Source of the DNA: Sipunculus nudus
Taxonomy: Eukaryota > Annelida > Sipuncula > Golfingiida > Sipunculidae
Length of the DNA stretch: 64,000 bases
Direction: 5' to 3'
Assembly: GCA_026874595.1 (NCBI GenBank)
Contig: CM049306.1
Coordinates: 93,797,642-93,861,641 of the forward strand
Position 1 is the stretch's first letter. Each line of letters begins with the position of its first letter. The notes under the pieces were generated by a model. That model did not search any database, was not told where the DNA came from, and saw only the letters and a program-made list of their open reading frames with translations. Below are positions 1-64,000 of the stretch, in pieces. The translations under genes were made by a program, and so were the position numbers.

Positions 1-912
1 AATGAACAAGATCAACGTTCCATAATTTTTAAATTAGAGCTACATAAAAACACCATTTTTATATAATTTTCATACTTTTAAAATGGAAAAATGTTGTTCC
101 TACAAGATTTCCAGCTCTAGTTCTATTACCTGTAAGAATAATGGTTTATTGAATAATGAAATGGTCTTACTTGATAAATTTATTAATAATCTCATGTTGT
201 CTTATAACATTTAAGAACTCAGAAGAATAGTGCCTTTATATACTGGAATACAGGAAAGAACTCTAGACACAGTAATTACACTTCTTTGTAAGGCTGGTGG
301 GGACATCTAGTGTGTATCATAAGAACTAAATATCCTGGGCAGAAGTGCCACACAGACCAATCCAAAATCTATAAATTCATACCCATGAATTTATAAAGTG
401 TTGAAATGGGTAGCAAATTGTAGACACAAGAACTTGACAGGTTTCATTCAACTTAGACACAAAAACTTGTAACTGTGTTTGTGTTACATTCAAAAAGACG
501 GGAAAAACAAAATTTTCATTTATGGCAGTTTCCTTTATATATAATTTAAAGAAGCATTTTCTAGTTGCATACAAATCAGCTGTACCCATCATGTGCATGT
601 TTTATCATCTCATTCAGTTCATATCCTCAAGAAAACATGGTATCTGAAATATTAGTCATGACATTACACCCTAAATGCTTTTTTCATAACATGGTGGGGC
701 AACAGGGTAAGTGGCTTTGGTATAATACATCATCATTTTCAAAAGTCGTTTCAAGTGCCATGAGCCATGATGTAGCTGAACCCCAGATGCTGCAGTGTGT
801 AAACAAAGGATTACTTGCGTCCGACACACAGACTTACTACATATGTGCATTATTTGGTCCTTAGAGCACCTAGGGACAAAAGAGGTATGGTGAAGGGATT
901 ATTTCTTATATC
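1..912. other. No feature recognised
   Basis: AT-rich sequence, probably within the intron after exon 18. Short ORFs on both strands (for example 565-864) show no motif or codon bias and look like chance. No TIR, tandem array or RNA gene was seen. Confidence 0.5.
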
Positions 913-1408
913 TTAAAGGGGCCCAATCACCTATAAAGCTTGTTGAGTTAACATGAAAAATAGCTTCCTCCCTTTAAAATAAATCTGTACCTGCCAAAAT
1001 ATTGCCCTAAAACTGTTTGCTTTCTCCTGTTAACAAATGTTAAAAACAGTGGACTTGGCACAATGACAGGTGTCAACATAAACACAGCGTGTGGGGTTGA
1101 ATGCATTGCTGAGCCAAAACATGTGTCAATCAGGAGATACCCGGTCTGACTTGGTCCAAAAATGTAATACATGTATGAAACACAGCGTGTTGCCATTCTA
1201 AATTGGACCTCCAGTCATGCAGCCTTGTTATGGTTAACAGAGTGTGTTTACCAACATGCAGAGCCATAACATGGTGTTACACAGCCATATGCCAGGAAAT
1301 GAGACTGTGTGCTGGGACAGTTTTGCGGGGAAACATTTGTATAAAGCAAGACTGTACTGATAGTGTGAAAGAATAGCCATAATTTAGCTTGTGATTATGT
1401 CCCTTTAA
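913..1408 (+). mobile_element. MITE with TTAA ends, copy 1
   Basis: The ends are inverted: CTTAAAGGGGCCCAATCAC on the left against GTGATTATGTCCCTTTAAG on the right. TTAA lies at both borders (913-916 and 1405-1408), as for piggyBac- or Kolobok-type elements. It is about 496 bp with no coding capacity. Its reverse complement is present at 4950-5461, and shorter relatives are at 22460-22857 and 35736-36070. Confidence 0.75.
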
Positions 1409-1922
1409 GCATTTCATGACAGCTTGGTATGTCAGTAAATCTTTACCCAACTAGATTTGTCTTCTTTGAGAAACTTGTTAAGTATAGAGGGTATGACATT
1501 TTTGTATAGCTTACATAAAAGAATGGAAGCTGTGAACACATCCTGCTTCTATTAGTTTATTTAATCAGTATGATGTACAGCCCTAATATTGAAAACATAA
1601 ATTACTGCTTAAATGTTATAAATGCCAGGCCTTAAAGTATATAAGTGCCATTTTGGCCCTTTGGTAATGGACTCTCTGACCAGCATCAGGCTGCCTTTAC
1701 ATCTTGTAGGAGGGCTGCACTATGAGGCTAATGTGGAAGCAAATATTTTCATCAATATTGACAACTCATGGCCTTCAGATACCTTGTCATAAACCATACC
1801 AGTTGGTTTGTTAAGTTTGTGTACTTTCTAACAACACCCATGACGTGTAAGACAAGTTCTGTTTGAACTCATGTTTCTTGAATTTCTGACTGCATGAACA
1901 CAGGCATGTTCTGCATGCGTTA

Positions 1923-3972
1923 CCGTAAAATCTCCACTTAAAACCGCACTTCCGATTAAAACCGCACCCAGACTTCGCCAAAATTCCAGGTGAGACACCG
2001 CGAGGGGCTCAAATACTAAAAACCCCCCTTTAAAACCGCACCAACTTTCGCTACGGAATGATTTGACAAAAGACAATCAAGCTATCATCTAGAAATGAAT
2101 ACGCGTAGGTTGCGGCTTGGCCATTACTGTTCACTTTAAAATTCCTTGGGAATTTTATTTAAACACATCATAAGACTTTTTTTGCAGGGTCACTCAATCA
2201 TGAAATTTGGGAAGACGCAAGGGCCGGTGAACCTCTGCCTGTTTATACAGATTTTATATTCCGTGCCGTATTCTTATTTGCTACTGATTTGTCATTATAT
2301 TTTGAAAAAAATATTCTGCTTATCCATTTCAAGTCACTGTATATTTTAATTCTTAAAGTAATATTTTGAAATCTTAATTTTTGATGAAAATTCCATTTTC
2401 TGGAATTACTCGGAAGATTCAAATCATTTCATACAGGTTACTTCGGTATTATCATCGTCACATCGTACGTTGACATCGCTCCATGTTTCAATTTGCTGGT
2501 TAGTTTGAAAACATCGCTGGTCACCTTAACTAAATATCAAAGTAACTGAAGTTACCTTGTCGAGATACGCACGTAAAGGAAACATGACGCTTGAAAACGA
2601 GTGATTTTAAGGTAAAATTAAAGTGGCCAGGCGGGGTAAGCAAGTTTTTTTCCTGAAGAAAGTTTTCGTGTGGGGAGCCATTTTGTCAAGGCAGTGATCG
2701 TGCAAGGCACGCTGGGACGAAATAGGTGGCTGTTCTGTTTACCACCCACCGCGTACAGCCGTTCAAAATATTCTTAGCAGAATACCGGGGCGTATCAGCA
2801 CATGGCGGCACTCAAACTTGATTTTAAAACGATCGTCTGCCATTGTGCGACTCTTTGCGATGTCAGCTTTACTTTACGTTTTAAACAAATAATCATTCCT
2901 AAATAATGCCGCAAATGGGTTTATAGGAGGCTTTTATTTCAATTTTGCTTGACCATGCCCAACGATGTGGGCCGCTGTTAGCCCTAGCACCCGTCCTCTC
3001 TTACTACGCTACGCTGTGCGAGAGCACTAGAAGATAATTTGAGGAAACTGGAGACATTCCACATGATAATTAAATTCTTATATTTCGTCTGAAAATGTCG
3101 TATTCGTTAAGAAAAAAAGCGTATTCTTATCAAATACGCATATAACATTCCACTTAGACAGTGTTTGTCCACTTTAAATGTTGATTAGAAGAATATGTAT
3201 TATCCTAATAAACGGTGTTACACGGGGAATGATGTCTGCTCTGGGTTTTCCCTCCAGCCACGGCTGGCCGGCAGCCGCCTGTGTAACCAATGGTAACGGG
3301 CCTTGTTGGCTCAGCGAGCAAAGGTCACGCAGTTCATTGTTTCAGATTCTGAGACAGTTTCAAGCGCAAGGATTACAAAGATTTAAAAGTGAGTCTTGTT
3401 TACATACTAAAACATAATATTTTGCTGAATTTCGTGGTCATTCGAATAAAGTACTATATCTCCCTTAGATTACTTAAAGTTTCCTTGTCATAAACGCACT
3501 GTTTGATTTTACACGATTTTTTTCCGACAAGGATTTGAAGTTCTCCAGTTTACTCTGAAGCTTTTTATGCGGCGGTATCCTGGGTCCTGGATACCTCCGC
3601 ATTTAATGCAGTTAGGCCGCTGTGTGTTACAGCAGGGTTGTTGTAAACGTATTTTTTGGTAACAATTACATAGATTTTATAACAAGTTATATATCACACG
3701 AAAACTAATCAGCAATATTTTAATTTATAAATAACAAATAACCGTAAATAATACATTAACACACGGCTCCCATGCATGCGAGACTGCTGCTAAGAAAGGC
3801 CTTTGAAAGTTGCAATATTATCGCTCACTCGCCGGCCCAAAAACGATGACTGTCAGGAAGATATTCCGGAAACCCTTCTAGTATAAACCGCACAGTGCTT
3901 TCAGGAAATGAACCTGATTTCAAGATTTTGAATTTCTTGATTAAACCGCGGTTTTAAGTGGAGATTTTACGG
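1923..3972. mobile_element. Non-autonomous TIR DNA transposon, TA target duplication
   Basis: The terminal inverted repeats are at least 23 bp: the left end reads CCGTAAAATCTCCACTTAAA, and its reverse complement ends at 3972. A TA dinucleotide flanks each end (1921-1922, 3973-3974), as for Tc1/mariner/pogo-type elements. The interior is about 2 kb, CpG-richer than its surroundings, and has no transposase ORF. AAAACCGC-type subrepeats occur near the left end. Confidence 0.8.
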
Positions 3973-3974
3973 TA

Positions 3975-4949
3975 CTGGATGACAGCAAACTAAGACAACA
4001 CAAAGCAATGGACCTTTTAATATAGAGATAATTTAAACTTTGGTTTGTGAGCTCACAGGTATTCTTTTGTGTTAATTCATCACCCACAGCCTAATGTTAA
4101 GTTTACCGGCTGCTTACCACGGTATTCATGCGATAAGACAGATGGCCATTGCAGTGCCCTCCCATGTATGACTGGTGTCAGGACTTAGTACAGGCATGGA
4201 GATACAATTAGATGGAGTTAGCACTGGAGTCTTGGATCACATCCGATGTTGCTTGTAATCTTGATCTTATTGCGCTAGGTTTATCCCTAATACATCACCG
4301 AAGATACTGCAGAATTGCTTGGCAATGAAGCTGTCATATCAGTCCCGTACTAGATATATATTCTGTTCAGATGCAATGAATTTGTAAGATTTAAATTTTA
4401 GTTAGCACTGCAACGTTGTGGGTTATTTGGTGCTGAACTAGATTTCACAAGGGATATCATCCCGTGAAAAAAATCTATGAAAATTATGTAATTGTATAGG
4501 AATACCCATACATTTCTTAGCTGGGACAAACTAATCTTTAGAAATGGCAAGTTACCAGCGAAGAATTACATCAATAGCAAGCAGATAAACTTAACCTTTC
4601 AGGAAATATTAAAATAACAGTGTGACTGAGCAGTAAAGTCAGATACAATAAAAAGACCACAGTACTATCCAATATTACATATCTATACCCTACACTGCTT
4701 CGTACTGGACAAACTGAGATTAAAAGCAGTGGGACTCTAAAATCACTAAGTGTGGCAACTGGTATATAAGAATTTATTAGCCAGTGACTACGCATATATG
4801 TGTTTTTTGCTGCCATGCATGTCCCTTTGATGCTAGACATCAATCCTCTTGCTAACTCAATGTTATTAATACTCCTTGGTACAGGCTTACCAGCCTAATG
4901 AGTATTGTATTAACAGCTATATTTATATATCTGCTTACTGCTTTCTGAC
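3975..4949. other. No feature recognised
   Basis: AT-rich spacer between the TIR element and the second MITE copy. The minus-strand ORF at 4571-4843 has no recognisable motif. Confidence 0.5.
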
Positions 4950-5461
4950 TTAGAGGGACATAATCAGGAGCAATATTATGCCTATTCTTTGACACTATCA
5001 GTTTAGTTTTGTTTTATACAAAAGTTTCCCAGCAAAACCATCCCAGCACACTGTCTCAATACCTCCCACATGGCTGTTTAATACCATGTTATCGCTCTCC
5101 ATATTGGTAAACACAGTCCACGTGTGTATGTTTACCAAAACAAGGCCATATGACTGGAGGTCTGATTGTAAGCCGCAACACGTGGTGTTTCAGCCAGTGG
5201 GAATATGTATTACATTTTTTTTGGCCACATCAGACAGGGCATCTCCTGATTGACATATGTTGTGGATCAACAATGCACACGGCCCGCTGTGTTTATGTTG
5301 ACACTTGTGATTGCACTTGGTCCACTGTTTTTAACACTCGTTTACAGGAGTAAGCAAACGGTTTCAAGGTAATATTTTGGCAGGTACAGATTTATTTGAA
5401 AGGGAAGAAGCTATTTTTTGTGTGAATTCAACATGCTTTATAGGTGATTGGGTCCCTTTAA
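4950..5461 (-). mobile_element. MITE with TTAA ends, copy 2 (inverted to copy 1)
   Basis: It matches the reverse complement of 913-1408 over most of its length, for example the segment around 5290-5345 against 1010-1080. The right border keeps TTAA (5458-5461); the left border is mutated to TTAG. It lies 50 bp downstream (in gene sense) of the exon 18 donor. Confidence 0.75.
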
Positions 5462-5511
5462 GTGGTACTTTCAGCACCAGATCTGCACCAGTCCACTAGC
5501 AGAGTACTTAC

Positions 5512-5605
5512 AGGCATACTTGGTGCTGCTGTTGAGTTTCTCTGACTTGAAGCCAAACACATCAGCAAGGGCTGCAGGTTCACTGAACTTCTCATCATAC
5601 ATTAC
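5512..5605 (-). CDS. POMGNT1-like: Exon 18: GT13 catalytic domain, last exon in window
   Basis: 94 nt, phase 0 to 1, acceptor AACTCCAG, donor GCCT|GTAAGT. It encodes VMYDEKFSEPAALADVFGFK and then SEKLNSSTKYA. The EP-x3-A-x-[LV]-FG segment fits POMGNT1. It carries one N-glycosylation sequon (NSS). I found no further exon between 5512 and base 1, so the acidic metal-binding motif is outside. Confidence 0.88.
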
Positions 5606-8600
5606 CTGGAGTTAAGAAAAGACACGTCATCTACAAATCTTATATAATCCTAAACTCATATCTCTAAGTTATCTACACACTCATTGTACATTACCTGCAG
5701 TTAATAAAGAGTTTTTAGAGTGTTTACATGATATCATCAAATCAGCAGCTATTAACTCGGGCTGTTTTTGCATGTGACTACTGACAATGGTCCGTAAGTC
5801 TCTTTCAACAACTTATCATCTGACATTTGTCATTTTGATTTTCAGATAGATACATCTATCAACCTGAGAAACAATAATATTCACCTAATTTCTGAATATT
5901 CAAGGTCAAGGCCACTCTCATAGGAAAGGTCATGACCCCAATTTTAATATACCTCATCCCATAACCCATATCTATGTATATACATAATATGAAAGAAATC
6001 TGTCTGTTAGTTTTTGACTTATAATGCTCACAGTACTGTCATGTGGCAATGATGGGGTATTGAAAGGCACGAAAACAAGTAAAAGGATAACAGGTGGTGC
6101 CACCAGTTTCTGATACATGGTAACTTTATTCTAGATCTTAGAGCAAATTGCATTTTGTATCAATCTAGGCAAGGTTTCTTGAGATATTTAAGAAATTGTG
6201 TGATTTCCCAAAAATGGACCTAAATAAGGTCATGGTCACTCTCCAAGTAAAGGTCATGATCCCTTTATAAATAGGTTTCATTCTCTCATGTCAATATTTT
6301 TTTAGTTATCATGCAAACAAGATTTATCTGCGGCGTCGGGACTGTCATGAAACCATAGTATCCCCAAACTTTGTGTGGGGATACACTAATTATTAGTGAA
6401 ATACTTGTAAAAGGTAGGTGTAAATTACATCTACTGGCTTCTGTGGCTCAGGAGTAGAGCATAGGACTCTAAGCTGGGAGATCAGGAGTTCACATCTCAG
6501 CAGAGAAGCCGTGAGATTTTCACTGTCGGCCCAAACACAGGGTGAGCACTCTGCAGGCTTAATGGGAAGGCTGTACCCCACAGCCATGCATCACTCACAA
6601 ACGAGTGCATCTTTGGAAGGTTCCTCGGTGTTATGACTTAGCAATGGAGGTGATTACACACCCATGAGCTGCAAGTGTGGTAGACACCGGGCCTGGGTGA
6701 CACCAGGATATAAAATAAAACAAGGGACCTATGGGTCACGGCGCTCAGCTGTTACATATGATAAATATATGATTTATATATGAGGCACATGCTGGTTTTG
6801 TTTGGTAATACATATAAGCTGTATTATGAGTTGTTGTTGTTAAGCTTATGCATGATTTTGATAGTACCTTTGGAGACGGGGAACAGGATTGATTTCATTT
6901 ATTTTATTAACAAATGGAGTACTATTGTCACACAGATTTTGACTTGGCCATATAAAAAAATTACAAATATTGTCCCAAATATAATTTTTATTAAACATAA
7001 TAAGAGAATCGTATGATTTTTTAAAAAGAAATATAACTGAAATGATTATTAAAATAATATTGAAGAATATATTCATGAATGCATTCATGAATACATTTTG
7101 AAAGTATTTGCACTTATAATCATATACTTCATTTTTACCTGAATTCCCATTCTTTATGCAAGAAATTTTATACTGTTATACATATTCATATTCATATTTA
7201 AATACAATTGCAAAGTATTCGCACCATGTCTGGTATTTATTCAGTTTTCACCAAACAATGATGTTGAGAATCCAGAATATACAAAATTCACACATTTAAA
7301 TAATGATCATAAGTACCTGGTTTTATAGCTTTTATTTATATTTAAAAAAAATAAATGTAATATATTCATTTTTGACTAATTTCACATCAATGTACACACT
7401 AGACATAGTATGAATCTAGATTAATATTATCAACTGCATCTTTGTCTATCATTAATTTCCTTCATATGATCCCTAATGATTAGTAATGAATAATATGATT
7501 TACTTTTTTATCATTAAAATTGAACTGAAAAATACCATAGGTGACTGCATGGTGTTATTAGGAATACATGACATTCTGTCCACTGATACAAGATTCTTAT
7601 ATCATCAGTAACTGCAAGTTAATATCCTGTTATTATAAACTAACAAATTCCTTTTCTATTTTTCTTTAATTTGTTATTAAAAACCAATAAAAATTTATTA
7701 ATTTATTGTTTATTGTTGGTTAAAACTACTAGATGAGTTGGGTTGGACACCTGGATCAACTGTGGCTGGCCATAAGCTGCCTGGCTGCCCCAGAGTATGC
7801 CTCCCCTCAAGCATGCATAATTTGCTGAAAGTTCAACAAGGTCAACATACAGGTGACTCAAGAGGGGCTGGAGAGAGCCAAGGTCTGACATGGTCTCATA
7901 AAAACATTAATAAAAGCTACAATTTTTGGCTTTCAGCTTTCTAAACTATAAAGCTGAAATCCTTATGTGTGCATGATATGAAAATTATATCAATAGTGCT
8001 CACAGGAATCAAACGTGCCATGGTCAAAGTTGGGCAAAATTTAAGGTAGTAATTTTATATTTATACTAATAACTTATAAAATTTGAAAAATTCAGAACTA
8101 ATTTTGGGTATTCAATTGAATCTTGATTAAATAATGTTACATCCCTGACAAAAAATCTATAGCTTCAGCAATCCCCTTGTTAAGGGAGTAAATATATTTC
8201 TTGATTTTTTACAAAGTGCATTATGTTTGGGCCCATAACTTAAAACAATTACACAATACTGACATCATTTCTGGCATGTGCATAGAGAATGTAGAGAAAA
8301 ATATGTATATTATATATGATTAAAGTCAGAACAGTGGTTTTGATATTAGTCAGTCTTGAAGTGTAACAATGGGTTTTTAATGGAAAAATGAAGTTTTTCA
8401 TTAATATCTCGAAGGTATTCAGTCCTAGAGACCAAATTTTGGCATGGTAGGGGATTTTGGAGACATCTAATTGCATGCCAAATTTTAGGAACTGAGAGCT
8501 GAAGCTGAGGAGCTAAGCTCTTGCAAACTGCATAACACTAGCTTGATGTTAACAATATGTTACATGGTGCTTGAAAACTTGAATAAAATCTACAGTTTTT

Positions 8601-11600
8601 GATCAACTGGTTTCAAATTTTTGGTGTTAACAGACAAATGCTAACAAAAACATGCTGTGAAAATTAAATCCACAGTACTTACAGGAAAAAAACGTGCCAT
8701 GGTCAAAGTTGGGCAAAATTTAAGGTACTAATTTTTTATTTTTGTTAATATTTTAAAAAATTTAAAAGATTTTGATCTAATTTTGGGTATACAATTTAAT
8801 TTTGAATAATTAAAATTATATTACTGGTAAAAAGTCCATAGCTTTAACATGTTTTGTGTTAAGTGATCAAATATCTTTCCTGATTTTTTACAAAATGCAT
8901 TATGTTTGGGCCTTTAACTTTTTTAAATTATATAATACAGACATAAATTCTGGAATGTACATAGGAACTATATAGAGGAATATTTATGGTAAATATGAGG
9001 AAAAACAGATGAGTGGTTTTGATATTAGGCAGTCCTAAAGTGTAAAAATAGGTTTTTAATAAAAAATTGAGGTTTTTCCTTTATTTATCAAAGGAACGAA
9101 TTCACAAAGACCCAGTTTTCAGCTTGGTAGGAGATCTTGGGGACACCTAACATTATGCCGAATTTGGGATTCCTAGGTCTTACAGTTTCAAAACGTGCCA
9201 CATCTACGGACAGACGGATGGCACGACAGACGGACGGATGACAGACAATGGACCACGACTATAGCTCAGATGACTTAAAGTCAGCTGAGCTAATGATAGA
9301 AAGCTAATTCTACAACACTGTCACAGTCCCAAACTGAAATTGAACTCTGGAGATATAAATACCTTGCTAGAATTAGAAAAGTCAGCATTAAACAATGGAG
9401 GTGGTTTCCTTCACCAAAATAATCATTAAAAAAAACACCCAAAAATTACATCTACACCATAGGGCTTTCTTGTAAGGTGCATTTTTCTCACATCATTTTG
9501 TGATAATAAAAATTCCCATAATACAAGTGAATAGACATAGTTTAACTGACTATGTGGTTCACGTACCACGACCATATTTGGGTTTATCCCCGGCTGCATC
9601 AGTACAGTCTCAAGTTGCATCCTGAAGGCGTTGTGGTTCAGACCTACAGTCAATGTGACCAATTACAAAGCTCTGCATTCATATTAAAACTAAACCACAT
9701 GAATATTTAAATTTGTCAAGTTAATATTCATATATCCATAGAAAACTATGAGATAAAAACTGAATTAATATGAAAACATTTTTTACATCAGTTCATAATT
9801 TTGGTAGAATATGAAAATTCTGCCATGGCTGTTCCTATAAAACATGGCCTCTGATAGATTAAAGAGCGATAAACTCTTGCGTCACTGTTTTGCAGCCAAT
9901 CAAATGATGTGACACATTAAATAATATAGATGTACTAACGTGTAAGTGGTTCTTATTCAGCACCTTTGCCACACATTTTTTTAATGAGTAATTGGAGACT
10001 CAAATCACTGATAAACACATATCAGGTCCACTTAGTTTCTCACTTGCTTAATTTAATGTTTTAACGAAATCTGTTCATAGTTCAAAAGATTCTAAAAAAT
10101 AATCTGATTCAAAGATTTAAACAAATAACTTGATTAATAAACTATAATAAAAGACAATGAAAATATGAAAACCTGCAAAAGTATCACTGAATTTTCATGT
10201 AAATTTCTAATTACGGTCCATGTCATGGTATTCAAATTCTCAAAAGAGAAGTTTGATCGTCTTTGAAAATTGATCTCCATCTCACCAGGAACCACTACGA
10301 TTGGCACAAGAAATATTGGGTTCTTCTCCAAGGACTTGTCCACAAGCGGAGCAGGGGTCAGGGGGTCATCAATGTTGTCAGCTGCAACAATAAACCCATG
10401 ATACATCTATGGGAGCTATGAACCTGCCTGTGTGGTGGTTATATGTTGCTCTCAATTTTTCACTCACCACAGCTTGCTTTAGCAAGGTTTGCTGGGTTTC
10501 ACCACCAGGTTGCTGGCAAAGGGCCAAGAACATAATCAGACCAAGGAGAGCAGGTAATGCATTGCACATGGTACACAGAGTTTGACACCCCAGAACACTG
10601 CTCTCACTGGTGTGATGACACCTGGTGGTGAGACTCAACAACCCTGCTCAAGCAAGCATTGATTAAACAAAAGGTGATTGCCGCTTTTAACTACTGCATA
10701 TGAAGTATAGAAGGAGCCACATTAAACTCTTTATTGACAGCAGATGTGAAGATTTAATAATCGTCTTTTTTTTACTGTACAGATTTACCAGGTAAACCCT
10801 TTCTCCTAAGGTCCAGATTAAGTATATTTACAATATTTACACATTTAAACTTGTCTTATATATAAGATCCTTCACTGTTATAAATAAATACCAACATCAA
10901 ATTTTCAGCATTTACTGTCAGGTTTGGGAAGTCCATATTAATTTATCACATAGATTTGAAGGGTACCATGAATATTTCCCCATGATGAAGCAACACGTAA
11001 ATATTTGACTGTGATTGTCTCACCACTACAGAAGACGCCGTATCCATCGTTCTTGGCACAGAACGCTCGTCTCTTCTCGTTCTTGTTGGCCATTGGATCG
11101 GGCTTCACCTTGGTGCCTGTCACTGTCAAACAATCAGCAAGACATAAGTGATAATACTCAAAGTGATAATATATGTCCCCCTCCCCATGATATATGTCAC
11201 TGGATTGAGGAATATTTACACTCTTTTTCACAAGTTTAGTGGTTACAATTAGTTGATTTGTTTCTGTGAGGGGAGTCTTTGTTGAGTTTAATGCATAGTT
11301 CAACAACCAGCATATGAAGTATGTCAACAGCTCATATTGTTTTGATTAAGCATTACCAGATTCACAGTCCTCTGTTGTAATGCTACCTTAAATCTTAAAA
11401 CCTACATAAAACCACAGGCCCTTGAAATCACCATTAAAACATGTCTAAACTAGAATACGGGTAGTCGACAAGCGACTACGTGTATCCGCCTAAATCAGAG
11501 TGGAACGGGTGAAGTGAGGCATGGATTAGGTGGCAAGGGGAAATAGAGTGAAGTGTTGCATATTAGCATGGATGTCTGCAGCCAAATTGTGTATGAAGGT

Positions 11601-14600
11601 TGCCCCCCCTACCACAAAATCCAGAAAGCCGTCCCAGTTGTATACATATGCAAAATTTAAGGCAGATAAGTCAAACCACTACATGTATATGAGTGATTTT
11701 AGCCCGTGGCAGACAATCAGATGGACGCTGAGCAAAAATGGTTGCATGTGACGGCACCAGTTTTGCGTATGATAAAGAGCTATGTGAGAACTATACACAT
11801 GCAAAACTTTGGCCCAATCGGTCAAACGGTTCCAAAGATTTGAGCTTGGATGTCTGCTGCATAAACTAGAATGCAGGTGGCTCCACCTGTCATAAAATCA
11901 AGAGAGCTGTCGGGGATGTATAAACCTGCAAAATTTTAGCCAGATTTGTCAAACCACTGCTGAGATATGAGTGATTTTATCCCATGGCAGACAAACAGAC
12001 AGGAGCTGTGCAACAATGGCTGCAGGTGGCACCACTAGTTTTGCGTATGTTATAAAGCTCTCCAAGGGCTACATTTGTGCAAAAAAATTTTCCTGATCGG
12101 TCAAACGGTTCCCGAGATATGAGCTTGGATGTCTGCCGCGTAAACGTGAATGTAGGTGGCGCCACCTGTCATAAAATCAGAAAAGCTATCCAGGATGTAT
12201 ACGCATGCCGAATTTCAGGTGAATTAGTCAAGTCACTGCAGAGATATGAGTGATTTTAAGCTGAAAACATAGTATCTGCAAAACTCTGTTTTGGCAGATA
12301 CAATTACCCCTATTTCACCTTATGCTACACATAGTTATATAAATACACAAGGTATGAAATGACTGACGGAGAACCCTGAGGGACCTGCTGTATAATCTAT
12401 CCATTTCCAACCTACCGACAGCATGGCAATGGCACAAACTTGTGCACATCTTGCATGCACATAAAAATGAACAATATTGTTCCATCTGACACAAAACCAA
12501 CTCGTGTTACTGTTCCTGTGTGTGTTTAATTAGCTGTTTAATTAGGCTGAGCGGACAGCATTTGAGGGTCTTCGACTCCATGCAAGTCAGCTTGGCCCGA
12601 ACAGCTTCCAAGCACCATCGTGAGATTGTTATTCAGCCCCACACTGTCCGCTCAGTCTGATTAAACAGCTAATTATATGCGACCAGGAACTGTAACGTGA
12701 GTTAGTTTTGTGTCAGACAACACCATTTGGTTCAATTTTATGTACATGCAAGCGATAAGTTTGTGCCATGCTGTCGGTAGGTTTGAAATGGATAGTTTAC
12801 ACAGCAGGTCACTCGGGAGTCCTCCATCAGTTGTTTCATACCTTGTGTATTTATATTACTATGTGTAGCATAAGGTGAAATAGGGGTAATTTAGACATGT
12901 TTTAATGGTGATTTTTAAGGGTCTGTGATATAACACAGAGAGCATCAGAAGCTTTACTGTTATATATAAATATAACAGGGTCAGAAAAACACAAGTGTAA
13001 TGTGGGCCAATTTTGCTCCAGATAACATCAGCCACCATTAACCCACCAGGGGCTCAGATATGTATAACAATATAAATTCTGTGATATACATCTGCACAGA
13101 ATAGTGGTGTAGTTGCCATGCAATCTTGCTCCATCATACCTGAGTGAACAAACCAGCTCAGTTGCTGGGTATGTTATCATAATATGCCGGAGAAAGTTAC
13201 TGCACATGACATTACAAAATATAACAGGGGTGGATACAGGATTTTAGAAAGGGGGGCCGGGTATGGAAGGGGATTATGGGACTGAGCATCTAATCCCACA
13301 ATGTAGCATCTTTTTAGAAAATTTAGGCTGTAATGGTGCAAAATCTGTTTTTTGGTATCAAGCACTTATTTTTCTTAGTTTCCAGATTTACAAAAAAAGG
13401 GGGGGGGGGGCCTCTAAATGTGCCCTTGTATAACAATGTCACTACATGACTGTAGAACTTACATGTGACTGGTACACATTGTCTCTTGTCTATAGGTTTG
13501 GGCCATGAGCTTCCCGGGCCAGCAAACTCCACCTGTAAAAAAATATATCATCACCCAGTCAATGACACTGGTGGTCTCATAAAATATAACATACCTAGCC
13601 AGTAAAAACAGATGGTCTCCTTACACATAACTTCACACAGTCTGTAAAAAACAGCTGATCCCATAAAACATAACATACCAGTTACACAGTAGGTAAAATA
13701 TTTGTTCTAAATAAGTAATGAACATCTCACTATTACAAGTGTGAACTCAAGATTACATATTTGTTGATAAGGGGAAAACATTAACCATATCAGTCACATC
13801 AATACTGGCAGGATGTTAGATGAAAACTTAATTGTTTCTTCTTTAAATAGATGTCTTTTGTTATCTGTAGGGTTTTTTTCAGCTGTGCTGTATTTATTTA
13901 ATTATCTAATTATCCATTAATTATCATTTTGTTAATGTATATTTGTATATCCTCATTTTGTATGCAGTATCTTATCTTTTTAGTGGAAACAACTTACAAG
14001 AAAAAAAAGTTAATACATAATCCTTGTTAATTTACTGTTGATATGTTAAACACATGCAAGCATACAACTGTTAACAGATTAATAACAGTTGTACACAGAG
14101 GCATTAGTACATTTTAATAAATCTCCCAAATAAGGAATAATTTTTTAAAGTACAAACAACATATGCTACAGGTAATGTGTTATAGACATGCAAAAATGAC
14201 ATTAAGGGAAATCATATAATCATAAACAAATATATGGATGTAATACAAGCACATATCTGTGACATGCAGGTGTAATGTTAGTCTCTTCTTGATTAAAGTG
14301 ATAACATTAAGAAGGTTTAATCAACTGAATGTTAACTCAAATTCCTGGTGTCATGGTATTTGAGTGAGTGATCCCAATGCGGAAACATTATGATATCATG
14401 TTAGCTAACCAATATCTTACCACCCTTTCTTAAATATTAAATGTCAGCATACAATGTACTGTGACAATGACTTCAAATACTATCTTCATGATTTTTTAAA
14501 ACAATTTCATTTACAAGGTTCTGTTGCAGTAAGAAACATGCATGAAAACATCTTTGCCAAAAATTAGAAATTTTGTCAAAAAATCCTCAACACTTCTGAT

Positions 14601-17600
14601 TTATCCTGTTACTTGTGTAGTTTGGTCATCTGGGTCTTCTATGAATTCAAGCTGACCAAAGAGGGGTGAAAATGTTCTATGACAGAATAAGTCATGGTAG
14701 TCATAGAAACCAGATTTCCTAATCCTTAATACCTGTGCTAAAACTGCTTCGTGTGAAAACTACTGTGCTGAATAATCTGAGAATGTGTAAAACTTATTGC
14801 AAAGGCAAATGATAAGAAAACCGAAAAGTGTGCGTCTTTAATCTATTTGCTATCTACTAAGCCCCTAAGTGACAATTTTATATCAAGTAATGTGTTCTAT
14901 GTAAACTGGCAAGTTCATATCAAGGCAATCAATTTTAGGACATATGGTTCATCTGGCTAATTAATTGTCATTAATGGTGGGATTTGGGTCCCATTTTATA
15001 ATCAATCACTGGTTTAAGCAAACTGACTGATGATCAATAAATAATAATAAGTTTGGACATTACTTCCAATATCTGTAAATCTGTACAATGAACATGCACT
15101 TCTGGTGCATTTTAACACAGTTCCATCAATAATTTATAAAATCTCATAAAAAGTTCTCCGCTAATTCTCCAGATGACTGCCATTTCCTTGGAGGTTTAGT
15201 AAATCCTTTGGTCTTGCTACCACAGTACCATGAATCATCAAGGATGGTATTTGGTTGTCCGAATTCAGAACTGAAGTGTTGAATATTACTAAAGAATAGA
15301 AGAACCTGCTTGGCCTGTAACATGTTGACAATATGGGAAAAAAATACTCATTATTGTGATGTAATCGAAAGTTGCTTTTGGAGGCTGAGTGAAAGAAACA
15401 GTGACTGAATTTTTATAAAACTTGATGATTTCCCACCATAACTGTCATTACCAAGTTAGGATCCACTGGACCTTCCCATTTGTATTTGTGCTTAATCTAG
15501 AAGATGGAAATAAACATTTATACCTATGTAGGATATATAAGGCCACAAAAAAAAGGTATGGTTCTCAGGCACATTTTTTCAGAAACCAGGGTTGGCGCGC
15601 AATATTTTATTTATTACCTTTTATTTGTGTTTCGACAAGAATGCCACGTGATCAGGGATTAGCATGAAAATAACAGAATATTTTTGCTAAACAGGTGAAA
15701 GCACTTCATAACAAAGTAAATCTGATCAAAATTGTATTTTTTTAAAATTTTTTTGAAAGATGAAAGTCAAAATAAAAATTTTAAATGCAGGGGGGGGGGG
15801 AGTTAAAACTGACATGGGTGGATGCAGCCTATTTTTTTCCCTAATAACTTTTTATATTTGCCTGATTAACCACTGATATGATAGATTAGGTCTGATATAT
15901 CAGGTGAAGTGGAAATGACCAATTATTAAGTATAAAAATCAAACAAGATTCAGTAAAAATACTTGGCAAAACCATTTTGCTTTATTTTTATCCATCAAGC
16001 ATCTAAGAAGGAACCAGATGACCTTTGTGCATTGTAGTGGTTTTTTTAATAGTTACATGCATGAAACCAAACATGGGTAGGGTTTAGACACAATATTCAT
16101 TAAACAGGTGAGATGGCTGAAAATCACATGCACAGGGCAGGGTCACCATAAAACAAAAGCTATACAATGTTAAAGCAGACAAGAGGAATGTTATTATTTT
16201 GATATGTTATACCAGATATAATCTTGTGGTGCTATTTGAAAGAAATGTTTTAAAAAAGGACCAGTGAAAAAATGCATTTTGCCTATAAATTAAAACCAGA
16301 AGACGGGACTTGGGTCAATAATTTAACAAATGAGAAAATGTGCCAAATTGTTGAAGATTTTTACCATATAACCAAAGGAAAAACATTAGACCCTGCTTCA
16401 CTATTTGCTTTGTTATGTAGCAAAAAACCTAAAGACCAGGTGACATAACCCATAAATTGTAAAATTCATGCTATTTAATTGAAATTCTTTTCCATAACAA
16501 GAAAACTGATTAAATTGCAAGAAGGAAAGATTGAAGGATTTTACATGCATCAGGTCCAGTACAAGGAAGGATAAACGAAACAGAAGCAAACATTAACTGA
16601 AATGCTACAAATAAAGAAGGGCTGCTCCTTTATGACGTTTGAAAAGCGCACGTGGTGGCATCCCAAACCTTGCACACGAAGCACCCTGGGACACACAAAC
16701 TGTCACCTGTTCTACTAGTGTAAATCCTTTGATGCCTTTCTGTCCGACAAAGCCCCACATGTCCCTGAATTGCATATTCTGTATCATGCCACTCCCCAGG
16801 TCCCCTAGGATATGCTTGGCGTGATCTGACAGCCTACGCCATGATAAGTCAAAGTTAGTTCAGTGTCATATACCAGACAATGATCAAAGTGGGTTAATCC
16901 AAGGTCAATGGCCAAGGTCAAGACAACTGCTTGCAAGGTCTCAGCCAAGGTCATATCCAAATAGTGGACGCTTTTCATTTCATCAAACAATTCTGGTAAA
17001 ATATAGCAATTTAGGCAGGCAAATTATGAAATTTCATTTAGCATAAAATAATTATACATCCAGTTTAATGAAAAACTTTGTGACTAATGAACAGTCCACT
17101 GGTTTTGAATATTTTGGCCTATCCCTGCCGGCAGCTGTAAGTGCCTCATGCAAAAGATGCCGCGCTTCTTGCCGTCACAGGAACTCCGGGTTTTGTGTGA
17201 AAGGGTGGCAAAATAAGATCAAAGATATTGAAAGATTATGATAAGAAATGTACAGAATTTCAACGCCTGAACTACCTGTATTAAATATACTACCCTCTGG
17301 CTTTTGTGAATCAACAAATTTGTCTAAGAATAAATCAATTAAGCAAATCAATGATATATAATCATATATAAAATGTGAAATTAAACACTCAATAAATCAA
17401 TCCACATGCACAATCATGTGAAACCATTTCTCATTTAGATCAATCTTTGTGGTTCCTGGTGACCCAATTTCACAACATACTGGTAATTCAGGCAAGCGTA
17501 TGAAGCATACCAAGAGATATATGGCTGAGGCAGGTCAAGAATGGATGGAGATGGCCTTTGGCAGGCTCCTAAGCCAAACAAAAGCTGGTGATTCTTATAT

Positions 17601-20600
17601 ATAATGTTAGATAAATATTTGGAGGGAGGGTCTGTATAGCATGCTTCATACATGCATGACTTAGCATGAAAAATTAAAGGATACTATTCAAATTAAATAA
17701 ATTATGGATGGTAAAAAAGTTAAAATTACTTCTACAAAAATATTGAAATGGAAATAAATTTTAGTGCCATTTGACAAATACGGTAATTAATAAAATTATA
17801 ATAATGCCATCCAGCCATGCAGGAAGCCTCACCATGTGAGTATAGAGAATGAGAAATAATCAACAAAAGCACATCTGACTTGTGATCTTTTTGTAAGGAA
17901 ACAACTTGTGATGCAAACATTTTTGTGATTCATCTCACGTGAATTTTAAAACCTCTGCATGCAATCAAATTATTTGGAACATTGAACACAGAACATTCCA
18001 TGGCTGATATTTGCTGTATACTTTGTTTCACCACTTGTCCCCATTTAATTTTAAACCGCCACTAAGAGTGTGTGGATTCATATACTGGGCAATGAGAACT
18101 ACAAGTGTACAGTCTCCCTCATATTTTTTGTTCTGATTTTTATTCATGGGGAAAGTTAAAGAAGTGAGTGGGATTATGGGAAGGCAGAATCCTTCACTTT
18201 CTTGGACAAGCTAAGTTATATTAACCTTGCTCACCAAAAATAGCAGGTTATACAACACTAGAAATGGCCATCTGGGTTTTATGTTAAAAGATAAGGGTTC
18301 ATGTCAACATTAGTTTGATGGCTTTGTTTAATTTCAGAGCAATTTACAAGACTTCAACAGGGAAATTATATTTCATGCAAAAGATTATTTTTGTGGTACG
18401 AATTTAAACAAGGGACCTATGGGTCACGACGCTCAGCTGTTATATATGATAAAAAAATATTATTTAGAAATGAGGCACATGCTGGTTCTGTGTGGTAATA
18501 AATATAAGCTGTATTATGAGTTGTTGTTGTTTAGCTTATGTATGATTTTTATAGTACCTTTGGAGACAAGGAAGAGGATTGATTTCATTTATTTTATTAA
18601 CAATTGGAGTACTATTGTCACACAGATTTTGACTTGGCCATATAACTTATAAGCAGAACATATAATATAAGAGTTTAACTATTTATTAAAAAAAAATACA
18701 AATATTGTCCCAAATATAATTTTTATTAAAAATAATAAGAGAATCATATGATTGTTTAAAATGAAATATAACTGATATGATTATTAAAATAATATTAAAG
18801 AATATATTAATGAATGCATTCATGAATACATTTTGAAAGTATTTGCACGAGTATTCATATACTTTCATTTTTACCTGAATTCCCATTCTTTATGCAAGAA
18901 ATTTTATAATGGAGTACATAATCATATTCGTATTTAAATACAATTACAAAGTATTCGCACCATGTCTGGTATTTATTCAATTTTCACCAAACAATGATGC
19001 TGAGAATCAGAATATACAAAATTCACACATTTAAATAATGATCATAAGTACCTGGTTTTATGGCTTTTATTTATATTAAAAAATAACTGTAAAAAATTCA
19101 TTTTGGACTAATTTCACATCAATGTACACACTAGACACAGTAGGAATCTAGATTAATATTATCAACTGCATCTTTGTCTATCATTAATTTCCTTCATATG
19201 ATCCCTAATGATTAGTAATGAATAATATGATTTACTTCTTTATCATTAAAATTGAACTGAAAAATGCCATAGGTGACTGCATGGTGTTATTTGGAATATG
19301 TGACATTCTACCCATCGATACCAGATTCTTATATCATCAGCAACTGCAAGTTAATTTCCTGTTATTATAAACTAACAAATTCCTTATCTATTTTTCTTTA
19401 ATTTGTTATTAAAAACCAATAAAAATTTATTATTTTGTTGTTTATTGTTATGTTGTTGTTTAAAACTACTAGATGAGTTGGGTTGGACACCTGGATCAAC
19501 TGTGGCTGGCCATAAGCTGCCTGGATTCCTGTATGCCTCGCCTCAAGTGTGCATAATTTGATGAAAGGTCAACAAGGTCAACATACAGGTGACTCAAGAG
19601 GGGCTGGAGAGAGCCAAAGTCTGACAGGGTCTCATAAAAAACATTAACAAAAGCTACAATTTTTGGCCAATTTCTTTCAGCTTTCTAAACTAAAAAGCTG
19701 AAATCCTTATGTGTGCATGATATGAAAATTATATCAACAGTGCTCACGGGAAACAAACGTGCCATGGTCACAGTTGGGCAAAATTTAAGGTACTAATTTT
19801 ATATTTATACTAATAACTTATAAAATTTGAAAAATTCAGAACAAATTTTGGGTATTCAATTGAATCTTGATTAAATAATGTTACATCCCTGACAAAAAAA
19901 TCTCTAGCAATGCCCTTGTTAAGGGAGTAAATATATTTCTTGATTTTTTACAAAGTGCATTATGTTTGGGCCCATAACTTAAAACAATTACGCAATACTG
20001 ACATCATTCTGGGATGTGCATAGAGAATGAAAAATATGTATATTGTTTATGATTAAAGTCAGATCAGTGGTTTTGATATTAGGCAGTCTTGAAGTGTAAC
20101 AATGGGTTTTTAATGGAAAACGAAGTTTTTCATTAATATCTCGAAGGTATTAAGTCCTAGTGACCAAATTCTTGGCATGGTAGGGGATTTTGGAGACATC
20201 TAACTGTATGCTGAATTTAAGGAACTAAGAGCTGAAGCTGGGGAGCTGAGCTTTTGCAAACAGCATAACACTAGCTTGATGTAAACAATATGTTACAAGG
20301 TGCTTGAAAACTTGATTAAAATCTACAGTTTTTGATCAACTGGTTTCAAATTTTTGGTGTTAACAGTTGAAATGCTGACAAAAACATGCTGTGAAAATTA
20401 AATCCACAGTACTTACAGGAAAAAAACGTGCCATGGTAAAAGTTGGGCAAAATTTAAGGTACCAATTTTTTATTTTTATTTATATTTTAAAAAATTTAAA
20501 AGATTTTCATCTAATTTTGGGTATACAATTTAATTTTGATTAATTAAAGTTATATTACTGGAAAAAAGGTCCACAGCTTTAACATTTTTTGTGTTAAGTG

Positions 20601-23600
20601 ATCAAATATCTTTCCTTATTTTTTTCAAAATGCATTATGTTTGGGCCCAGAACTTTTTTAAATTAAATAATACAGACATAATTTCTGGCATGTACATAGG
20701 AACTATATAGAGGAATATTTATGGTAAATATGAGGAAAAACAGATGAGTGGTTTTGATATTAGGCAGTCCTAAACTGTGAAAATAGGTTTTTAATAAAAA
20801 ATTAAGGTTTTTCCTTAATTTCTCAAAGGAACGAAGTTGCAAAGACCCAGTTTTCGGCTTGGTAGGAGATCTTGGGGACATCTAACATTATGCTGAATTT
20901 TGGATTCCTAGGTCCTACGGTTTCAAAACATGCCACATCTACGGACGGACGGACGGACGGACGGACGGACGGACGGACAGACGGACGGACGACGGACAAT
21001 GGACCACGACTATAGCTCAGATGACTTATAGTCAGCTGAGCTAAAAATCAATGTCTGAAAAAAACCTACTTTATAAGATGTTTAATCAATTCTATGTTTG
21101 TGAGGATTTTTTCCTGTTTTCCTTTACTTATATATCACAGTTAAAAAGAAAAAAAAAAATCCTGAAAACTAGGAAGACACAGTGATGTGAAACAACAGTA
21201 TAACAGCTTAATTTGCAAAAAGGCAGAGGGATTAATGGTAATTTAATGGTCATGCTCAGATAAGAAAGTCAAAGGTCAGTTGTGCTTATGTCTATTCATA
21301 AGATAACAGCAGGAGAGACAGGAAGGCCGGCCGGTCACCTGTTCTATGCCTGAGAATCCCGTTAAGCCTTTCTGCCCAACAAAACCCCAGACATCACGGA
21401 AGTTGAACTTAGTCAGCTGACTGCTCCCCAGGTCCTGGAACAGCTTCTTGACATGCGCATTTGTACTGCGGACACGAAGATACCGTTATTAATCAGGCAA
21501 TGTGTTAGTCATGAACCAATCACATTAGTATAAATCACTATAAGCCAGGTGAGACATTATATCACACCTTATATCTGAAAGGTAAAAACTCATATCAAAA
21601 TCAGCTGTTTATGTCATCATTAAAGTACAGTCAAACCCTGTCTCACAATCACTTCACTTTGGTGACCACCTCAAAACAATGACCACTTATTCATGGTCCC
21701 AAATCTTTTGTTGCTCTTTATATAAGAACTTGTTTAGATGACAATATCATAAATAGGACCACTTTATGGTGATCTTTATTTTGAGGTTTTTTACTTTATA
21801 AAAGAAAACCTGTAATGGCACGGCAATGTTATGGTGAGCAATAATATTAAATTTACAGAAGTTAATCAAGGTTGTCCCACTGAGGGGACAAAGTATGAAC
21901 AGTGACTGAATAGAATATAATCTAGTGCCTTATCATTTTATAAATAGTGGTTCTATTTTTGTTCTAATGTTATTTACCATAATAATAAAATTCAATTTAT
22001 TCTATTCTTTTTTTTTATTAGGGTAAAGTGACTTTTTGAGGAACCTCTTTGCTAAGAAATAGGTATCTATCATGTCCTTTATGAACAGCAGCATCCCTTT
22101 CCCAGTCCTCATCCTTAACACCTGACACTTACTTTTTGGATGCATCATCATGGGTTACAGCTGCAACTATTTCTCCTGGGTTAATCATCTCCAGGAAAAT
22201 CTCCAGGTTACTTGCATCTGTAACAAGCATAGCTGGGTGTGAACTTATTAGCATTCCTCGAGTCTAAGTTTAAATCATACTGGGTGACCAGAAAACTGAT
22301 TTATTACACCCCTGCCAGGCAGGAAGATGTTATATTTTTTCCCTGGCTGGTTGGTTTTGCATTTAATGTTATCAACTGATTTTAAAAAAAGTCTTGTGGA
22401 GGGTTAGGGTAACACCTGAGGAACAATCCCTTAAAGATGCCCATTCACCAAACTTATGTTTAAAGGGGCCTATTCACCTTTTTTTTGAAAAAGAATTTAT
22501 GTGATTTCTGGCTTCCTCTGTGTTTATTTTAATGATCTAAGGGTAATTCTGGTTGTGAAAAGTTTTGCAGCCTTCATAAGTATGCAGCCTTCATAAAGGA
22601 TGTGTGAACATGTTTATCAACAACGTGTTGCAATCCACCATTTGCAAAGCTCTGGCTTATCTGAATAGCTGCTTGATGCCCCTGTTAAAATTGTTTTATT
22701 TTGGTGGGCTCCAATATATCATAAACATGCTGATATAAACAAAACAAGCAGCCTGTGTGCAGTGATATCCACTTATTCTGGCCTATTTTTTTGTATGAAA
22801 GCTTCAGGGGATTACCTTTTGTTTATAAAGGTCAGATAGGTGATTAGGCCCCTTTAATTTTTTTTTCAGGTAATGGGATCACCACAATATATTTGAATTC
22901 AAATTATAATATAACAATGTCAAAAGGGCTATTCTTTTGTTCCCAGTAGAGGCCACCCTATTCACTGGTATAAGCAGCAGTGTTTGTTCAGCATCTTACC
23001 AGGTGAGCCTCTGTTACTGAAGCAGTAGACTGTGTATAACACATAAGAAGCTTGGTTAAGGGATCTGGAGAGTGGGGGACAGGGTTCAATATAGTCATAT
23101 ATACAACAAAACAATCTAGATATCAGCTAATCAAAGTGTTGCCTTCATCGAGACAATGAACAGTAGAATCTTGAATATCAGATTCATTTGGGGGCAATAA
23201 AATTTGTTCAGATATTTGAGGTTTACCATTTTTTTCCATGTATGTACACTATTACTTCAGGTGTACATGAGCATATCAAGGTTTGATTCACATATAACAA
23301 TCCAGTTATGTTATCTCATCAGAACATATTTTTTCTAAATTTTATATTTATTTAAGAAAAGCGATCTATTTACAATAATTGCAATCTATTATGGAAATAT
23401 GCATACAGCTTACAAGGGTAGCATTTATATTCAATGAATTGACTGTCTTGCTCAAATCCGTCACAATGAATGTTTGCACATGGCACGCTTTTAAAAGATA
23501 AGCTAACTAGTGCTCCCATCTGCAGGAAATAATCAAAACAAGGCTGACAGTGTTATGTCTGTACACTTACAGGTGATTGGATGAGTGCATGCATGCGCTG

Positions 23601-26600
23601 TGACGGCTAAGGGACTAAAGCACTTAAAAACACACAAGCTTAGTTAGACACGCTGATCTGGCAATGTATTATTCTTCACTGAGAAGTGAATGCCACTCAG
23701 GAAGTAATCCTGGGAGTCACATTCCATATTTTGGGTAAAATATATTTTCAAAATATTCTTTTTCTATACTTTTAGGTTAATAGAGGTAAATTTTGGTTCC
23801 TTAATTTATATTTTGGAAAAAAAAAAGATATTCAAGATATTGATATTCAAGGTTTTTTCTGGATAATATGATTTCCTTGCATGTGCATCCATATTCATTT
23901 GTGATCAGTTAAGTAAAAATACAACAATTTAATCAATAATGAAAGAAATCGACCTATCATTAATACAATTAATTAATCAGCACACCTCTAACAGACACCC
24001 ACACCTACCTTCTGCATAAGTATCAAAATGACCAACTTTATATAATTAATTAATCAGCACACCTCTAACAGACACCCACACCTACCTTCTGCATAAGTAT
24101 CAAAATGACCCACTTTATATAATTAATTAATCAGCACACCTCTAACAGACACCCACACCTACCTTCTGCATAAGTATCAAAATGACCAACTTTATATAAT
24201 TAATTAATCAGCACACCTCTAACAGACACCCACACCTACCTTCTGCATAAGTATCAAAATGACCAACTTTATATAATTAATTAATCAGCACACCTCTAAC
24301 AGACACCCACACCTACCTTCTGCATAAGTATCAAAATGACCAACTTTATATAATTAATTAATCAGCACACCTCTAACAGACACCCACACCTACCTTCTGC
24401 ATAAGTATCAAAATGACCAACTTTATATAATTAATTAATCAGCACACCTCTAACAGACACCCACACCTACCTTCTGCATAAGTATCAAAATGACCCACTT
24501 TATATAATTAATTAATCAGCACACCTCTAACAGACACCCACACCTACCTTCTGCATAAGTATCAAAATGACCAACTTTATATAATTAATTAATCAGCACA
24601 CCTCTAACAGACACCCACACCTACCTTCTGCATACGTATCAAAATGACCAACTTTATATAATTAATTAATCAGCACACCTTTAACAGACACCCACACCTA
24701 CCTTCTGCATAAGTATCAAAATGACCCACTTTATATAATTAATTAATCAGCACACCTCTAACAGACACCCACACCTACCTTCTGCATAAGTATCAAAATG
24801 ACCAACTTTATATAATTAATTAATCTGCACACCTCTAACAGACACCCACACCTACCTTCTGCATAAGTATCAAAATGACCAACTTTATATAATTAATTAA
24901 TCAGCACACCTCTAACAGACACCCACACCTACCTTCTGCATAAGTATCAAAATGACCAACTTTATATAATTAATTAATCAGCACACCTCTAACAGACACC
25001 CACACCTACCTTCTGCATAAGTATCAAAATGACCAACTTTATATAATTAATTAATCTGCACACCTCTAACAGACACCCACACCTACCTTCTGCATAAGTA
25101 TCAAAATGACCAACTTTATATAATTAATTAATCTGCACACCTCTAACAGACACCCACACCTACCTTCTGCATAAGTATCAAAATGACCAACTTTATATAA
25201 TTAATTAATCAGCACACCTCTAACAGACACCCACACATACCTTCTGCATAAGTATCAAAATGACCAACTTTATATAATTAATTAATCTGCACACCTCTAA
25301 CAGACACCCACACCTACCTTCTGCATAAGTATCAAAATGACAAACTTTATATAATTAATTAATCAGCACACCTCTAACAGACACCCACACCTACCTTCTG
25401 CATAAGTATCAAAAGGACCAACTTTATATAATTAATTAATCTGCACACCTCTAACAGACACCCACACCTACCTTCTGCATAAGTATCAAAATGACCAACT
25501 TTATATAATTAATTAATCTGCACACCTCTAACAGACACCCACACCTACCTTCTGCATAAGTATCAAAATGACCAACTTTATATAATTAATTAATCAGCAC
25601 ACCTCTAACAGACACCCACACCTACCTTCTGCATAAGTATCAAAATGACCAACTTTATATAATTAATTAATCTGCACACCTCTAACAGACACCCACACCT
25701 ACCTTCTGCATAAGTATCAAAATGACCAACTTTATATAATTAATTAATCAGCACACCTCTAACAGACACCCACACCTACCTTCTGCATAAGTATCAAAAG
25801 GACCAACTTTATATAATTAATTAATCTGCACACCTCTAACAGACACCCACACCTACCTTCTGCATAAGTATCAAAATGACCAACTTTATATAATTAATTA
25901 ATCAGCACACCTCTAACAGACACCCACACCTACCTTCTGCATAAGTATCAAAATGACCCACTTTATATAATTAATTAATCAGCACACCTCTAACAGACAC
26001 CCACACCTACCTTCTGCATAAGTATCAAAATGACCAACTTTATATAATTAATTAATCAGCACACCTCTAACAGACACCCACACCTGCCTTCTGCATAAGT
26101 ATCAAATGACCAACTTTATATAATTAATTAATCAGCACACCTCTAACAGACACCCACACCTACCTTCTGCATAAGTATCAAAATGACCAACTTTATATAA
26201 TTAATTAATCAGCACACCTCTAACAGACACCCACACCTACCTTCTGCATAAGTATCAAAATGACCAACTTTATATAATTAATTAATCAGCACACCTCTAA
26301 CAGACACCCACACCTACCTTCTGCATAAGTATCAAAATGACCAACTTTATATAATTAATTAATCAGCACACCTCTAACAGACACCCACACCTACCTTCTG
26401 CATAAGTATCAAAATGACCCACTTTATATAATTAATTAATCAGCACACCTCTAACAGACACCCACACCTACCTTCTGCATAAGTATCAAAATGACCAACT
26501 TTATATAATTAATTAATCAGCACACCTCTAACAGACACCCACACCTACCTTCTGCATAAGTATCAAAATGACCAACTTTATATAATTAATTAATCAGCAC

Positions 26601-29600
26601 ACCTCTAACAGACACCCACACCTACCTTCTGCATAAGTATCAAAATGACCAACTTTATATAATTAATTAATCAGCACACCTCTAACAGACACCCACACCT
26701 ACCTTCTGCATAAGTATCAAAATGACCAACTTTATATAATTAATTAATCAGCACACCTCTAACAGACACCCACACCTACCTTCTGCATAAGTATCAAAAT
26801 GACCAACTTTATATAATTAATTAATCAGCACACCTCTAACAGACACCCACACCTACATTCTGCATAAGTATCAAAATGACCCACTTTATATAATTAATTA
26901 ATCAGCACACCTCTAACAGACACCCACACCTACCTTCTGCATAAGTATCAAAATGACCCACTTTATATAATTAATTAATCAGCACACCTCTAACAGACAC
27001 CCACACCTACCTTCTGCATAAGTATCAAAATGACCAACTTTATATAATTAATTAATCAGCACACCTCTAACAGACACCCACACCTACCTTCTGCATAAGT
27101 ATCAAAATGACCCACACGCACCACATCCTTCTTCTTTGAATCGATGATGACAATGTTAAAACCTCGACCTCCATCATTCAGTCCTTTTGCCATGACACTG
27201 AAACAGAAATCATACACACACTGTCTATATTACATGCAAAATGAAACAATTATCATTTAATTTCATCATGATCATCATCTCTTATTGTAAGTTTATTTGA
27301 AAAAGCAACAGGTCAGTATTAAATATATTATATAACAACTAACAAATAAACAAACATGGTGCAGTGGTCCCTGCTTTAAGAGATCACCCTTTACATTTTG
27401 TTTCAGTTCCATGAGTTGAAAATATGACCCAAGATGGCAGTGTCTGAGTGATAATATTTACCAATTCTCAAGTTCATAATTTGTTATATTTCTTTTATGC
27501 TGAATTAAATTTGAAATAAGAATTTTTTTTATTTCAATATGTGTTATTCATCAGAATTTTCCACATGAAGTGTAAGTTGCCCATCAATATCAGTCCACTT
27601 GGCAGTTAAATATCTCAATAATTTGCAAACCAAATCAAAGTGAAAAGGCCATATTATACATCAGGTGGGAGTGCCATCTGTCTGTGAATATGCTTACCAA
27701 TATTCTAAATTACATGCAATAACAGCCCTGTTATCCCACTATTTAGTGTCAGCAGTGCCTAAATAGTCTTACAAAATGGTCTTACGAAGTAAGTGAATAT
27801 TCAATTGGGCCAAAAGGTAGGTGCTGATTGTTGTGTTTGGTAGATGATGAGATTTTAACTGTAAAACTAACTATGAAAGGGAAAAATGGTCCTTAACAGT
27901 AGGAAGTAACTTTAAACTGGGGGGGGGGGGGGGGGAGGGGTCTCTCAAACCAGGGACCACAGTAATACTTAAAAGAGCAGATGCTGGTTTTCAATTAAGG
28001 GATATTTATTAATAAAGTTTCAATTATATAAACCTTACATTGAAACTTACTTCAACTGTGAGACCTTAGTCCAATCAAACTCAATCTTTTATACTCTTTC
28101 TAATGAATATTTGATATTTAACAGAATACTGTGCATATATTTCCTGAAATCAGAAATCATCACACAATATCCTGAATGATTACTCACTATTTGCCATTGA
28201 CACATATCTTGGGTCCCTCAACATTTTTGTTACCCGAGTACAGATGTACCGAGAACCCACTCTCCCCGCAGTTCTCCTTCACTCCACAGTTAACCAGCTC
28301 ATCCCCGACCTTGACCTTCTCTTTTTCTTTTACCACCTGCGGTGGAGGAGGCTGATCCATTTCGTTGATTTTACCCACTGTAAAGTGTAACAGATATTAC
28401 ATGAATTTTGCAAGTATTTTGTCAAAACTATTTGTCTAAATTTTTTTTAAATGACTTATGAAATCATGGAAAAGTCCCTCTTGTGATGAATTAATTCATA
28501 TATGTCCTATACAGGTAACTGAGAATGGTAAGACCACAACACTTGAACCCTCAAGAAACACCGACAATGGAGAACTTATGAAAGGTTATCCTCCAGAAAT
28601 GACACCAAACACTGTGTTTTTATGATTGTCCTTGTAAATAAAGGTGCCCAAAAAACTGACAACATCAAATAGAATTTATTATCTGTATCTTTCTGGTAAT
28701 GATGCGTAAATTTTTAATTTCTTTCTTTGTTAAAATCCTTAGAAAAAAAAGAGTATGATACATATAATTACCTGGATAATTTATACATCTTCAGATAATT
28801 AACCAAAATTGTCAGTCTGCATGCTTCTGGCCATGGCTACGTAAAACCCCAGTGTGAATTTTATAATATTGAATACCTGTAGTTAATTAATGATTGATAA
28901 TTAATTTAATAGATTCTGCCTTACTGGGTATTGATACGCATCCACTGATGTCAACTTGCTCAGAGAATTCCTTGTCTCCTCTCTGGTTTAACTATAATTC
29001 AGAAACAATGGTTAATATTAAACACATATCTAGCAAAATCAGTTTTAAACAAACATGTTTCAATTAAACATTTTAAAAACATGTTTTTCATAAGTAGTTT
29101 TAAGAATGATCTGCATCAGTATTCATTCACCCTGAGAGTATGCTACTCATATAGAGTAATTGATAGCGCCAGATCGGCCCTCTGACATTATGGCCAGATT
29201 ACTGGCTTGCCACAGTGCCTGGACATCTAACTCTGAGGATCGCATTATAAGGCCGGATGAGGATGCAAATATTTTCGTTATTTTTGACAACACCTTATTG
29301 CTTACAAGTATCGTGTCACTTCAAATAAACCCACTAGATCTTTTAATAAGTTTCTTATCTCTCCAATGACACCTACCATATGTGTGAAATATTCCGTTAT
29401 AACCCAATATATTCGTATATTGTTCTGCATGTTTTGGAGATTTCTGCCTGCGGTCTGCCTGCTGACTGTATGTGGAGAGGCGGTTATAAAGCGTGGCGAG
29501 GACTTGCAGGGTGGTTCTAAATTTGGCTTGTGTCACAACTCAGTAGGAAGCCCTAACTGAGTCGTGTTTGTCATGGCTAAGTAATTGATAACAAATAAAG

Positions 29601-32600
29601 TAAACTCTGTCCACCTGATTTTGAGTGCTTTTTTTGGTGACCATTCCGTCACATCATGAGACCTCACAAATCTCTTTCTCAATACAAAAGATTACAGTTT
29701 TGTCATTAAAACCTTAATCATCCTAATGAAAAAGTAAAAAAGTTGTGAAAATTAGTAATATTATTCAGTTTTCTGATGTTTCCTGTTAAATTACAGGAAC
29801 TATACAACACCACTTTAAATATTATTTTTTCCCATTCCCACATTCCCACCTCTATACATATAAGTTTGGATATGGCTCCATAAAACTAATACTAAAAAAT
29901 AGAAAGGTGGAAAGATTAAGTGGAACAGAGTATCTTTGCTTAAGAATCACATCTGACTATAATGATTCTAAAAATACACACCTTCTCAATGGCTGATCCA
30001 TGGGTCAGCCCCCTCTGGCCAACCATAGCAAATGCATCCCTAAAACCCAGCCTGTCAACGGCCCCGCTACCATACTTCCTCATCCAGGCCCGGCCATCTT
30101 CCTTCAAACTATAAATTAAAAAAAAAAAAAAAATGAGCTAGCATAAAACAATCAGACTAAATGATAAAATAAATAACTCAATCTTCCTCAGACTATATAA
30201 TACAACTGATAATCTGAGGTAGTATATGACAATCATACAATATAAGAAAATACAACATCATTCTTCTTTACACTAATTAAAAAAAAAAACCTTATCTTTC
30301 TAATAAAACAATAATAAATTTATAAATAAATAATATAATAACAATAACATATGTATTTATATTTACAATGTTAATTACTTTGTAACAATAAAGTGACACT
30401 TTTTTAATCTAAACATGGAAATTTTTGTTTTATCTTTTAAATTAAATTTTTAAGTATTTTTTTAAGAATTTTGACAGAAAATATTAAAACAGATGCCATC
30501 AACTATTGATCATCACATCTACTACAGTTTATTATTTATTATTCATTAGCAATATTTTTGGGGAACTAGATGTAAACTGACGTACCCATTGCTGGCTTCA
30601 TCTTGGCTGGCTGCCAGTATTAGGTGGTTATTTTGGACACCCATTTTTAAAAATCTCACCAGTGCTGAATCTAAAAGTAAAAATCAAACTGTCAAATCTT
30701 GATGAAACATATATAAAGTACCACTTTAATATTAGCACCCATAGCAGTAACAGAAAATATTCAAAATCTTAATAATACACTTAGTAAAGTATGATTCCAG
30801 AATTTGTGTATCATATAGTGTTAGTCTCTTTTTTGCTCTTTCATAAAATTATAAATGCAATGGAGCTTCAAAATAATGGACACTGAAGGTATTGGACTTA
30901 GAGTGGTGCCTGTATAAGAGAAATGTATGTATGATATAGTGAGTGTATTAGAAAAGTTTCAAACACAGCGATCCTTTGTATTTATACCTCAAGTGTTTGT
31001 AATAGAGAGGTGACTGTATTAGCAAGTTTATGGTCCTCTACTTATCACATGGTCACCTTAAAGTGTCCGTAATACAGAGGTGACTGTATTAGAAAGTTTA
31101 TGGCCCTCTACTTATCACATGGTCACCTTAAAGTGTCCGTAATAGAGAGGTGACTGTATTAGAAAGTTTATGGCCCTCTACTTATCACATGGTCACCTTA
31201 AAGTGTCTGTAATAGAGAGGTGACTGTATTAAAAGGTTAATGGCCCTCTACTTATCATATGGTCACCTTAAAGTGTCTGTAATAGAGAGGTGACTGTATT
31301 AGATAGTTTATGGCCCTTTACTTATCATATGGTCACCTTAAAGTGTCTGTAATAGAGAGGTGATTGTATTAGAAAGTTTATGGCCCTCTACTTATCACAT
31401 GGTCACCTTAAAGTGTCTGTAATAGAGAGGTGACTGTATTAGATAGTTTATGGCCCTTTACTTATCACATGGTCACCTTAAAGTGTCTGTAATAAATAGG
31501 TGACTGTATTAGATAGTTTATGGCCCTCTACTTATCACATGGTCACCTTAAAGTGTCTGTAATAGAGAGGTGACTGTATTAGATAGTTTATGGCCCTCTA
31601 CTTATCACATGGTCACCTTAAAGTGTCTGTAATAGATAGGTGTCTGTATAAGTGAGTCCATTGCCCTCCAATCTACTTTTTATTGTGCCACCTGTATTAC
31701 AGAGGTGCCAAAGTGGTACATGTAATGAGCGGCATTACTGTGGTATGTATTAATTCTGAACACCATGTCACAAACTGATGTCTGTCCTGGGAATTTAAAA
31801 AAAAAACCAAAGTTCTAACTTACCTTCAACATATGTGTCAAAGTATCTTGTTTCTACTATTTTATGTGTCTGATCTGAAAATAAAGAAAAGAGTATCACT
31901 GACAAATGAGTAATAGTAAACACTTACATAAAACAGGTAATTGTAAATAATTAGCATGATTGCATGTGCCATATCAATGAAATGGCAATAGTGGTAATAC
32001 AGTCAAAAGTCCACAGTGTAACAATGGTTAAATGAAATATACCAAAAAAGAAATTAAACCAGATGTGTCGGAACGACACGAATGCCCCCGCCTGGGGCAA
32101 ATTAGAAACATTTGTAAAATTTTGAAAAATTTTTTTAGTTCAGGAGGTGTCTTATGGTCAAAGGTAGGTCAACAAGGGCAAAATGCAAACTCGATCTGTA
32201 ACAGGTCATTATCAAGCAACACACCAAAAATCATGCCAGTATATGGAGGCATTGTGAAAAAAAGTCCATACATGTGCATTTTCCATAAAAATTTCTGTCT
32301 TTCATGAAATTTTCTATGTTTAGGAGCCGTAAAACAATCAAAAGTAGGTCAACCGGGACGAAACGCGAACTCCATCTGTAACTGTCATTATCTGCCCACA
32401 CATAAAAAATCAGGGTGGTATCTGCAGGCATTGAGGAAAAAAAAGTCAGTACATATGGATTTGTTTTGAAAATTTCTATTTTTCATGAAACTTTCTATGT
32501 TCAGGAGCAGTCAAATGGTCAAAAGTAGGTCAACTGGGACAAAACAAGAACTCGATCTGTAACTGGTCATTATCTGCCTACACACCAAAAATCAGGCCCG

Positions 32601-35600
32601 TATCTGCAGGCACTGCGAAAAAAAGTCCATACATGTGCACTTTTTTATGAAATTTTCTATGTTAGAGCACCGTCAAATGGTCAAAAGTAGGTCAACTGGG
32701 ACAAAACGTGAACTCGATCTGTAACTGGTCATTATCTGCCCACACACCAAAAATCAGGCCAATATCTGCAGGTATTGCGAAGAAAAGTCTGTACAAGTGT
32801 GTCATGAAAATTTATATTTTACATGAAATTTTCTATGTTCAGGAGCCGTAAAACAATCAAAAGTAGGTCAACTGGGACGAAACGCGAATTCTATCTGTAA
32901 CTGGTCAATATCTGCCCACACACCAAAAATCAGGCCAATATCTGCAGGCATTGCGAAAAAAGTCTGTACATGTGCATTTGTCATGAAATTTCATATTTTT
33001 CATGAAATTTCTATGTTCAGGAGCCGTAAAACAGTCAAAAGTAGGTCAACTGGGACGAAACGCGAACTCGATCTGTAACTGATCTATATCTGCCCACACA
33101 CCAAAAATCAGGCCAATATATGCAAGCATTGCGAAAAAACGTCTGTACATGTGTATCTGTCATGAATATTTCTATTTTTCATGAAATTTTCTAAGTTAAG
33201 GAGGCGTAAAACGTTCAAAATTAGGTCAACCGGGACGAAACACGAACTCGATCTGTAACTGGTCATTATCTGCCCACACACAAAAAATAAGGCCAATATC
33301 TTCAGGCATTGCGAAAAAAAGTCCGTACATGTGTATTTGTCATGAAAATTTCTATTTCCATGAAATTTTCTAAGTTTAGGAGCCGTAAAACAGTCAAACG
33401 TAGGTCAACTGGGACAAAACGCAAACTCTATGTGTAACTGGTCATTATCTGCCAACACACCAAAAATCAGGCCAATATCTGCAGGCACTGCGAAAAAAAG
33501 TCCGTACATGTGTATTTGTCATGAAATTTCTATTTTTCATGAAATTTTCTAAGTTTAGGAGCCGTAAAACGGTCAAAAGTAGGTCAACCAGGACGAAACG
33601 CTAACTCGATCTGTAACTGGTCTATATCTGCCCACACACCAAAAATCAGGCCAATATCTGCAGGCATTGCGAAAAAAAGTCCATACAACTGTTTGATTTT
33701 GGATTGACGGAAGGACGGACATGGGTAAAACTATATGCCCCGGCCACTTTGTGGCGGGGGCATAAAAATCTGAACAGAAGATAAATTGAAATGCTAGTAT
33801 GTGTATATGTGTTTCTATTTATATATTATTTTTTATTATTGCTGAGTCAAGTAAATTTGTCTTCCAATTCTCCAGAAAATGTTAATGCATGAAGATATGA
33901 AACATTAGTGGTTTTCTTTCAAAGCTTGCATCTTATCTAATGTTTCAAATATTTATAACAATTCAATAATGTGAACATCTGGTGCACATAATCGTTTTGC
34001 TCCTATCAGCTGATAGTATTGTACATACATTATTGTACCCTTAAGTACAAAACCACATGGACCACACAAGATATATATCAACGAGATGCGTGTTCGTGAT
34101 AAGTGTAATATTCAGTTGTCACATTCACTCCCATTGTTGCCTTTTTTCAAATTAGATAGAAATCAATCTGCATTTCAATCCTTTTAAAACGTCATAATGC
34201 AATGCTAAAGAGATGAAATGTGGAACTGATATTTCTATATGTACATCACAGAAAAACATAAGTAGTTCAGGAAATACTGCATTTCTCAACCCCCCCTAAA
34301 CCATACACCCCAAAATCATGACAACATCATGGTAAATATTTATAGTGCAATTCTTGAAAATTCATCAAATTTCTTAGTTATCATGGCTGACAGGTGGCCA
34401 GACATGTATCCAAATAGCTTGACGTCTAGCCTGATGCTGCTATACTATAACATGACCTATCTTTATAACTGTATTCAATGACAAAACCATGAAATATCTG
34501 TAAACACAATGTAGTTCTCATTCATCCTAAGACATATTAGACAAGGATTGCTTCAGGGGATGCATCTAAATTCCATCACCAGTACCTTAACTCAGATTAT
34601 TCTTGATAGAAGTAATAAAAGCTTCCAATATAAAATGAGACAGTTACACATTCTGGTATTTTATATTCTCAGTAGAAAGTAACAGCTTAATTAAAGCTTC
34701 TAAGATATACTGAGAAGGACTCACTGTATTAAATATTATACTTACCGTTGACAACCACAATATTGATGCCTCTATGGTTTTTATCAAGGCCAGGTGCCAT
34801 GGCTCTGTAACAGAACATGTATCACCTGTTATACCACCCCACCAAAAACAATTTTAAAACACCTCAAAGATAACATTCTAAATTTTTCGATATCAGACTT
34901 ATCTTCTTTAAAGTATCACTTCATCATCAACCATGCAAAAAAATCTCTAAACAAAATGTAAATTAAAGCTGAGCTAATTCAGAAATGACAGATTATCTTA
35001 CACTGCATTATAGGATTTCAGAGTATAGTAAGGATAGAAGTAATTTTATGCAAAAAAATTTATTCTTCCAAAATAATATTTTTCTGATATTCACATATTA
35101 TTATTACACAGTAATGATTCATTTCTACACATTTCTAAAACAAATTTTTTAAAACCTGTTTCCAAATGCATATGTGGAGTTACACCTGTTTATAGCAACC
35201 CCTTAGTCAGAAGGTTCAGCCCATAATGTACATTCAAGCGATGCAGTCTGGACAAAAATCAAGGAGATATGGACAATTACAGTTTACAATTACAACAAAC
35301 ACTCTTTTAAATTTAAAACCATTACTCATTACAATTGTTACAATTTTTATCCGTAAGACTAAAATTACAGACATCATCAGTTATTCTACTAATACAACCA
35401 TTACCCTTTACCTAAAAATTAAAATAATTACTTTTACAATTAAAACCATCACTTTTTACACCACATTTACAACTATTGCCATTATGTTACAATTACAACC
35501 GTAACCAGTTTCACTACAACAGGAGACAATTACACTAGGGTCAAATAATAAGTAAGTAATGTGTCATTATACTTACATTATTCCCTAAAAATGACAACAG

Positions 35601-38600
35601 TTGCCTTCACAATTTCAACTATCACCCCTTATACCACATCTACAACTTTTACCCTTTACACTACAATTACAATCATTACCAGTTTCACTACAATTGTAAA
35701 GTGCGACAGGAGACAATTACACAGGGATCAAATAATTCAAGGGGCTCTATCACCTGACCATTATAAACTAAAGGTAATTCCTTGGAGCTTTTATAAAAAT
35801 AGGCAAGCAAACGTGGATATCATCACACACAGGCTGCTTGTTTTGTTTATCAACGTGTTTATAATATGTGGGAGCCGCCAAAATAATCAAAACAAATTCA
35901 ACAAGGGTATCTGGCGGCAAGTCAGATAAGCGAGAGCTTTGCAAATGGCGTTTTGCAACAAGGGACCTCTTGGCCCCTGCATATATGCAACCTACCACCT
36001 TAGGTTACACAGAGGAAGCCAGAAATCACATAAATTCTTTTTCAAAAGGCAGGTGAATGGGCACCTTTAAGTAATGTCAAGTTATACTTACGTATGCCCA
36101 TCAAAGCAGATTGTCGGGGAACCATCTTTTTCTAGCCCACTCTTTACTGCGTAAGGGAATTTCCCTGCAGGACAATCCTGTTTTAAACCGCATTTACCTG
36201 GAAACAAACGAAAAGTGTACCATAAATAATCCAGGTGGACCTGACACCTATTGTCTAAATGGGTGAACACTATTACCGTACCCACTCTAAAAAGTCAGCT
36301 TATTTATAGTTTAACATAATGATGCCACATGACTATCCCTGACTCAGAGTTTTCATGTTTCAATTAAGATGTTTTATGAAATAAAATATTCCAATTTGAT
36401 AAATTATTACTATGAATAAATAAAAAGGTATACTGTTATTTGATATTACAGATAATATATTTCTGAAGTTTTTATGTTAATAAAGCTGTACAAAGGCTTA
36501 ATATTATGCATAATATTATATGAAGCAAGAATATTATTTGTTAATAATATTAAGTCATTTATTATATATAATAAAAATTATTGTTAATCATAGTTATTAT
36601 AAAATTTTAAAACTGGCACTATTTTCAAATGATCATTTTTCAATTATTACCAGCAAACAGTTACAGTTATAAGCTATTATTATGCTAGTACACAAACATA
36701 TATATAACAAAAGAACTGACTAAACTGATTTGATGTACTAAACAAAAATAATGGACATTACAATTACTTTTCATGTGGACTAAAACGTCTTTTAATATAA
36801 CTTAATTCATTGTGCTAACTGAGAACTCATGTGCAGACTAGGTATTTCTCAGGATTTTAAACAATCCCGAAAGATCCTTTGCCAAACCAGTGTTTTGTGT
36901 ATCACCTTTCAGCTTGTCTAATGGCTGTGATTTGAAAGAGCCTTATATAGAATACGTTGACATAGCACAAAGCCTAACTGTATTTGCCAAATCATTGTGA
37001 TCCGTTAGTTATTAAAATGCCATCATACCCTTGTCCTGACAGGGACCATCTAAGGGTAGGGCTTTGTGACTGATTTTACTAAAGGCATTGCCTGGAAAAG
37101 GCTCAGCTTTTAATTATACCTTAATTTTGCATGACACTTTTATTGCACTATCAGCTGATATCTTAATTGCTTAAAACCAATTTGTCATCTATCCTGTCTA
37201 ATTCCCCTTAACTGTTCTGCACTTATCATTTTGGTAACCTATAACCCTGAACAAACTTAAAGTTGAGGTGCATACTTTGTCTTGGTTTTGTGATGAACTA
37301 CTCTTTAAACAGGACCAAGGAAAAAAAATTAAAATAAATAAATAATTACTGTGCTCACAATGATATCACTGACAATGATGTAAGAAAAAACTTCATTAAT
37401 CCATTTTTACAATATTAATTAAAGTCTGCTAATATTAACTGCATGCTGAGATTAAGGGAAACATGCAATCTAGATGGGTCTTGTGGGAGTGTTGTGCTCA
37501 CTTATATTTCTCTAAACATTCCTATGTTGAGCATGGAGATATCCACACTCCTGTCCAGTTGTTAGTAAAAGCAATAGCAACAATAAAAAGTAATGGCTGC
37601 ATTCACATGACTGACTGTTACCTAGAGGTTTCTGCTCAACTTTGATAGCTGCTATCACTTTTGGTCCTGAAATGAATATTCACTAAACTGAAAAACAAGA
37701 CTAACATATGCATAAACATTATTTGAGGGTGGAAGGGTCAGTTTTAAATAGACAGCCCTTCCCTGGTGTACAATCTCCTTTATATGTTTATGATACTTAC
37801 TTTATGAATATTTACATTCGTACATGCTGTTAAAGATTAACAGAAAAACAGTAAACTACATGCAGATCATGCAGGACCATTACATAAAGTTGATAAAGAG
37901 ATGTTTAATGTCCAAAAGTTTTGTAATCTTAGCAACATGGTTAATTGACTGTACTTCTCCAACTAGATTTGAGCTGCTTAGCTTGAATCATTCTGTCATA
38001 AAGCAGAACAGTCAATCAATATGACCATGTTGCATCATTATCTTTACAATTGGCATTAAAATGATCAGAAAGAAAAACCCAGGTCTTTCCTGATTCCAAC
38101 ACAGATGGTGAATATTGGATTCTGGGAAAAAACTCACTGGAAAAGTGTCACAAAATTGAGTAGGAAATAAATTTAAGATTTAAGGGTTATTTTGAATTAC
38201 ATATGTGACTTTTTGCTCTACTCAAATTGTGACTTCATTAAGTGTGACTTTCTTTCCTAAGAAATCCTGTGACTTTATTTCCTACCGGAAATTTAGAATT
38301 TTATTTCCAGTTACTTATTTCCCCGTGACTTTTTCCAGTCATCAAATACTGTTTATGTATATTACTAAAACTGTGACCAATGTACTTAATAATCATGAAG
38401 CAAACAAGCATAACAACCATACTGTTCCCCCGAATGGCATCTCATCAATATTTATCTGATAACATTTGTGTGAACTGAATATGCAAATTATTTTTTAAGG
38501 CACATGTTAATATTGCAAAAGACAACAATCATGTCACTGTGTTATTTAATATGCATAAAAAATATGCATGTCAGCACGATGCACATAATACTTATCTAAC

Positions 38601-41600
38601 TGATCTCTAATCTATCTGAAACACCTGTGCAGATAACATACTTTATGTATGCATAAAGTATGTTAATGCTAAAACATATTGTAAATAGGCTATTGTTAAA
38701 TAAACATGGGATCATTTTAGAACCTTTGGAGATTATCAACATTTCAACAAAATTACTTAGACAGAACAACATGAGTGATGGACTGATAATCTTAAGTAGA
38801 ACAAACCTTGTTTATCACCATTGCCAGGTCCTTTGGTAGATGGCAGCTTTGCTCCCGGGTCCGGCGGGGGCTGTTCTATTGCTGGATGGCTGACCTGAGG
38901 CAGTTTGATGTCCCGTGGACCTAACACATACACTACATTCAGCTGGTTCAGCAGGTACCTGAGCTGGACTGCTCAGTCTTGTTTATAAGCTAACTACAGA
39001 TGTTTAAATGACTTTATTAAGGTGTGATAAATATTGTATGAAAAATGTTTGTTTCAGGGTTTGAATTATACCTGAGATTTATTATGAAACTGGAAATGTA
39101 TTGACACACTACAAGTCAATAAATAAAGCTGTCCAACATGGAGCCCTGACCCTTATCTGTGCAAATGTCAAATTTCCGGCAAAGAAATCTGTCAATCAAT
39201 TTTGCAAAGTTATATTGCTGACATTTAGTTCAGGACGTGGAAGTGACAGGTAAATAAATCACAATATGTAAAACTTAGTTCAGGTGGTAAAAGTAATCTT
39301 CTGTACAGGACATTGCTGTCCAAGATCTTTTTCAGAAATATCCATCCACCCATTGTTGAGAAATCTATTGCTTTGTGCAATTTCCCAAATTAGGAAATAT
39401 TCAAGGTCAACGACACTTGCACAGTAGAGGTAATGACCTATCTTTAAATAGGCTTACATATGTGTGTATGTGTGTGTGTTTGTGTGTGTGTGTAAATGTG
39501 AAGCTTGAAAAAGATTAGTCAAATTTTTGAAAATCACCACATTTATACAAGATTTGTTAGAGGTGGGAGGTAGCGATGAAACTCTGCTGAACCTATTGTG
39601 TAATGGACTTTTCAGTTGGGTATATAATTATAAATATGGTATATAATTTTACTCATATATGGTCTATCATTACAGCTTACATATTAGACCACTTAGGTAT
39701 CCACACTTATCTGATCAAATCTTATAAAAATTACTGGTATTTATATTTCATTAAAAGTTGAGATTATTTTTATTAAGATAAAAATGCCCTTACCAGCAAG
39801 GCATGTCAATAAAAATTATTTGGTATTTTTTATGGAAAACTATGATTTTTATAAGTAACTTCACCCTTTTTAATATATGTCATTTACAACTGATGCTTAA
39901 ATGGCAATTTTCTGACAAGGGGTAGTTATTAACCTTTATTCCTTGATTACTGATTTCAGTGATTAGGGATGGCATGAATCCAATCTTATTTGTAAGACTG
40001 TTACAGTGACTGGTATAAACTGAAACAACCAGATGTCCAGCTTGCTTTGAGCACACAGCATTGCAAACTTCAGCATGAAAGCAAACTGGATAAGCTCATT
40101 CAAAGTCTCGTAAAGCAATCTGGAGATATTATCAGTAATAAACTGAATGAAAACTGAAAATGAAAGCAATCCAATTGCTAGAACAAAGTAAAAAAAGCTC
40201 AGTTAGTAAGTTAAAACAAATGATGCAAAATACATCTTTGGCAATATACTTGCTATTAATATTTATACTGAAATATCTCTACAAGTGTCTAATCCTAACC
40301 AAGAAAATTTTCAGCATTATTAATAATTCATTTTAACTGCAGTGTCAGTAATTTATACACTGGTTTGAAAGTAATGAAGGCTACAAAACTAAAAATTTGC
40401 CACTTCTATGATAATTAAGCCATAAATAAAGGCTGGACCATTCTAGAAGCACTGGTTATGAGAAGAAATGCATGGTTACAGCCAGAAGTGAAAAAAGCAG
40501 CACGTGCAAGCTGCAGCAGTACTGTTGAAGGTAGACATTCAGAAAAGGTAGACAAGATGAAACAAGCCTGATTATATTATATCATAATACTGTCTTTTGT
40601 ATAGTATGACTGTGTATATATATTCAACATATATTACAGAACATGTTCAAAATTAAGCATTGTAGCATGATACCTGTGTTAACACAAAGGATGATAAGTA
40701 CCTTTAAACAACAAGTAAAAAAGACAAACAACTTAGTCCACGAGAAACTACTACAATGATTTAAAGTGAAATCAGTAACAAGGTTGTGAATATAAACAGG
40801 ATCATACTTTTGTAAGTACAATATACTGCTTACTTTCCAGGTGAATGAAAAGTATAACTACAAATTTCTGGGATTGGAGATGTGGTAGTAGACATTCGGC
40901 ATACCCCATTCAATATAGGCCTTCTACTTCTGTAACATATTCTGACACCTTACAAGGAAGGTCACCAATGGTTGAACTTGTCCAAGAACTTGGTTATAAC
41001 TATAGGCTTATCAAATTTAGGAAAAAATATACAGTACTTGAAAAAATATGGGGTTCCTGCTGATTTGACTTTTAAGATCAATGTCAAAGTCAGCAATTTT
41101 TAAAGTCATCTGACCAATTCCCTTCCAGATTCTTTTATTTTGATTTTACAGAACAACCAATCAAATAAATAAGCTTTGATGCAATAACCCATATCTGGGC
41201 ATGTGCACAATTTGAAAGAAATCTTTCCGTCACTTCTTATTGTTCTGCTTTCTCTGTTGTCATGTTGCAGTGATAGGGGGTACTAAATGGCAAGAAAAAA
41301 TGATTATTTGTGGTACCACCCATTTCATGAACAAGAAACAATTATCATGGCTTTAAGTCAACCTGAATTGCAGACCAATCCTCCAACTCTTTCTAGAGAT
41401 ATTTAATATTTTGTGAAACTTTCTCCCAAAAAAGATAGCTCTCCTGATAAAAGTAAATGGTCCCACTTTAAAACAGGCTCATTCTCTTTCCCTTCTCTGT
41501 ATGGTTGGGTAAAATTTGGAAAAGATCCATGGAATATTTGTTTAGATAGCTCACTTGTTACGGCTTCTCAGTAGAGCAGCCCTGCTTAAACCATGGTATA

Positions 41601-44600
41601 CCAGACGTCCAGTAATGAGATATAATTAAATATCTAGCAAATTTTGTAAATTTTAAATTCTTGGGTGATATTACTGAAACAGATGGAAAAGGTAACATAG
41701 AATTGCAAAGGTCAAGGACATTTTCTGCACCCCATTATTGGCTATTAATGATTATCCATCAAAACCATATGACCGCATATATTCATCACATGACATGGCA
41801 AAGGCCAAATATATAACAGAAGTGGAAGCTCCATTGAAATTATCAAAGAAAAAAGCAGTTATACTGATTTCACTTAATACATAATGACATGATTTATTCA
41901 AATCACTGAACCAGAGGTATATGAAGTGTTAAGCTGAAAATCACTATTGGCTCATGTATGCTCTTTAGCCATATATATATGTTACCAGCAAATATGGTTT
42001 ATTTAATTTAACAAACATACAGTTTCAGCATGTAAAATTTAATCTTAAATTAATACCTTATAACACATTTTAATTTGCAGCACAGATAAGATAATGTTCA
42101 TATAGTCTGTAGATTTTTGACTCACCTTTCACTATGTTTTCTAGTCTGTCTCTGGTAAGAATGTAAGTATCAATGACATAGATGGTAAGAATGACTGCTG
42201 CTGTCCACAAGAGGAAGTTCTTAGTACCTGAGGTTAAAAATAGGACATAAAGCTGATTAAAAAACTTGACTGGCTTCAAATCGTCATGAAATATAATGAC
42301 AATGGGGTGTTCTCATGTCATGTTTCTAGTCAGTAGATGGTACATGTATTTAACACAAAAACAGAAATTGTAATTTTGGGTTTCATTTTTCAAAGAAAAG
42401 CGTTTACAACTAGAATACCTTAAGTCAACAAGCGACTACGTGTATCCACCAAAATCAAGTGGAAAGGGTGAAATGAGGCATGGATTGAGTGGCAAGGGGA
42501 AATAGAGTGAGATGTGTTGCATATTAGCATGGATGTCTGCCAGGTAAACATGATTGTAGGTGTGCCACCTGATATTTGAAAGAGAAAGCTATTAAAGATG
42601 TATACATATGCAAAATTTCAGGTGGAAAAGTCAAACCATTGCTGAGATATGAGTGATTTTTACCCTAGGCAGATTAACAGATGGACATCATGCAAAAATA
42701 GTTGTAATTTAGCCACCAAATTTGTACAAGCTGTAGAGCTATGTTAGATCTATACTCATGCAAAATTTACGATACGTCAAACCAGTCCTGAGATATTAGC
42801 ATGGATGTCTGCAGCCGAAATGTGTACGTAGGCAACGCAACCTGCTGCAAAATCCAGAAAGCTATCCAAGTTGAATACATGTGCAAAATTTTAGGCAGAT
42901 AAGTCAAACCACTGCTGAAATATGTGCAATTTTATCCAACAGCAGACTAACAGAAGGATGCTGTGCAAAAATGGTTGCAGGTGGCGCCACCAATTTTGTG
43001 TATGATAAAGAGTTATGTAAAATCTATACACAGGTAAAATTTCAGGAAACTAACCAGTCCTGCATATCTGCAGCCTGAACTTGAAGCAGGTGGCACCACA
43101 TGTCATAAAATCAAGAAAGCTATCCAGGATGTATACACATACAAAATTTCAGGTGGATATAAGTCCAACCCATGCAGAGATATGAGTGATTTTAACCAAA
43201 TGTAGATGAACAGTGCAACTAGTGGCCCATGGGCCATGACTCTCAGCTGAATTCAAGGAATGTTGAACAATGAGCAAAAGGACAGCGAGAGTGCAAAAAA
43301 TTCATGAATTTCGTGAAGAATCATAGGTTTCAGTGGGCTTTTGGACAGATGACCACTTCCTTTGAAGGTCTTATAAATAGAGAAAATGTGTAAAAAATTG
43401 GAAAATACAGGTAGTGCCACCAGTCTGTAGAAACTCATGAAACACTCCATGATCAATATGCATGCAAAGAATTATGGAAATCAATGCATTAATTAGTTAT
43501 TCATATACTTGAGGTTTTGTATCATATTTTAAATTATTCGGGGGGGGGGGGGGGGGGAGGGACATATGAGACAGACCTAATTTCAATTTTCCATGAAGAA
43601 TTTTCATGGACCTCCCTAGATGTCAAGTATGAAGATTCTAGGACAAGGGGTTACTATTTGTGCCCTTTTACAATATGAGGCTTTATTTGTAGGTCTCAAA
43701 AATAGAGAAAAAAAATGTGTAAAAATTAAAAAAAATACAGGTGGTGCCACCAGTCTGCAAGAACTGATTAAAAAACACTCCATTATCAATATGCATGCAA
43801 AAAATCATGGCCATCAGTGCATCATTTATTCGGATACTGGAGCTATCATATTTTTAATTATTCTGAGGGGTACTTACAAGCCCCATAGCTGGGAGGATAT
43901 GAGTAACAGAGACCTAATTTCAGGTTTCCACAGACACTTTTCATGGACTTCCCTTAATGTAAAGTAAGAAGATTCCAGGTCCAGTGGTTACCATTTGAGC
44001 CCTGTTAACAGATGACAGCTTCTCTGAAGCGCTCACAAATAAAGAAAAAAAAATTGTAAAAATTGGAAAAAATACAGGTGGCGCCACCAGTTTGCAGGAA
44101 CTGATGGAACACTCCATGATTAATATTAATGCAGAGAATTATAAAGATCAATGCATTAGTTATTCAGATACTGGAGCTTTTGTATCATATTTTTTAATAA
44201 ATCTGAGGGGTACTTACAAGCCCCATAGCTCATACAATATGGGTAACAGAGACCTAATTTCAGGTTTCCAAGGAGATTTTTCATGGACCTCCCAGGATGT
44301 CAAGTTGTAAGATTCCAGGTCCAGCGGTTATGATTTGTGCTCTGTTAACGGATGGACAGCTGGACAAACTGTCGACAGACAAAGAGTGATTGCTATAGCT
44401 CAGATGACTTCCAGTCAGCTGAGCTAAAAGTGGTTGCAGGTGGCGCCACCATTTTTTAGGTATATTATACAGCTATCCAAGAGCTACATTCGTGCAAAAT
44501 GTTTAGCCTGATTGGTTAAACGAGTCAAAACTGATGCACAGATGGACGCACAGCAGAAAGGAAAGTTCAGAGGTCAACACAAAATATTTTGGCACCAGTT

Positions 44601-47404
44601 CACATGTGATCCGATAAGTGTGTCAAGTTTTAGTAAAATCTGTTCAGTGGTCTCAAAGTTCCATTCCAGAAACAAACGCCACGGCGGTGGACCCCAGTCA
44701 AAAACATAGTATCCGCAAAACTTTGTTTTAGCAGATACAATGACCAAGTTTCAGGTTTGATGGGAGAACTTATATTCATCATACAATATGTCAAATTTCA
44801 AATCTGTATGTCCAACATATATTCAAACATGCTTGTGTAATAAACAGATGGGCGGAGGATGCCAGGTAATCACTATAGCTCACTTGACCAATTACACTGC
44901 CCTCACTCCAGAGTTCATAAAATTAAATTGCACTGACCCGTTTCAGGTTTAAATGGTAAACTTGAATGGAGAAACCTGTGTCACACATTTGAAGTTTATG
45001 GTCCCTATGAGCAGAATTGTGGGATGCTAATTATGCACTCACCATGGGGTCTTGATAATTCTGAAATTTACCGAAAAGTTACCTTGGAGAGGGTGACACC
45101 AAGGGTTACTCACACAAGACTTTCAGTCCGCTAAGATGATAAATAACAACTACCACTTCAGCATTATGTCTATATTCTGTTGTTTTATGTAACATTTTTC
45201 ATAATTTGGTACATTTTATCAGTTTCATCACCAGGTCTTTTATATCATTTAATAGCACTAATACCACTGATGGAACAATAAATTATTTCTGAAATACATT
45301 TTTATTTTCAATTTCATATTTTGCTTTATAAAAATTTAAATTGAGATCATGTGCTTATGCCATATCACTGTCATTTCTATTTCTTGATCAGAATTTTGTT
45401 GGAACAATCTCTGACTGGTCCAGATATAATACATTATTTCATCGATAATTGTATGGATACATTTCTTTTCAATTCAATACAACAAAAGTTTAAAAGATAA
45501 CATAAATAGTTAGCATCTGTGTAAATACTTTATCACACAGAGATCAGTAAAAAAACCTGGCAAAACAGGTTTTTGATCTTGGAATCAAAGACACCTGTAC
45601 TTGTATCTCCAGCAGGCATTCACATTTGGCTCTGGCATTTTACACAATGTTACAGATATCTGCAAACAGTGGCATTAAACCTTTTAAATGAATAAAATTT
45701 ATATAAATAAAGTACTCATTTATCACTGACAAAATTTAACCAGAGCATCACAAGAGTACACAATACGCCAGCCATATGTCTTGTAACTCCTGACCTCATC
45801 TGATATGTGCAAATTCTGACAATAAATGAATTAAGGCAAGATATTATATTTGGTTATATTTCTCTTGAGTTTCATAAAAGTTTGTCATATTTCTGGTATG
45901 CCCTTAATTTATATTTGGCAACTTTAATGTACAAAAGATAATGGCTGTGAAACAAAGTGCTAACAATTAGCTTTAATGTGCTAAATATCATGAGAATTCA
46001 AAGATCATTTTGTTCATGTATGTCTGAATAATCCTTTAAGTAACTTTTTGACTTTTATGTTAGACTTGTACCTTGCTCCGTTTAACCAAGCTGCATACAG
46101 CCAAACATATTTATTACAATAGAGAAGAGAGTCAGTCCACAAAAGAGTTTTCGTACAGATAACACAAAACAAGGCCTACAGTACAGGCCTAATGCAAACC
46201 TTTGCAATGGGATACACAAAAGGTATAATGCTTCCATGGTAACATGCTTGACTATTTTTTGAAAAGTACTTGATTAATTTTCAAGAACATCTGTGACTGA
46301 ACTCTTACCCTGATGCCTAATCTGATACAGTTGGCAGTCTGCCAAAGCTATAAATAGATACAGACTGAAACTTGGCCTGTCGCCGAATCTGAAATAGCTT
46401 GCAGTCTGCATAGCTATTTATAGATACAAACACAATTTGCTTGTTGGTAAACCTGTTTACACATACTGAAAGATTTTGGCACAATGCATTTTTCAAGCTG
46501 ACATATTCATAAAATCCTTTTAACTAAATGTATGGAATAATAACAGATGCTTTTTGAAAGCAAAATCAAAATGAAGATACATTTTATTTACAATTCATCT
46601 CAAACGTAATCTTGATATGGAACCAATTATTCATGCTGCCTGTACAGCTCTGCTAATACACCTAGAGCTCATTGTTAACACAATAAATCTACTAGCTTTG
46701 TTTACCAAAGTATCTCACAGTCCTTTCAATGTTAAAGGTCAAATAATTCTGCAAAAAAATCATTTAAGTAAACTTTAACAAAGGCCACCTAAGAATCATT
46801 TTTGTACAATATTACAGAAGAAACAACAGTTTTGCAGAAGAAGAATATTGCAGCCCTCAGTTTGAAATAGGCTTACTAATGGCCATGCATGAGACCAGCT
46901 TTCTATGACTCTACCATAAATCAGTGAACCCAATCTATTCTTATACAATTTTAAGAAACCTACCCTTTGATAATTCTTGTGAAAAATTAAACCATTTTTG
47001 GCACAAAATTTTATTTTATGAAACTGTGCAAAATATTTGTTCATCAACCGTGAGACCCTGGATGATTCTGACTTTAAAGGTGTTAAAATCATGTACTGGC
47101 AAGTAGCTCACAAAGTTTATAGGTTACTGTGACATTTTTTCAGTTTTCAAGGAGCGTCTACAAAACCTATCTAGATGTCAGAACTTTATAGGTCTAATGA
47201 ATACAAATCCTACTAAGAACCAGCCTGCCAAAAGGAAATACAACAAATATACAGACAATCACTATTGCACAGATTCATGTAATGTAAACTGTGCTAAAGT
47301 GACACATGAAAAAGATTAAAAAATGTTGTTATACTCACTTCCAAAGTAGCGAACAATTATCCGTCTTATTAGTCTGTTCATCATGAGATACTGAAGTTTG
47401 TTAC
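5512..47404 (-). CDS. POMGNT1-like: POMGNT1-like (GT13) glycosyltransferase with two ILEI/FAM3 domains, 3'-incomplete in window
   Basis: Seen: 18 minus-strand exons join with matching phases into about 565 codons without a stop, counted from the first Met of exon 1. Order: basic tail (1-18), membrane span (about 19-35), Pro-rich stem (50-88), ILEI domain 1 (about 89-250), linker, ILEI domain 2 (about 275-443), a Cys-bearing linker with FCAKNDGYGVFC, then VPIVVV, the first beta strand of a GT-A fold. Known: POMGNT1 adds beta-1,2-GlcNAc to O-mannose on alpha-dystroglycan in the Golgi and has a type II anchor, an ILEI-type stem and a GT13 domain. The match to POMGNT1 was made by eye from remembered family features. 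The acidic metal-binding motif and the C-terminus would lie left of base 1. Inferred: a Golgi lumenal enzyme. It could be a lineage-specific paralogue rather than the true orthologue, and its activity cannot be judged from this part. Exons are clearly more GC-rich than the introns. Confidence 0.88.
5890..6388 (+). mobile_element. Degenerate pearl/Helentron-like element
   Basis: It ends in a terminal hairpin at 6358-6384 (GTATCCCC ... GGGGATAC around AAACTTTGTGT), the same design as the pearl-like elements elsewhere in the window. Internally it carries GGTGGTGCCACCAG, a variant of the palindromic core motif of that family. The left end is not clear. Confidence 0.5.
6436..6720 (+). repeat. tRNA-derived SINE
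   Basis: The first 70 bases resemble a tRNA. An A-box-like stretch is TGGCTCAGGAGTAGAGC (6443-6459) and a B-box-like stretch is GAGTTCACATCTC (about 6486-6498), with an anticodon-loop-like region between them. A conserved-looking body of about 200 bp and an A-rich tail follow (ending AAATAAAA). It is too degenerate and too long for a functional tRNA. No target duplication could be confirmed, because the next element starts immediately. Confidence 0.7.
6721..9293 (+). mobile_element. 2.6-kb hairpin-ended (Helentron-like) element, copy 1
   Basis: It begins with CAAGGGACCTATGGGTCAC, a short palindrome followed by GCTCAGCTG. It ends with an (ACGG)-type microsatellite (about 9208-9240) and a terminal hairpin at 9260-9292 (TAGCTCAGATGACT against AGTCAGCTGAGCTA). 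Inside are two diverged core units of about 680 bp, marked by AACGTGCCATGGTCAAAGTT at about 8011 and 8691. It is near-identical in order and sequence to 18409-21044. It has no coding capacity and lies in the intron between exons 17 and 18. The internal ORFs are shadows. Confidence 0.75.
9567..9643 (-). CDS. POMGNT1-like: Exon 17: GT13 catalytic domain
   Basis: 77 nt, phase 1 to 0, acceptor GACTGTAG, donor GTCGTG|GTACGT. It encodes GLNHNAFRMQLETVLMQPGI plus NPNMVVV. It aligns with the first helix and second strand of POMGNT1. The Arg of the GNRP motif at the first turn of human POMGNT1 is not kept here (GLNH), a possible sign of altered donor binding. Confidence 0.88.
9644..10285. other. Intron between exons 16 and 17, no feature seen
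   Basis: AT-rich intronic sequence. No repeat, TIR or RNA gene was recognised. Confidence 0.5.
10286..10381 (-). CDS. POMGNT1-like: Exon 16: start of GT13 catalytic domain
   Basis: 96 nt, phase 1 to 1, acceptor TTGCAG, donor CCTG|GTGAG. It encodes DDPLTPAPLVDKSLEKN and then PIFLVPIVVVPG. The last part is the first beta strand of the GT-A fold, at the place where POMGNT1 has a similar VPVAVIAG strand. Confidence 0.9.
11024..11122 (-). CDS. POMGNT1-like: Exon 15: cysteine linker before the catalytic domain
   Basis: 99 nt, phase 1 to 1, acceptor TTTGACAG, donor TAGTG|GTGAG. It encodes NKNEKRRAFCAKNDGYGVFC. The RR-x-F-C-x-K-x-[ED]-GYG-x-[VF]-C pattern matches the POMGNT1 linker between stem domain and GT13 domain. 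This is the best single marker separating POMGNT1 from other GT13 enzymes. Confidence 0.92.
11413..12927. mobile_element. Foldback (palindromic) element, interrupted by a pearl-like insertion
   Basis: The right part (12304-12927) is a long imperfect palindrome. Its left arm 12304-12561 is the reverse complement of 12646-12891, around a central segment of about 83 bp. The outermost 36 or so bases of the right end (12891-12927) pair with 11413-11449, which lie on the far side of a pearl-like element. The original element was therefore about 660 bp and was split by the 854-bp insertion 11450-12303. No ORF of note. Confidence 0.75.
11450..12303 (+). mobile_element. Pearl-like tandem-core element, copy 1 (inserted in foldback arm)
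   Basis: The 5' end is CTAGAATACGGG followed by the hairpin GTAGTCGACAAGCGACTAC. Then come tandem core units of alternating about 130 and 150 bp, centred on the palindrome GGTGGCGCCACC. It ends in a hairpin TATCTGC ... GCAGATA around AAAACTCTGTTTTG (12271-12301). Both borders are fixed by comparison with the uninterrupted arm of the host palindrome: insertion was between A and T without target duplication. Confidence 0.75.
12928..13462. other. Intron between exons 14 and 15, only a poly-G tract
   Basis: AT-rich intron with a run of 12 G at 13399-13410. Nothing else was recognised. Confidence 0.5.
13463..13532 (-). CDS. POMGNT1-like: Exon 14: end of ILEI domain 2
   Basis: 70 nt, phase 0 to 1, acceptor TTTACAG, donor CACAT|GTAAGT. 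It encodes VEFAGPGSSWPKPIDKRQCV plus PVT. It holds the last cysteine of domain 2 and accepts either exon 13a or 13b. The SSW-P motif also resembles the segment after the ILEI domain in POMGNT1. Confidence 0.88.
13533..16706. other. Intron between exons 13b and 14, no gene seen
   Basis: Unique-looking AT-rich intron of about 3.2 kb with a run of 11 G at 15790-15800. The plus-strand ORF at 15422-15667 has no motif. I saw no third copy of the 127-nt exon here. Confidence 0.5.
16707..16833 (-). CDS. POMGNT1-like: Exon 13b: ILEI domain 2, C-terminal half, alternative copy B
   Basis: 127 nt, phase 2 to 0 when the acceptor GGCGTAG (AG at 16835-16834) is used, donor ACAG|GTGACA. It encodes LSDHAKHILGDLGSGMIQ, QFRDMWGFVGQKG and a LVEQ end. 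Joined to exon 12 it gives DDASKKLSDHAK, which resembles the FAM3 consensus at this place at least as well as 13a does. Another AG eight bases further in (16827-16826) would give 119 nt and break the frame. A third, partial ILEI domain with missing exons is the alternative reading; the phases argue against it. Confidence 0.88.
16834..18408. other. Intron sequence upstream of exon 13b
   Basis: Contains short repeats of the AAGGTCA type near 16900-16960 and a GC-rich patch at about 17120-17190. Neither has exon-like borders matching the gene. No RNA gene was recognised. Confidence 0.45.
18409..21044 (+). mobile_element. 2.6-kb hairpin-ended (Helentron-like) element, copy 2
   Basis: Direct copy of 6721-9293 in the same orientation, with the same start (CAAGGGACCTATGGGTCAC) and the same terminal hairpin (21010-21043). 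Its (ACGG)n run near the 3' end is longer and purer (about 20941-20993). It sits in the intron between exons 13b and 13a. Small indels and substitutions separate the two copies. Confidence 0.78.
21339..21465 (-). CDS. POMGNT1-like: Exon 13a: ILEI domain 2, C-terminal half, alternative copy A
   Basis: 127 nt, phase 2 to 0, acceptor TCCGCAG, donor ACAG|GTGACC. It encodes HVKKLFQDLGSSQL, FNFRDVWGFVGQKG and a GIEQ end. It is homologous to exon 8 and, by hand alignment, identical to exon 13b at about 21 of 43 residues. It can be spliced to exon 14 in frame, but not to exon 13b. Confidence 0.9.
21626..21850. repeat. Fragment of a pogo/Tigger-like transposon end
   Basis: TACAGTCAAACCCTGTCTCAC followed by GGTGACCACCTC- and TGACCACTTATTC-type phrases resembles the ends of pogo/Tigger-type elements, such as the one at 53586-56522. 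No partner terminus was found nearby. Confidence 0.35.
22133..22217 (-). CDS. POMGNT1-like: Exon 12: ILEI domain 2 middle
   Basis: 85 nt, phase 1 to 2, acceptor TTACAG, donor CCAAAAA|GTAAGT. It encodes LEIFLEMINPGEIVAAVTHD followed by DASK. Length and phase equal those of exon 7. It ends with two bases (AA) that complete a codon with either exon 13a (AAT, Asn) or exon 13b (AAG, Lys). Confidence 0.92.
22460..22857 (+). mobile_element. MITE with TTAA ends, copy 3
   Basis: Terminal repeats TTTAAAGGGGCCTATTCACC on the left and GGTGATTAGGCCCCTTTAA on the right, with TTAA at both borders. It is about 398 bp and non-coding. A further partial end of the same family (CTTAAAGATGCCCATTCACC) lies just left at about 22431-22450, so this copy may have landed in an older one. 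Confidence 0.75.
22858..23967. other. Intron between exons 11 and 12 before the array
   Basis: AT-rich, unique-looking sequence. No feature was recognised apart from its edge with the 77-bp array. Confidence 0.5.
23968..27112. repeat. 77-bp tandem array (about 41 units) carrying the exon 11 end and its splice donor
   Basis: The unit length is exactly 77 bp. The marker CTCTA starts at 23986 and recurs to 27065, 40 steps with a single 1-bp deletion (near 26105). In gene sense each unit reads GGTCATTTTGATACTTATG, CAGAAG, then GTAGGTGTGGG and a TTAATTAATTA spacer. It thus includes about 25 bases of exon 11 coding sequence plus the intact GT donor and about 50 bases of intron. The unit at 27065-27112 is the real exon end. 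Units differ by a few point variants (CAGCACAC/CTGCACAC, GACCAAC/GACCCAC). It is a minisatellite, not a CRISPR array, because there are no unique spacers. Confidence 0.95.
27088..27197 (-). CDS. POMGNT1-like: Exon 11: ILEI domain 2, RGFN strand and FDTY motif
   Basis: 110 nt, phase 2 to 1, acceptor TTTCAG, donor GAAG|GTAGGT. It encodes GGRGFNIVIIDSKKKD and then VGHFDTYAE. It corresponds to exons 5 and 6 of domain 1 without the intron between them. Its last 25 or so bases and its donor are the start of the 77-bp tandem array that fills the next intron. Confidence 0.93.
27198..28187. other. Intron between exons 10 and 11, only a poly-G tract
   Basis: AT-rich intron with a run of 17 G at 27919-27935. 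Nothing else was recognised. Confidence 0.5.
28188..28377 (-). CDS. POMGNT1-like: Exon 10: linker and ILEI domain 2 cysteine segment
   Basis: 190 nt, phase 1 to 2, acceptor TTTACAG, donor AAATA|GTGAGT. It begins with a Pro/Lys linker (QPPPPQVVKEKEK), then VNCGVKENCGESGF and VEGPKICVNGK. This is the same CG-x4-C ... IC pattern as exon 4, opening a second ILEI domain. It corresponds to exon 4 with the inter-domain linker fused in front. Confidence 0.92.
28925..28982 (-). CDS. POMGNT1-like: Exon 9: ILEI domain 1 end, fourth cysteine
   Basis: 58 nt, phase 0 to 1, donor CCCA|GTAAGG. It encodes RGDKEFSEQVDISGCVSIP. The E-[MI]-x-G-C-[IV]-x-P ending matches the last cysteine of FAM3 proteins and completes the four-cysteine set of domain 1. 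The acceptor has a weak pyrimidine tract (AAACCAG), so this border is slightly less certain. Confidence 0.82.
28983..29981. other. Intron between exons 8 and 9, no clear feature
   Basis: A moderately GC-richer stretch at about 29160-29570 yields short ORFs on both strands. It has no motif and no splice borders compatible with the gene. It may be an unrecognised old repeat. Confidence 0.4.
29982..30108 (-). CDS. POMGNT1-like: Exon 8: ILEI domain 1, C-terminal half
   Basis: 127 nt, phase 2 to 0, donor GAGAAG|GTGTGT. It encodes AWMRKYGSGAVDRLGFRD, then AFAMVGQRG and a short tail. GFRD-x-x-x-x-VG-x-[KR]-G is the most recognisable ILEI/FAM3 motif. The same length and phase recur in exons 13a and 13b. 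Confidence 0.92.
30586..30670 (-). CDS. POMGNT1-like: Exon 7: ILEI domain 1 middle
   Basis: 85 nt, phase 1 to 2, acceptor TTTTAG, donor AATGG|GTACGT. It encodes LVRFLKMGVQNNHLILAASQ followed by DEAS. This is the helix-strand unit that in FAM3 proteins ends in a DD/DE-A-[ST] turn. The length and phase are identical to exon 12 of domain 2. Confidence 0.9.
30985..31660. repeat. 70-bp minisatellite (about 10 units)
   Basis: The phrase AAGTGTCTGTAATAGAGAGG recurs every 70 bases from 30991 to 31621. The unit combines TGACTGTATTAG, GGCCCTCTACTTATCAC and GGTCACCTTAAAG phrases. The wording resembles the ends of pogo/Tigger-like elements, so the array probably grew from a transposon end. It lies in the intron between exons 6 and 7. 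Confidence 0.9.
31824..31874 (-). CDS. POMGNT1-like: Exon 6: ILEI domain 1, FDTY motif
   Basis: 51 nt, phase 1 to 1, acceptor TTTTCAG, donor GAAG|GTAAGT. It encodes DQTHKIVETRYFDTYVE. The FDTY/FDMW motif is conserved in FAM3 proteins and in the POMGNT1 stem. Confidence 0.9.
32059..33766 (+). mobile_element. Hairpin-ended element with nine cores of about 178 bp
   Basis: The 5' end has two small hairpins (GTGTCGGAACGACAC and TGCCCCCGCCTGGGGCA, 32064-32099). Nine tandem cores follow, marked by GTAGGTCAAC about every 160-181 bases from 32164 to 33580. The 3' end has GACGGAAGGACGGAC and a strong hairpin at 33734-33764 (TATGCCCCGGCCAC ... GTGGCGGGGGCATA). This is the same plan as the pearl-like elements but a different sequence family. 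ORFs within it (32032-32307 and two on the minus strand) follow the repeat and are not genes. Confidence 0.8.
33767..34745. other. Intron between exons 5 and 6, no feature seen
   Basis: AT-rich, unique-looking intronic sequence without recognised repeats or RNA genes. Confidence 0.5.
34746..34804 (-). CDS. POMGNT1-like: Exon 5: ILEI domain 1, RGIN strand
   Basis: 59 nt, phase 2 to 1, acceptor GTTACAG, donor AACG|GTAAG. It encodes AMAPGLDKNHRGINIVVVN. The R-G-I/F-N followed by a hydrophobic strand is the core ILEI/FAM3 signature. Together with exon 6 (51 nt) it totals 110 nt, exactly the length of exon 11 in domain 2. Confidence 0.9.
35226..35730. repeat. Degenerate ACAATTACA-type tandem repeat
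   Basis: A long pyrimidine/adenine-rich stretch of phrases such as ACCATTACCCTTTACA and TTACAATTACAAC. A larger period is visible because CAGTTTCACTACAA plus GGAGACAATTACAC occurs twice (about 35507 and 35680). The 92-aa and 122-aa ORFs here are Thr/Ile-rich by-products of the repeat. Confidence 0.6.
35736..36070. mobile_element. MITE related to the TTAA family, copy 4
   Basis: The left end is TTCAAGGGGCTCTATCACCTG and the right end GCAGGTGAATGGGCACCTTTAA. These are inverted relative to each other and related to the termini at 913 and 22460. The left TTAA is mutated to TTCAA. It is about 335 bp and ends 22 bp from the exon 4 donor. Confidence 0.55.
36092..36197 (-). CDS. POMGNT1-like: Exon 4: ILEI domain 1, N-terminal cysteine segment
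   Basis: 106 nt, phase 1 to 2, acceptor TTTCCAG, donor AC|GTAAGT. It encodes GKCGLKQDCPAGKF and then GSPTICFDG. The CG-x4-C-P start and the later Ile-Cys match the start of FAM3-family proteins, whose cysteines form two disulfides. Three of the four FAM3-pattern cysteines of domain 1 are here. Confidence 0.9.
36198..38806. other. Intron between exons 3 and 4
   Basis: Mostly unique AT-rich sequence. Two small palindromic structures are present: inverted GGAAAAGTGTCAC/GTGACTTTTTCC phrases at about 38138 and 38323, and a 13-bp-stem hairpin at about 38636-38665 (ACATACTTTATG ... CATAAAGTATGT). No gene was seen. Confidence 0.45.
38807..38920 (-). CDS. POMGNT1-like: Exon 3: proline-rich stem
   Basis: 114 nt, phase 1 to 1, acceptor GTTAG, donor CAAG|GTTTGT. 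It encodes a low-complexity stem with IEQPPPDPGAKLPS and a Gly/Lys-rich end. No folded domain is visible, and it joins the anchor to ILEI domain 1. The exon is GC-rich against AT-rich flanks. Confidence 0.88.
38921..42125. other. Intron between exons 2 and 3
   Basis: AT-rich with a (GT)n stretch at about 39461-39493. Degenerate relatives of the pearl-like family, recognisable by AAATATTCAAGGTCAA and GGTACCACC phrases, occur at about 39300-39640 and 41100-41600. No gene was seen. Confidence 0.45.
42126..42227 (-). CDS. POMGNT1-like: Exon 2: signal-anchor membrane span
   Basis: 102 nt, phase 1 to 1, acceptor CTCAG, donor AAAG|GTGAG. It encodes NFLLWTAAVILTIYVI, a hydrophobic run of about 16 to 18 residues flanked by Lys on the N-side and by TRDRLE on the lumenal side. 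This fits a single-pass Golgi type II anchor. Confidence 0.9.
42410..44740 (+). mobile_element. Pearl-like tandem-core element, copy 2, with nested insertion
   Basis: It starts CTAGAATACC with a mutated GTCAACAAGCGACTAC hairpin and ends with a TATCCGC ... GCAGATA hairpin plus CAA at 44740. Host flanks read A on the left and T on the right, the same A/T site as copy 1. Cores carry GCGCCACC palindromes and the phrase AAAATCNAGAAAGCTATCCA. It is split by the element at 43219-44427. It lies in the intron between exons 1 and 2. Confidence 0.75.
43219..44427 (+). mobile_element. Hairpin-ended element with three cores of about 335 bp, nested in a pearl-like element
   Basis: It begins CTAGTGGCCCATGGGCCA, a palindrome, followed by CTCTCAGCTGA. 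It ends with the hairpin GCTCAGATGACTTCCAGTCAGCTGAGC (44398-44424) and TAA. Both termini match the plan and wording of the 2.6-kb elements (6721 and 18409), although the interior is unrelated. Three cores are marked by AACACTCCATGAT-type phrases at about 43440, 43770 and 44106. A run of 18 G lies at 43540-43557. Borders are fixed by comparison with uninterrupted pearl cores. Confidence 0.75.
44741..47338. other. Intron between exons 1 and 2, left of exon 1
   Basis: Mostly unique AT-rich sequence. A diverged duplication of about 65 bp occurs at about 46310-46440 (CTGATACAGTTGGCAGTCTG against CTGAAATAGCTTGCAGTCTG). No gene was seen. Confidence 0.45.
47339..47404 (-). CDS. POMGNT1-like: Exon 1 (first recognised): cytosolic tail
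   Basis: The exon contains two adjacent ATG codons (47384-47382 and 47381-47379) followed by MNRLIRRIIVRYFG, a basic stretch as expected before a type II signal anchor. The donor GGAA|GTGAGT is strong. The exon is preceded by a good acceptor (TTATCTTTCCAG at 47405-47416), and the frame stays open through six more codons (NKLQYL) upstream of the ATGs. The true start may therefore lie in an upstream exon that I could not find. The second ATG has the better context, with A at -3. Phase at the end is 1. Confidence 0.75.
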
Positions 47405-47492
47405 CTGGAAAGATAAGATATATTATCAGTGTATCAAAGTAAAATTTATATCTTACAAATTCATTACATCTGAAACATTAATGTCATTAATA

Positions 47493-48516
47493 AGCATTAA
47501 TGTCTGCAGCGTGAACGAGAATGAGCTGGCGCCACCTGTCATAAAATCAAGAAAGCTATCCAGGATGTATACGCATGCGGAATTACAGATAATTTTGTCA
47601 AACCACTGCAGAGATATGAGTGATTTTAACCCAAGGCAGACAAACAGATGGATGCTGTGCAAAAATGGCTGCAGGTGGCGTCACCATTTTTGTATATGTT
47701 ATAAAGCTATCCAAGGGCTACATTTGTGTAATTTTTTTTTCCTGATTGGTCGAACAAGTCCAGAGTTACAGGCATGGATGTCTACATCGTGAACGTGAGT
47801 GTAGGTGGCGCCATCTGTCATAAAATCAAGAAAGCTGTGCAGGATGTATACGCATGCCAAATTTCTGGTAATTTGGTCAAACCACTGCAGAGATATGAGT
47901 GATTTTAACCCAAGGCAGACAAACAGATGGACGCTGTGCAAACATGGCTGCAGGTGGCGCCACCATTTTTGTGTATGTTATAAAGCTATCCAAGGGCTAC
48001 ATTTGTGTAAATTTTTTTTCCTGATTGATCAAACAGTTCCCGAGATATGAGCTTGGATGTCTGCAGCGTTAATGTGAATGTAGGTGGCACCACCTGTCAT
48101 AAAATCAAGAAAGCTATCTAGGATGTATACGCATGCTGAATTTTAGGTGAATTAGTCAAACCACAGATGGACACTGTGCAAACATGGTTGCAGGTGGCGC
48201 CAGCTTTTTTTGTGTATGTTATAAAGCTATCCAAGGGCTACATTTGTGTAAATTTTTTTCCCTGATCGGTCAAAAGGTTCCCGAGATATGTGGGTTTATG
48301 TGTGGAAACAGACGCACAAACGGATGCTAGGCAGAGAGGAAAGGCCAGAGGTCAAGGCCACTTGGTTAGGCACCAGTTCAAATGTGACCCGATAATTTGT
48401 GCAAGTTTCAGAAAAATCCGTCCAGTAGTCTCAGAGGAGTTCTCCAGAAACGAACGCCGCGGCGGCGGATCCCGGTCAAAAACAGTATCCACAAAACTTC
48501 GTTTTGGCGGATACAA
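47493..48516 (+). mobile_element. Pearl-like tandem-core element, copy 3 (5'-truncated)
   Basis: It carries repeated cores with TGGCGCCACC and AAATCAAGAAAGCTATCCAGG phrases about every 130-155 bases. It ends with CGCCGCGGCGGCGGATCCCG and a terminal hairpin GTATCC-ACAAAACTTCGTTTTGGC-GGATAC (48485-48514). The 5' hairpin arm is missing. It starts about 90 bp upstream of exon 1. ORFs of 80 to 103 aa in it follow the core repeats and are not genes. Confidence 0.75.
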
Positions 48517-51500
48517 AAATATTTATCAAGTATGGGACTGACATGACAGCTTCCTTGCCAAGTGATTCTGTGGTTTCCTCGGCAATGTATCAGGGGTAAC
48601 CCTTGCCCAATAGGCAAGGGCTGGTAGCCAGATCAAAGAACTTTTACACCAACTGGTAGGTGGAGGGTTTCTTAACAAGATTGCAAGTAACATTGGACCA
48701 TTAAGCAATCCCAGTTCTTACTCCATATTATTAAATCTTCTTTGTCTCAACATTATATAAATTATGTACATTTTTCTACAGATCATTTAGCAGAATGTAC
48801 ATGTATATCACATATTAAATTTTGATCTTGAACTATAGACATTGAGGGCCAAACACCAGGTTTCATCACCAGTGGTTGGGATATACTGTGGTAGCATGCC
48901 TTTTTATATGTGAGGCTGAAAGTTTGTGATTTCTTCACTTTAAATGTTTTGCAAGGGTTTCATTTTTGCAATAGCACTAGAACCTACATACTCTGAGTAT
49001 ATCAGTACTTGTATTGATTTTAAATTTAAGATGAAACCTTCATTTCCTCATTAATTTCAAGTTCGTTCATTAGTAGTCAATCTCACATAGCTCTTTATCA
49101 TACAAGATAAAAGTACCTGAACATTAAACCGGAATTATGTTGCCCACCTGGTACAAATTATGTCAATTTAAGCTCTGGTGAGGAACAAGGCAGAGAGTGA
49201 TCATCTCAGCTCAGTTTTTGCTTCAGAGTAATTATACACTTTCAATTTAATACCTTCTCCACTGTGTCATGTCTCTGAGTCTGACTGAGTTGGGGTCAAG
49301 AGAGGTGAAAAGTGTCACCAAAGAGATATATTTATACATTTGCAAGTCATCCATGGCTGCCCACTTTGATTCTACTGGTGTGATTTAGCATGGGCTTGAG
49401 AAGTGTCAGAGGGAAGACAAATAAGACCTTAATTGTGGCAGTTAGTCGTACTAAAACGTGGCACTTATCTGAGTTCTGAATGTAGACATATTTTGTTACT
49501 TAGCTCCCAATCAAAGGATTATGTGCCAGGCATTCTACTGAATGACTTGGTTCTGGTGTCTAATATTTGCTAAACCCACTGGATTGTAATTGACTGTATA
49601 GTTCATATATAAATAAAGTTTCACGATTATATATCATGCCAAGCATCAATACTCAAAGTATTAAAATTATGATAAAAATGTGCCCAATTATTTCTTGTTC
49701 ACCAAAGATTTATTTATTTTGTGAATTATGAGAAAATTCTTTTTTTGAAAATTATTTTTTCATTTTTTTATGACAGAAATATGACAATTACAGACTACAA
49801 TGAACAGAAATTTATCAATTTTCCAAGACAGGCACACTATGTGTTGGTTGCTTTATTGTTCAAGAAAATATCCCAACTTCTTTTTTCCTGACTACAGTGT
49901 TTAAATCACTTAAGTGAATCAATATATGAGCCTTTACTGCAGCCAAGTCAATGGCAAAATGTCATGTTGCATGAGCTATTAATATTACAATATAATAATG
50001 ATACTGATATATCACCATACACTCCACCATACATCACTACCTCTTGTGTACCCAGTCCTTGAGTGTGCACGGTAAGGCCAGGCAGCTATTTGGCTTTGTG
50101 GCAGACTTTGTAAATAAATTGGTATGTCTCAATAAGGAAACAAATGGGACCTTTTTTTTAATTTACTAAAGAGAAGAGTTTGTGTTACAGTTAACTAATT
50201 TATTTCAGTTTTACAGTTCACTAAAATTTCAAATAAAACAGCTAAAAATGGTCACATTGCAGTTAGCTCCAAAATACCATTTAACCTGTGTACACACATG
50301 GAAATAAGATAATCTGGAACCAACAGTCTGGTACAAAATAAAACTATCCAAGATCAACAATATATCAAATTTTAAGGCATTCCTTGTATAACTATTGAGA
50401 AACTTGAGCTTTAGTGTGAATATTTATAATATTTATATGAACTGTATGAATATTCATAACTGTCAGACTGAAGTGAAAGTTCATAAATGTTTGTGACATT
50501 ACTGAAGAACTGGTTGGTATAAATTTTTCATACTTACACAGATACAGGTCTGACAGAAGTATCTTATTTCAACTTAATGATCAAAAGCAAATTATTTATT
50601 CAGCCAGCTTGAACACTGACTAGAATTGAATGAGCTTAAATTTGCTCACAGTCCTGTGTTGCCACATGGTTAACACTTAACAGAATTGTGGTCACCAAGA
50701 CCTACAACAACTTAAGGTTTCCAAGTTGATCTCAAGACCTGTTTTGATATCAAGTTTGTACTTCCTAAGTTTAATTGTTACAATACTTGCCCCCCCCCCC
50801 CATACCTTGTGAGTGGATGGATGCCAAATGAATGATTTTAACACAGTCTGGGATAGCTGATCTAAAACTGGATAAGAATTTTTGTTACTGCAGCATACTG
50901 CTGTACTCCATAGTCAGTGTAGATAATTTCAGCCATTCCTCTCTATATATAACTTCAGCTCCATGTGATCATAAAACTTACCATGACACTGTGTATATGT
51001 TGTGACGAGTGTAAACACAAGATTAAACTGTATTAGCAATTGATAGTGAAACTATATGACTATAATAATGCACTGGGCAAGTAAAAATAGTTTGTGTCTA
51101 AACACTGGTTATGAAATATGCAGGACTGAGATAATCACTTTCATGGAACATCAGTATATTATACCATAAGTGATAACAATTAAACCTAATTTCAGTTGAC
51201 AGAATTATAAAATCATTAAAAATACAGTTTTCCTCTTATCACAGCAAAATCTGAACTTTAAAACATGCAATGTAGATGAGAAAGGACACATGCACTGATG
51301 TGACTGACAGACTGATAATTTATAAGACTATCATTATTCATTTACCAGTTTAATATAAATAACACACCAAAAATAACTGTGCTCAAGAAATTTAGTGACT
51401 TCTAGGTCAAATCAATAACTGTCAGAGAATTCCGGTATTTTTATTCAATATCTTCAATTTTCATACAATCTTTGTAGCCAGCTATTCTCATGCCTTTTCT

Positions 51501-52444
51501 ATAGAATTAATGTCATTTCTGGATTACTCTGTGTACATACATGTATTAATGAACTCTATGTAATTCCTGTCAAGAAAAGTTTTCATAACACATCTGGGAT
51601 GGATGTATAGGCTCATTTATGCAGAACTTCTGTTAGTAAACACAGTAGTGTTGACAAATGAAAAATATACATGTAACCTAAGGTGAGTGTTCAAATATAT
51701 ATATACAAAAACTTGTGAAACTGTCACTAGTTGCAAAATTATGGTTCATCTGGCTTGCCAACAGATGTCCTTGTTGAACATGTTTGGATTATTCTAGAGT
51801 GCCCCCTACTTGTTATAAATGCAAGGATATAATAACAGAGCAAAAAGCTGGTTTGCCGTGGCACTGGCATTTTTGGCCTATTTTTATAATAAATCTACGG
51901 GTTATCTGAGCTTATAGATGTTAGATAATGGTATAGGCCCCATTAATATTATTTATTTTTTAAATATTTTATTATTATTTAATATATTTATTTTATTATT
52001 TTATCATATTACCCACCCACACATTTACACCACTTCCTTCCGCATGTGCAACATAATCATCCAGACCTCGACCATTAGGACCATAATCAGATATAAAGCG
52101 CTGATTTTCTGACAGGCTCTTCTCTGTAAAGCTGATACATCATTTATTTTCAGCTCGCCCATATCTACAGGCAGCACATACATTGTTGATAAATTATTAA
52201 TTTACTGGGCAGCACAATAGTCATAAATTAACACTCAGTGCCTTTTTTAGCAGAACCATTATCCCGTTTCTGCAGGCAGGACAAAGGTGATAATACATCA
52301 ATTTTAATTTTTTTTTTGTATATCCATTGTGACTCAATGTGTGGGTGGGACCAGGCTAGCTTTTATACAAGGCCACTAATTACTTTCACACTGCATGTAT
52401 ATTGCACAAAATAATCTATTACCTTATTGACAGGGTTACCAGGA
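48517..52444. other. Upstream region, no gene recognised
   Basis: AT-rich sequence upstream of exon 1. Small items only: a stem-loop CCCTTGCC-CAATA-GGCAAGGG at 48599-48619 and a run of 12 C at 50790-50801. An upstream leader exon of the gene could be hidden here, but I could not place one. Confidence 0.4.
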
Positions 52445-53050
52445 GAGGTGCAATACGGACCACTTCAAACCGGTCTGGTCCACAATTTTAGGCTGGAATG
52501 GACAGGACCCACAAAAAAAAAATACCGGACCACCAACCCCTGGACCAGACTGGTTCGGACCGGACTGCCGTTTCTGAAATTTAGTGGTTTGTGTTTTATC
52601 TGAATTTCTTTCAAGTGAGTTTCAACCTGCAAATGGTAGCTTATATCTAAAGACTCCTAAACCACAAAAACTGTACTAGAACCCCTGGCAGGAATTTAGT
52701 TTCATGCAAGATGTTCTAAAGTTAAGTTAGATATAGAATTTCAAGATCTACAAAGGGGATGGTAGGGTCAGCTGACTTATATTTTATTTTAGTTTTATCA
52801 TTATTATTATATTATTATCATTATCATTATTTATTGCATCAGTTTTTATAATTTTAATTTAATTTTATATATTATTTTATTTATATTTTAAATATTTAAA
52901 AAAAATTATTAAATAAATGGACAGGACAGCTTAGACCAGTCCACCCTTAGTACCAGACTGCTTATAGCGGGACCAGACCAGGACCAGGACCGGACCACTG
53001 TGGTGATGGACCGGACCTCAAGGGGGTGGTTCAGTCCTGTCCACACCTCT
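52445..53050. mobile_element. Inverted-repeat element, possibly hAT-like
   Basis: The outer ends GAGAGGTG and CACACCTCT are inverted. Just inside, both ends are rich in GGACCGGAC/GGTCCGGTC-type phrases that can pair with each other (52458-52566 against 52918-53042). An AT-rich centre holds a low-complexity TTATTATTA stretch. It is about 606 bp and non-coding. The ends fit hAT-type MITEs, but an 8-bp target duplication could not be confirmed. Confidence 0.5.
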
Positions 53051-53585
53051 AGTTCCCATTATCTAATGAATACATAGATTCCCTGATTTTTTTCAGGATG
53101 ACATTTCATAAGTGAGCTAATTAACACTGAAAAGATCCACAGTCATCAATTCAGTTGATGCCCCTTTTGGACATGAGATAAAATATAAAAAGACTGACAA
53201 ATGTCTCTTATTAACGGAAATTTTTTTGACTCAAAAAATGGAAACTCATTCTCCAGGTTTTCCTGGATTCCTAGGCTGGTTGAGATCCCTGTGGAGGGCA
53301 TGCGCAAGGTTTGCAAGTTTTTGCACTTTGGATTGTGTAAAAGTTGGTTCATGTAAAATGAAACCCACCAAAATAACTATATATTTAAATCTTCAATTAT
53401 ATATGAGACCCACCAAGTAACACTATTTTGTATTTATAGGTAGAAATTTTCAGTGTGGTAAATCATGAGGTAATATTGGAAATGGACTTGTACATATAAC
53501 TTATTACATATAACTATCACCTAAGTAGTCAAAGTAGAGGATCCTGGAGGAAAAATACCAAAAATACCTTGTCATAAAACACATA

Positions 53586-56522
53586 CAGTGGAACCCCACA
53601 AATATGACCACCCTGGGGACTGAGCAAAGTGGTCTTAAATTAGGGGTGGTCTTATTTATGAAATTCTTACCTTGGTCGAATTACCAGGCTTGCATATAAT
53701 ACGGCGATGTTTAATGTGTATCAGTGTGCATCAATACGGGATATCACTAATGATAGCCGGAAGCTTGTTCTTGCAGGCAAGCGTGATTCAGCCGGATACT
53801 TATTAACACGGATGAAACTGACAGTCCTCACTTTGTTAGCTTATACGTGCTATGGAATCTCTAAAATTAATATGATCATTGAAAAAATATGAGGTTAAAT
53901 TGTTTCGTAGCATGATGTATCATAATTCAAGGAAACTTGCAAAATATGATATTTATCATTGACTAAAGACCCTCTGTACGTTTCCCTTATATCATCCACT
54001 CAGGGCAGTTGATTCAAGATCAAATTCTTATGCAAACCGTGCCGAATGCAGAATTTTCTTATGTCCTTAATATTCTGTATTATGGTTTAACACGGCAAAA
54101 TAAATATGATGAAGAAAAAGTATCAGGATGATCAGCAAATTAATAACACAATGTCCAGTGCCCACACTGCTGTGTTGAATGAATGGGCTGGTCAGGCTGG
54201 ACGCTAGGGGGCACTAATTGTTTGCTTGCAGTTTTTCAAACAGGCAGTCATTTACTGCCTCCACACATGAGAGTATCGGTATTAGCAATATCCCTTATTG
54301 GATATCTTAAATGGGCATCATAAGAAAATGTTTTACTTTGTGGAGGACCCTAATTATGATGTTTGTGATGTGTAGTTGAAAAGAAAAGAAAATTGTTTTA
54401 AAATATTTATTCATGTCGAAAATAACTAGAATACGGGTAGTCGACAAGCGACTACGTGTATCCGCAAAATCAGGAGTAGATCGGGTGAAGTGAGGCATGG
54501 ATTGAGTGGCTCAGGGAAATAGACAGGATGTTTTGCATATAAGCATGGATGACGCGAAACCAGAGTGGGACATGTAAAGTGAGGCATGGATTGAGTGGCA
54601 AGGGGAAACAGCGAGAGGTGTGTTGCATATAGGCATGGACATCTGCAGCAGAAATGTGTATGAAGGTGGCGCCACCTGCCACAAAATCAAGAAAGTTATC
54701 CAAGTTGTATACATTTGCAAAATTTAGGGCAGATAAGTCCAACCAAAGTCAAAAGATATAAGTGACTTTTTCCCACGGCAGACAAACAGACAGACACTGT
54801 GCAAAATTGGTTGCAGATGGCACCACCTGTTTTGTGTATGATAAAGAGCTATGTGAGACCTATACACATGCAAACTTTTGGCCAAATTGATCAGATGGTT
54901 CCTGAGATATAAGCTTATTGGTCTGCAGCCTGAAGGTGAAAGTAGGTGGCGCCACCTGTCACAAAATCAAAAACGCTATCCAAGATGTATGTACATGCAA
55001 AATTTTAGGCAGATAAGTCAAACCACTGCAGAGATATGAGTGATTTTGTCCCACAGCAGACAAAGGCTGTGCAAAAATGGTTGCAGGTGACACCACCAGT
55101 TTTGCGTATGATAAAGAGCTATGTGAGATCTATACACATGCAAAATTTTGGCCCAATCGGTCAGACTGTTCCCAAGATATTAGCTTGGATGTCTGCGGCG
55201 TAAACATGAATATAGGTGGCGCCACCTGTCATAAAATCCAGAAAGCTATCCAGGATGAATATGCATGCAAAATTTCAGGTGGATATAAGTCGTTTCATTG
55301 CAGAGATATGAGTGATTTTCTCCCAAGCCAGATGAACAGATTGACGCTATGCAAAGATGGTTGCAGGTGGCGCCACAATTATTTTGTATGTTATAAAGCT
55401 ATCCAAGGGCTACATTTGTGCAAATTTTTTTCCTGATTGGTCAAACGAGTCCGAAGATTAATGTGTCAAAACACACTCACAGATGGATACACTGGAGAGA
55501 GGAAAGATCAGAGGTAAACTCAAAATATTTTGGCACCAGTTCACATGTGACCCAATAATCGTGTAAAGTTTCTGAAAAATCTGTCCAGTGGTCTCAGAGT
55601 TCTCTCCTGGAAAGGAACACGGGGAGGGCGGAACCCGGTCAAAAAGATAGTATCTGCAAAACTTTATTTTGGCGTATACAAATATACATGTACATATACA
55701 TAATGCCTGATGATTAACAGATAATAACACTAGAGGCAATTCAAAATCATCCTACTGAATAGATATTGAACATAAAACATGGCAAAATACATGCATTGCA
55801 GACATGTGAAACTTAAAAATTCGAAAGCACTGTGCACAGATTATCGGTGGATGTTAATTCTTCATGATTTTCCACTTTCTCCTTCAAGGAGAGCTCTTAT
55901 CAAGGAATGGTCACACAACAGTCAGCAATTTAAACTTAAACATGGTCAGTATAGAAATAATCTGACAGTAATCTATCTTTTAAGGCAAGAAAATGTGTGT
56001 AATTTCTCCTATGCAAGCTTTATAAATACATTTTACTTTATACTGTTCAATGCTCAGTGTGAGTAAGGTATAAGCCCATTTAGCTCGTTAATTGGACCAG
56101 TGAGGAGCAAACAATATGTGATGAGTAGAAATACTAAGCTCTCACCCCTGCACTTAAGGTAGCTGGACACTTGTAATACATGTGATTTCTGTTGGGCAAT
56201 TAGCATCCCTAGGTTAATACAAGAGCCCAAGGTCCCAGGACAGTTAGCCAGGCAGACCAGCTAATTAATCAGTCTGCCAGTTACCCTCTTTGACCTATTA
56301 TATGTATACCCTAGCGAGTCTCAGCCTGGACACTCAGTGAGGAAGATACACTGGGACCAAATTTAAACTCTGGTTTGAAAACACTGTTGCTTTGATATAA
56401 TACTGAGGCAGCAGTGACAAGGTGCAGCAATGGACTTGTGACAAATGTAATTATTACAGTACTTTTCTGTACCAAGAAATGAGGTTATAATTGTGGGGTG
56501 GTCGCAAGGCAGGGTTCCACTG
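53586..56522. mobile_element. Non-autonomous pogo/Tigger-like transposon containing a pearl-like insertion
   Basis: The ends are CAGTGGAACCCCACAAATAT on the left and the inverted AGGGTTCCACTG on the right, with further inverted GACCACCC/GGGGTGGTC phrases. A TA dinucleotide sits at each border (53584-53585, 56523-56524). No transposase was recognised in the 1.7 kb that remain after removing the inserted pearl-like element. Confidence 0.65.
54426..55681 (+). mobile_element. Pearl-like tandem-core element, copy 4
   Basis: The full plan is visible: CTAGAATACGGG with hairpin GTAGTCGACAAGCGACTAC (54438-54456), a left arm containing a partial duplication of TGAGGCATGGATTGAGTGGC, six cores with GGTGGCGCCACC variants at spacings of about 128 to 151 bases, and a terminal hairpin GTATCTGCAAAACTTTATTT plus TGGCGTATAC. 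The 119-aa ORF at 55077-55436 is a by-product of the cores. Confidence 0.78.
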
Positions 56523-56524
56523 TA

Positions 56525-57742
56525 TCCTATGTTTGTTCCAGTAAAAAACCATGGAATATTTACAAAATTAAAAAAAAAACAAAAAAACTGCACACACTAG
56601 GCTTTCATGGACAAACAAAATCAAAAGAGACTTGGGGATGAATACAGCAGTTCCAGTATGGATTGATCAATATCACTCTATGGGGGCACTGTTCCGATAA
56701 GTACTATTTTATTGAATTCCTGTGAAGTGTACCAGGCACCAAAAAAGGTCGCTTGAAGCTGGTGATGACATAACTAGATCGTTTGAAGTACTTATAAAAA
56801 AGGCCACACCAAGTCATACAGGCATCTTTCTCTGTTTTAGGTTAACCTTTATGGCAACATAACAGTCGAGTGACATATCCCTCATGATTTTGTATAAAAA
56901 CAACCCTTCTTTTATATAATACATGCAGTGGTATAAAATGCAGGAACTGTCATTTATGTATCTGAATAACAGCCTAGTTCTGCCAGTTGGATACTCATAT
57001 AACATGATATAATATGACTTTATTATTCAGTCAAACACATGCACATTAACACACAACCACTGAAATGGCACTGGCAGTTAACATGATTAACAGCAGTTTA
57101 CTTGGGTGTTCAATATCTTTATGAATTTTGGGACAAGATTTCGAGCCAAAATTTTCAATTCAAACTAGATTGATAGCTATAGCTTTAGTTAATTTTTCCC
57201 GTACAGTTTTAAGAGTGACTTACATTGTTTGAACAATGTTTTCCCAAGTAGTCATGCAAATAATTTACAAGTTCTCTCTTGGTTATGACTCAGGACACAT
57301 TCACATTAGCTGTACTGTATACAGGACAAGAGAGTCAAATTTTCATGCCATTTTAAAGTACATGTATGTCACAAAATTTATCACATTAATGTCAAAATTA
57401 TCAAAGCTATTATATCATATTTTGAGCTGTTAGAGTCATAAACTGTTCTTTGAAATATTTTTTTTGTCTGGATTGTTTACTTCTTTTTACATAGGAAATA
57501 GATTCATTAAATGTGTACAATATTAACATTATATGTGTGTTCTAGTTCTGAAAGAATTCTGATGTGGATGGCCAATTTTAGTTTTTTTATCTTAAGGTAT
57601 AAGCCACATTTTTCATAGGGTAATTTCATGTTCTGTTTGTGGTACTGTTTGTTAAATGTTGATGAAAGTAACCATAAAATGAAGAATAAACATGCAGCCT
57701 TCTGGGGTTCAGGTAATGAGTTAACAAGCCTAGGAATAATAC
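56525..57742. other. No feature recognised
   Basis: AT-rich intergenic or far-upstream sequence between the pogo-like element and the LTR element. The short ORFs show no motif. Confidence 0.5.
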
Positions 57743-58440
57743 TATCACCAGAGTAATAATTTTATGATAATTCAAATCATTATATTTTACCAATTGTCAT
57801 TAGATTTTATAAGGTGATCAGTCCTAAGGAATGAAACAGGTATTTAGCTGACTTCTGTACAGAATAACTTTCTAATTACAATTCACTTTATTATTTAACT
57901 GCCAGCTCTTTGATAAGTGTTCACAGAGAATTCATTAATAAGCATGTTCATATATTTGACAGGGTTTACTCTTAAAGTGACAGGCACAGATAAATTAATT
58001 AATTAACAGTTTAGACATAGGTGTTCTCAGAAGTGCAAGAAAGGTGTTGAATGTATTACACAATATGTCTTGTATTAATGCTGTAAGAAATTCCTTAATT
58101 GCAATTATTATTTTGGGCAAATGTATAAATAGAGATGCTGGTTACTGAACCAGACAGTTAAGGTCAGAGCTTAAGAGAAGAGAGTCGAAGAGTTAGAGAG
58201 CTAGCAGAGAGAGAAGAGACAGGAATAAGGACAGGAGTTAATACAGAGAGAGAGAGACAGAGAACAGAATCAGTTAAGTGGAAAATAGGGCAAACTATTA
58301 GAACATATATTTTGGACATTTGTTATTGTTAACTTTGATTGAATAAACTTGGAAGTAAATTACATCTGGATTAAAGAATTCTTCTATCTGAGAAATCAGC
58401 AACCTGTGAACAAAAGCACGTAAACAACTGGACGGTGATA
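57743..58440 (+). repeat. 5' LTR
   Basis: 698 bp with short inverted ends TATCACC/GGTGATA. It carries a TATA-like box at 58124-58130, a purine-rich GAGAG stretch downstream and a polyadenylation-type AATAAA at 58342-58347. Confidence 0.9.
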
Positions 58441-58559
58441 GTTGGGGAGAATCCGGCTTGCGATCCAACTACTATTCGGTACATCTCACACAACGCCAAG
58501 TTAACATTAATTTGACTAATCCCCCCAGATCAAATTTGGACTAATTCCCCAGCTAAAAG

Positions 58560-59390
58560 ATGCCATTCCTTTGTATGATTTGGTTCCAAAAAAGAGGGCT
58601 CTGCTACAAGTGTGGATTTACATACAGCAGAGCCCATCAATGTCACTGTCCAGCTAAAGGAAAAAGATGCCACAAATGCCATCAACTGAACCACTTCGCC
58701 CGCTGCTGTTTTACACAACAGCAAAGTGCAAGAGAAGATGATGATATAACAAAATGTGGACCTGGAGACGTTCATTCTGGAAGAAGTTTTACAGCTCCCA
58801 GTCAACTACCCTTCATGGATATTTCAAACAAGGAACTTTATCAAACTTTAAATTTGAAAACTGTAGTCAATTTTGAGAATGATGCTTTGCGCATCAAGCT
58901 GAAGAAAAGAGTTAAGAAAGTTTCATCAGTTTCAGTAAATACTGTATCTGTGGAAGATGAACAGGTCAAAATTCAGTCACTTGAATTAGAAAATAAAGAG
59001 TTAGTCCAGGAAACAGAGAAACTAAATGATAGATTGGTTGTTTTGGAAAGAGAATTGGACAGATCAAAACACTACAACAATCAATTAGAAAGAAATGCTG
59101 ACATTCAAGAAGGGTTGATAAATGAACTTACCAAAAAATTGAAATCCCATATTAAAACCATAAGACAGTTAGATCAGCTACTAGCACCTCAGGTCAATAA
59201 TATATCTGTTCAGGGAGGAAGAGGTCACTTTCAAAGACAGAATTTTAATAGGCAAAGAAAGTGTAAAATGGAAAAGTGTAAAAATAGGGTCCAACATTGT
59301 GAAATGTGCGGTAGATCCATAAGAAACAATTTTTGTAATATCTGTAAAGCAGATTATATGTACCTTTTGCATGTATATTGTAAACAGTGA
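58560..59390 (+). CDS. Gag-like zinc-knuckle and coiled-coil protein of the LTR element
   Basis: 276 aa, the longest ORF in the window. Near the N-terminus a CYKCG-x6-HQC cluster is followed by CPAKGKRCHKCHQLNHFARC plus C. The second unit is a canonical C-x2-C-x4-H-x4-C knuckle, and the PAKGK-x-C ... NHFA wording is typical of metazoan Ty3/gypsy Gag. Residues about 115-205 are charged with heptad-like spacing and probably form a coiled coil. The C-terminus has a second Cys cluster (CEMCG, CNIC) that could bind zinc. No capsid-like region precedes the knuckles, and a stop lies two codons before the ATG, so this is a shortened or rearranged Gag. The likely role is RNA binding for packaging. Origin from Gag is well supported; function is inferred. 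Confidence 0.8.
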   Translation: MPFLCMIWFQKRGLCYKCGFTYSRAHQCHCPAKGKRCHKCHQLNHFARCCFTQQQSAREDDDITKCGPGDVHSGRSFTAPSQLPFMDISNKELYQTLNLKTVVNFENDALRIKLKKRVKKVSSVSVNTVSVEDEQVKIQSLELENKELVQETEKLNDRLVVLERELDRSKHYNNQLERNADIQEGLINELTKKLKSHIKTIRQLDQLLAPQVNNISVQGGRGHFQRQNFNRQRKCKMEKCKNRVQHCEMCGRSIRNNFCNICKADYMYLLHVYCKQ

Positions 59391-60255
59391 TGACGGAGAG
59401 TAAATCCCTAGTATAATAGGCGATAGTATATACCATCTATTTAAAATATATACCATAGTATATATCATGTCTTATTTTTGCAATAATAGTCCAGTGTGTT
59501 TATTACAATATACATGTATAGGAAATGTATATACTGACTTGTAAAGACATGCCTTTTGGCACAGAATTGAGAAAAGAAAATGGATAGGTTTACATGGTTA
59601 TTGGTAGTAATGAAGTATAAAAACTAATTAACACAGTGATGAAGACTTGTCTGAGTAGAAAATTAACATATATTTGCTTAATTTAATTGCACTTGGTGCT
59701 ACTACTTTGTTTCAGCTTGTACTTTCACAAATTCTGGATGCATATTATTTAGCTCACTTATTTCATTTCATTCAAAGTGATCACTGCCTTGAATTTGTCT
59801 TTTATCTATATTCATAAGTCATTTTTTTATCAAAATTAAGGATCCAACAGTTAGGACTAAATTATTAGATAAAAGGCAAAATCTCTGGCAGGTCCATCGT
59901 TTCTAAAAATTAGAATCATGTCAATTATGCACTTCATCTCACGAGCCAAATGTATGCATCACTTAACAAATGAAAGGGGCAATGGCATGTTCTCATACTT
60001 TGTTATTTTAGTTTTTGTTCATTTTACTATGTCAGAATATTCACTTTGATTGTATGTAGCATATTTACTATGTTGATGAAGATGATTATACTTGTTTTTA
60101 CATTAATCCTATTATATCAAATTCAAGTGTTTTTATGTGATGTAAGTTTAAATTAATGACAGCTTAAGTAATTTATATTGTGTAATTCTAACAATATAGT
60201 TATTTTTGTTGTTTGTTTTGACTCAGGAGAGTCAATTTCTTGACGGAAGGGCAAC

Positions 60256-60953
60256 TATCACCAGAGTAATAATTTTATGATAATTCAAATCATTATATTT
60301 TACCAATTGTCATTAGATTTTATAAGGTGATCAGTCCTAAGGAATGAAACAGGTATTTAGCTGACTTCTGTACAGAATAACTTTCTAATTACAATTCACT
60401 TTATTATTTAACTGCCAGCTCTTTGATAAGTGTTCACAGAGAATTCATTAATAAGCATGTTCATATATTTGACAGGGTTTACTCTTAAAGTGACAGGCAC
60501 AGATAAATTAATTAATTAACAGTTTAGACATAGGTGTTCTCAGAAGTGCAAGAAAGGTGTTGAATGTATTACACAATATGTCTTGTATTAATGCTGTAAG
60601 AAATTCCTTAATTGCAATTATTATTTTGGGCAAATGTATAAATAGAGATGCTGGTTACTGAACCAGACAGTTAAGGTCAGAGCTAAAGAGAAGAGAGTCG
60701 AAGAGTTAGAGAGCTAGCAGAGAGAGAAGAGACAGGAATAAGGACAGGAGTTAATACAGAGAGAGAGAGACAGAGAACAGAATCAGTTAAGTGGAAAATA
60801 GGGCAAACTATTAGAACATATATTTTGGACATTTGTTATTGTTAACTTTGATTGAATAAACTTGGAAGTAAATTACATCTGGATTAAAGAATTCTTCTAT
60901 CTGAGAAATCAGCAACCTGTGAACAAAAGCACGTAAACAACTGGACGGTGATA
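60256..60953 (+). repeat. 3' LTR
   Basis: 698 bp, one mismatch to the 5' LTR by eye. It is followed directly by ATAC, which also precedes the 5' LTR. Confidence 0.9.
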
Positions 60954-61740
60954 ATACATAAGTCATAACCTGCGCATACTGTTAAGGCATTACAGTGAAG
61001 CCCTATCAAGATTTCTATCCAATCATTGCCTCCGCAAGGAGGGTATCGTTCCTCCCCACTTAAGTGTGTTTTTTCACAACATTACTTATATAGATTTAGA
61101 CTTTGGTGTAGATTTGGAAGATGATACGGATTCAGGTACGTCATCAAGAATATTTTGGGAGCATCCTACAAAAGGGACCATCCCCCTTCCCCCACCCTGC
61201 TGAGGCTTGCATTCCTTAGAATGCAAATTTCTTGTTTCATCATTCTGTCTTTAAGGCCCTGGCTCAGACAAAATACAACAACCTGCCAGCCCTGGGTTTA
61301 GGTTTGTTACAGCTATGATATACAAGTCAACACTTCTGGGGTTTAGGTTATGAATAAACAAGGCAAGGAGGATATCAGTTCTCCCCGTTCATGTGTTAGT
61401 TCACTACATAACTCACACAATCATGAACAGAGTTTCATGAACTTTTCAGAGAATTTTGAGATTGGGCCAACAAATAGATTTAGACTTTGGTGTGGATCTG
61501 GAAGATGATCTGGATTCTGGAAGGTCATCAAGAATATTTTGGGAGCATCTTACAAAAGGGACCATCCCCCTTCCCCATCCCACAAAGGCCTGCATTCCTT
61601 AGCATGCAAGTTTAATCATTTTGCCTTTTAGGCCCTGGCTCAGAAAAACCTATATCAAGTTACAACCGGCCAGCCCTGGGTTAAGGATAGATACAGCTAT
61701 GATATACAAGTCAACACATTTTCATGAAAACACATTAAGA
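60954..61740 (+). repeat. Diverged tandem duplication of about 385 bp
   Basis: A segment with AGATTTAGACTTTGGTGT, TCATCAAGAATATTTTGGGA, GGGACCATCCCCCTTCCCC and AGGCCCTGGCTCAG phrases occurs at about 61091-61350 and again at 61478-61710. Phrases just left of the LTR element (57690-57735) also belong to it, so the LTR element inserted into a third copy. Each copy contains an open stretch of 35 to 40 codons (see findings). Confidence 0.65.
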
Positions 61741-64000
61741 TACAGATAGTACATATAAGGCTGACTGCCAGCTTAAAAGTGATATTTTACACTTTCACAT
61801 GTGTGAAAAGATGTGCTGCATATATGATAAGATTTGTAATATGATATAGTTGAACATGTACACACCTGTTCATGAAGTAATATTTACAATTTTCATGTCA
61901 CAAAGGTTAACAATTCACACCAAGAAGACATCATTATCTAGAGAAATTCACCATTCTGATACTGGTAAACTATATCAGCACAGTCAAACTGCCAATAATG
62001 TAAACAATACAATATACTATTGCATTCAGGTAATAGTCAGTATATATTTCAATACTGGCACAATGTATATTTATATGATCTGTGTACTGGTATACTACTA
62101 AACATGTATCAAATTTCCTTTTAAACATTTCAAATTTTTAATTATTTTGATTTTTGAACTATTAACAAAAAATGAGTATCTATTTAATTGCAAATAGCTG
62201 GGGAATTCATGCATGCATATATCAAAGGAATACTCTTCATCAAGTGATATTGGACTCAGAACCTGTACAGTATGATCCATGCTTTCTTCATGTGATTTAC
62301 AATATATATGTTACAGGCAAACTGTGTAATCAGGCATTATGTGTAATGACTGAAAATATCAGGCATTAAAAGAATTGACTGATTGACTTGGGCAATTTAT
62401 GAAATGACTAAAATTTCCAGGGAATTACATTACAAACAATAAATGCCTAATTTCTTGTTGGTATGTATTTTACTGCTGAATGAGAACATACAATGTAAGT
62501 TTATTTGGGGGGGGGGGGCATTAATTCTGTAGCCATATATTTTCAGCAACTGTTAAATATTATTCATAAAAGACAATGTTTTGAAATAGGATTATTCACA
62601 ATGAAATTTTTATATTTTGATACTGATAGACATAAGAGGCCATGTCATGGGTGACCAGAGGTCATGCTTTGGCAATATGGCTAGGACAGACAGAAACGTG
62701 GCTACGATAAAATAGTTTCAATGGTATAATATGTTGATGAAACAGGGACAAAGTGGGAGTGATATATTAAACAATGGAGAACAGTGATTCTAGTTGATGA
62801 TGTCAGTCAATGCGACGTCATGTGTCATCAACCTTTGTGACGTCATTATTGTCTTATAAACATATTGGGCATGGAAGATCTGTGTAGGAGTGTTTTAGGA
62901 GCTCATTATAATAACTAAGCAAAACAGGTAGAGCAGATGGGCTGTGGTGGATAGGTCAATTGAATTGGAATTGAATGGAAAACTGAATTAATTGAAATTG
63001 AATTGAAAAAAAGTGAAAATGAAATGAATTGGAATTGAAGTGTATAGGCTACACTGAACTGACCTGAATTGATGAACAAAAGTTCTAGATCTCATATTTT
63101 CCTAAGTGTTGCTCATCGGAAGTTGCTAAAAGTCAGTGTCAGTGAAGATCAGCCAAGCAGTTATTGATTAAAATATAACACAAATGCCTCTCATCGGTGA
63201 CACAAGGAACATGATAACAGCATAAATGCTTCTTAATCACTGTTCTTGAATTGTTTGTATCAACAAATTTAGCACACCCGAGATGGGATAATAATATACA
63301 TGTGTCTAGTGGTCTGGACCCGGACACATTTCTACAGAGTCCTGACTATCCCCAGTTAGCACTTATGCAATCAAGTGAAGAGCTGTAATTAGGCCTACAT
63401 ACAGACATCAGCATTATGAGTAATTAATAATTTTTGCAATTTAAGGATAAATTTTATAAAGTTATAGGCCTACATGCAACTAGAAATTTATTAAGAAAGC
63501 CTATTATATTACTCAATTTTCAATAATTTTGTAACATGTTTAACTGGGAGAAGGCCTTTTTATATTTTCATTAAAAATCAGATATATGGACTTCTTAAAC
63601 CTTTAAACAATGAACATATACTTATACAGGTCTTACTTATATAGGTCTTTCGTTTAAAACATTAATCTTTGAGTACATATAATGTAAGCTTGCTTAAGTC
63701 ATTGTCAATTTAAAATTTTGCAGATCTGTGGGTCTATATATGGATATTCTCCAAGTTGTAGAAATTCCTGCATAAAGCTTAAACTGGGCGTGAACTTGAA
63801 TCAGACTGCCAAGGCCAAGAGTGTGTGACAACCTGTTTATTCATACAGTAGTGAAAAACCCTTATCAAGAGAGGATAAAGGCTAAACTGTTTCCATGACG
63901 GCAAGAACCCTCATGAGGGCCACTTGCCTGGTTGTACTCATTGCAAGAAGGCGCAAGGCTGTAGCAAAATCTCATACTCTACCGAAATACTCAAGCATGC
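61741..64000. other. Right-end region, possible promoter-like patch only
   Basis: AT-rich sequence with a run of 12 G at 62507-62518 and a TTGAAT/GGAATTGAA low-complexity stretch at about 62955-63040. A CRE-containing patch at 62814-62860 is listed separately. No exon could be assigned. Confidence 0.45.
62814..62860. promoter_or_regulatory. Paired CRE-like sites next to a TATA-like motif
   Basis: A perfect palindromic cAMP-response element TGACGTCA lies at 62838-62845. A second site lacking one base (GACGTCA) is at 62814-62820, and TATAAA at 62855-62860. A donor-like AAACAG|GTAGAG follows at about 62927. This is compatible with a plus-strand promoter and first exon, but no downstream coding exon was found and the match could be chance. 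Confidence 0.3.

Follow-up and report, generated by a model that had tools for sequence, protein, structure and literature searches.

Which splice donor is used when the end of an exon, together with its donor, is repeated 41 times into the following intron, and how can such an array arise and persist? Work on the choice among identical splice sites has relied largely on artificial constructs. In constructs with identical donors the one nearest to the 3' splice site is often favoured, which is the opposite of what we propose for the locus described here. This locus resides on the minus strand of a stretch of 64,000 nucleotides, referred to as the window (Table 1).

A minisatellite made of an exon end and its donor

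TRF reported a period of 77 with 98% matches for the array, and splitting of the minus strand yielded 41 donor positions running from 27087 to 24008 at a spacing of 77 bp, with a single exception of 76 bp. Each unit consists of the last 25 bases of the exon (GGTC...GAAG) followed by 52 intron bases, and its similarity to the exon extends three bases further when one T/G mismatch is permitted. The donor 9-mer AAGGTAGGT (AAG/GTAGGT, the slash marking the splice junction) occurs at 38 of the 41 positions. The remaining three read AATGTAGGT, AAGGCAGGT and AAGGTATGT, and one donor carries GC. The initial annotation had described about 41 units of 77 bp spanning an exon end and its donor, an array starting inside the exon with units of about 25 coding bases, the donor and some 50 bases of intron, about 40 near-perfect donors behind the real one and a strong donor in nearly all units; all of this is borne out.

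Among the 39 full-length units, 20 are identical to the consensus and the mean divergence is 1.36%. They comprise nine distinct sequences, the variants being dispersed along the array. With regard to concerted evolution, one variant is common to eight units between units 17 and 30, but adjacent units are no more alike than shuffled ones (2977 of 5000 shuffles gave values equal to or below that observed), and a young array would present the same picture. A genome search with the 77-bp unit, which ignores very common words, returned 41 matches, all within this array.

The array donors are not a product of chance, because 38 of the 39 minus-strand GT sites in the window (3,893 in total) whose predicted U1 pairing energy reaches that of the array donor fall inside the array; the thirty-ninth serves another exon as its real donor. 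U1 genes are present in the genome and the one that was read has a standard 5' end, so that pairing of U1 with the array donors is possible. The earlier proposal that U1 snRNP could bind many of the donors is therefore possible as far as predicted energy and the U1 sequence go.

Table 1 Features of the array-bearing locus and of the sister module in the window.
Feature	Position	Strand	Remarks
77-bp minisatellite, 40.9 copies	23963..27112	-	TRF and unit decoding; overlaps 3' end of coding exon and most of the next intron
Array-bearing coding exon, 110 nt (VMAKGLNDGG...GHFDTYAE)	27088..27197	-	Phase 2 in, phase 1 out; last 25 bases open the array
Putative authentic donor AAG/GTAGGTGT, outermost copy	27080..27090	-	Predicted U1 pairing -11.1 kcal/mol; sister-donor position; FAM3C alignment
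Host intron, 4870 bp, array accounting for 3125 bp	22218..27087	-	
40 intronic donor copies (37 with the exact 9-mer)	24003..27013	-	Unit decoding
Next exon (ASNLEIFLEMINPGEIVAAVTHDDASK), acceptor CTATGCTTGTTACAG	22133..22217	-	
Module B, last exon (TNAHVKKLFQDLG...GIEQ)	21339..21465	-	
Module B, first exon (GKINEMDQ...ICVNGK), donor AATA/GTGAGT	28188..28377	-	
Module A, second FAM3-like ILEI module, same exon phases	29982..36197	-	ILEI 76.6 bits
Module A, exons	36197-36092, 34804-34746, 31874-31824, 30670-30586, 30108-29982	-	
Module A, sister exon ending FDTYVE, donor GAAG/GTAAGT	31824..31874	-	Donor without array

The outermost donor keeps the host coding sequence intact

Judged by its predicted product, the host gene is a member of the FAM3/ILEI domain genes, with both of its modules scoring above the curated ILEI cut-off of 27 bits. 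The 110-nt exon of module B, which is preceded by the acceptor TTTCTGTTTCAG (exon 27197-27088), reaches 20.7 bits when taken by itself. Joining 27088 to 22217 restores an intact ILEI domain with 84.4 bits, and the spliced product aligns to FAM3C without a gap over the junction (E 2.5e-25). In module A, the sister donor at 31824 lies at the matching place and in the same phase. The inner donors, on the other hand, break the coding sequence. Reading through past 27088 leads to an in-frame stop after ten codons (GRCGCLLEVC*), and as this stop codon precedes donor 2, every inner donor adds it to the message; spelling out the spliced forms for donors 2 to 7 revealed the early in-frame stop in each of them. 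From this coding continuity we infer that the real donor is the outermost, 5'-most copy, in full agreement with the initial annotation.

We consider it likely that the array is a tolerated minisatellite, a so-called mirage, which originated by tandem duplication across the exon end and its donor and in which splicing takes place at the outermost boundary. After the initial duplication of the segment, unequal exchange or replication slippage may have driven growth to 41 units. Definition of the 110-nt exon would rely on the donor that is transcribed first together with the exon's own acceptor and unique upstream part, and the 40 inner donors would be handled as intron. Extra copies would then be nearly neutral and the array, having no dedicated function, would be free to grow. 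Arrays of this kind could persist because a duplication crossing a boundary, unlike one within an exon, leaves the message unchanged as long as the outermost boundary is used.

Arrays at other exon boundaries

A scan for repeated AGGTAAGT over C1 and part of C2 listed at least 17 donor-array loci. The 5' edge is visible in 13 of these 17, and 12 of the 13 start in an open frame that closes at the first donor. An open frame is a weak sign of an exon: the best frame at a random place spans 28 codons in the median, and no more than two of the 12 loci do better than 95% of such places. Exon calls therefore lean on homology, by which five of the 12 exons are confirmed, namely those in genes for PI4K2 (8.3e-32), PKA-RI (8.6e-25), a kinesin-light-chain-like TPR protein (1.8e-11), ABCC (9e-9) and a CRIP-like LIM protein (2.8e-6). 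Two more have weaker support and five are indicated by the open frame alone. At L040, L045 and L050 the homology extends across the arrayed exon bases up to the donor. The array at L037 includes just three exon bases. At least ten loci carry arrays on the acceptor side, with two confirmed exons, USP39 (1.2e-15) and MMS19 (Pfam, 6.8e-13), and two plausible ones. The initial annotation regarded exon-derived minisatellites with an intact splice site as uncommon; such rarity is doubtful in view of at least seven other homology-clear exons in this genome and of the amphioxus cases in the part of the literature consulted (PMC3087553).

The listed arrays are most likely tolerated minisatellites as well, spliced at their outermost boundary if sequence is the guide. 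The more general statement, that in many conserved genes (among them those for PKA-RI, PI4K2, USP39 and MMS19) near-identical donors or acceptors are arrayed, with as many as 41 at one exon, and that the spliceosome reliably takes the outermost one, is put forward as a tentative proposal.

A process that directs array formation to donors is not supported, as acceptor-side arrays exist and the density of arrays with the donor does not exceed that of arrays with a permuted 8-mer. On C1:1-70.5 Mb, four array loci contain AGGTAAGT and five the permuted 8-mer, and the corresponding genome-wide matches, which represent places inside arrays rather than loci (these were counted over part of the genome), number 953 and 1,691. 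Donor matches amounted to 433 + 520 (backward control 263 + 458), acceptor matches to 386 + 88 (323 + 1338) and those of the permuted 8-mer to 604 + 1087 (582 + 549). In 18 random stretches (180 kb) we found 11 arrays with at least three copies, including a satellite of 10 kb; the top donor pairing among their units was -7.3 (CAGGTATGT).

Possible use or function of the inner donors

If the array were functional, many loaded U1 snRNPs could shield the intron from premature cleavage and polyadenylation or tune its retention according to copy number. The concentration of the strongest predicted U1-pairing sites of the window in the array and the U1 gene with its standard 5' end speak for this possibility, as do 40 copies of TATAAA in the array. 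TATAAA is a weak variant of the poly(A) signal. However, a search for upkeep of the inner donors in the column variability of the units revealed none: three of the nine donor columns are variable as compared with six of the 68 other columns (Fisher p 0.07, with the direction against upkeep), and the exon and intron parts of the unit have four of 25 and five of 52 variable columns, respectively. The donor is thus not better conserved than the rest, and if the array is young or has been homogenised, the likeness of its copies can be explained without selection. We therefore regard a function of this kind as improbable. Even further from what we would expect is the removal of the intron in steps of 77 nt with the AG/GT junctions as recursive-splicing points. 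Ratchet sites have an AG immediately before a GT, and the same arrangement is kept in all but a few units. Yet the array unit lacks a good 3' splice site: its AGs score between -6.0 and 2.6 and the AG/GT junction itself -3.8, as compared with 9.9 to 15.6 for the nine real acceptors that also served to build the matrix, and the base before the AG is A in the unit but C or T in nine of nine real acceptors. The recursive-splicing form ascribed to the junction by the initial annotation is accordingly hardly credible. Each unit could arithmetically accommodate an in-frame microexon of 27 nt (acceptor AAAG/TTGG), a reading discarded on account of the acceptor score of -1.2.

Low-rate use of inner donors would be compatible with a tolerated mirage and is conceivable, though on balance unlikely. 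The resulting exons would form a ladder (187, 264 and 341 nt) and contain a stop, giving decay-bound transcripts at a mild cost. Most inner donors have the sequence of the real one, the early in-frame stop is common to all of them and the first few lie within exon-definition distance. Exons extended by one to four units measure 187 to 418 nt, still short enough for exon definition, such that leaky use is possible. Growth to 41 units and the presence of arrays at exons of conserved genes, however, argue for a small cost, and the excerpted report describes the mirages in Adh and troponin C of amphioxus as giving no aberrant mRNA (PMC3902484). An array expanded or collapsed by the assembler appears very unlikely. 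Assemblies can misstate how many copies a near-identical repeat has, and according to the excerpt of PMC3087553 the draft genome of amphioxus contained one mirage in aberrant assembly. On the other side, the dispersed variants among the units speak against a simple copying error and arrays at unrelated exons suggest a real class, the exact copy number being that of one assembly.

Implications

In the tolerated minisatellites proposed here, identical donors or acceptors are naturally arrayed at the exons of conserved genes, and the rule of splice-site choice could be read from them by RNA sequencing. If the outermost copy is indeed chosen, exon context in living animals would override the strength and number of sites as well as their closeness to the partner site. 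Copy number would then act as an intrinsic dose series, from which a ladder of isoforms destined for decay may leak. Exon-boundary arrays would also provide a route for fast intron growth without any change in the protein. Provided that the host species is not a lancelet, mirages are more than an amphioxus curiosity. With respect to the taxon, searches of this genome for the haemocyanin domain of molluscs and for the GFP family gave no match, the control genomes being empty for both.

Comparison with known systems

Introns are reportedly born from tandem arrays, by tandem duplication of sequence bearing AG/GT, as Zhuo and colleagues are said to have put forward in 2007. The AG/GT-bearing tandem duplication is shared with the present case, but no new intron is seen here: birth of the host intron together with the array was rejected, as module A has an intron at the same position and in the same phase behind a donor without array. 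Human genes in segmental duplications contain internal tandem repeats at exon-intron boundaries, which the consulted part of the source connects with new introns or with variation of the coding sequence (PMC2812944). The location of the repeats is similar, whereas in our case the sister module shares the intron and the array leaves the coding sequence as it was.

The closest resemblance is to the amphioxus mirages. In the genes for globin, Adh3, troponin C and PGBD5, exon-intron boundaries are tandemly duplicated in minisatellite-like form, and these mirages are reported, in the portions of the sources consulted, to leave splicing undisturbed (PMC3087553, PMC3902484). As described there, units with AG/GT signals span the boundary, 5' and 3' boundaries are both affected and the coding sequence of the host is kept. 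In the array studied here, the unit likewise combines an exon part, a splice signal and an intron part (25 + 52 bases), and the host coding sequence is intact with the outermost donor. The two systems differ in extent, with two to seven units in the amphioxus cases covered by those portions as opposed to 41 at one donor here, and in setting, a genome of 1.43 Gb with further cases on C1 and part of C2. On the strength of its sequence, the 77-bp array most likely belongs to the class of mirages described in amphioxus.

Arrangement of the array within the host gene

The minisatellite at 23963-27112 has a period of 77 bp and 40.9 copies and begins within the 110-nt coding exon 27197-27088 of a gene on the minus strand. 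Each unit combines 25 exon bases with 52 intron bases, in agreement with the initial annotation, which had placed the start of the array in what it labelled exon 11 and had described about 41 units containing an exon tail, a donor and some 50 intron bases. The 41 donor positions are spaced by 77 bp, with a single exception of 76. The exact donor 9-mer is present in 38 of them, while each of the other three departs from it by a single base, which in one case gives GC. Immediately before the 25 exon bases the exon has a G and most units have a T (7 of 39 full-length units carry the G). At its far end the array still matches the unit over 42 bases of the final intron part. When the whole genome (1.43 Gb) was searched with the array unit, all 41 matches fell at the array locus.

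The exons of the host gene (16707-36197) are arranged as FAM3-like modules with one ILEI domain per module; at least two complete modules with identical exon phases stand in series, together with the end of another. The two spliced modules reach Pfam ILEI scores of 76.6 and 84.4 bits (cut-off 27), and in the match of module B, which carries the array, to FAM3C (5lc2, E 2.5e-25) no gap falls at the junction of the arrayed exon.

Exons of the host gene modules and loci with homology at array-bearing exons
Feature	Position or locus	Strand	Support
Module A exons	36197-36092, 34804-34746, 31874-31824, 30670-30586, 30108-29982	minus	
Module B exons	28377-28188, 27197-27088, 22217-22133, 21465-21339	minus	
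End of further FAM3-like module, host gene	near 16.7-16.86 kb	minus	
PI4K2, donor side	L040		homology 8.3e-32
PKA-RI, donor side	L050		homology 8.6e-25
Kinesin-light-chain-like TPR, donor side	L037		homology 1.8e-11
ABCC transporter, donor side	L045		homology 9e-9
CRIP-like LIM domain, donor side	L043		homology 2.8e-6
PH domain, donor side	L041		weaker: 9.6e-4; Pfam below cut-off
EGF, donor side	L052		weaker: Pfam 0.0071, below cut-off
USP39, acceptor side	L058		homology 1.2e-15
MMS19, acceptor side	L055		Pfam 6.8e-13; PDB 1.6e-9

Further minisatellites reside in the same gene. A 70-bp array of 9.4 copies (30991-31649), many units of which contain TATTACAG, occupies the corresponding intron of module A, some 175 bases past the donor of that module, so that both modules carry a minisatellite at the same intron position. 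Another intron contains 8.6 copies of a 179-bp unit (32157-33687). Elsewhere in the window, tandem repeats of 270-279 bp with 2.4-2.5 units each (11560-12258, 47492-48164 and 54664-55366) look related by eye. Near-identical open-frame translations at 57.8-58.5 kb and 60.3-61.0 kb, the second displaced about 2.5 kb from the first, point to a possible direct duplication.

The outermost donor preserves the reading frame

When donors 1 to 7 were spelled out, only the donor at 27088 gave a frame without a stop. Read-through beyond it adds ten codons (GRCGCLLEVC) and then a stop, upstream of donor 2, and every inner donor would therefore include that stop. In the sister module the donor occupies the homologous position and has the same phase (31824, directly after FDTYVE). 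These findings bear out the earlier proposal that the real donor is the outermost, 5'-most copy, and suggest 27088 as the authentic site. The presence of this intron in both modules points to an origin before that of the array.

The predicted U1 pairing of this donor, computed in fixed register, is -11.1 kcal/mol; among the nine donors in modules A and B it ranks second, behind one at -11.2. Only 39 of the 3,893 minus-strand GT sites of the window lie at or beyond this predicted value, 38 of them inside the array. The genome search returned at least 42 U1 matches, and the one U1 gene examined has the usual 5' end. U1 genes form two clusters (C6:50.26-50.37 Mb and 88.24-88.30 Mb), with neighbours mostly about 2.8-2.9 kb apart.

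Arrays at exon boundaries elsewhere in the genome

Scanning for three AGGTAAGT spaced 60-90 bases yielded 433 + 520 matches, compared with 263 + 458 in the backward control. Among the roughly 100 matches listed, 17 loci were distinguished, all on C1 or within the first 71 Mb of C2, and each was inspected on its 5' side. In 12 of these, an open frame with candidate acceptors on its upstream side contains the start of the array and extends as far as the first donor. Four arrays (L042, L046, L047, L053) extend over the start of the stretch inspected, and at L038 no exon was demonstrable on the 5' side, despite an open frame of 111 codons. The 12 frames span 31 to 100 codons (L041, 39 or 46 by frame) against a median of 28 at random places, and only L037 and L040 exceed 95% of 20,000 such places. 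An open frame by itself is thus weak evidence for an exon. Homology confirms the exon at five loci, and at L040, L045 and L050 the match continues through the arrayed exon bases to the donor; the array at L037 includes only the last three exon bases. L039, L044, L048, L049 and L051 gave no match or sub-cut-off matches that were not relied on. Among 13 arrays, counting the 77-bp one, 5 have a unit length divisible by three, which is about chance level.

The corresponding acceptor-side scan, with three TTTTNCAGG, returned 386 + 88 matches, against 323 + 1338 in the backward control. Ten loci among the matches listed were all inspected on their 3' side, and homology confirms an exon at the array end in two, showing that boundary arrays are not confined to donors. 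At L060 and L062 the open frame alone (86 and 37 codons, matched by 5% and 34% of random places) makes an exon plausible, L054 and L056 are unclear, and no exon was visible on the inspected side at L057, L059, L061 and L063.

Probable tolerance rather than function of the repeated donors

The initial annotation had also regarded the AG-GT junction of each unit as a potential recursive-splicing point. This idea found no support: the AGs within the unit score only -6.0 to 2.6 as acceptors, against 9.9 to 15.6 for the nine real acceptors that had served to build the matrix, making recursive splicing as well as unit-by-unit microexons unlikely. Nor was selective upkeep of the donor copies detected, as variable columns amount to 3/9 in the donor 9-mer versus 6/68 elsewhere (Fisher p 0.07, in the direction opposite to upkeep). 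Exon and intron parts vary in 4/25 and 5/52 columns (p 0.46), counted without the copy carrying a one-base deletion for the exon part and without the incomplete final unit for the intron part. TATAAA is a weak variant of the poly(A) signal. It occurs 40 times in the array (23963-27088), and in each case a donor copy and a GU-rich stretch come next, an arrangement resembling a weak poly(A) site beside a U1 site.

An excess indicating donor targeting was not found in C1:1-70.5 Mb, where a permuted 8-mer gave five array loci versus four for the donor 8-mer; genome-wide matches numbered 1,691 and 953, respectively. Random stretches (180 kb) held 11 arrays of at least three copies, with a best donor pairing of -7.3. 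One such stretch, L024 (C4:25.0 Mb), consists over its entire 10 kb of a 35-bp satellite with about 283 copies. Arrays are common in this genome, with no surplus of those that carry donors. The data support tolerance: in a boundary-straddling array, the protein-preserving copy is the outermost. Most likely, a segment spanning the exon boundary was duplicated and the array enlarged by unequal exchange, while splicing would take the outermost donor because no other copy directly borders the complete exon; the inner copies may then be neutral.

The 77-bp array belongs to an already known kind. Two reports on amphioxus describe 'mirages' of the same structure, which vary in length between alleles, are somatically unstable and are reported to be spliced regularly (PMC3087553, PMC3902484), and a further one describes human tandem repeats located at exon-intron boundaries (PMC2812944). 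A search of the present genome for the GFP family gave no match, as did the control genomes, and this counts at most slightly against a lancelet. What sets the present array apart is its copy number, how close its donor copies come to perfect identity, and the occurrence of further cases within the same genome.
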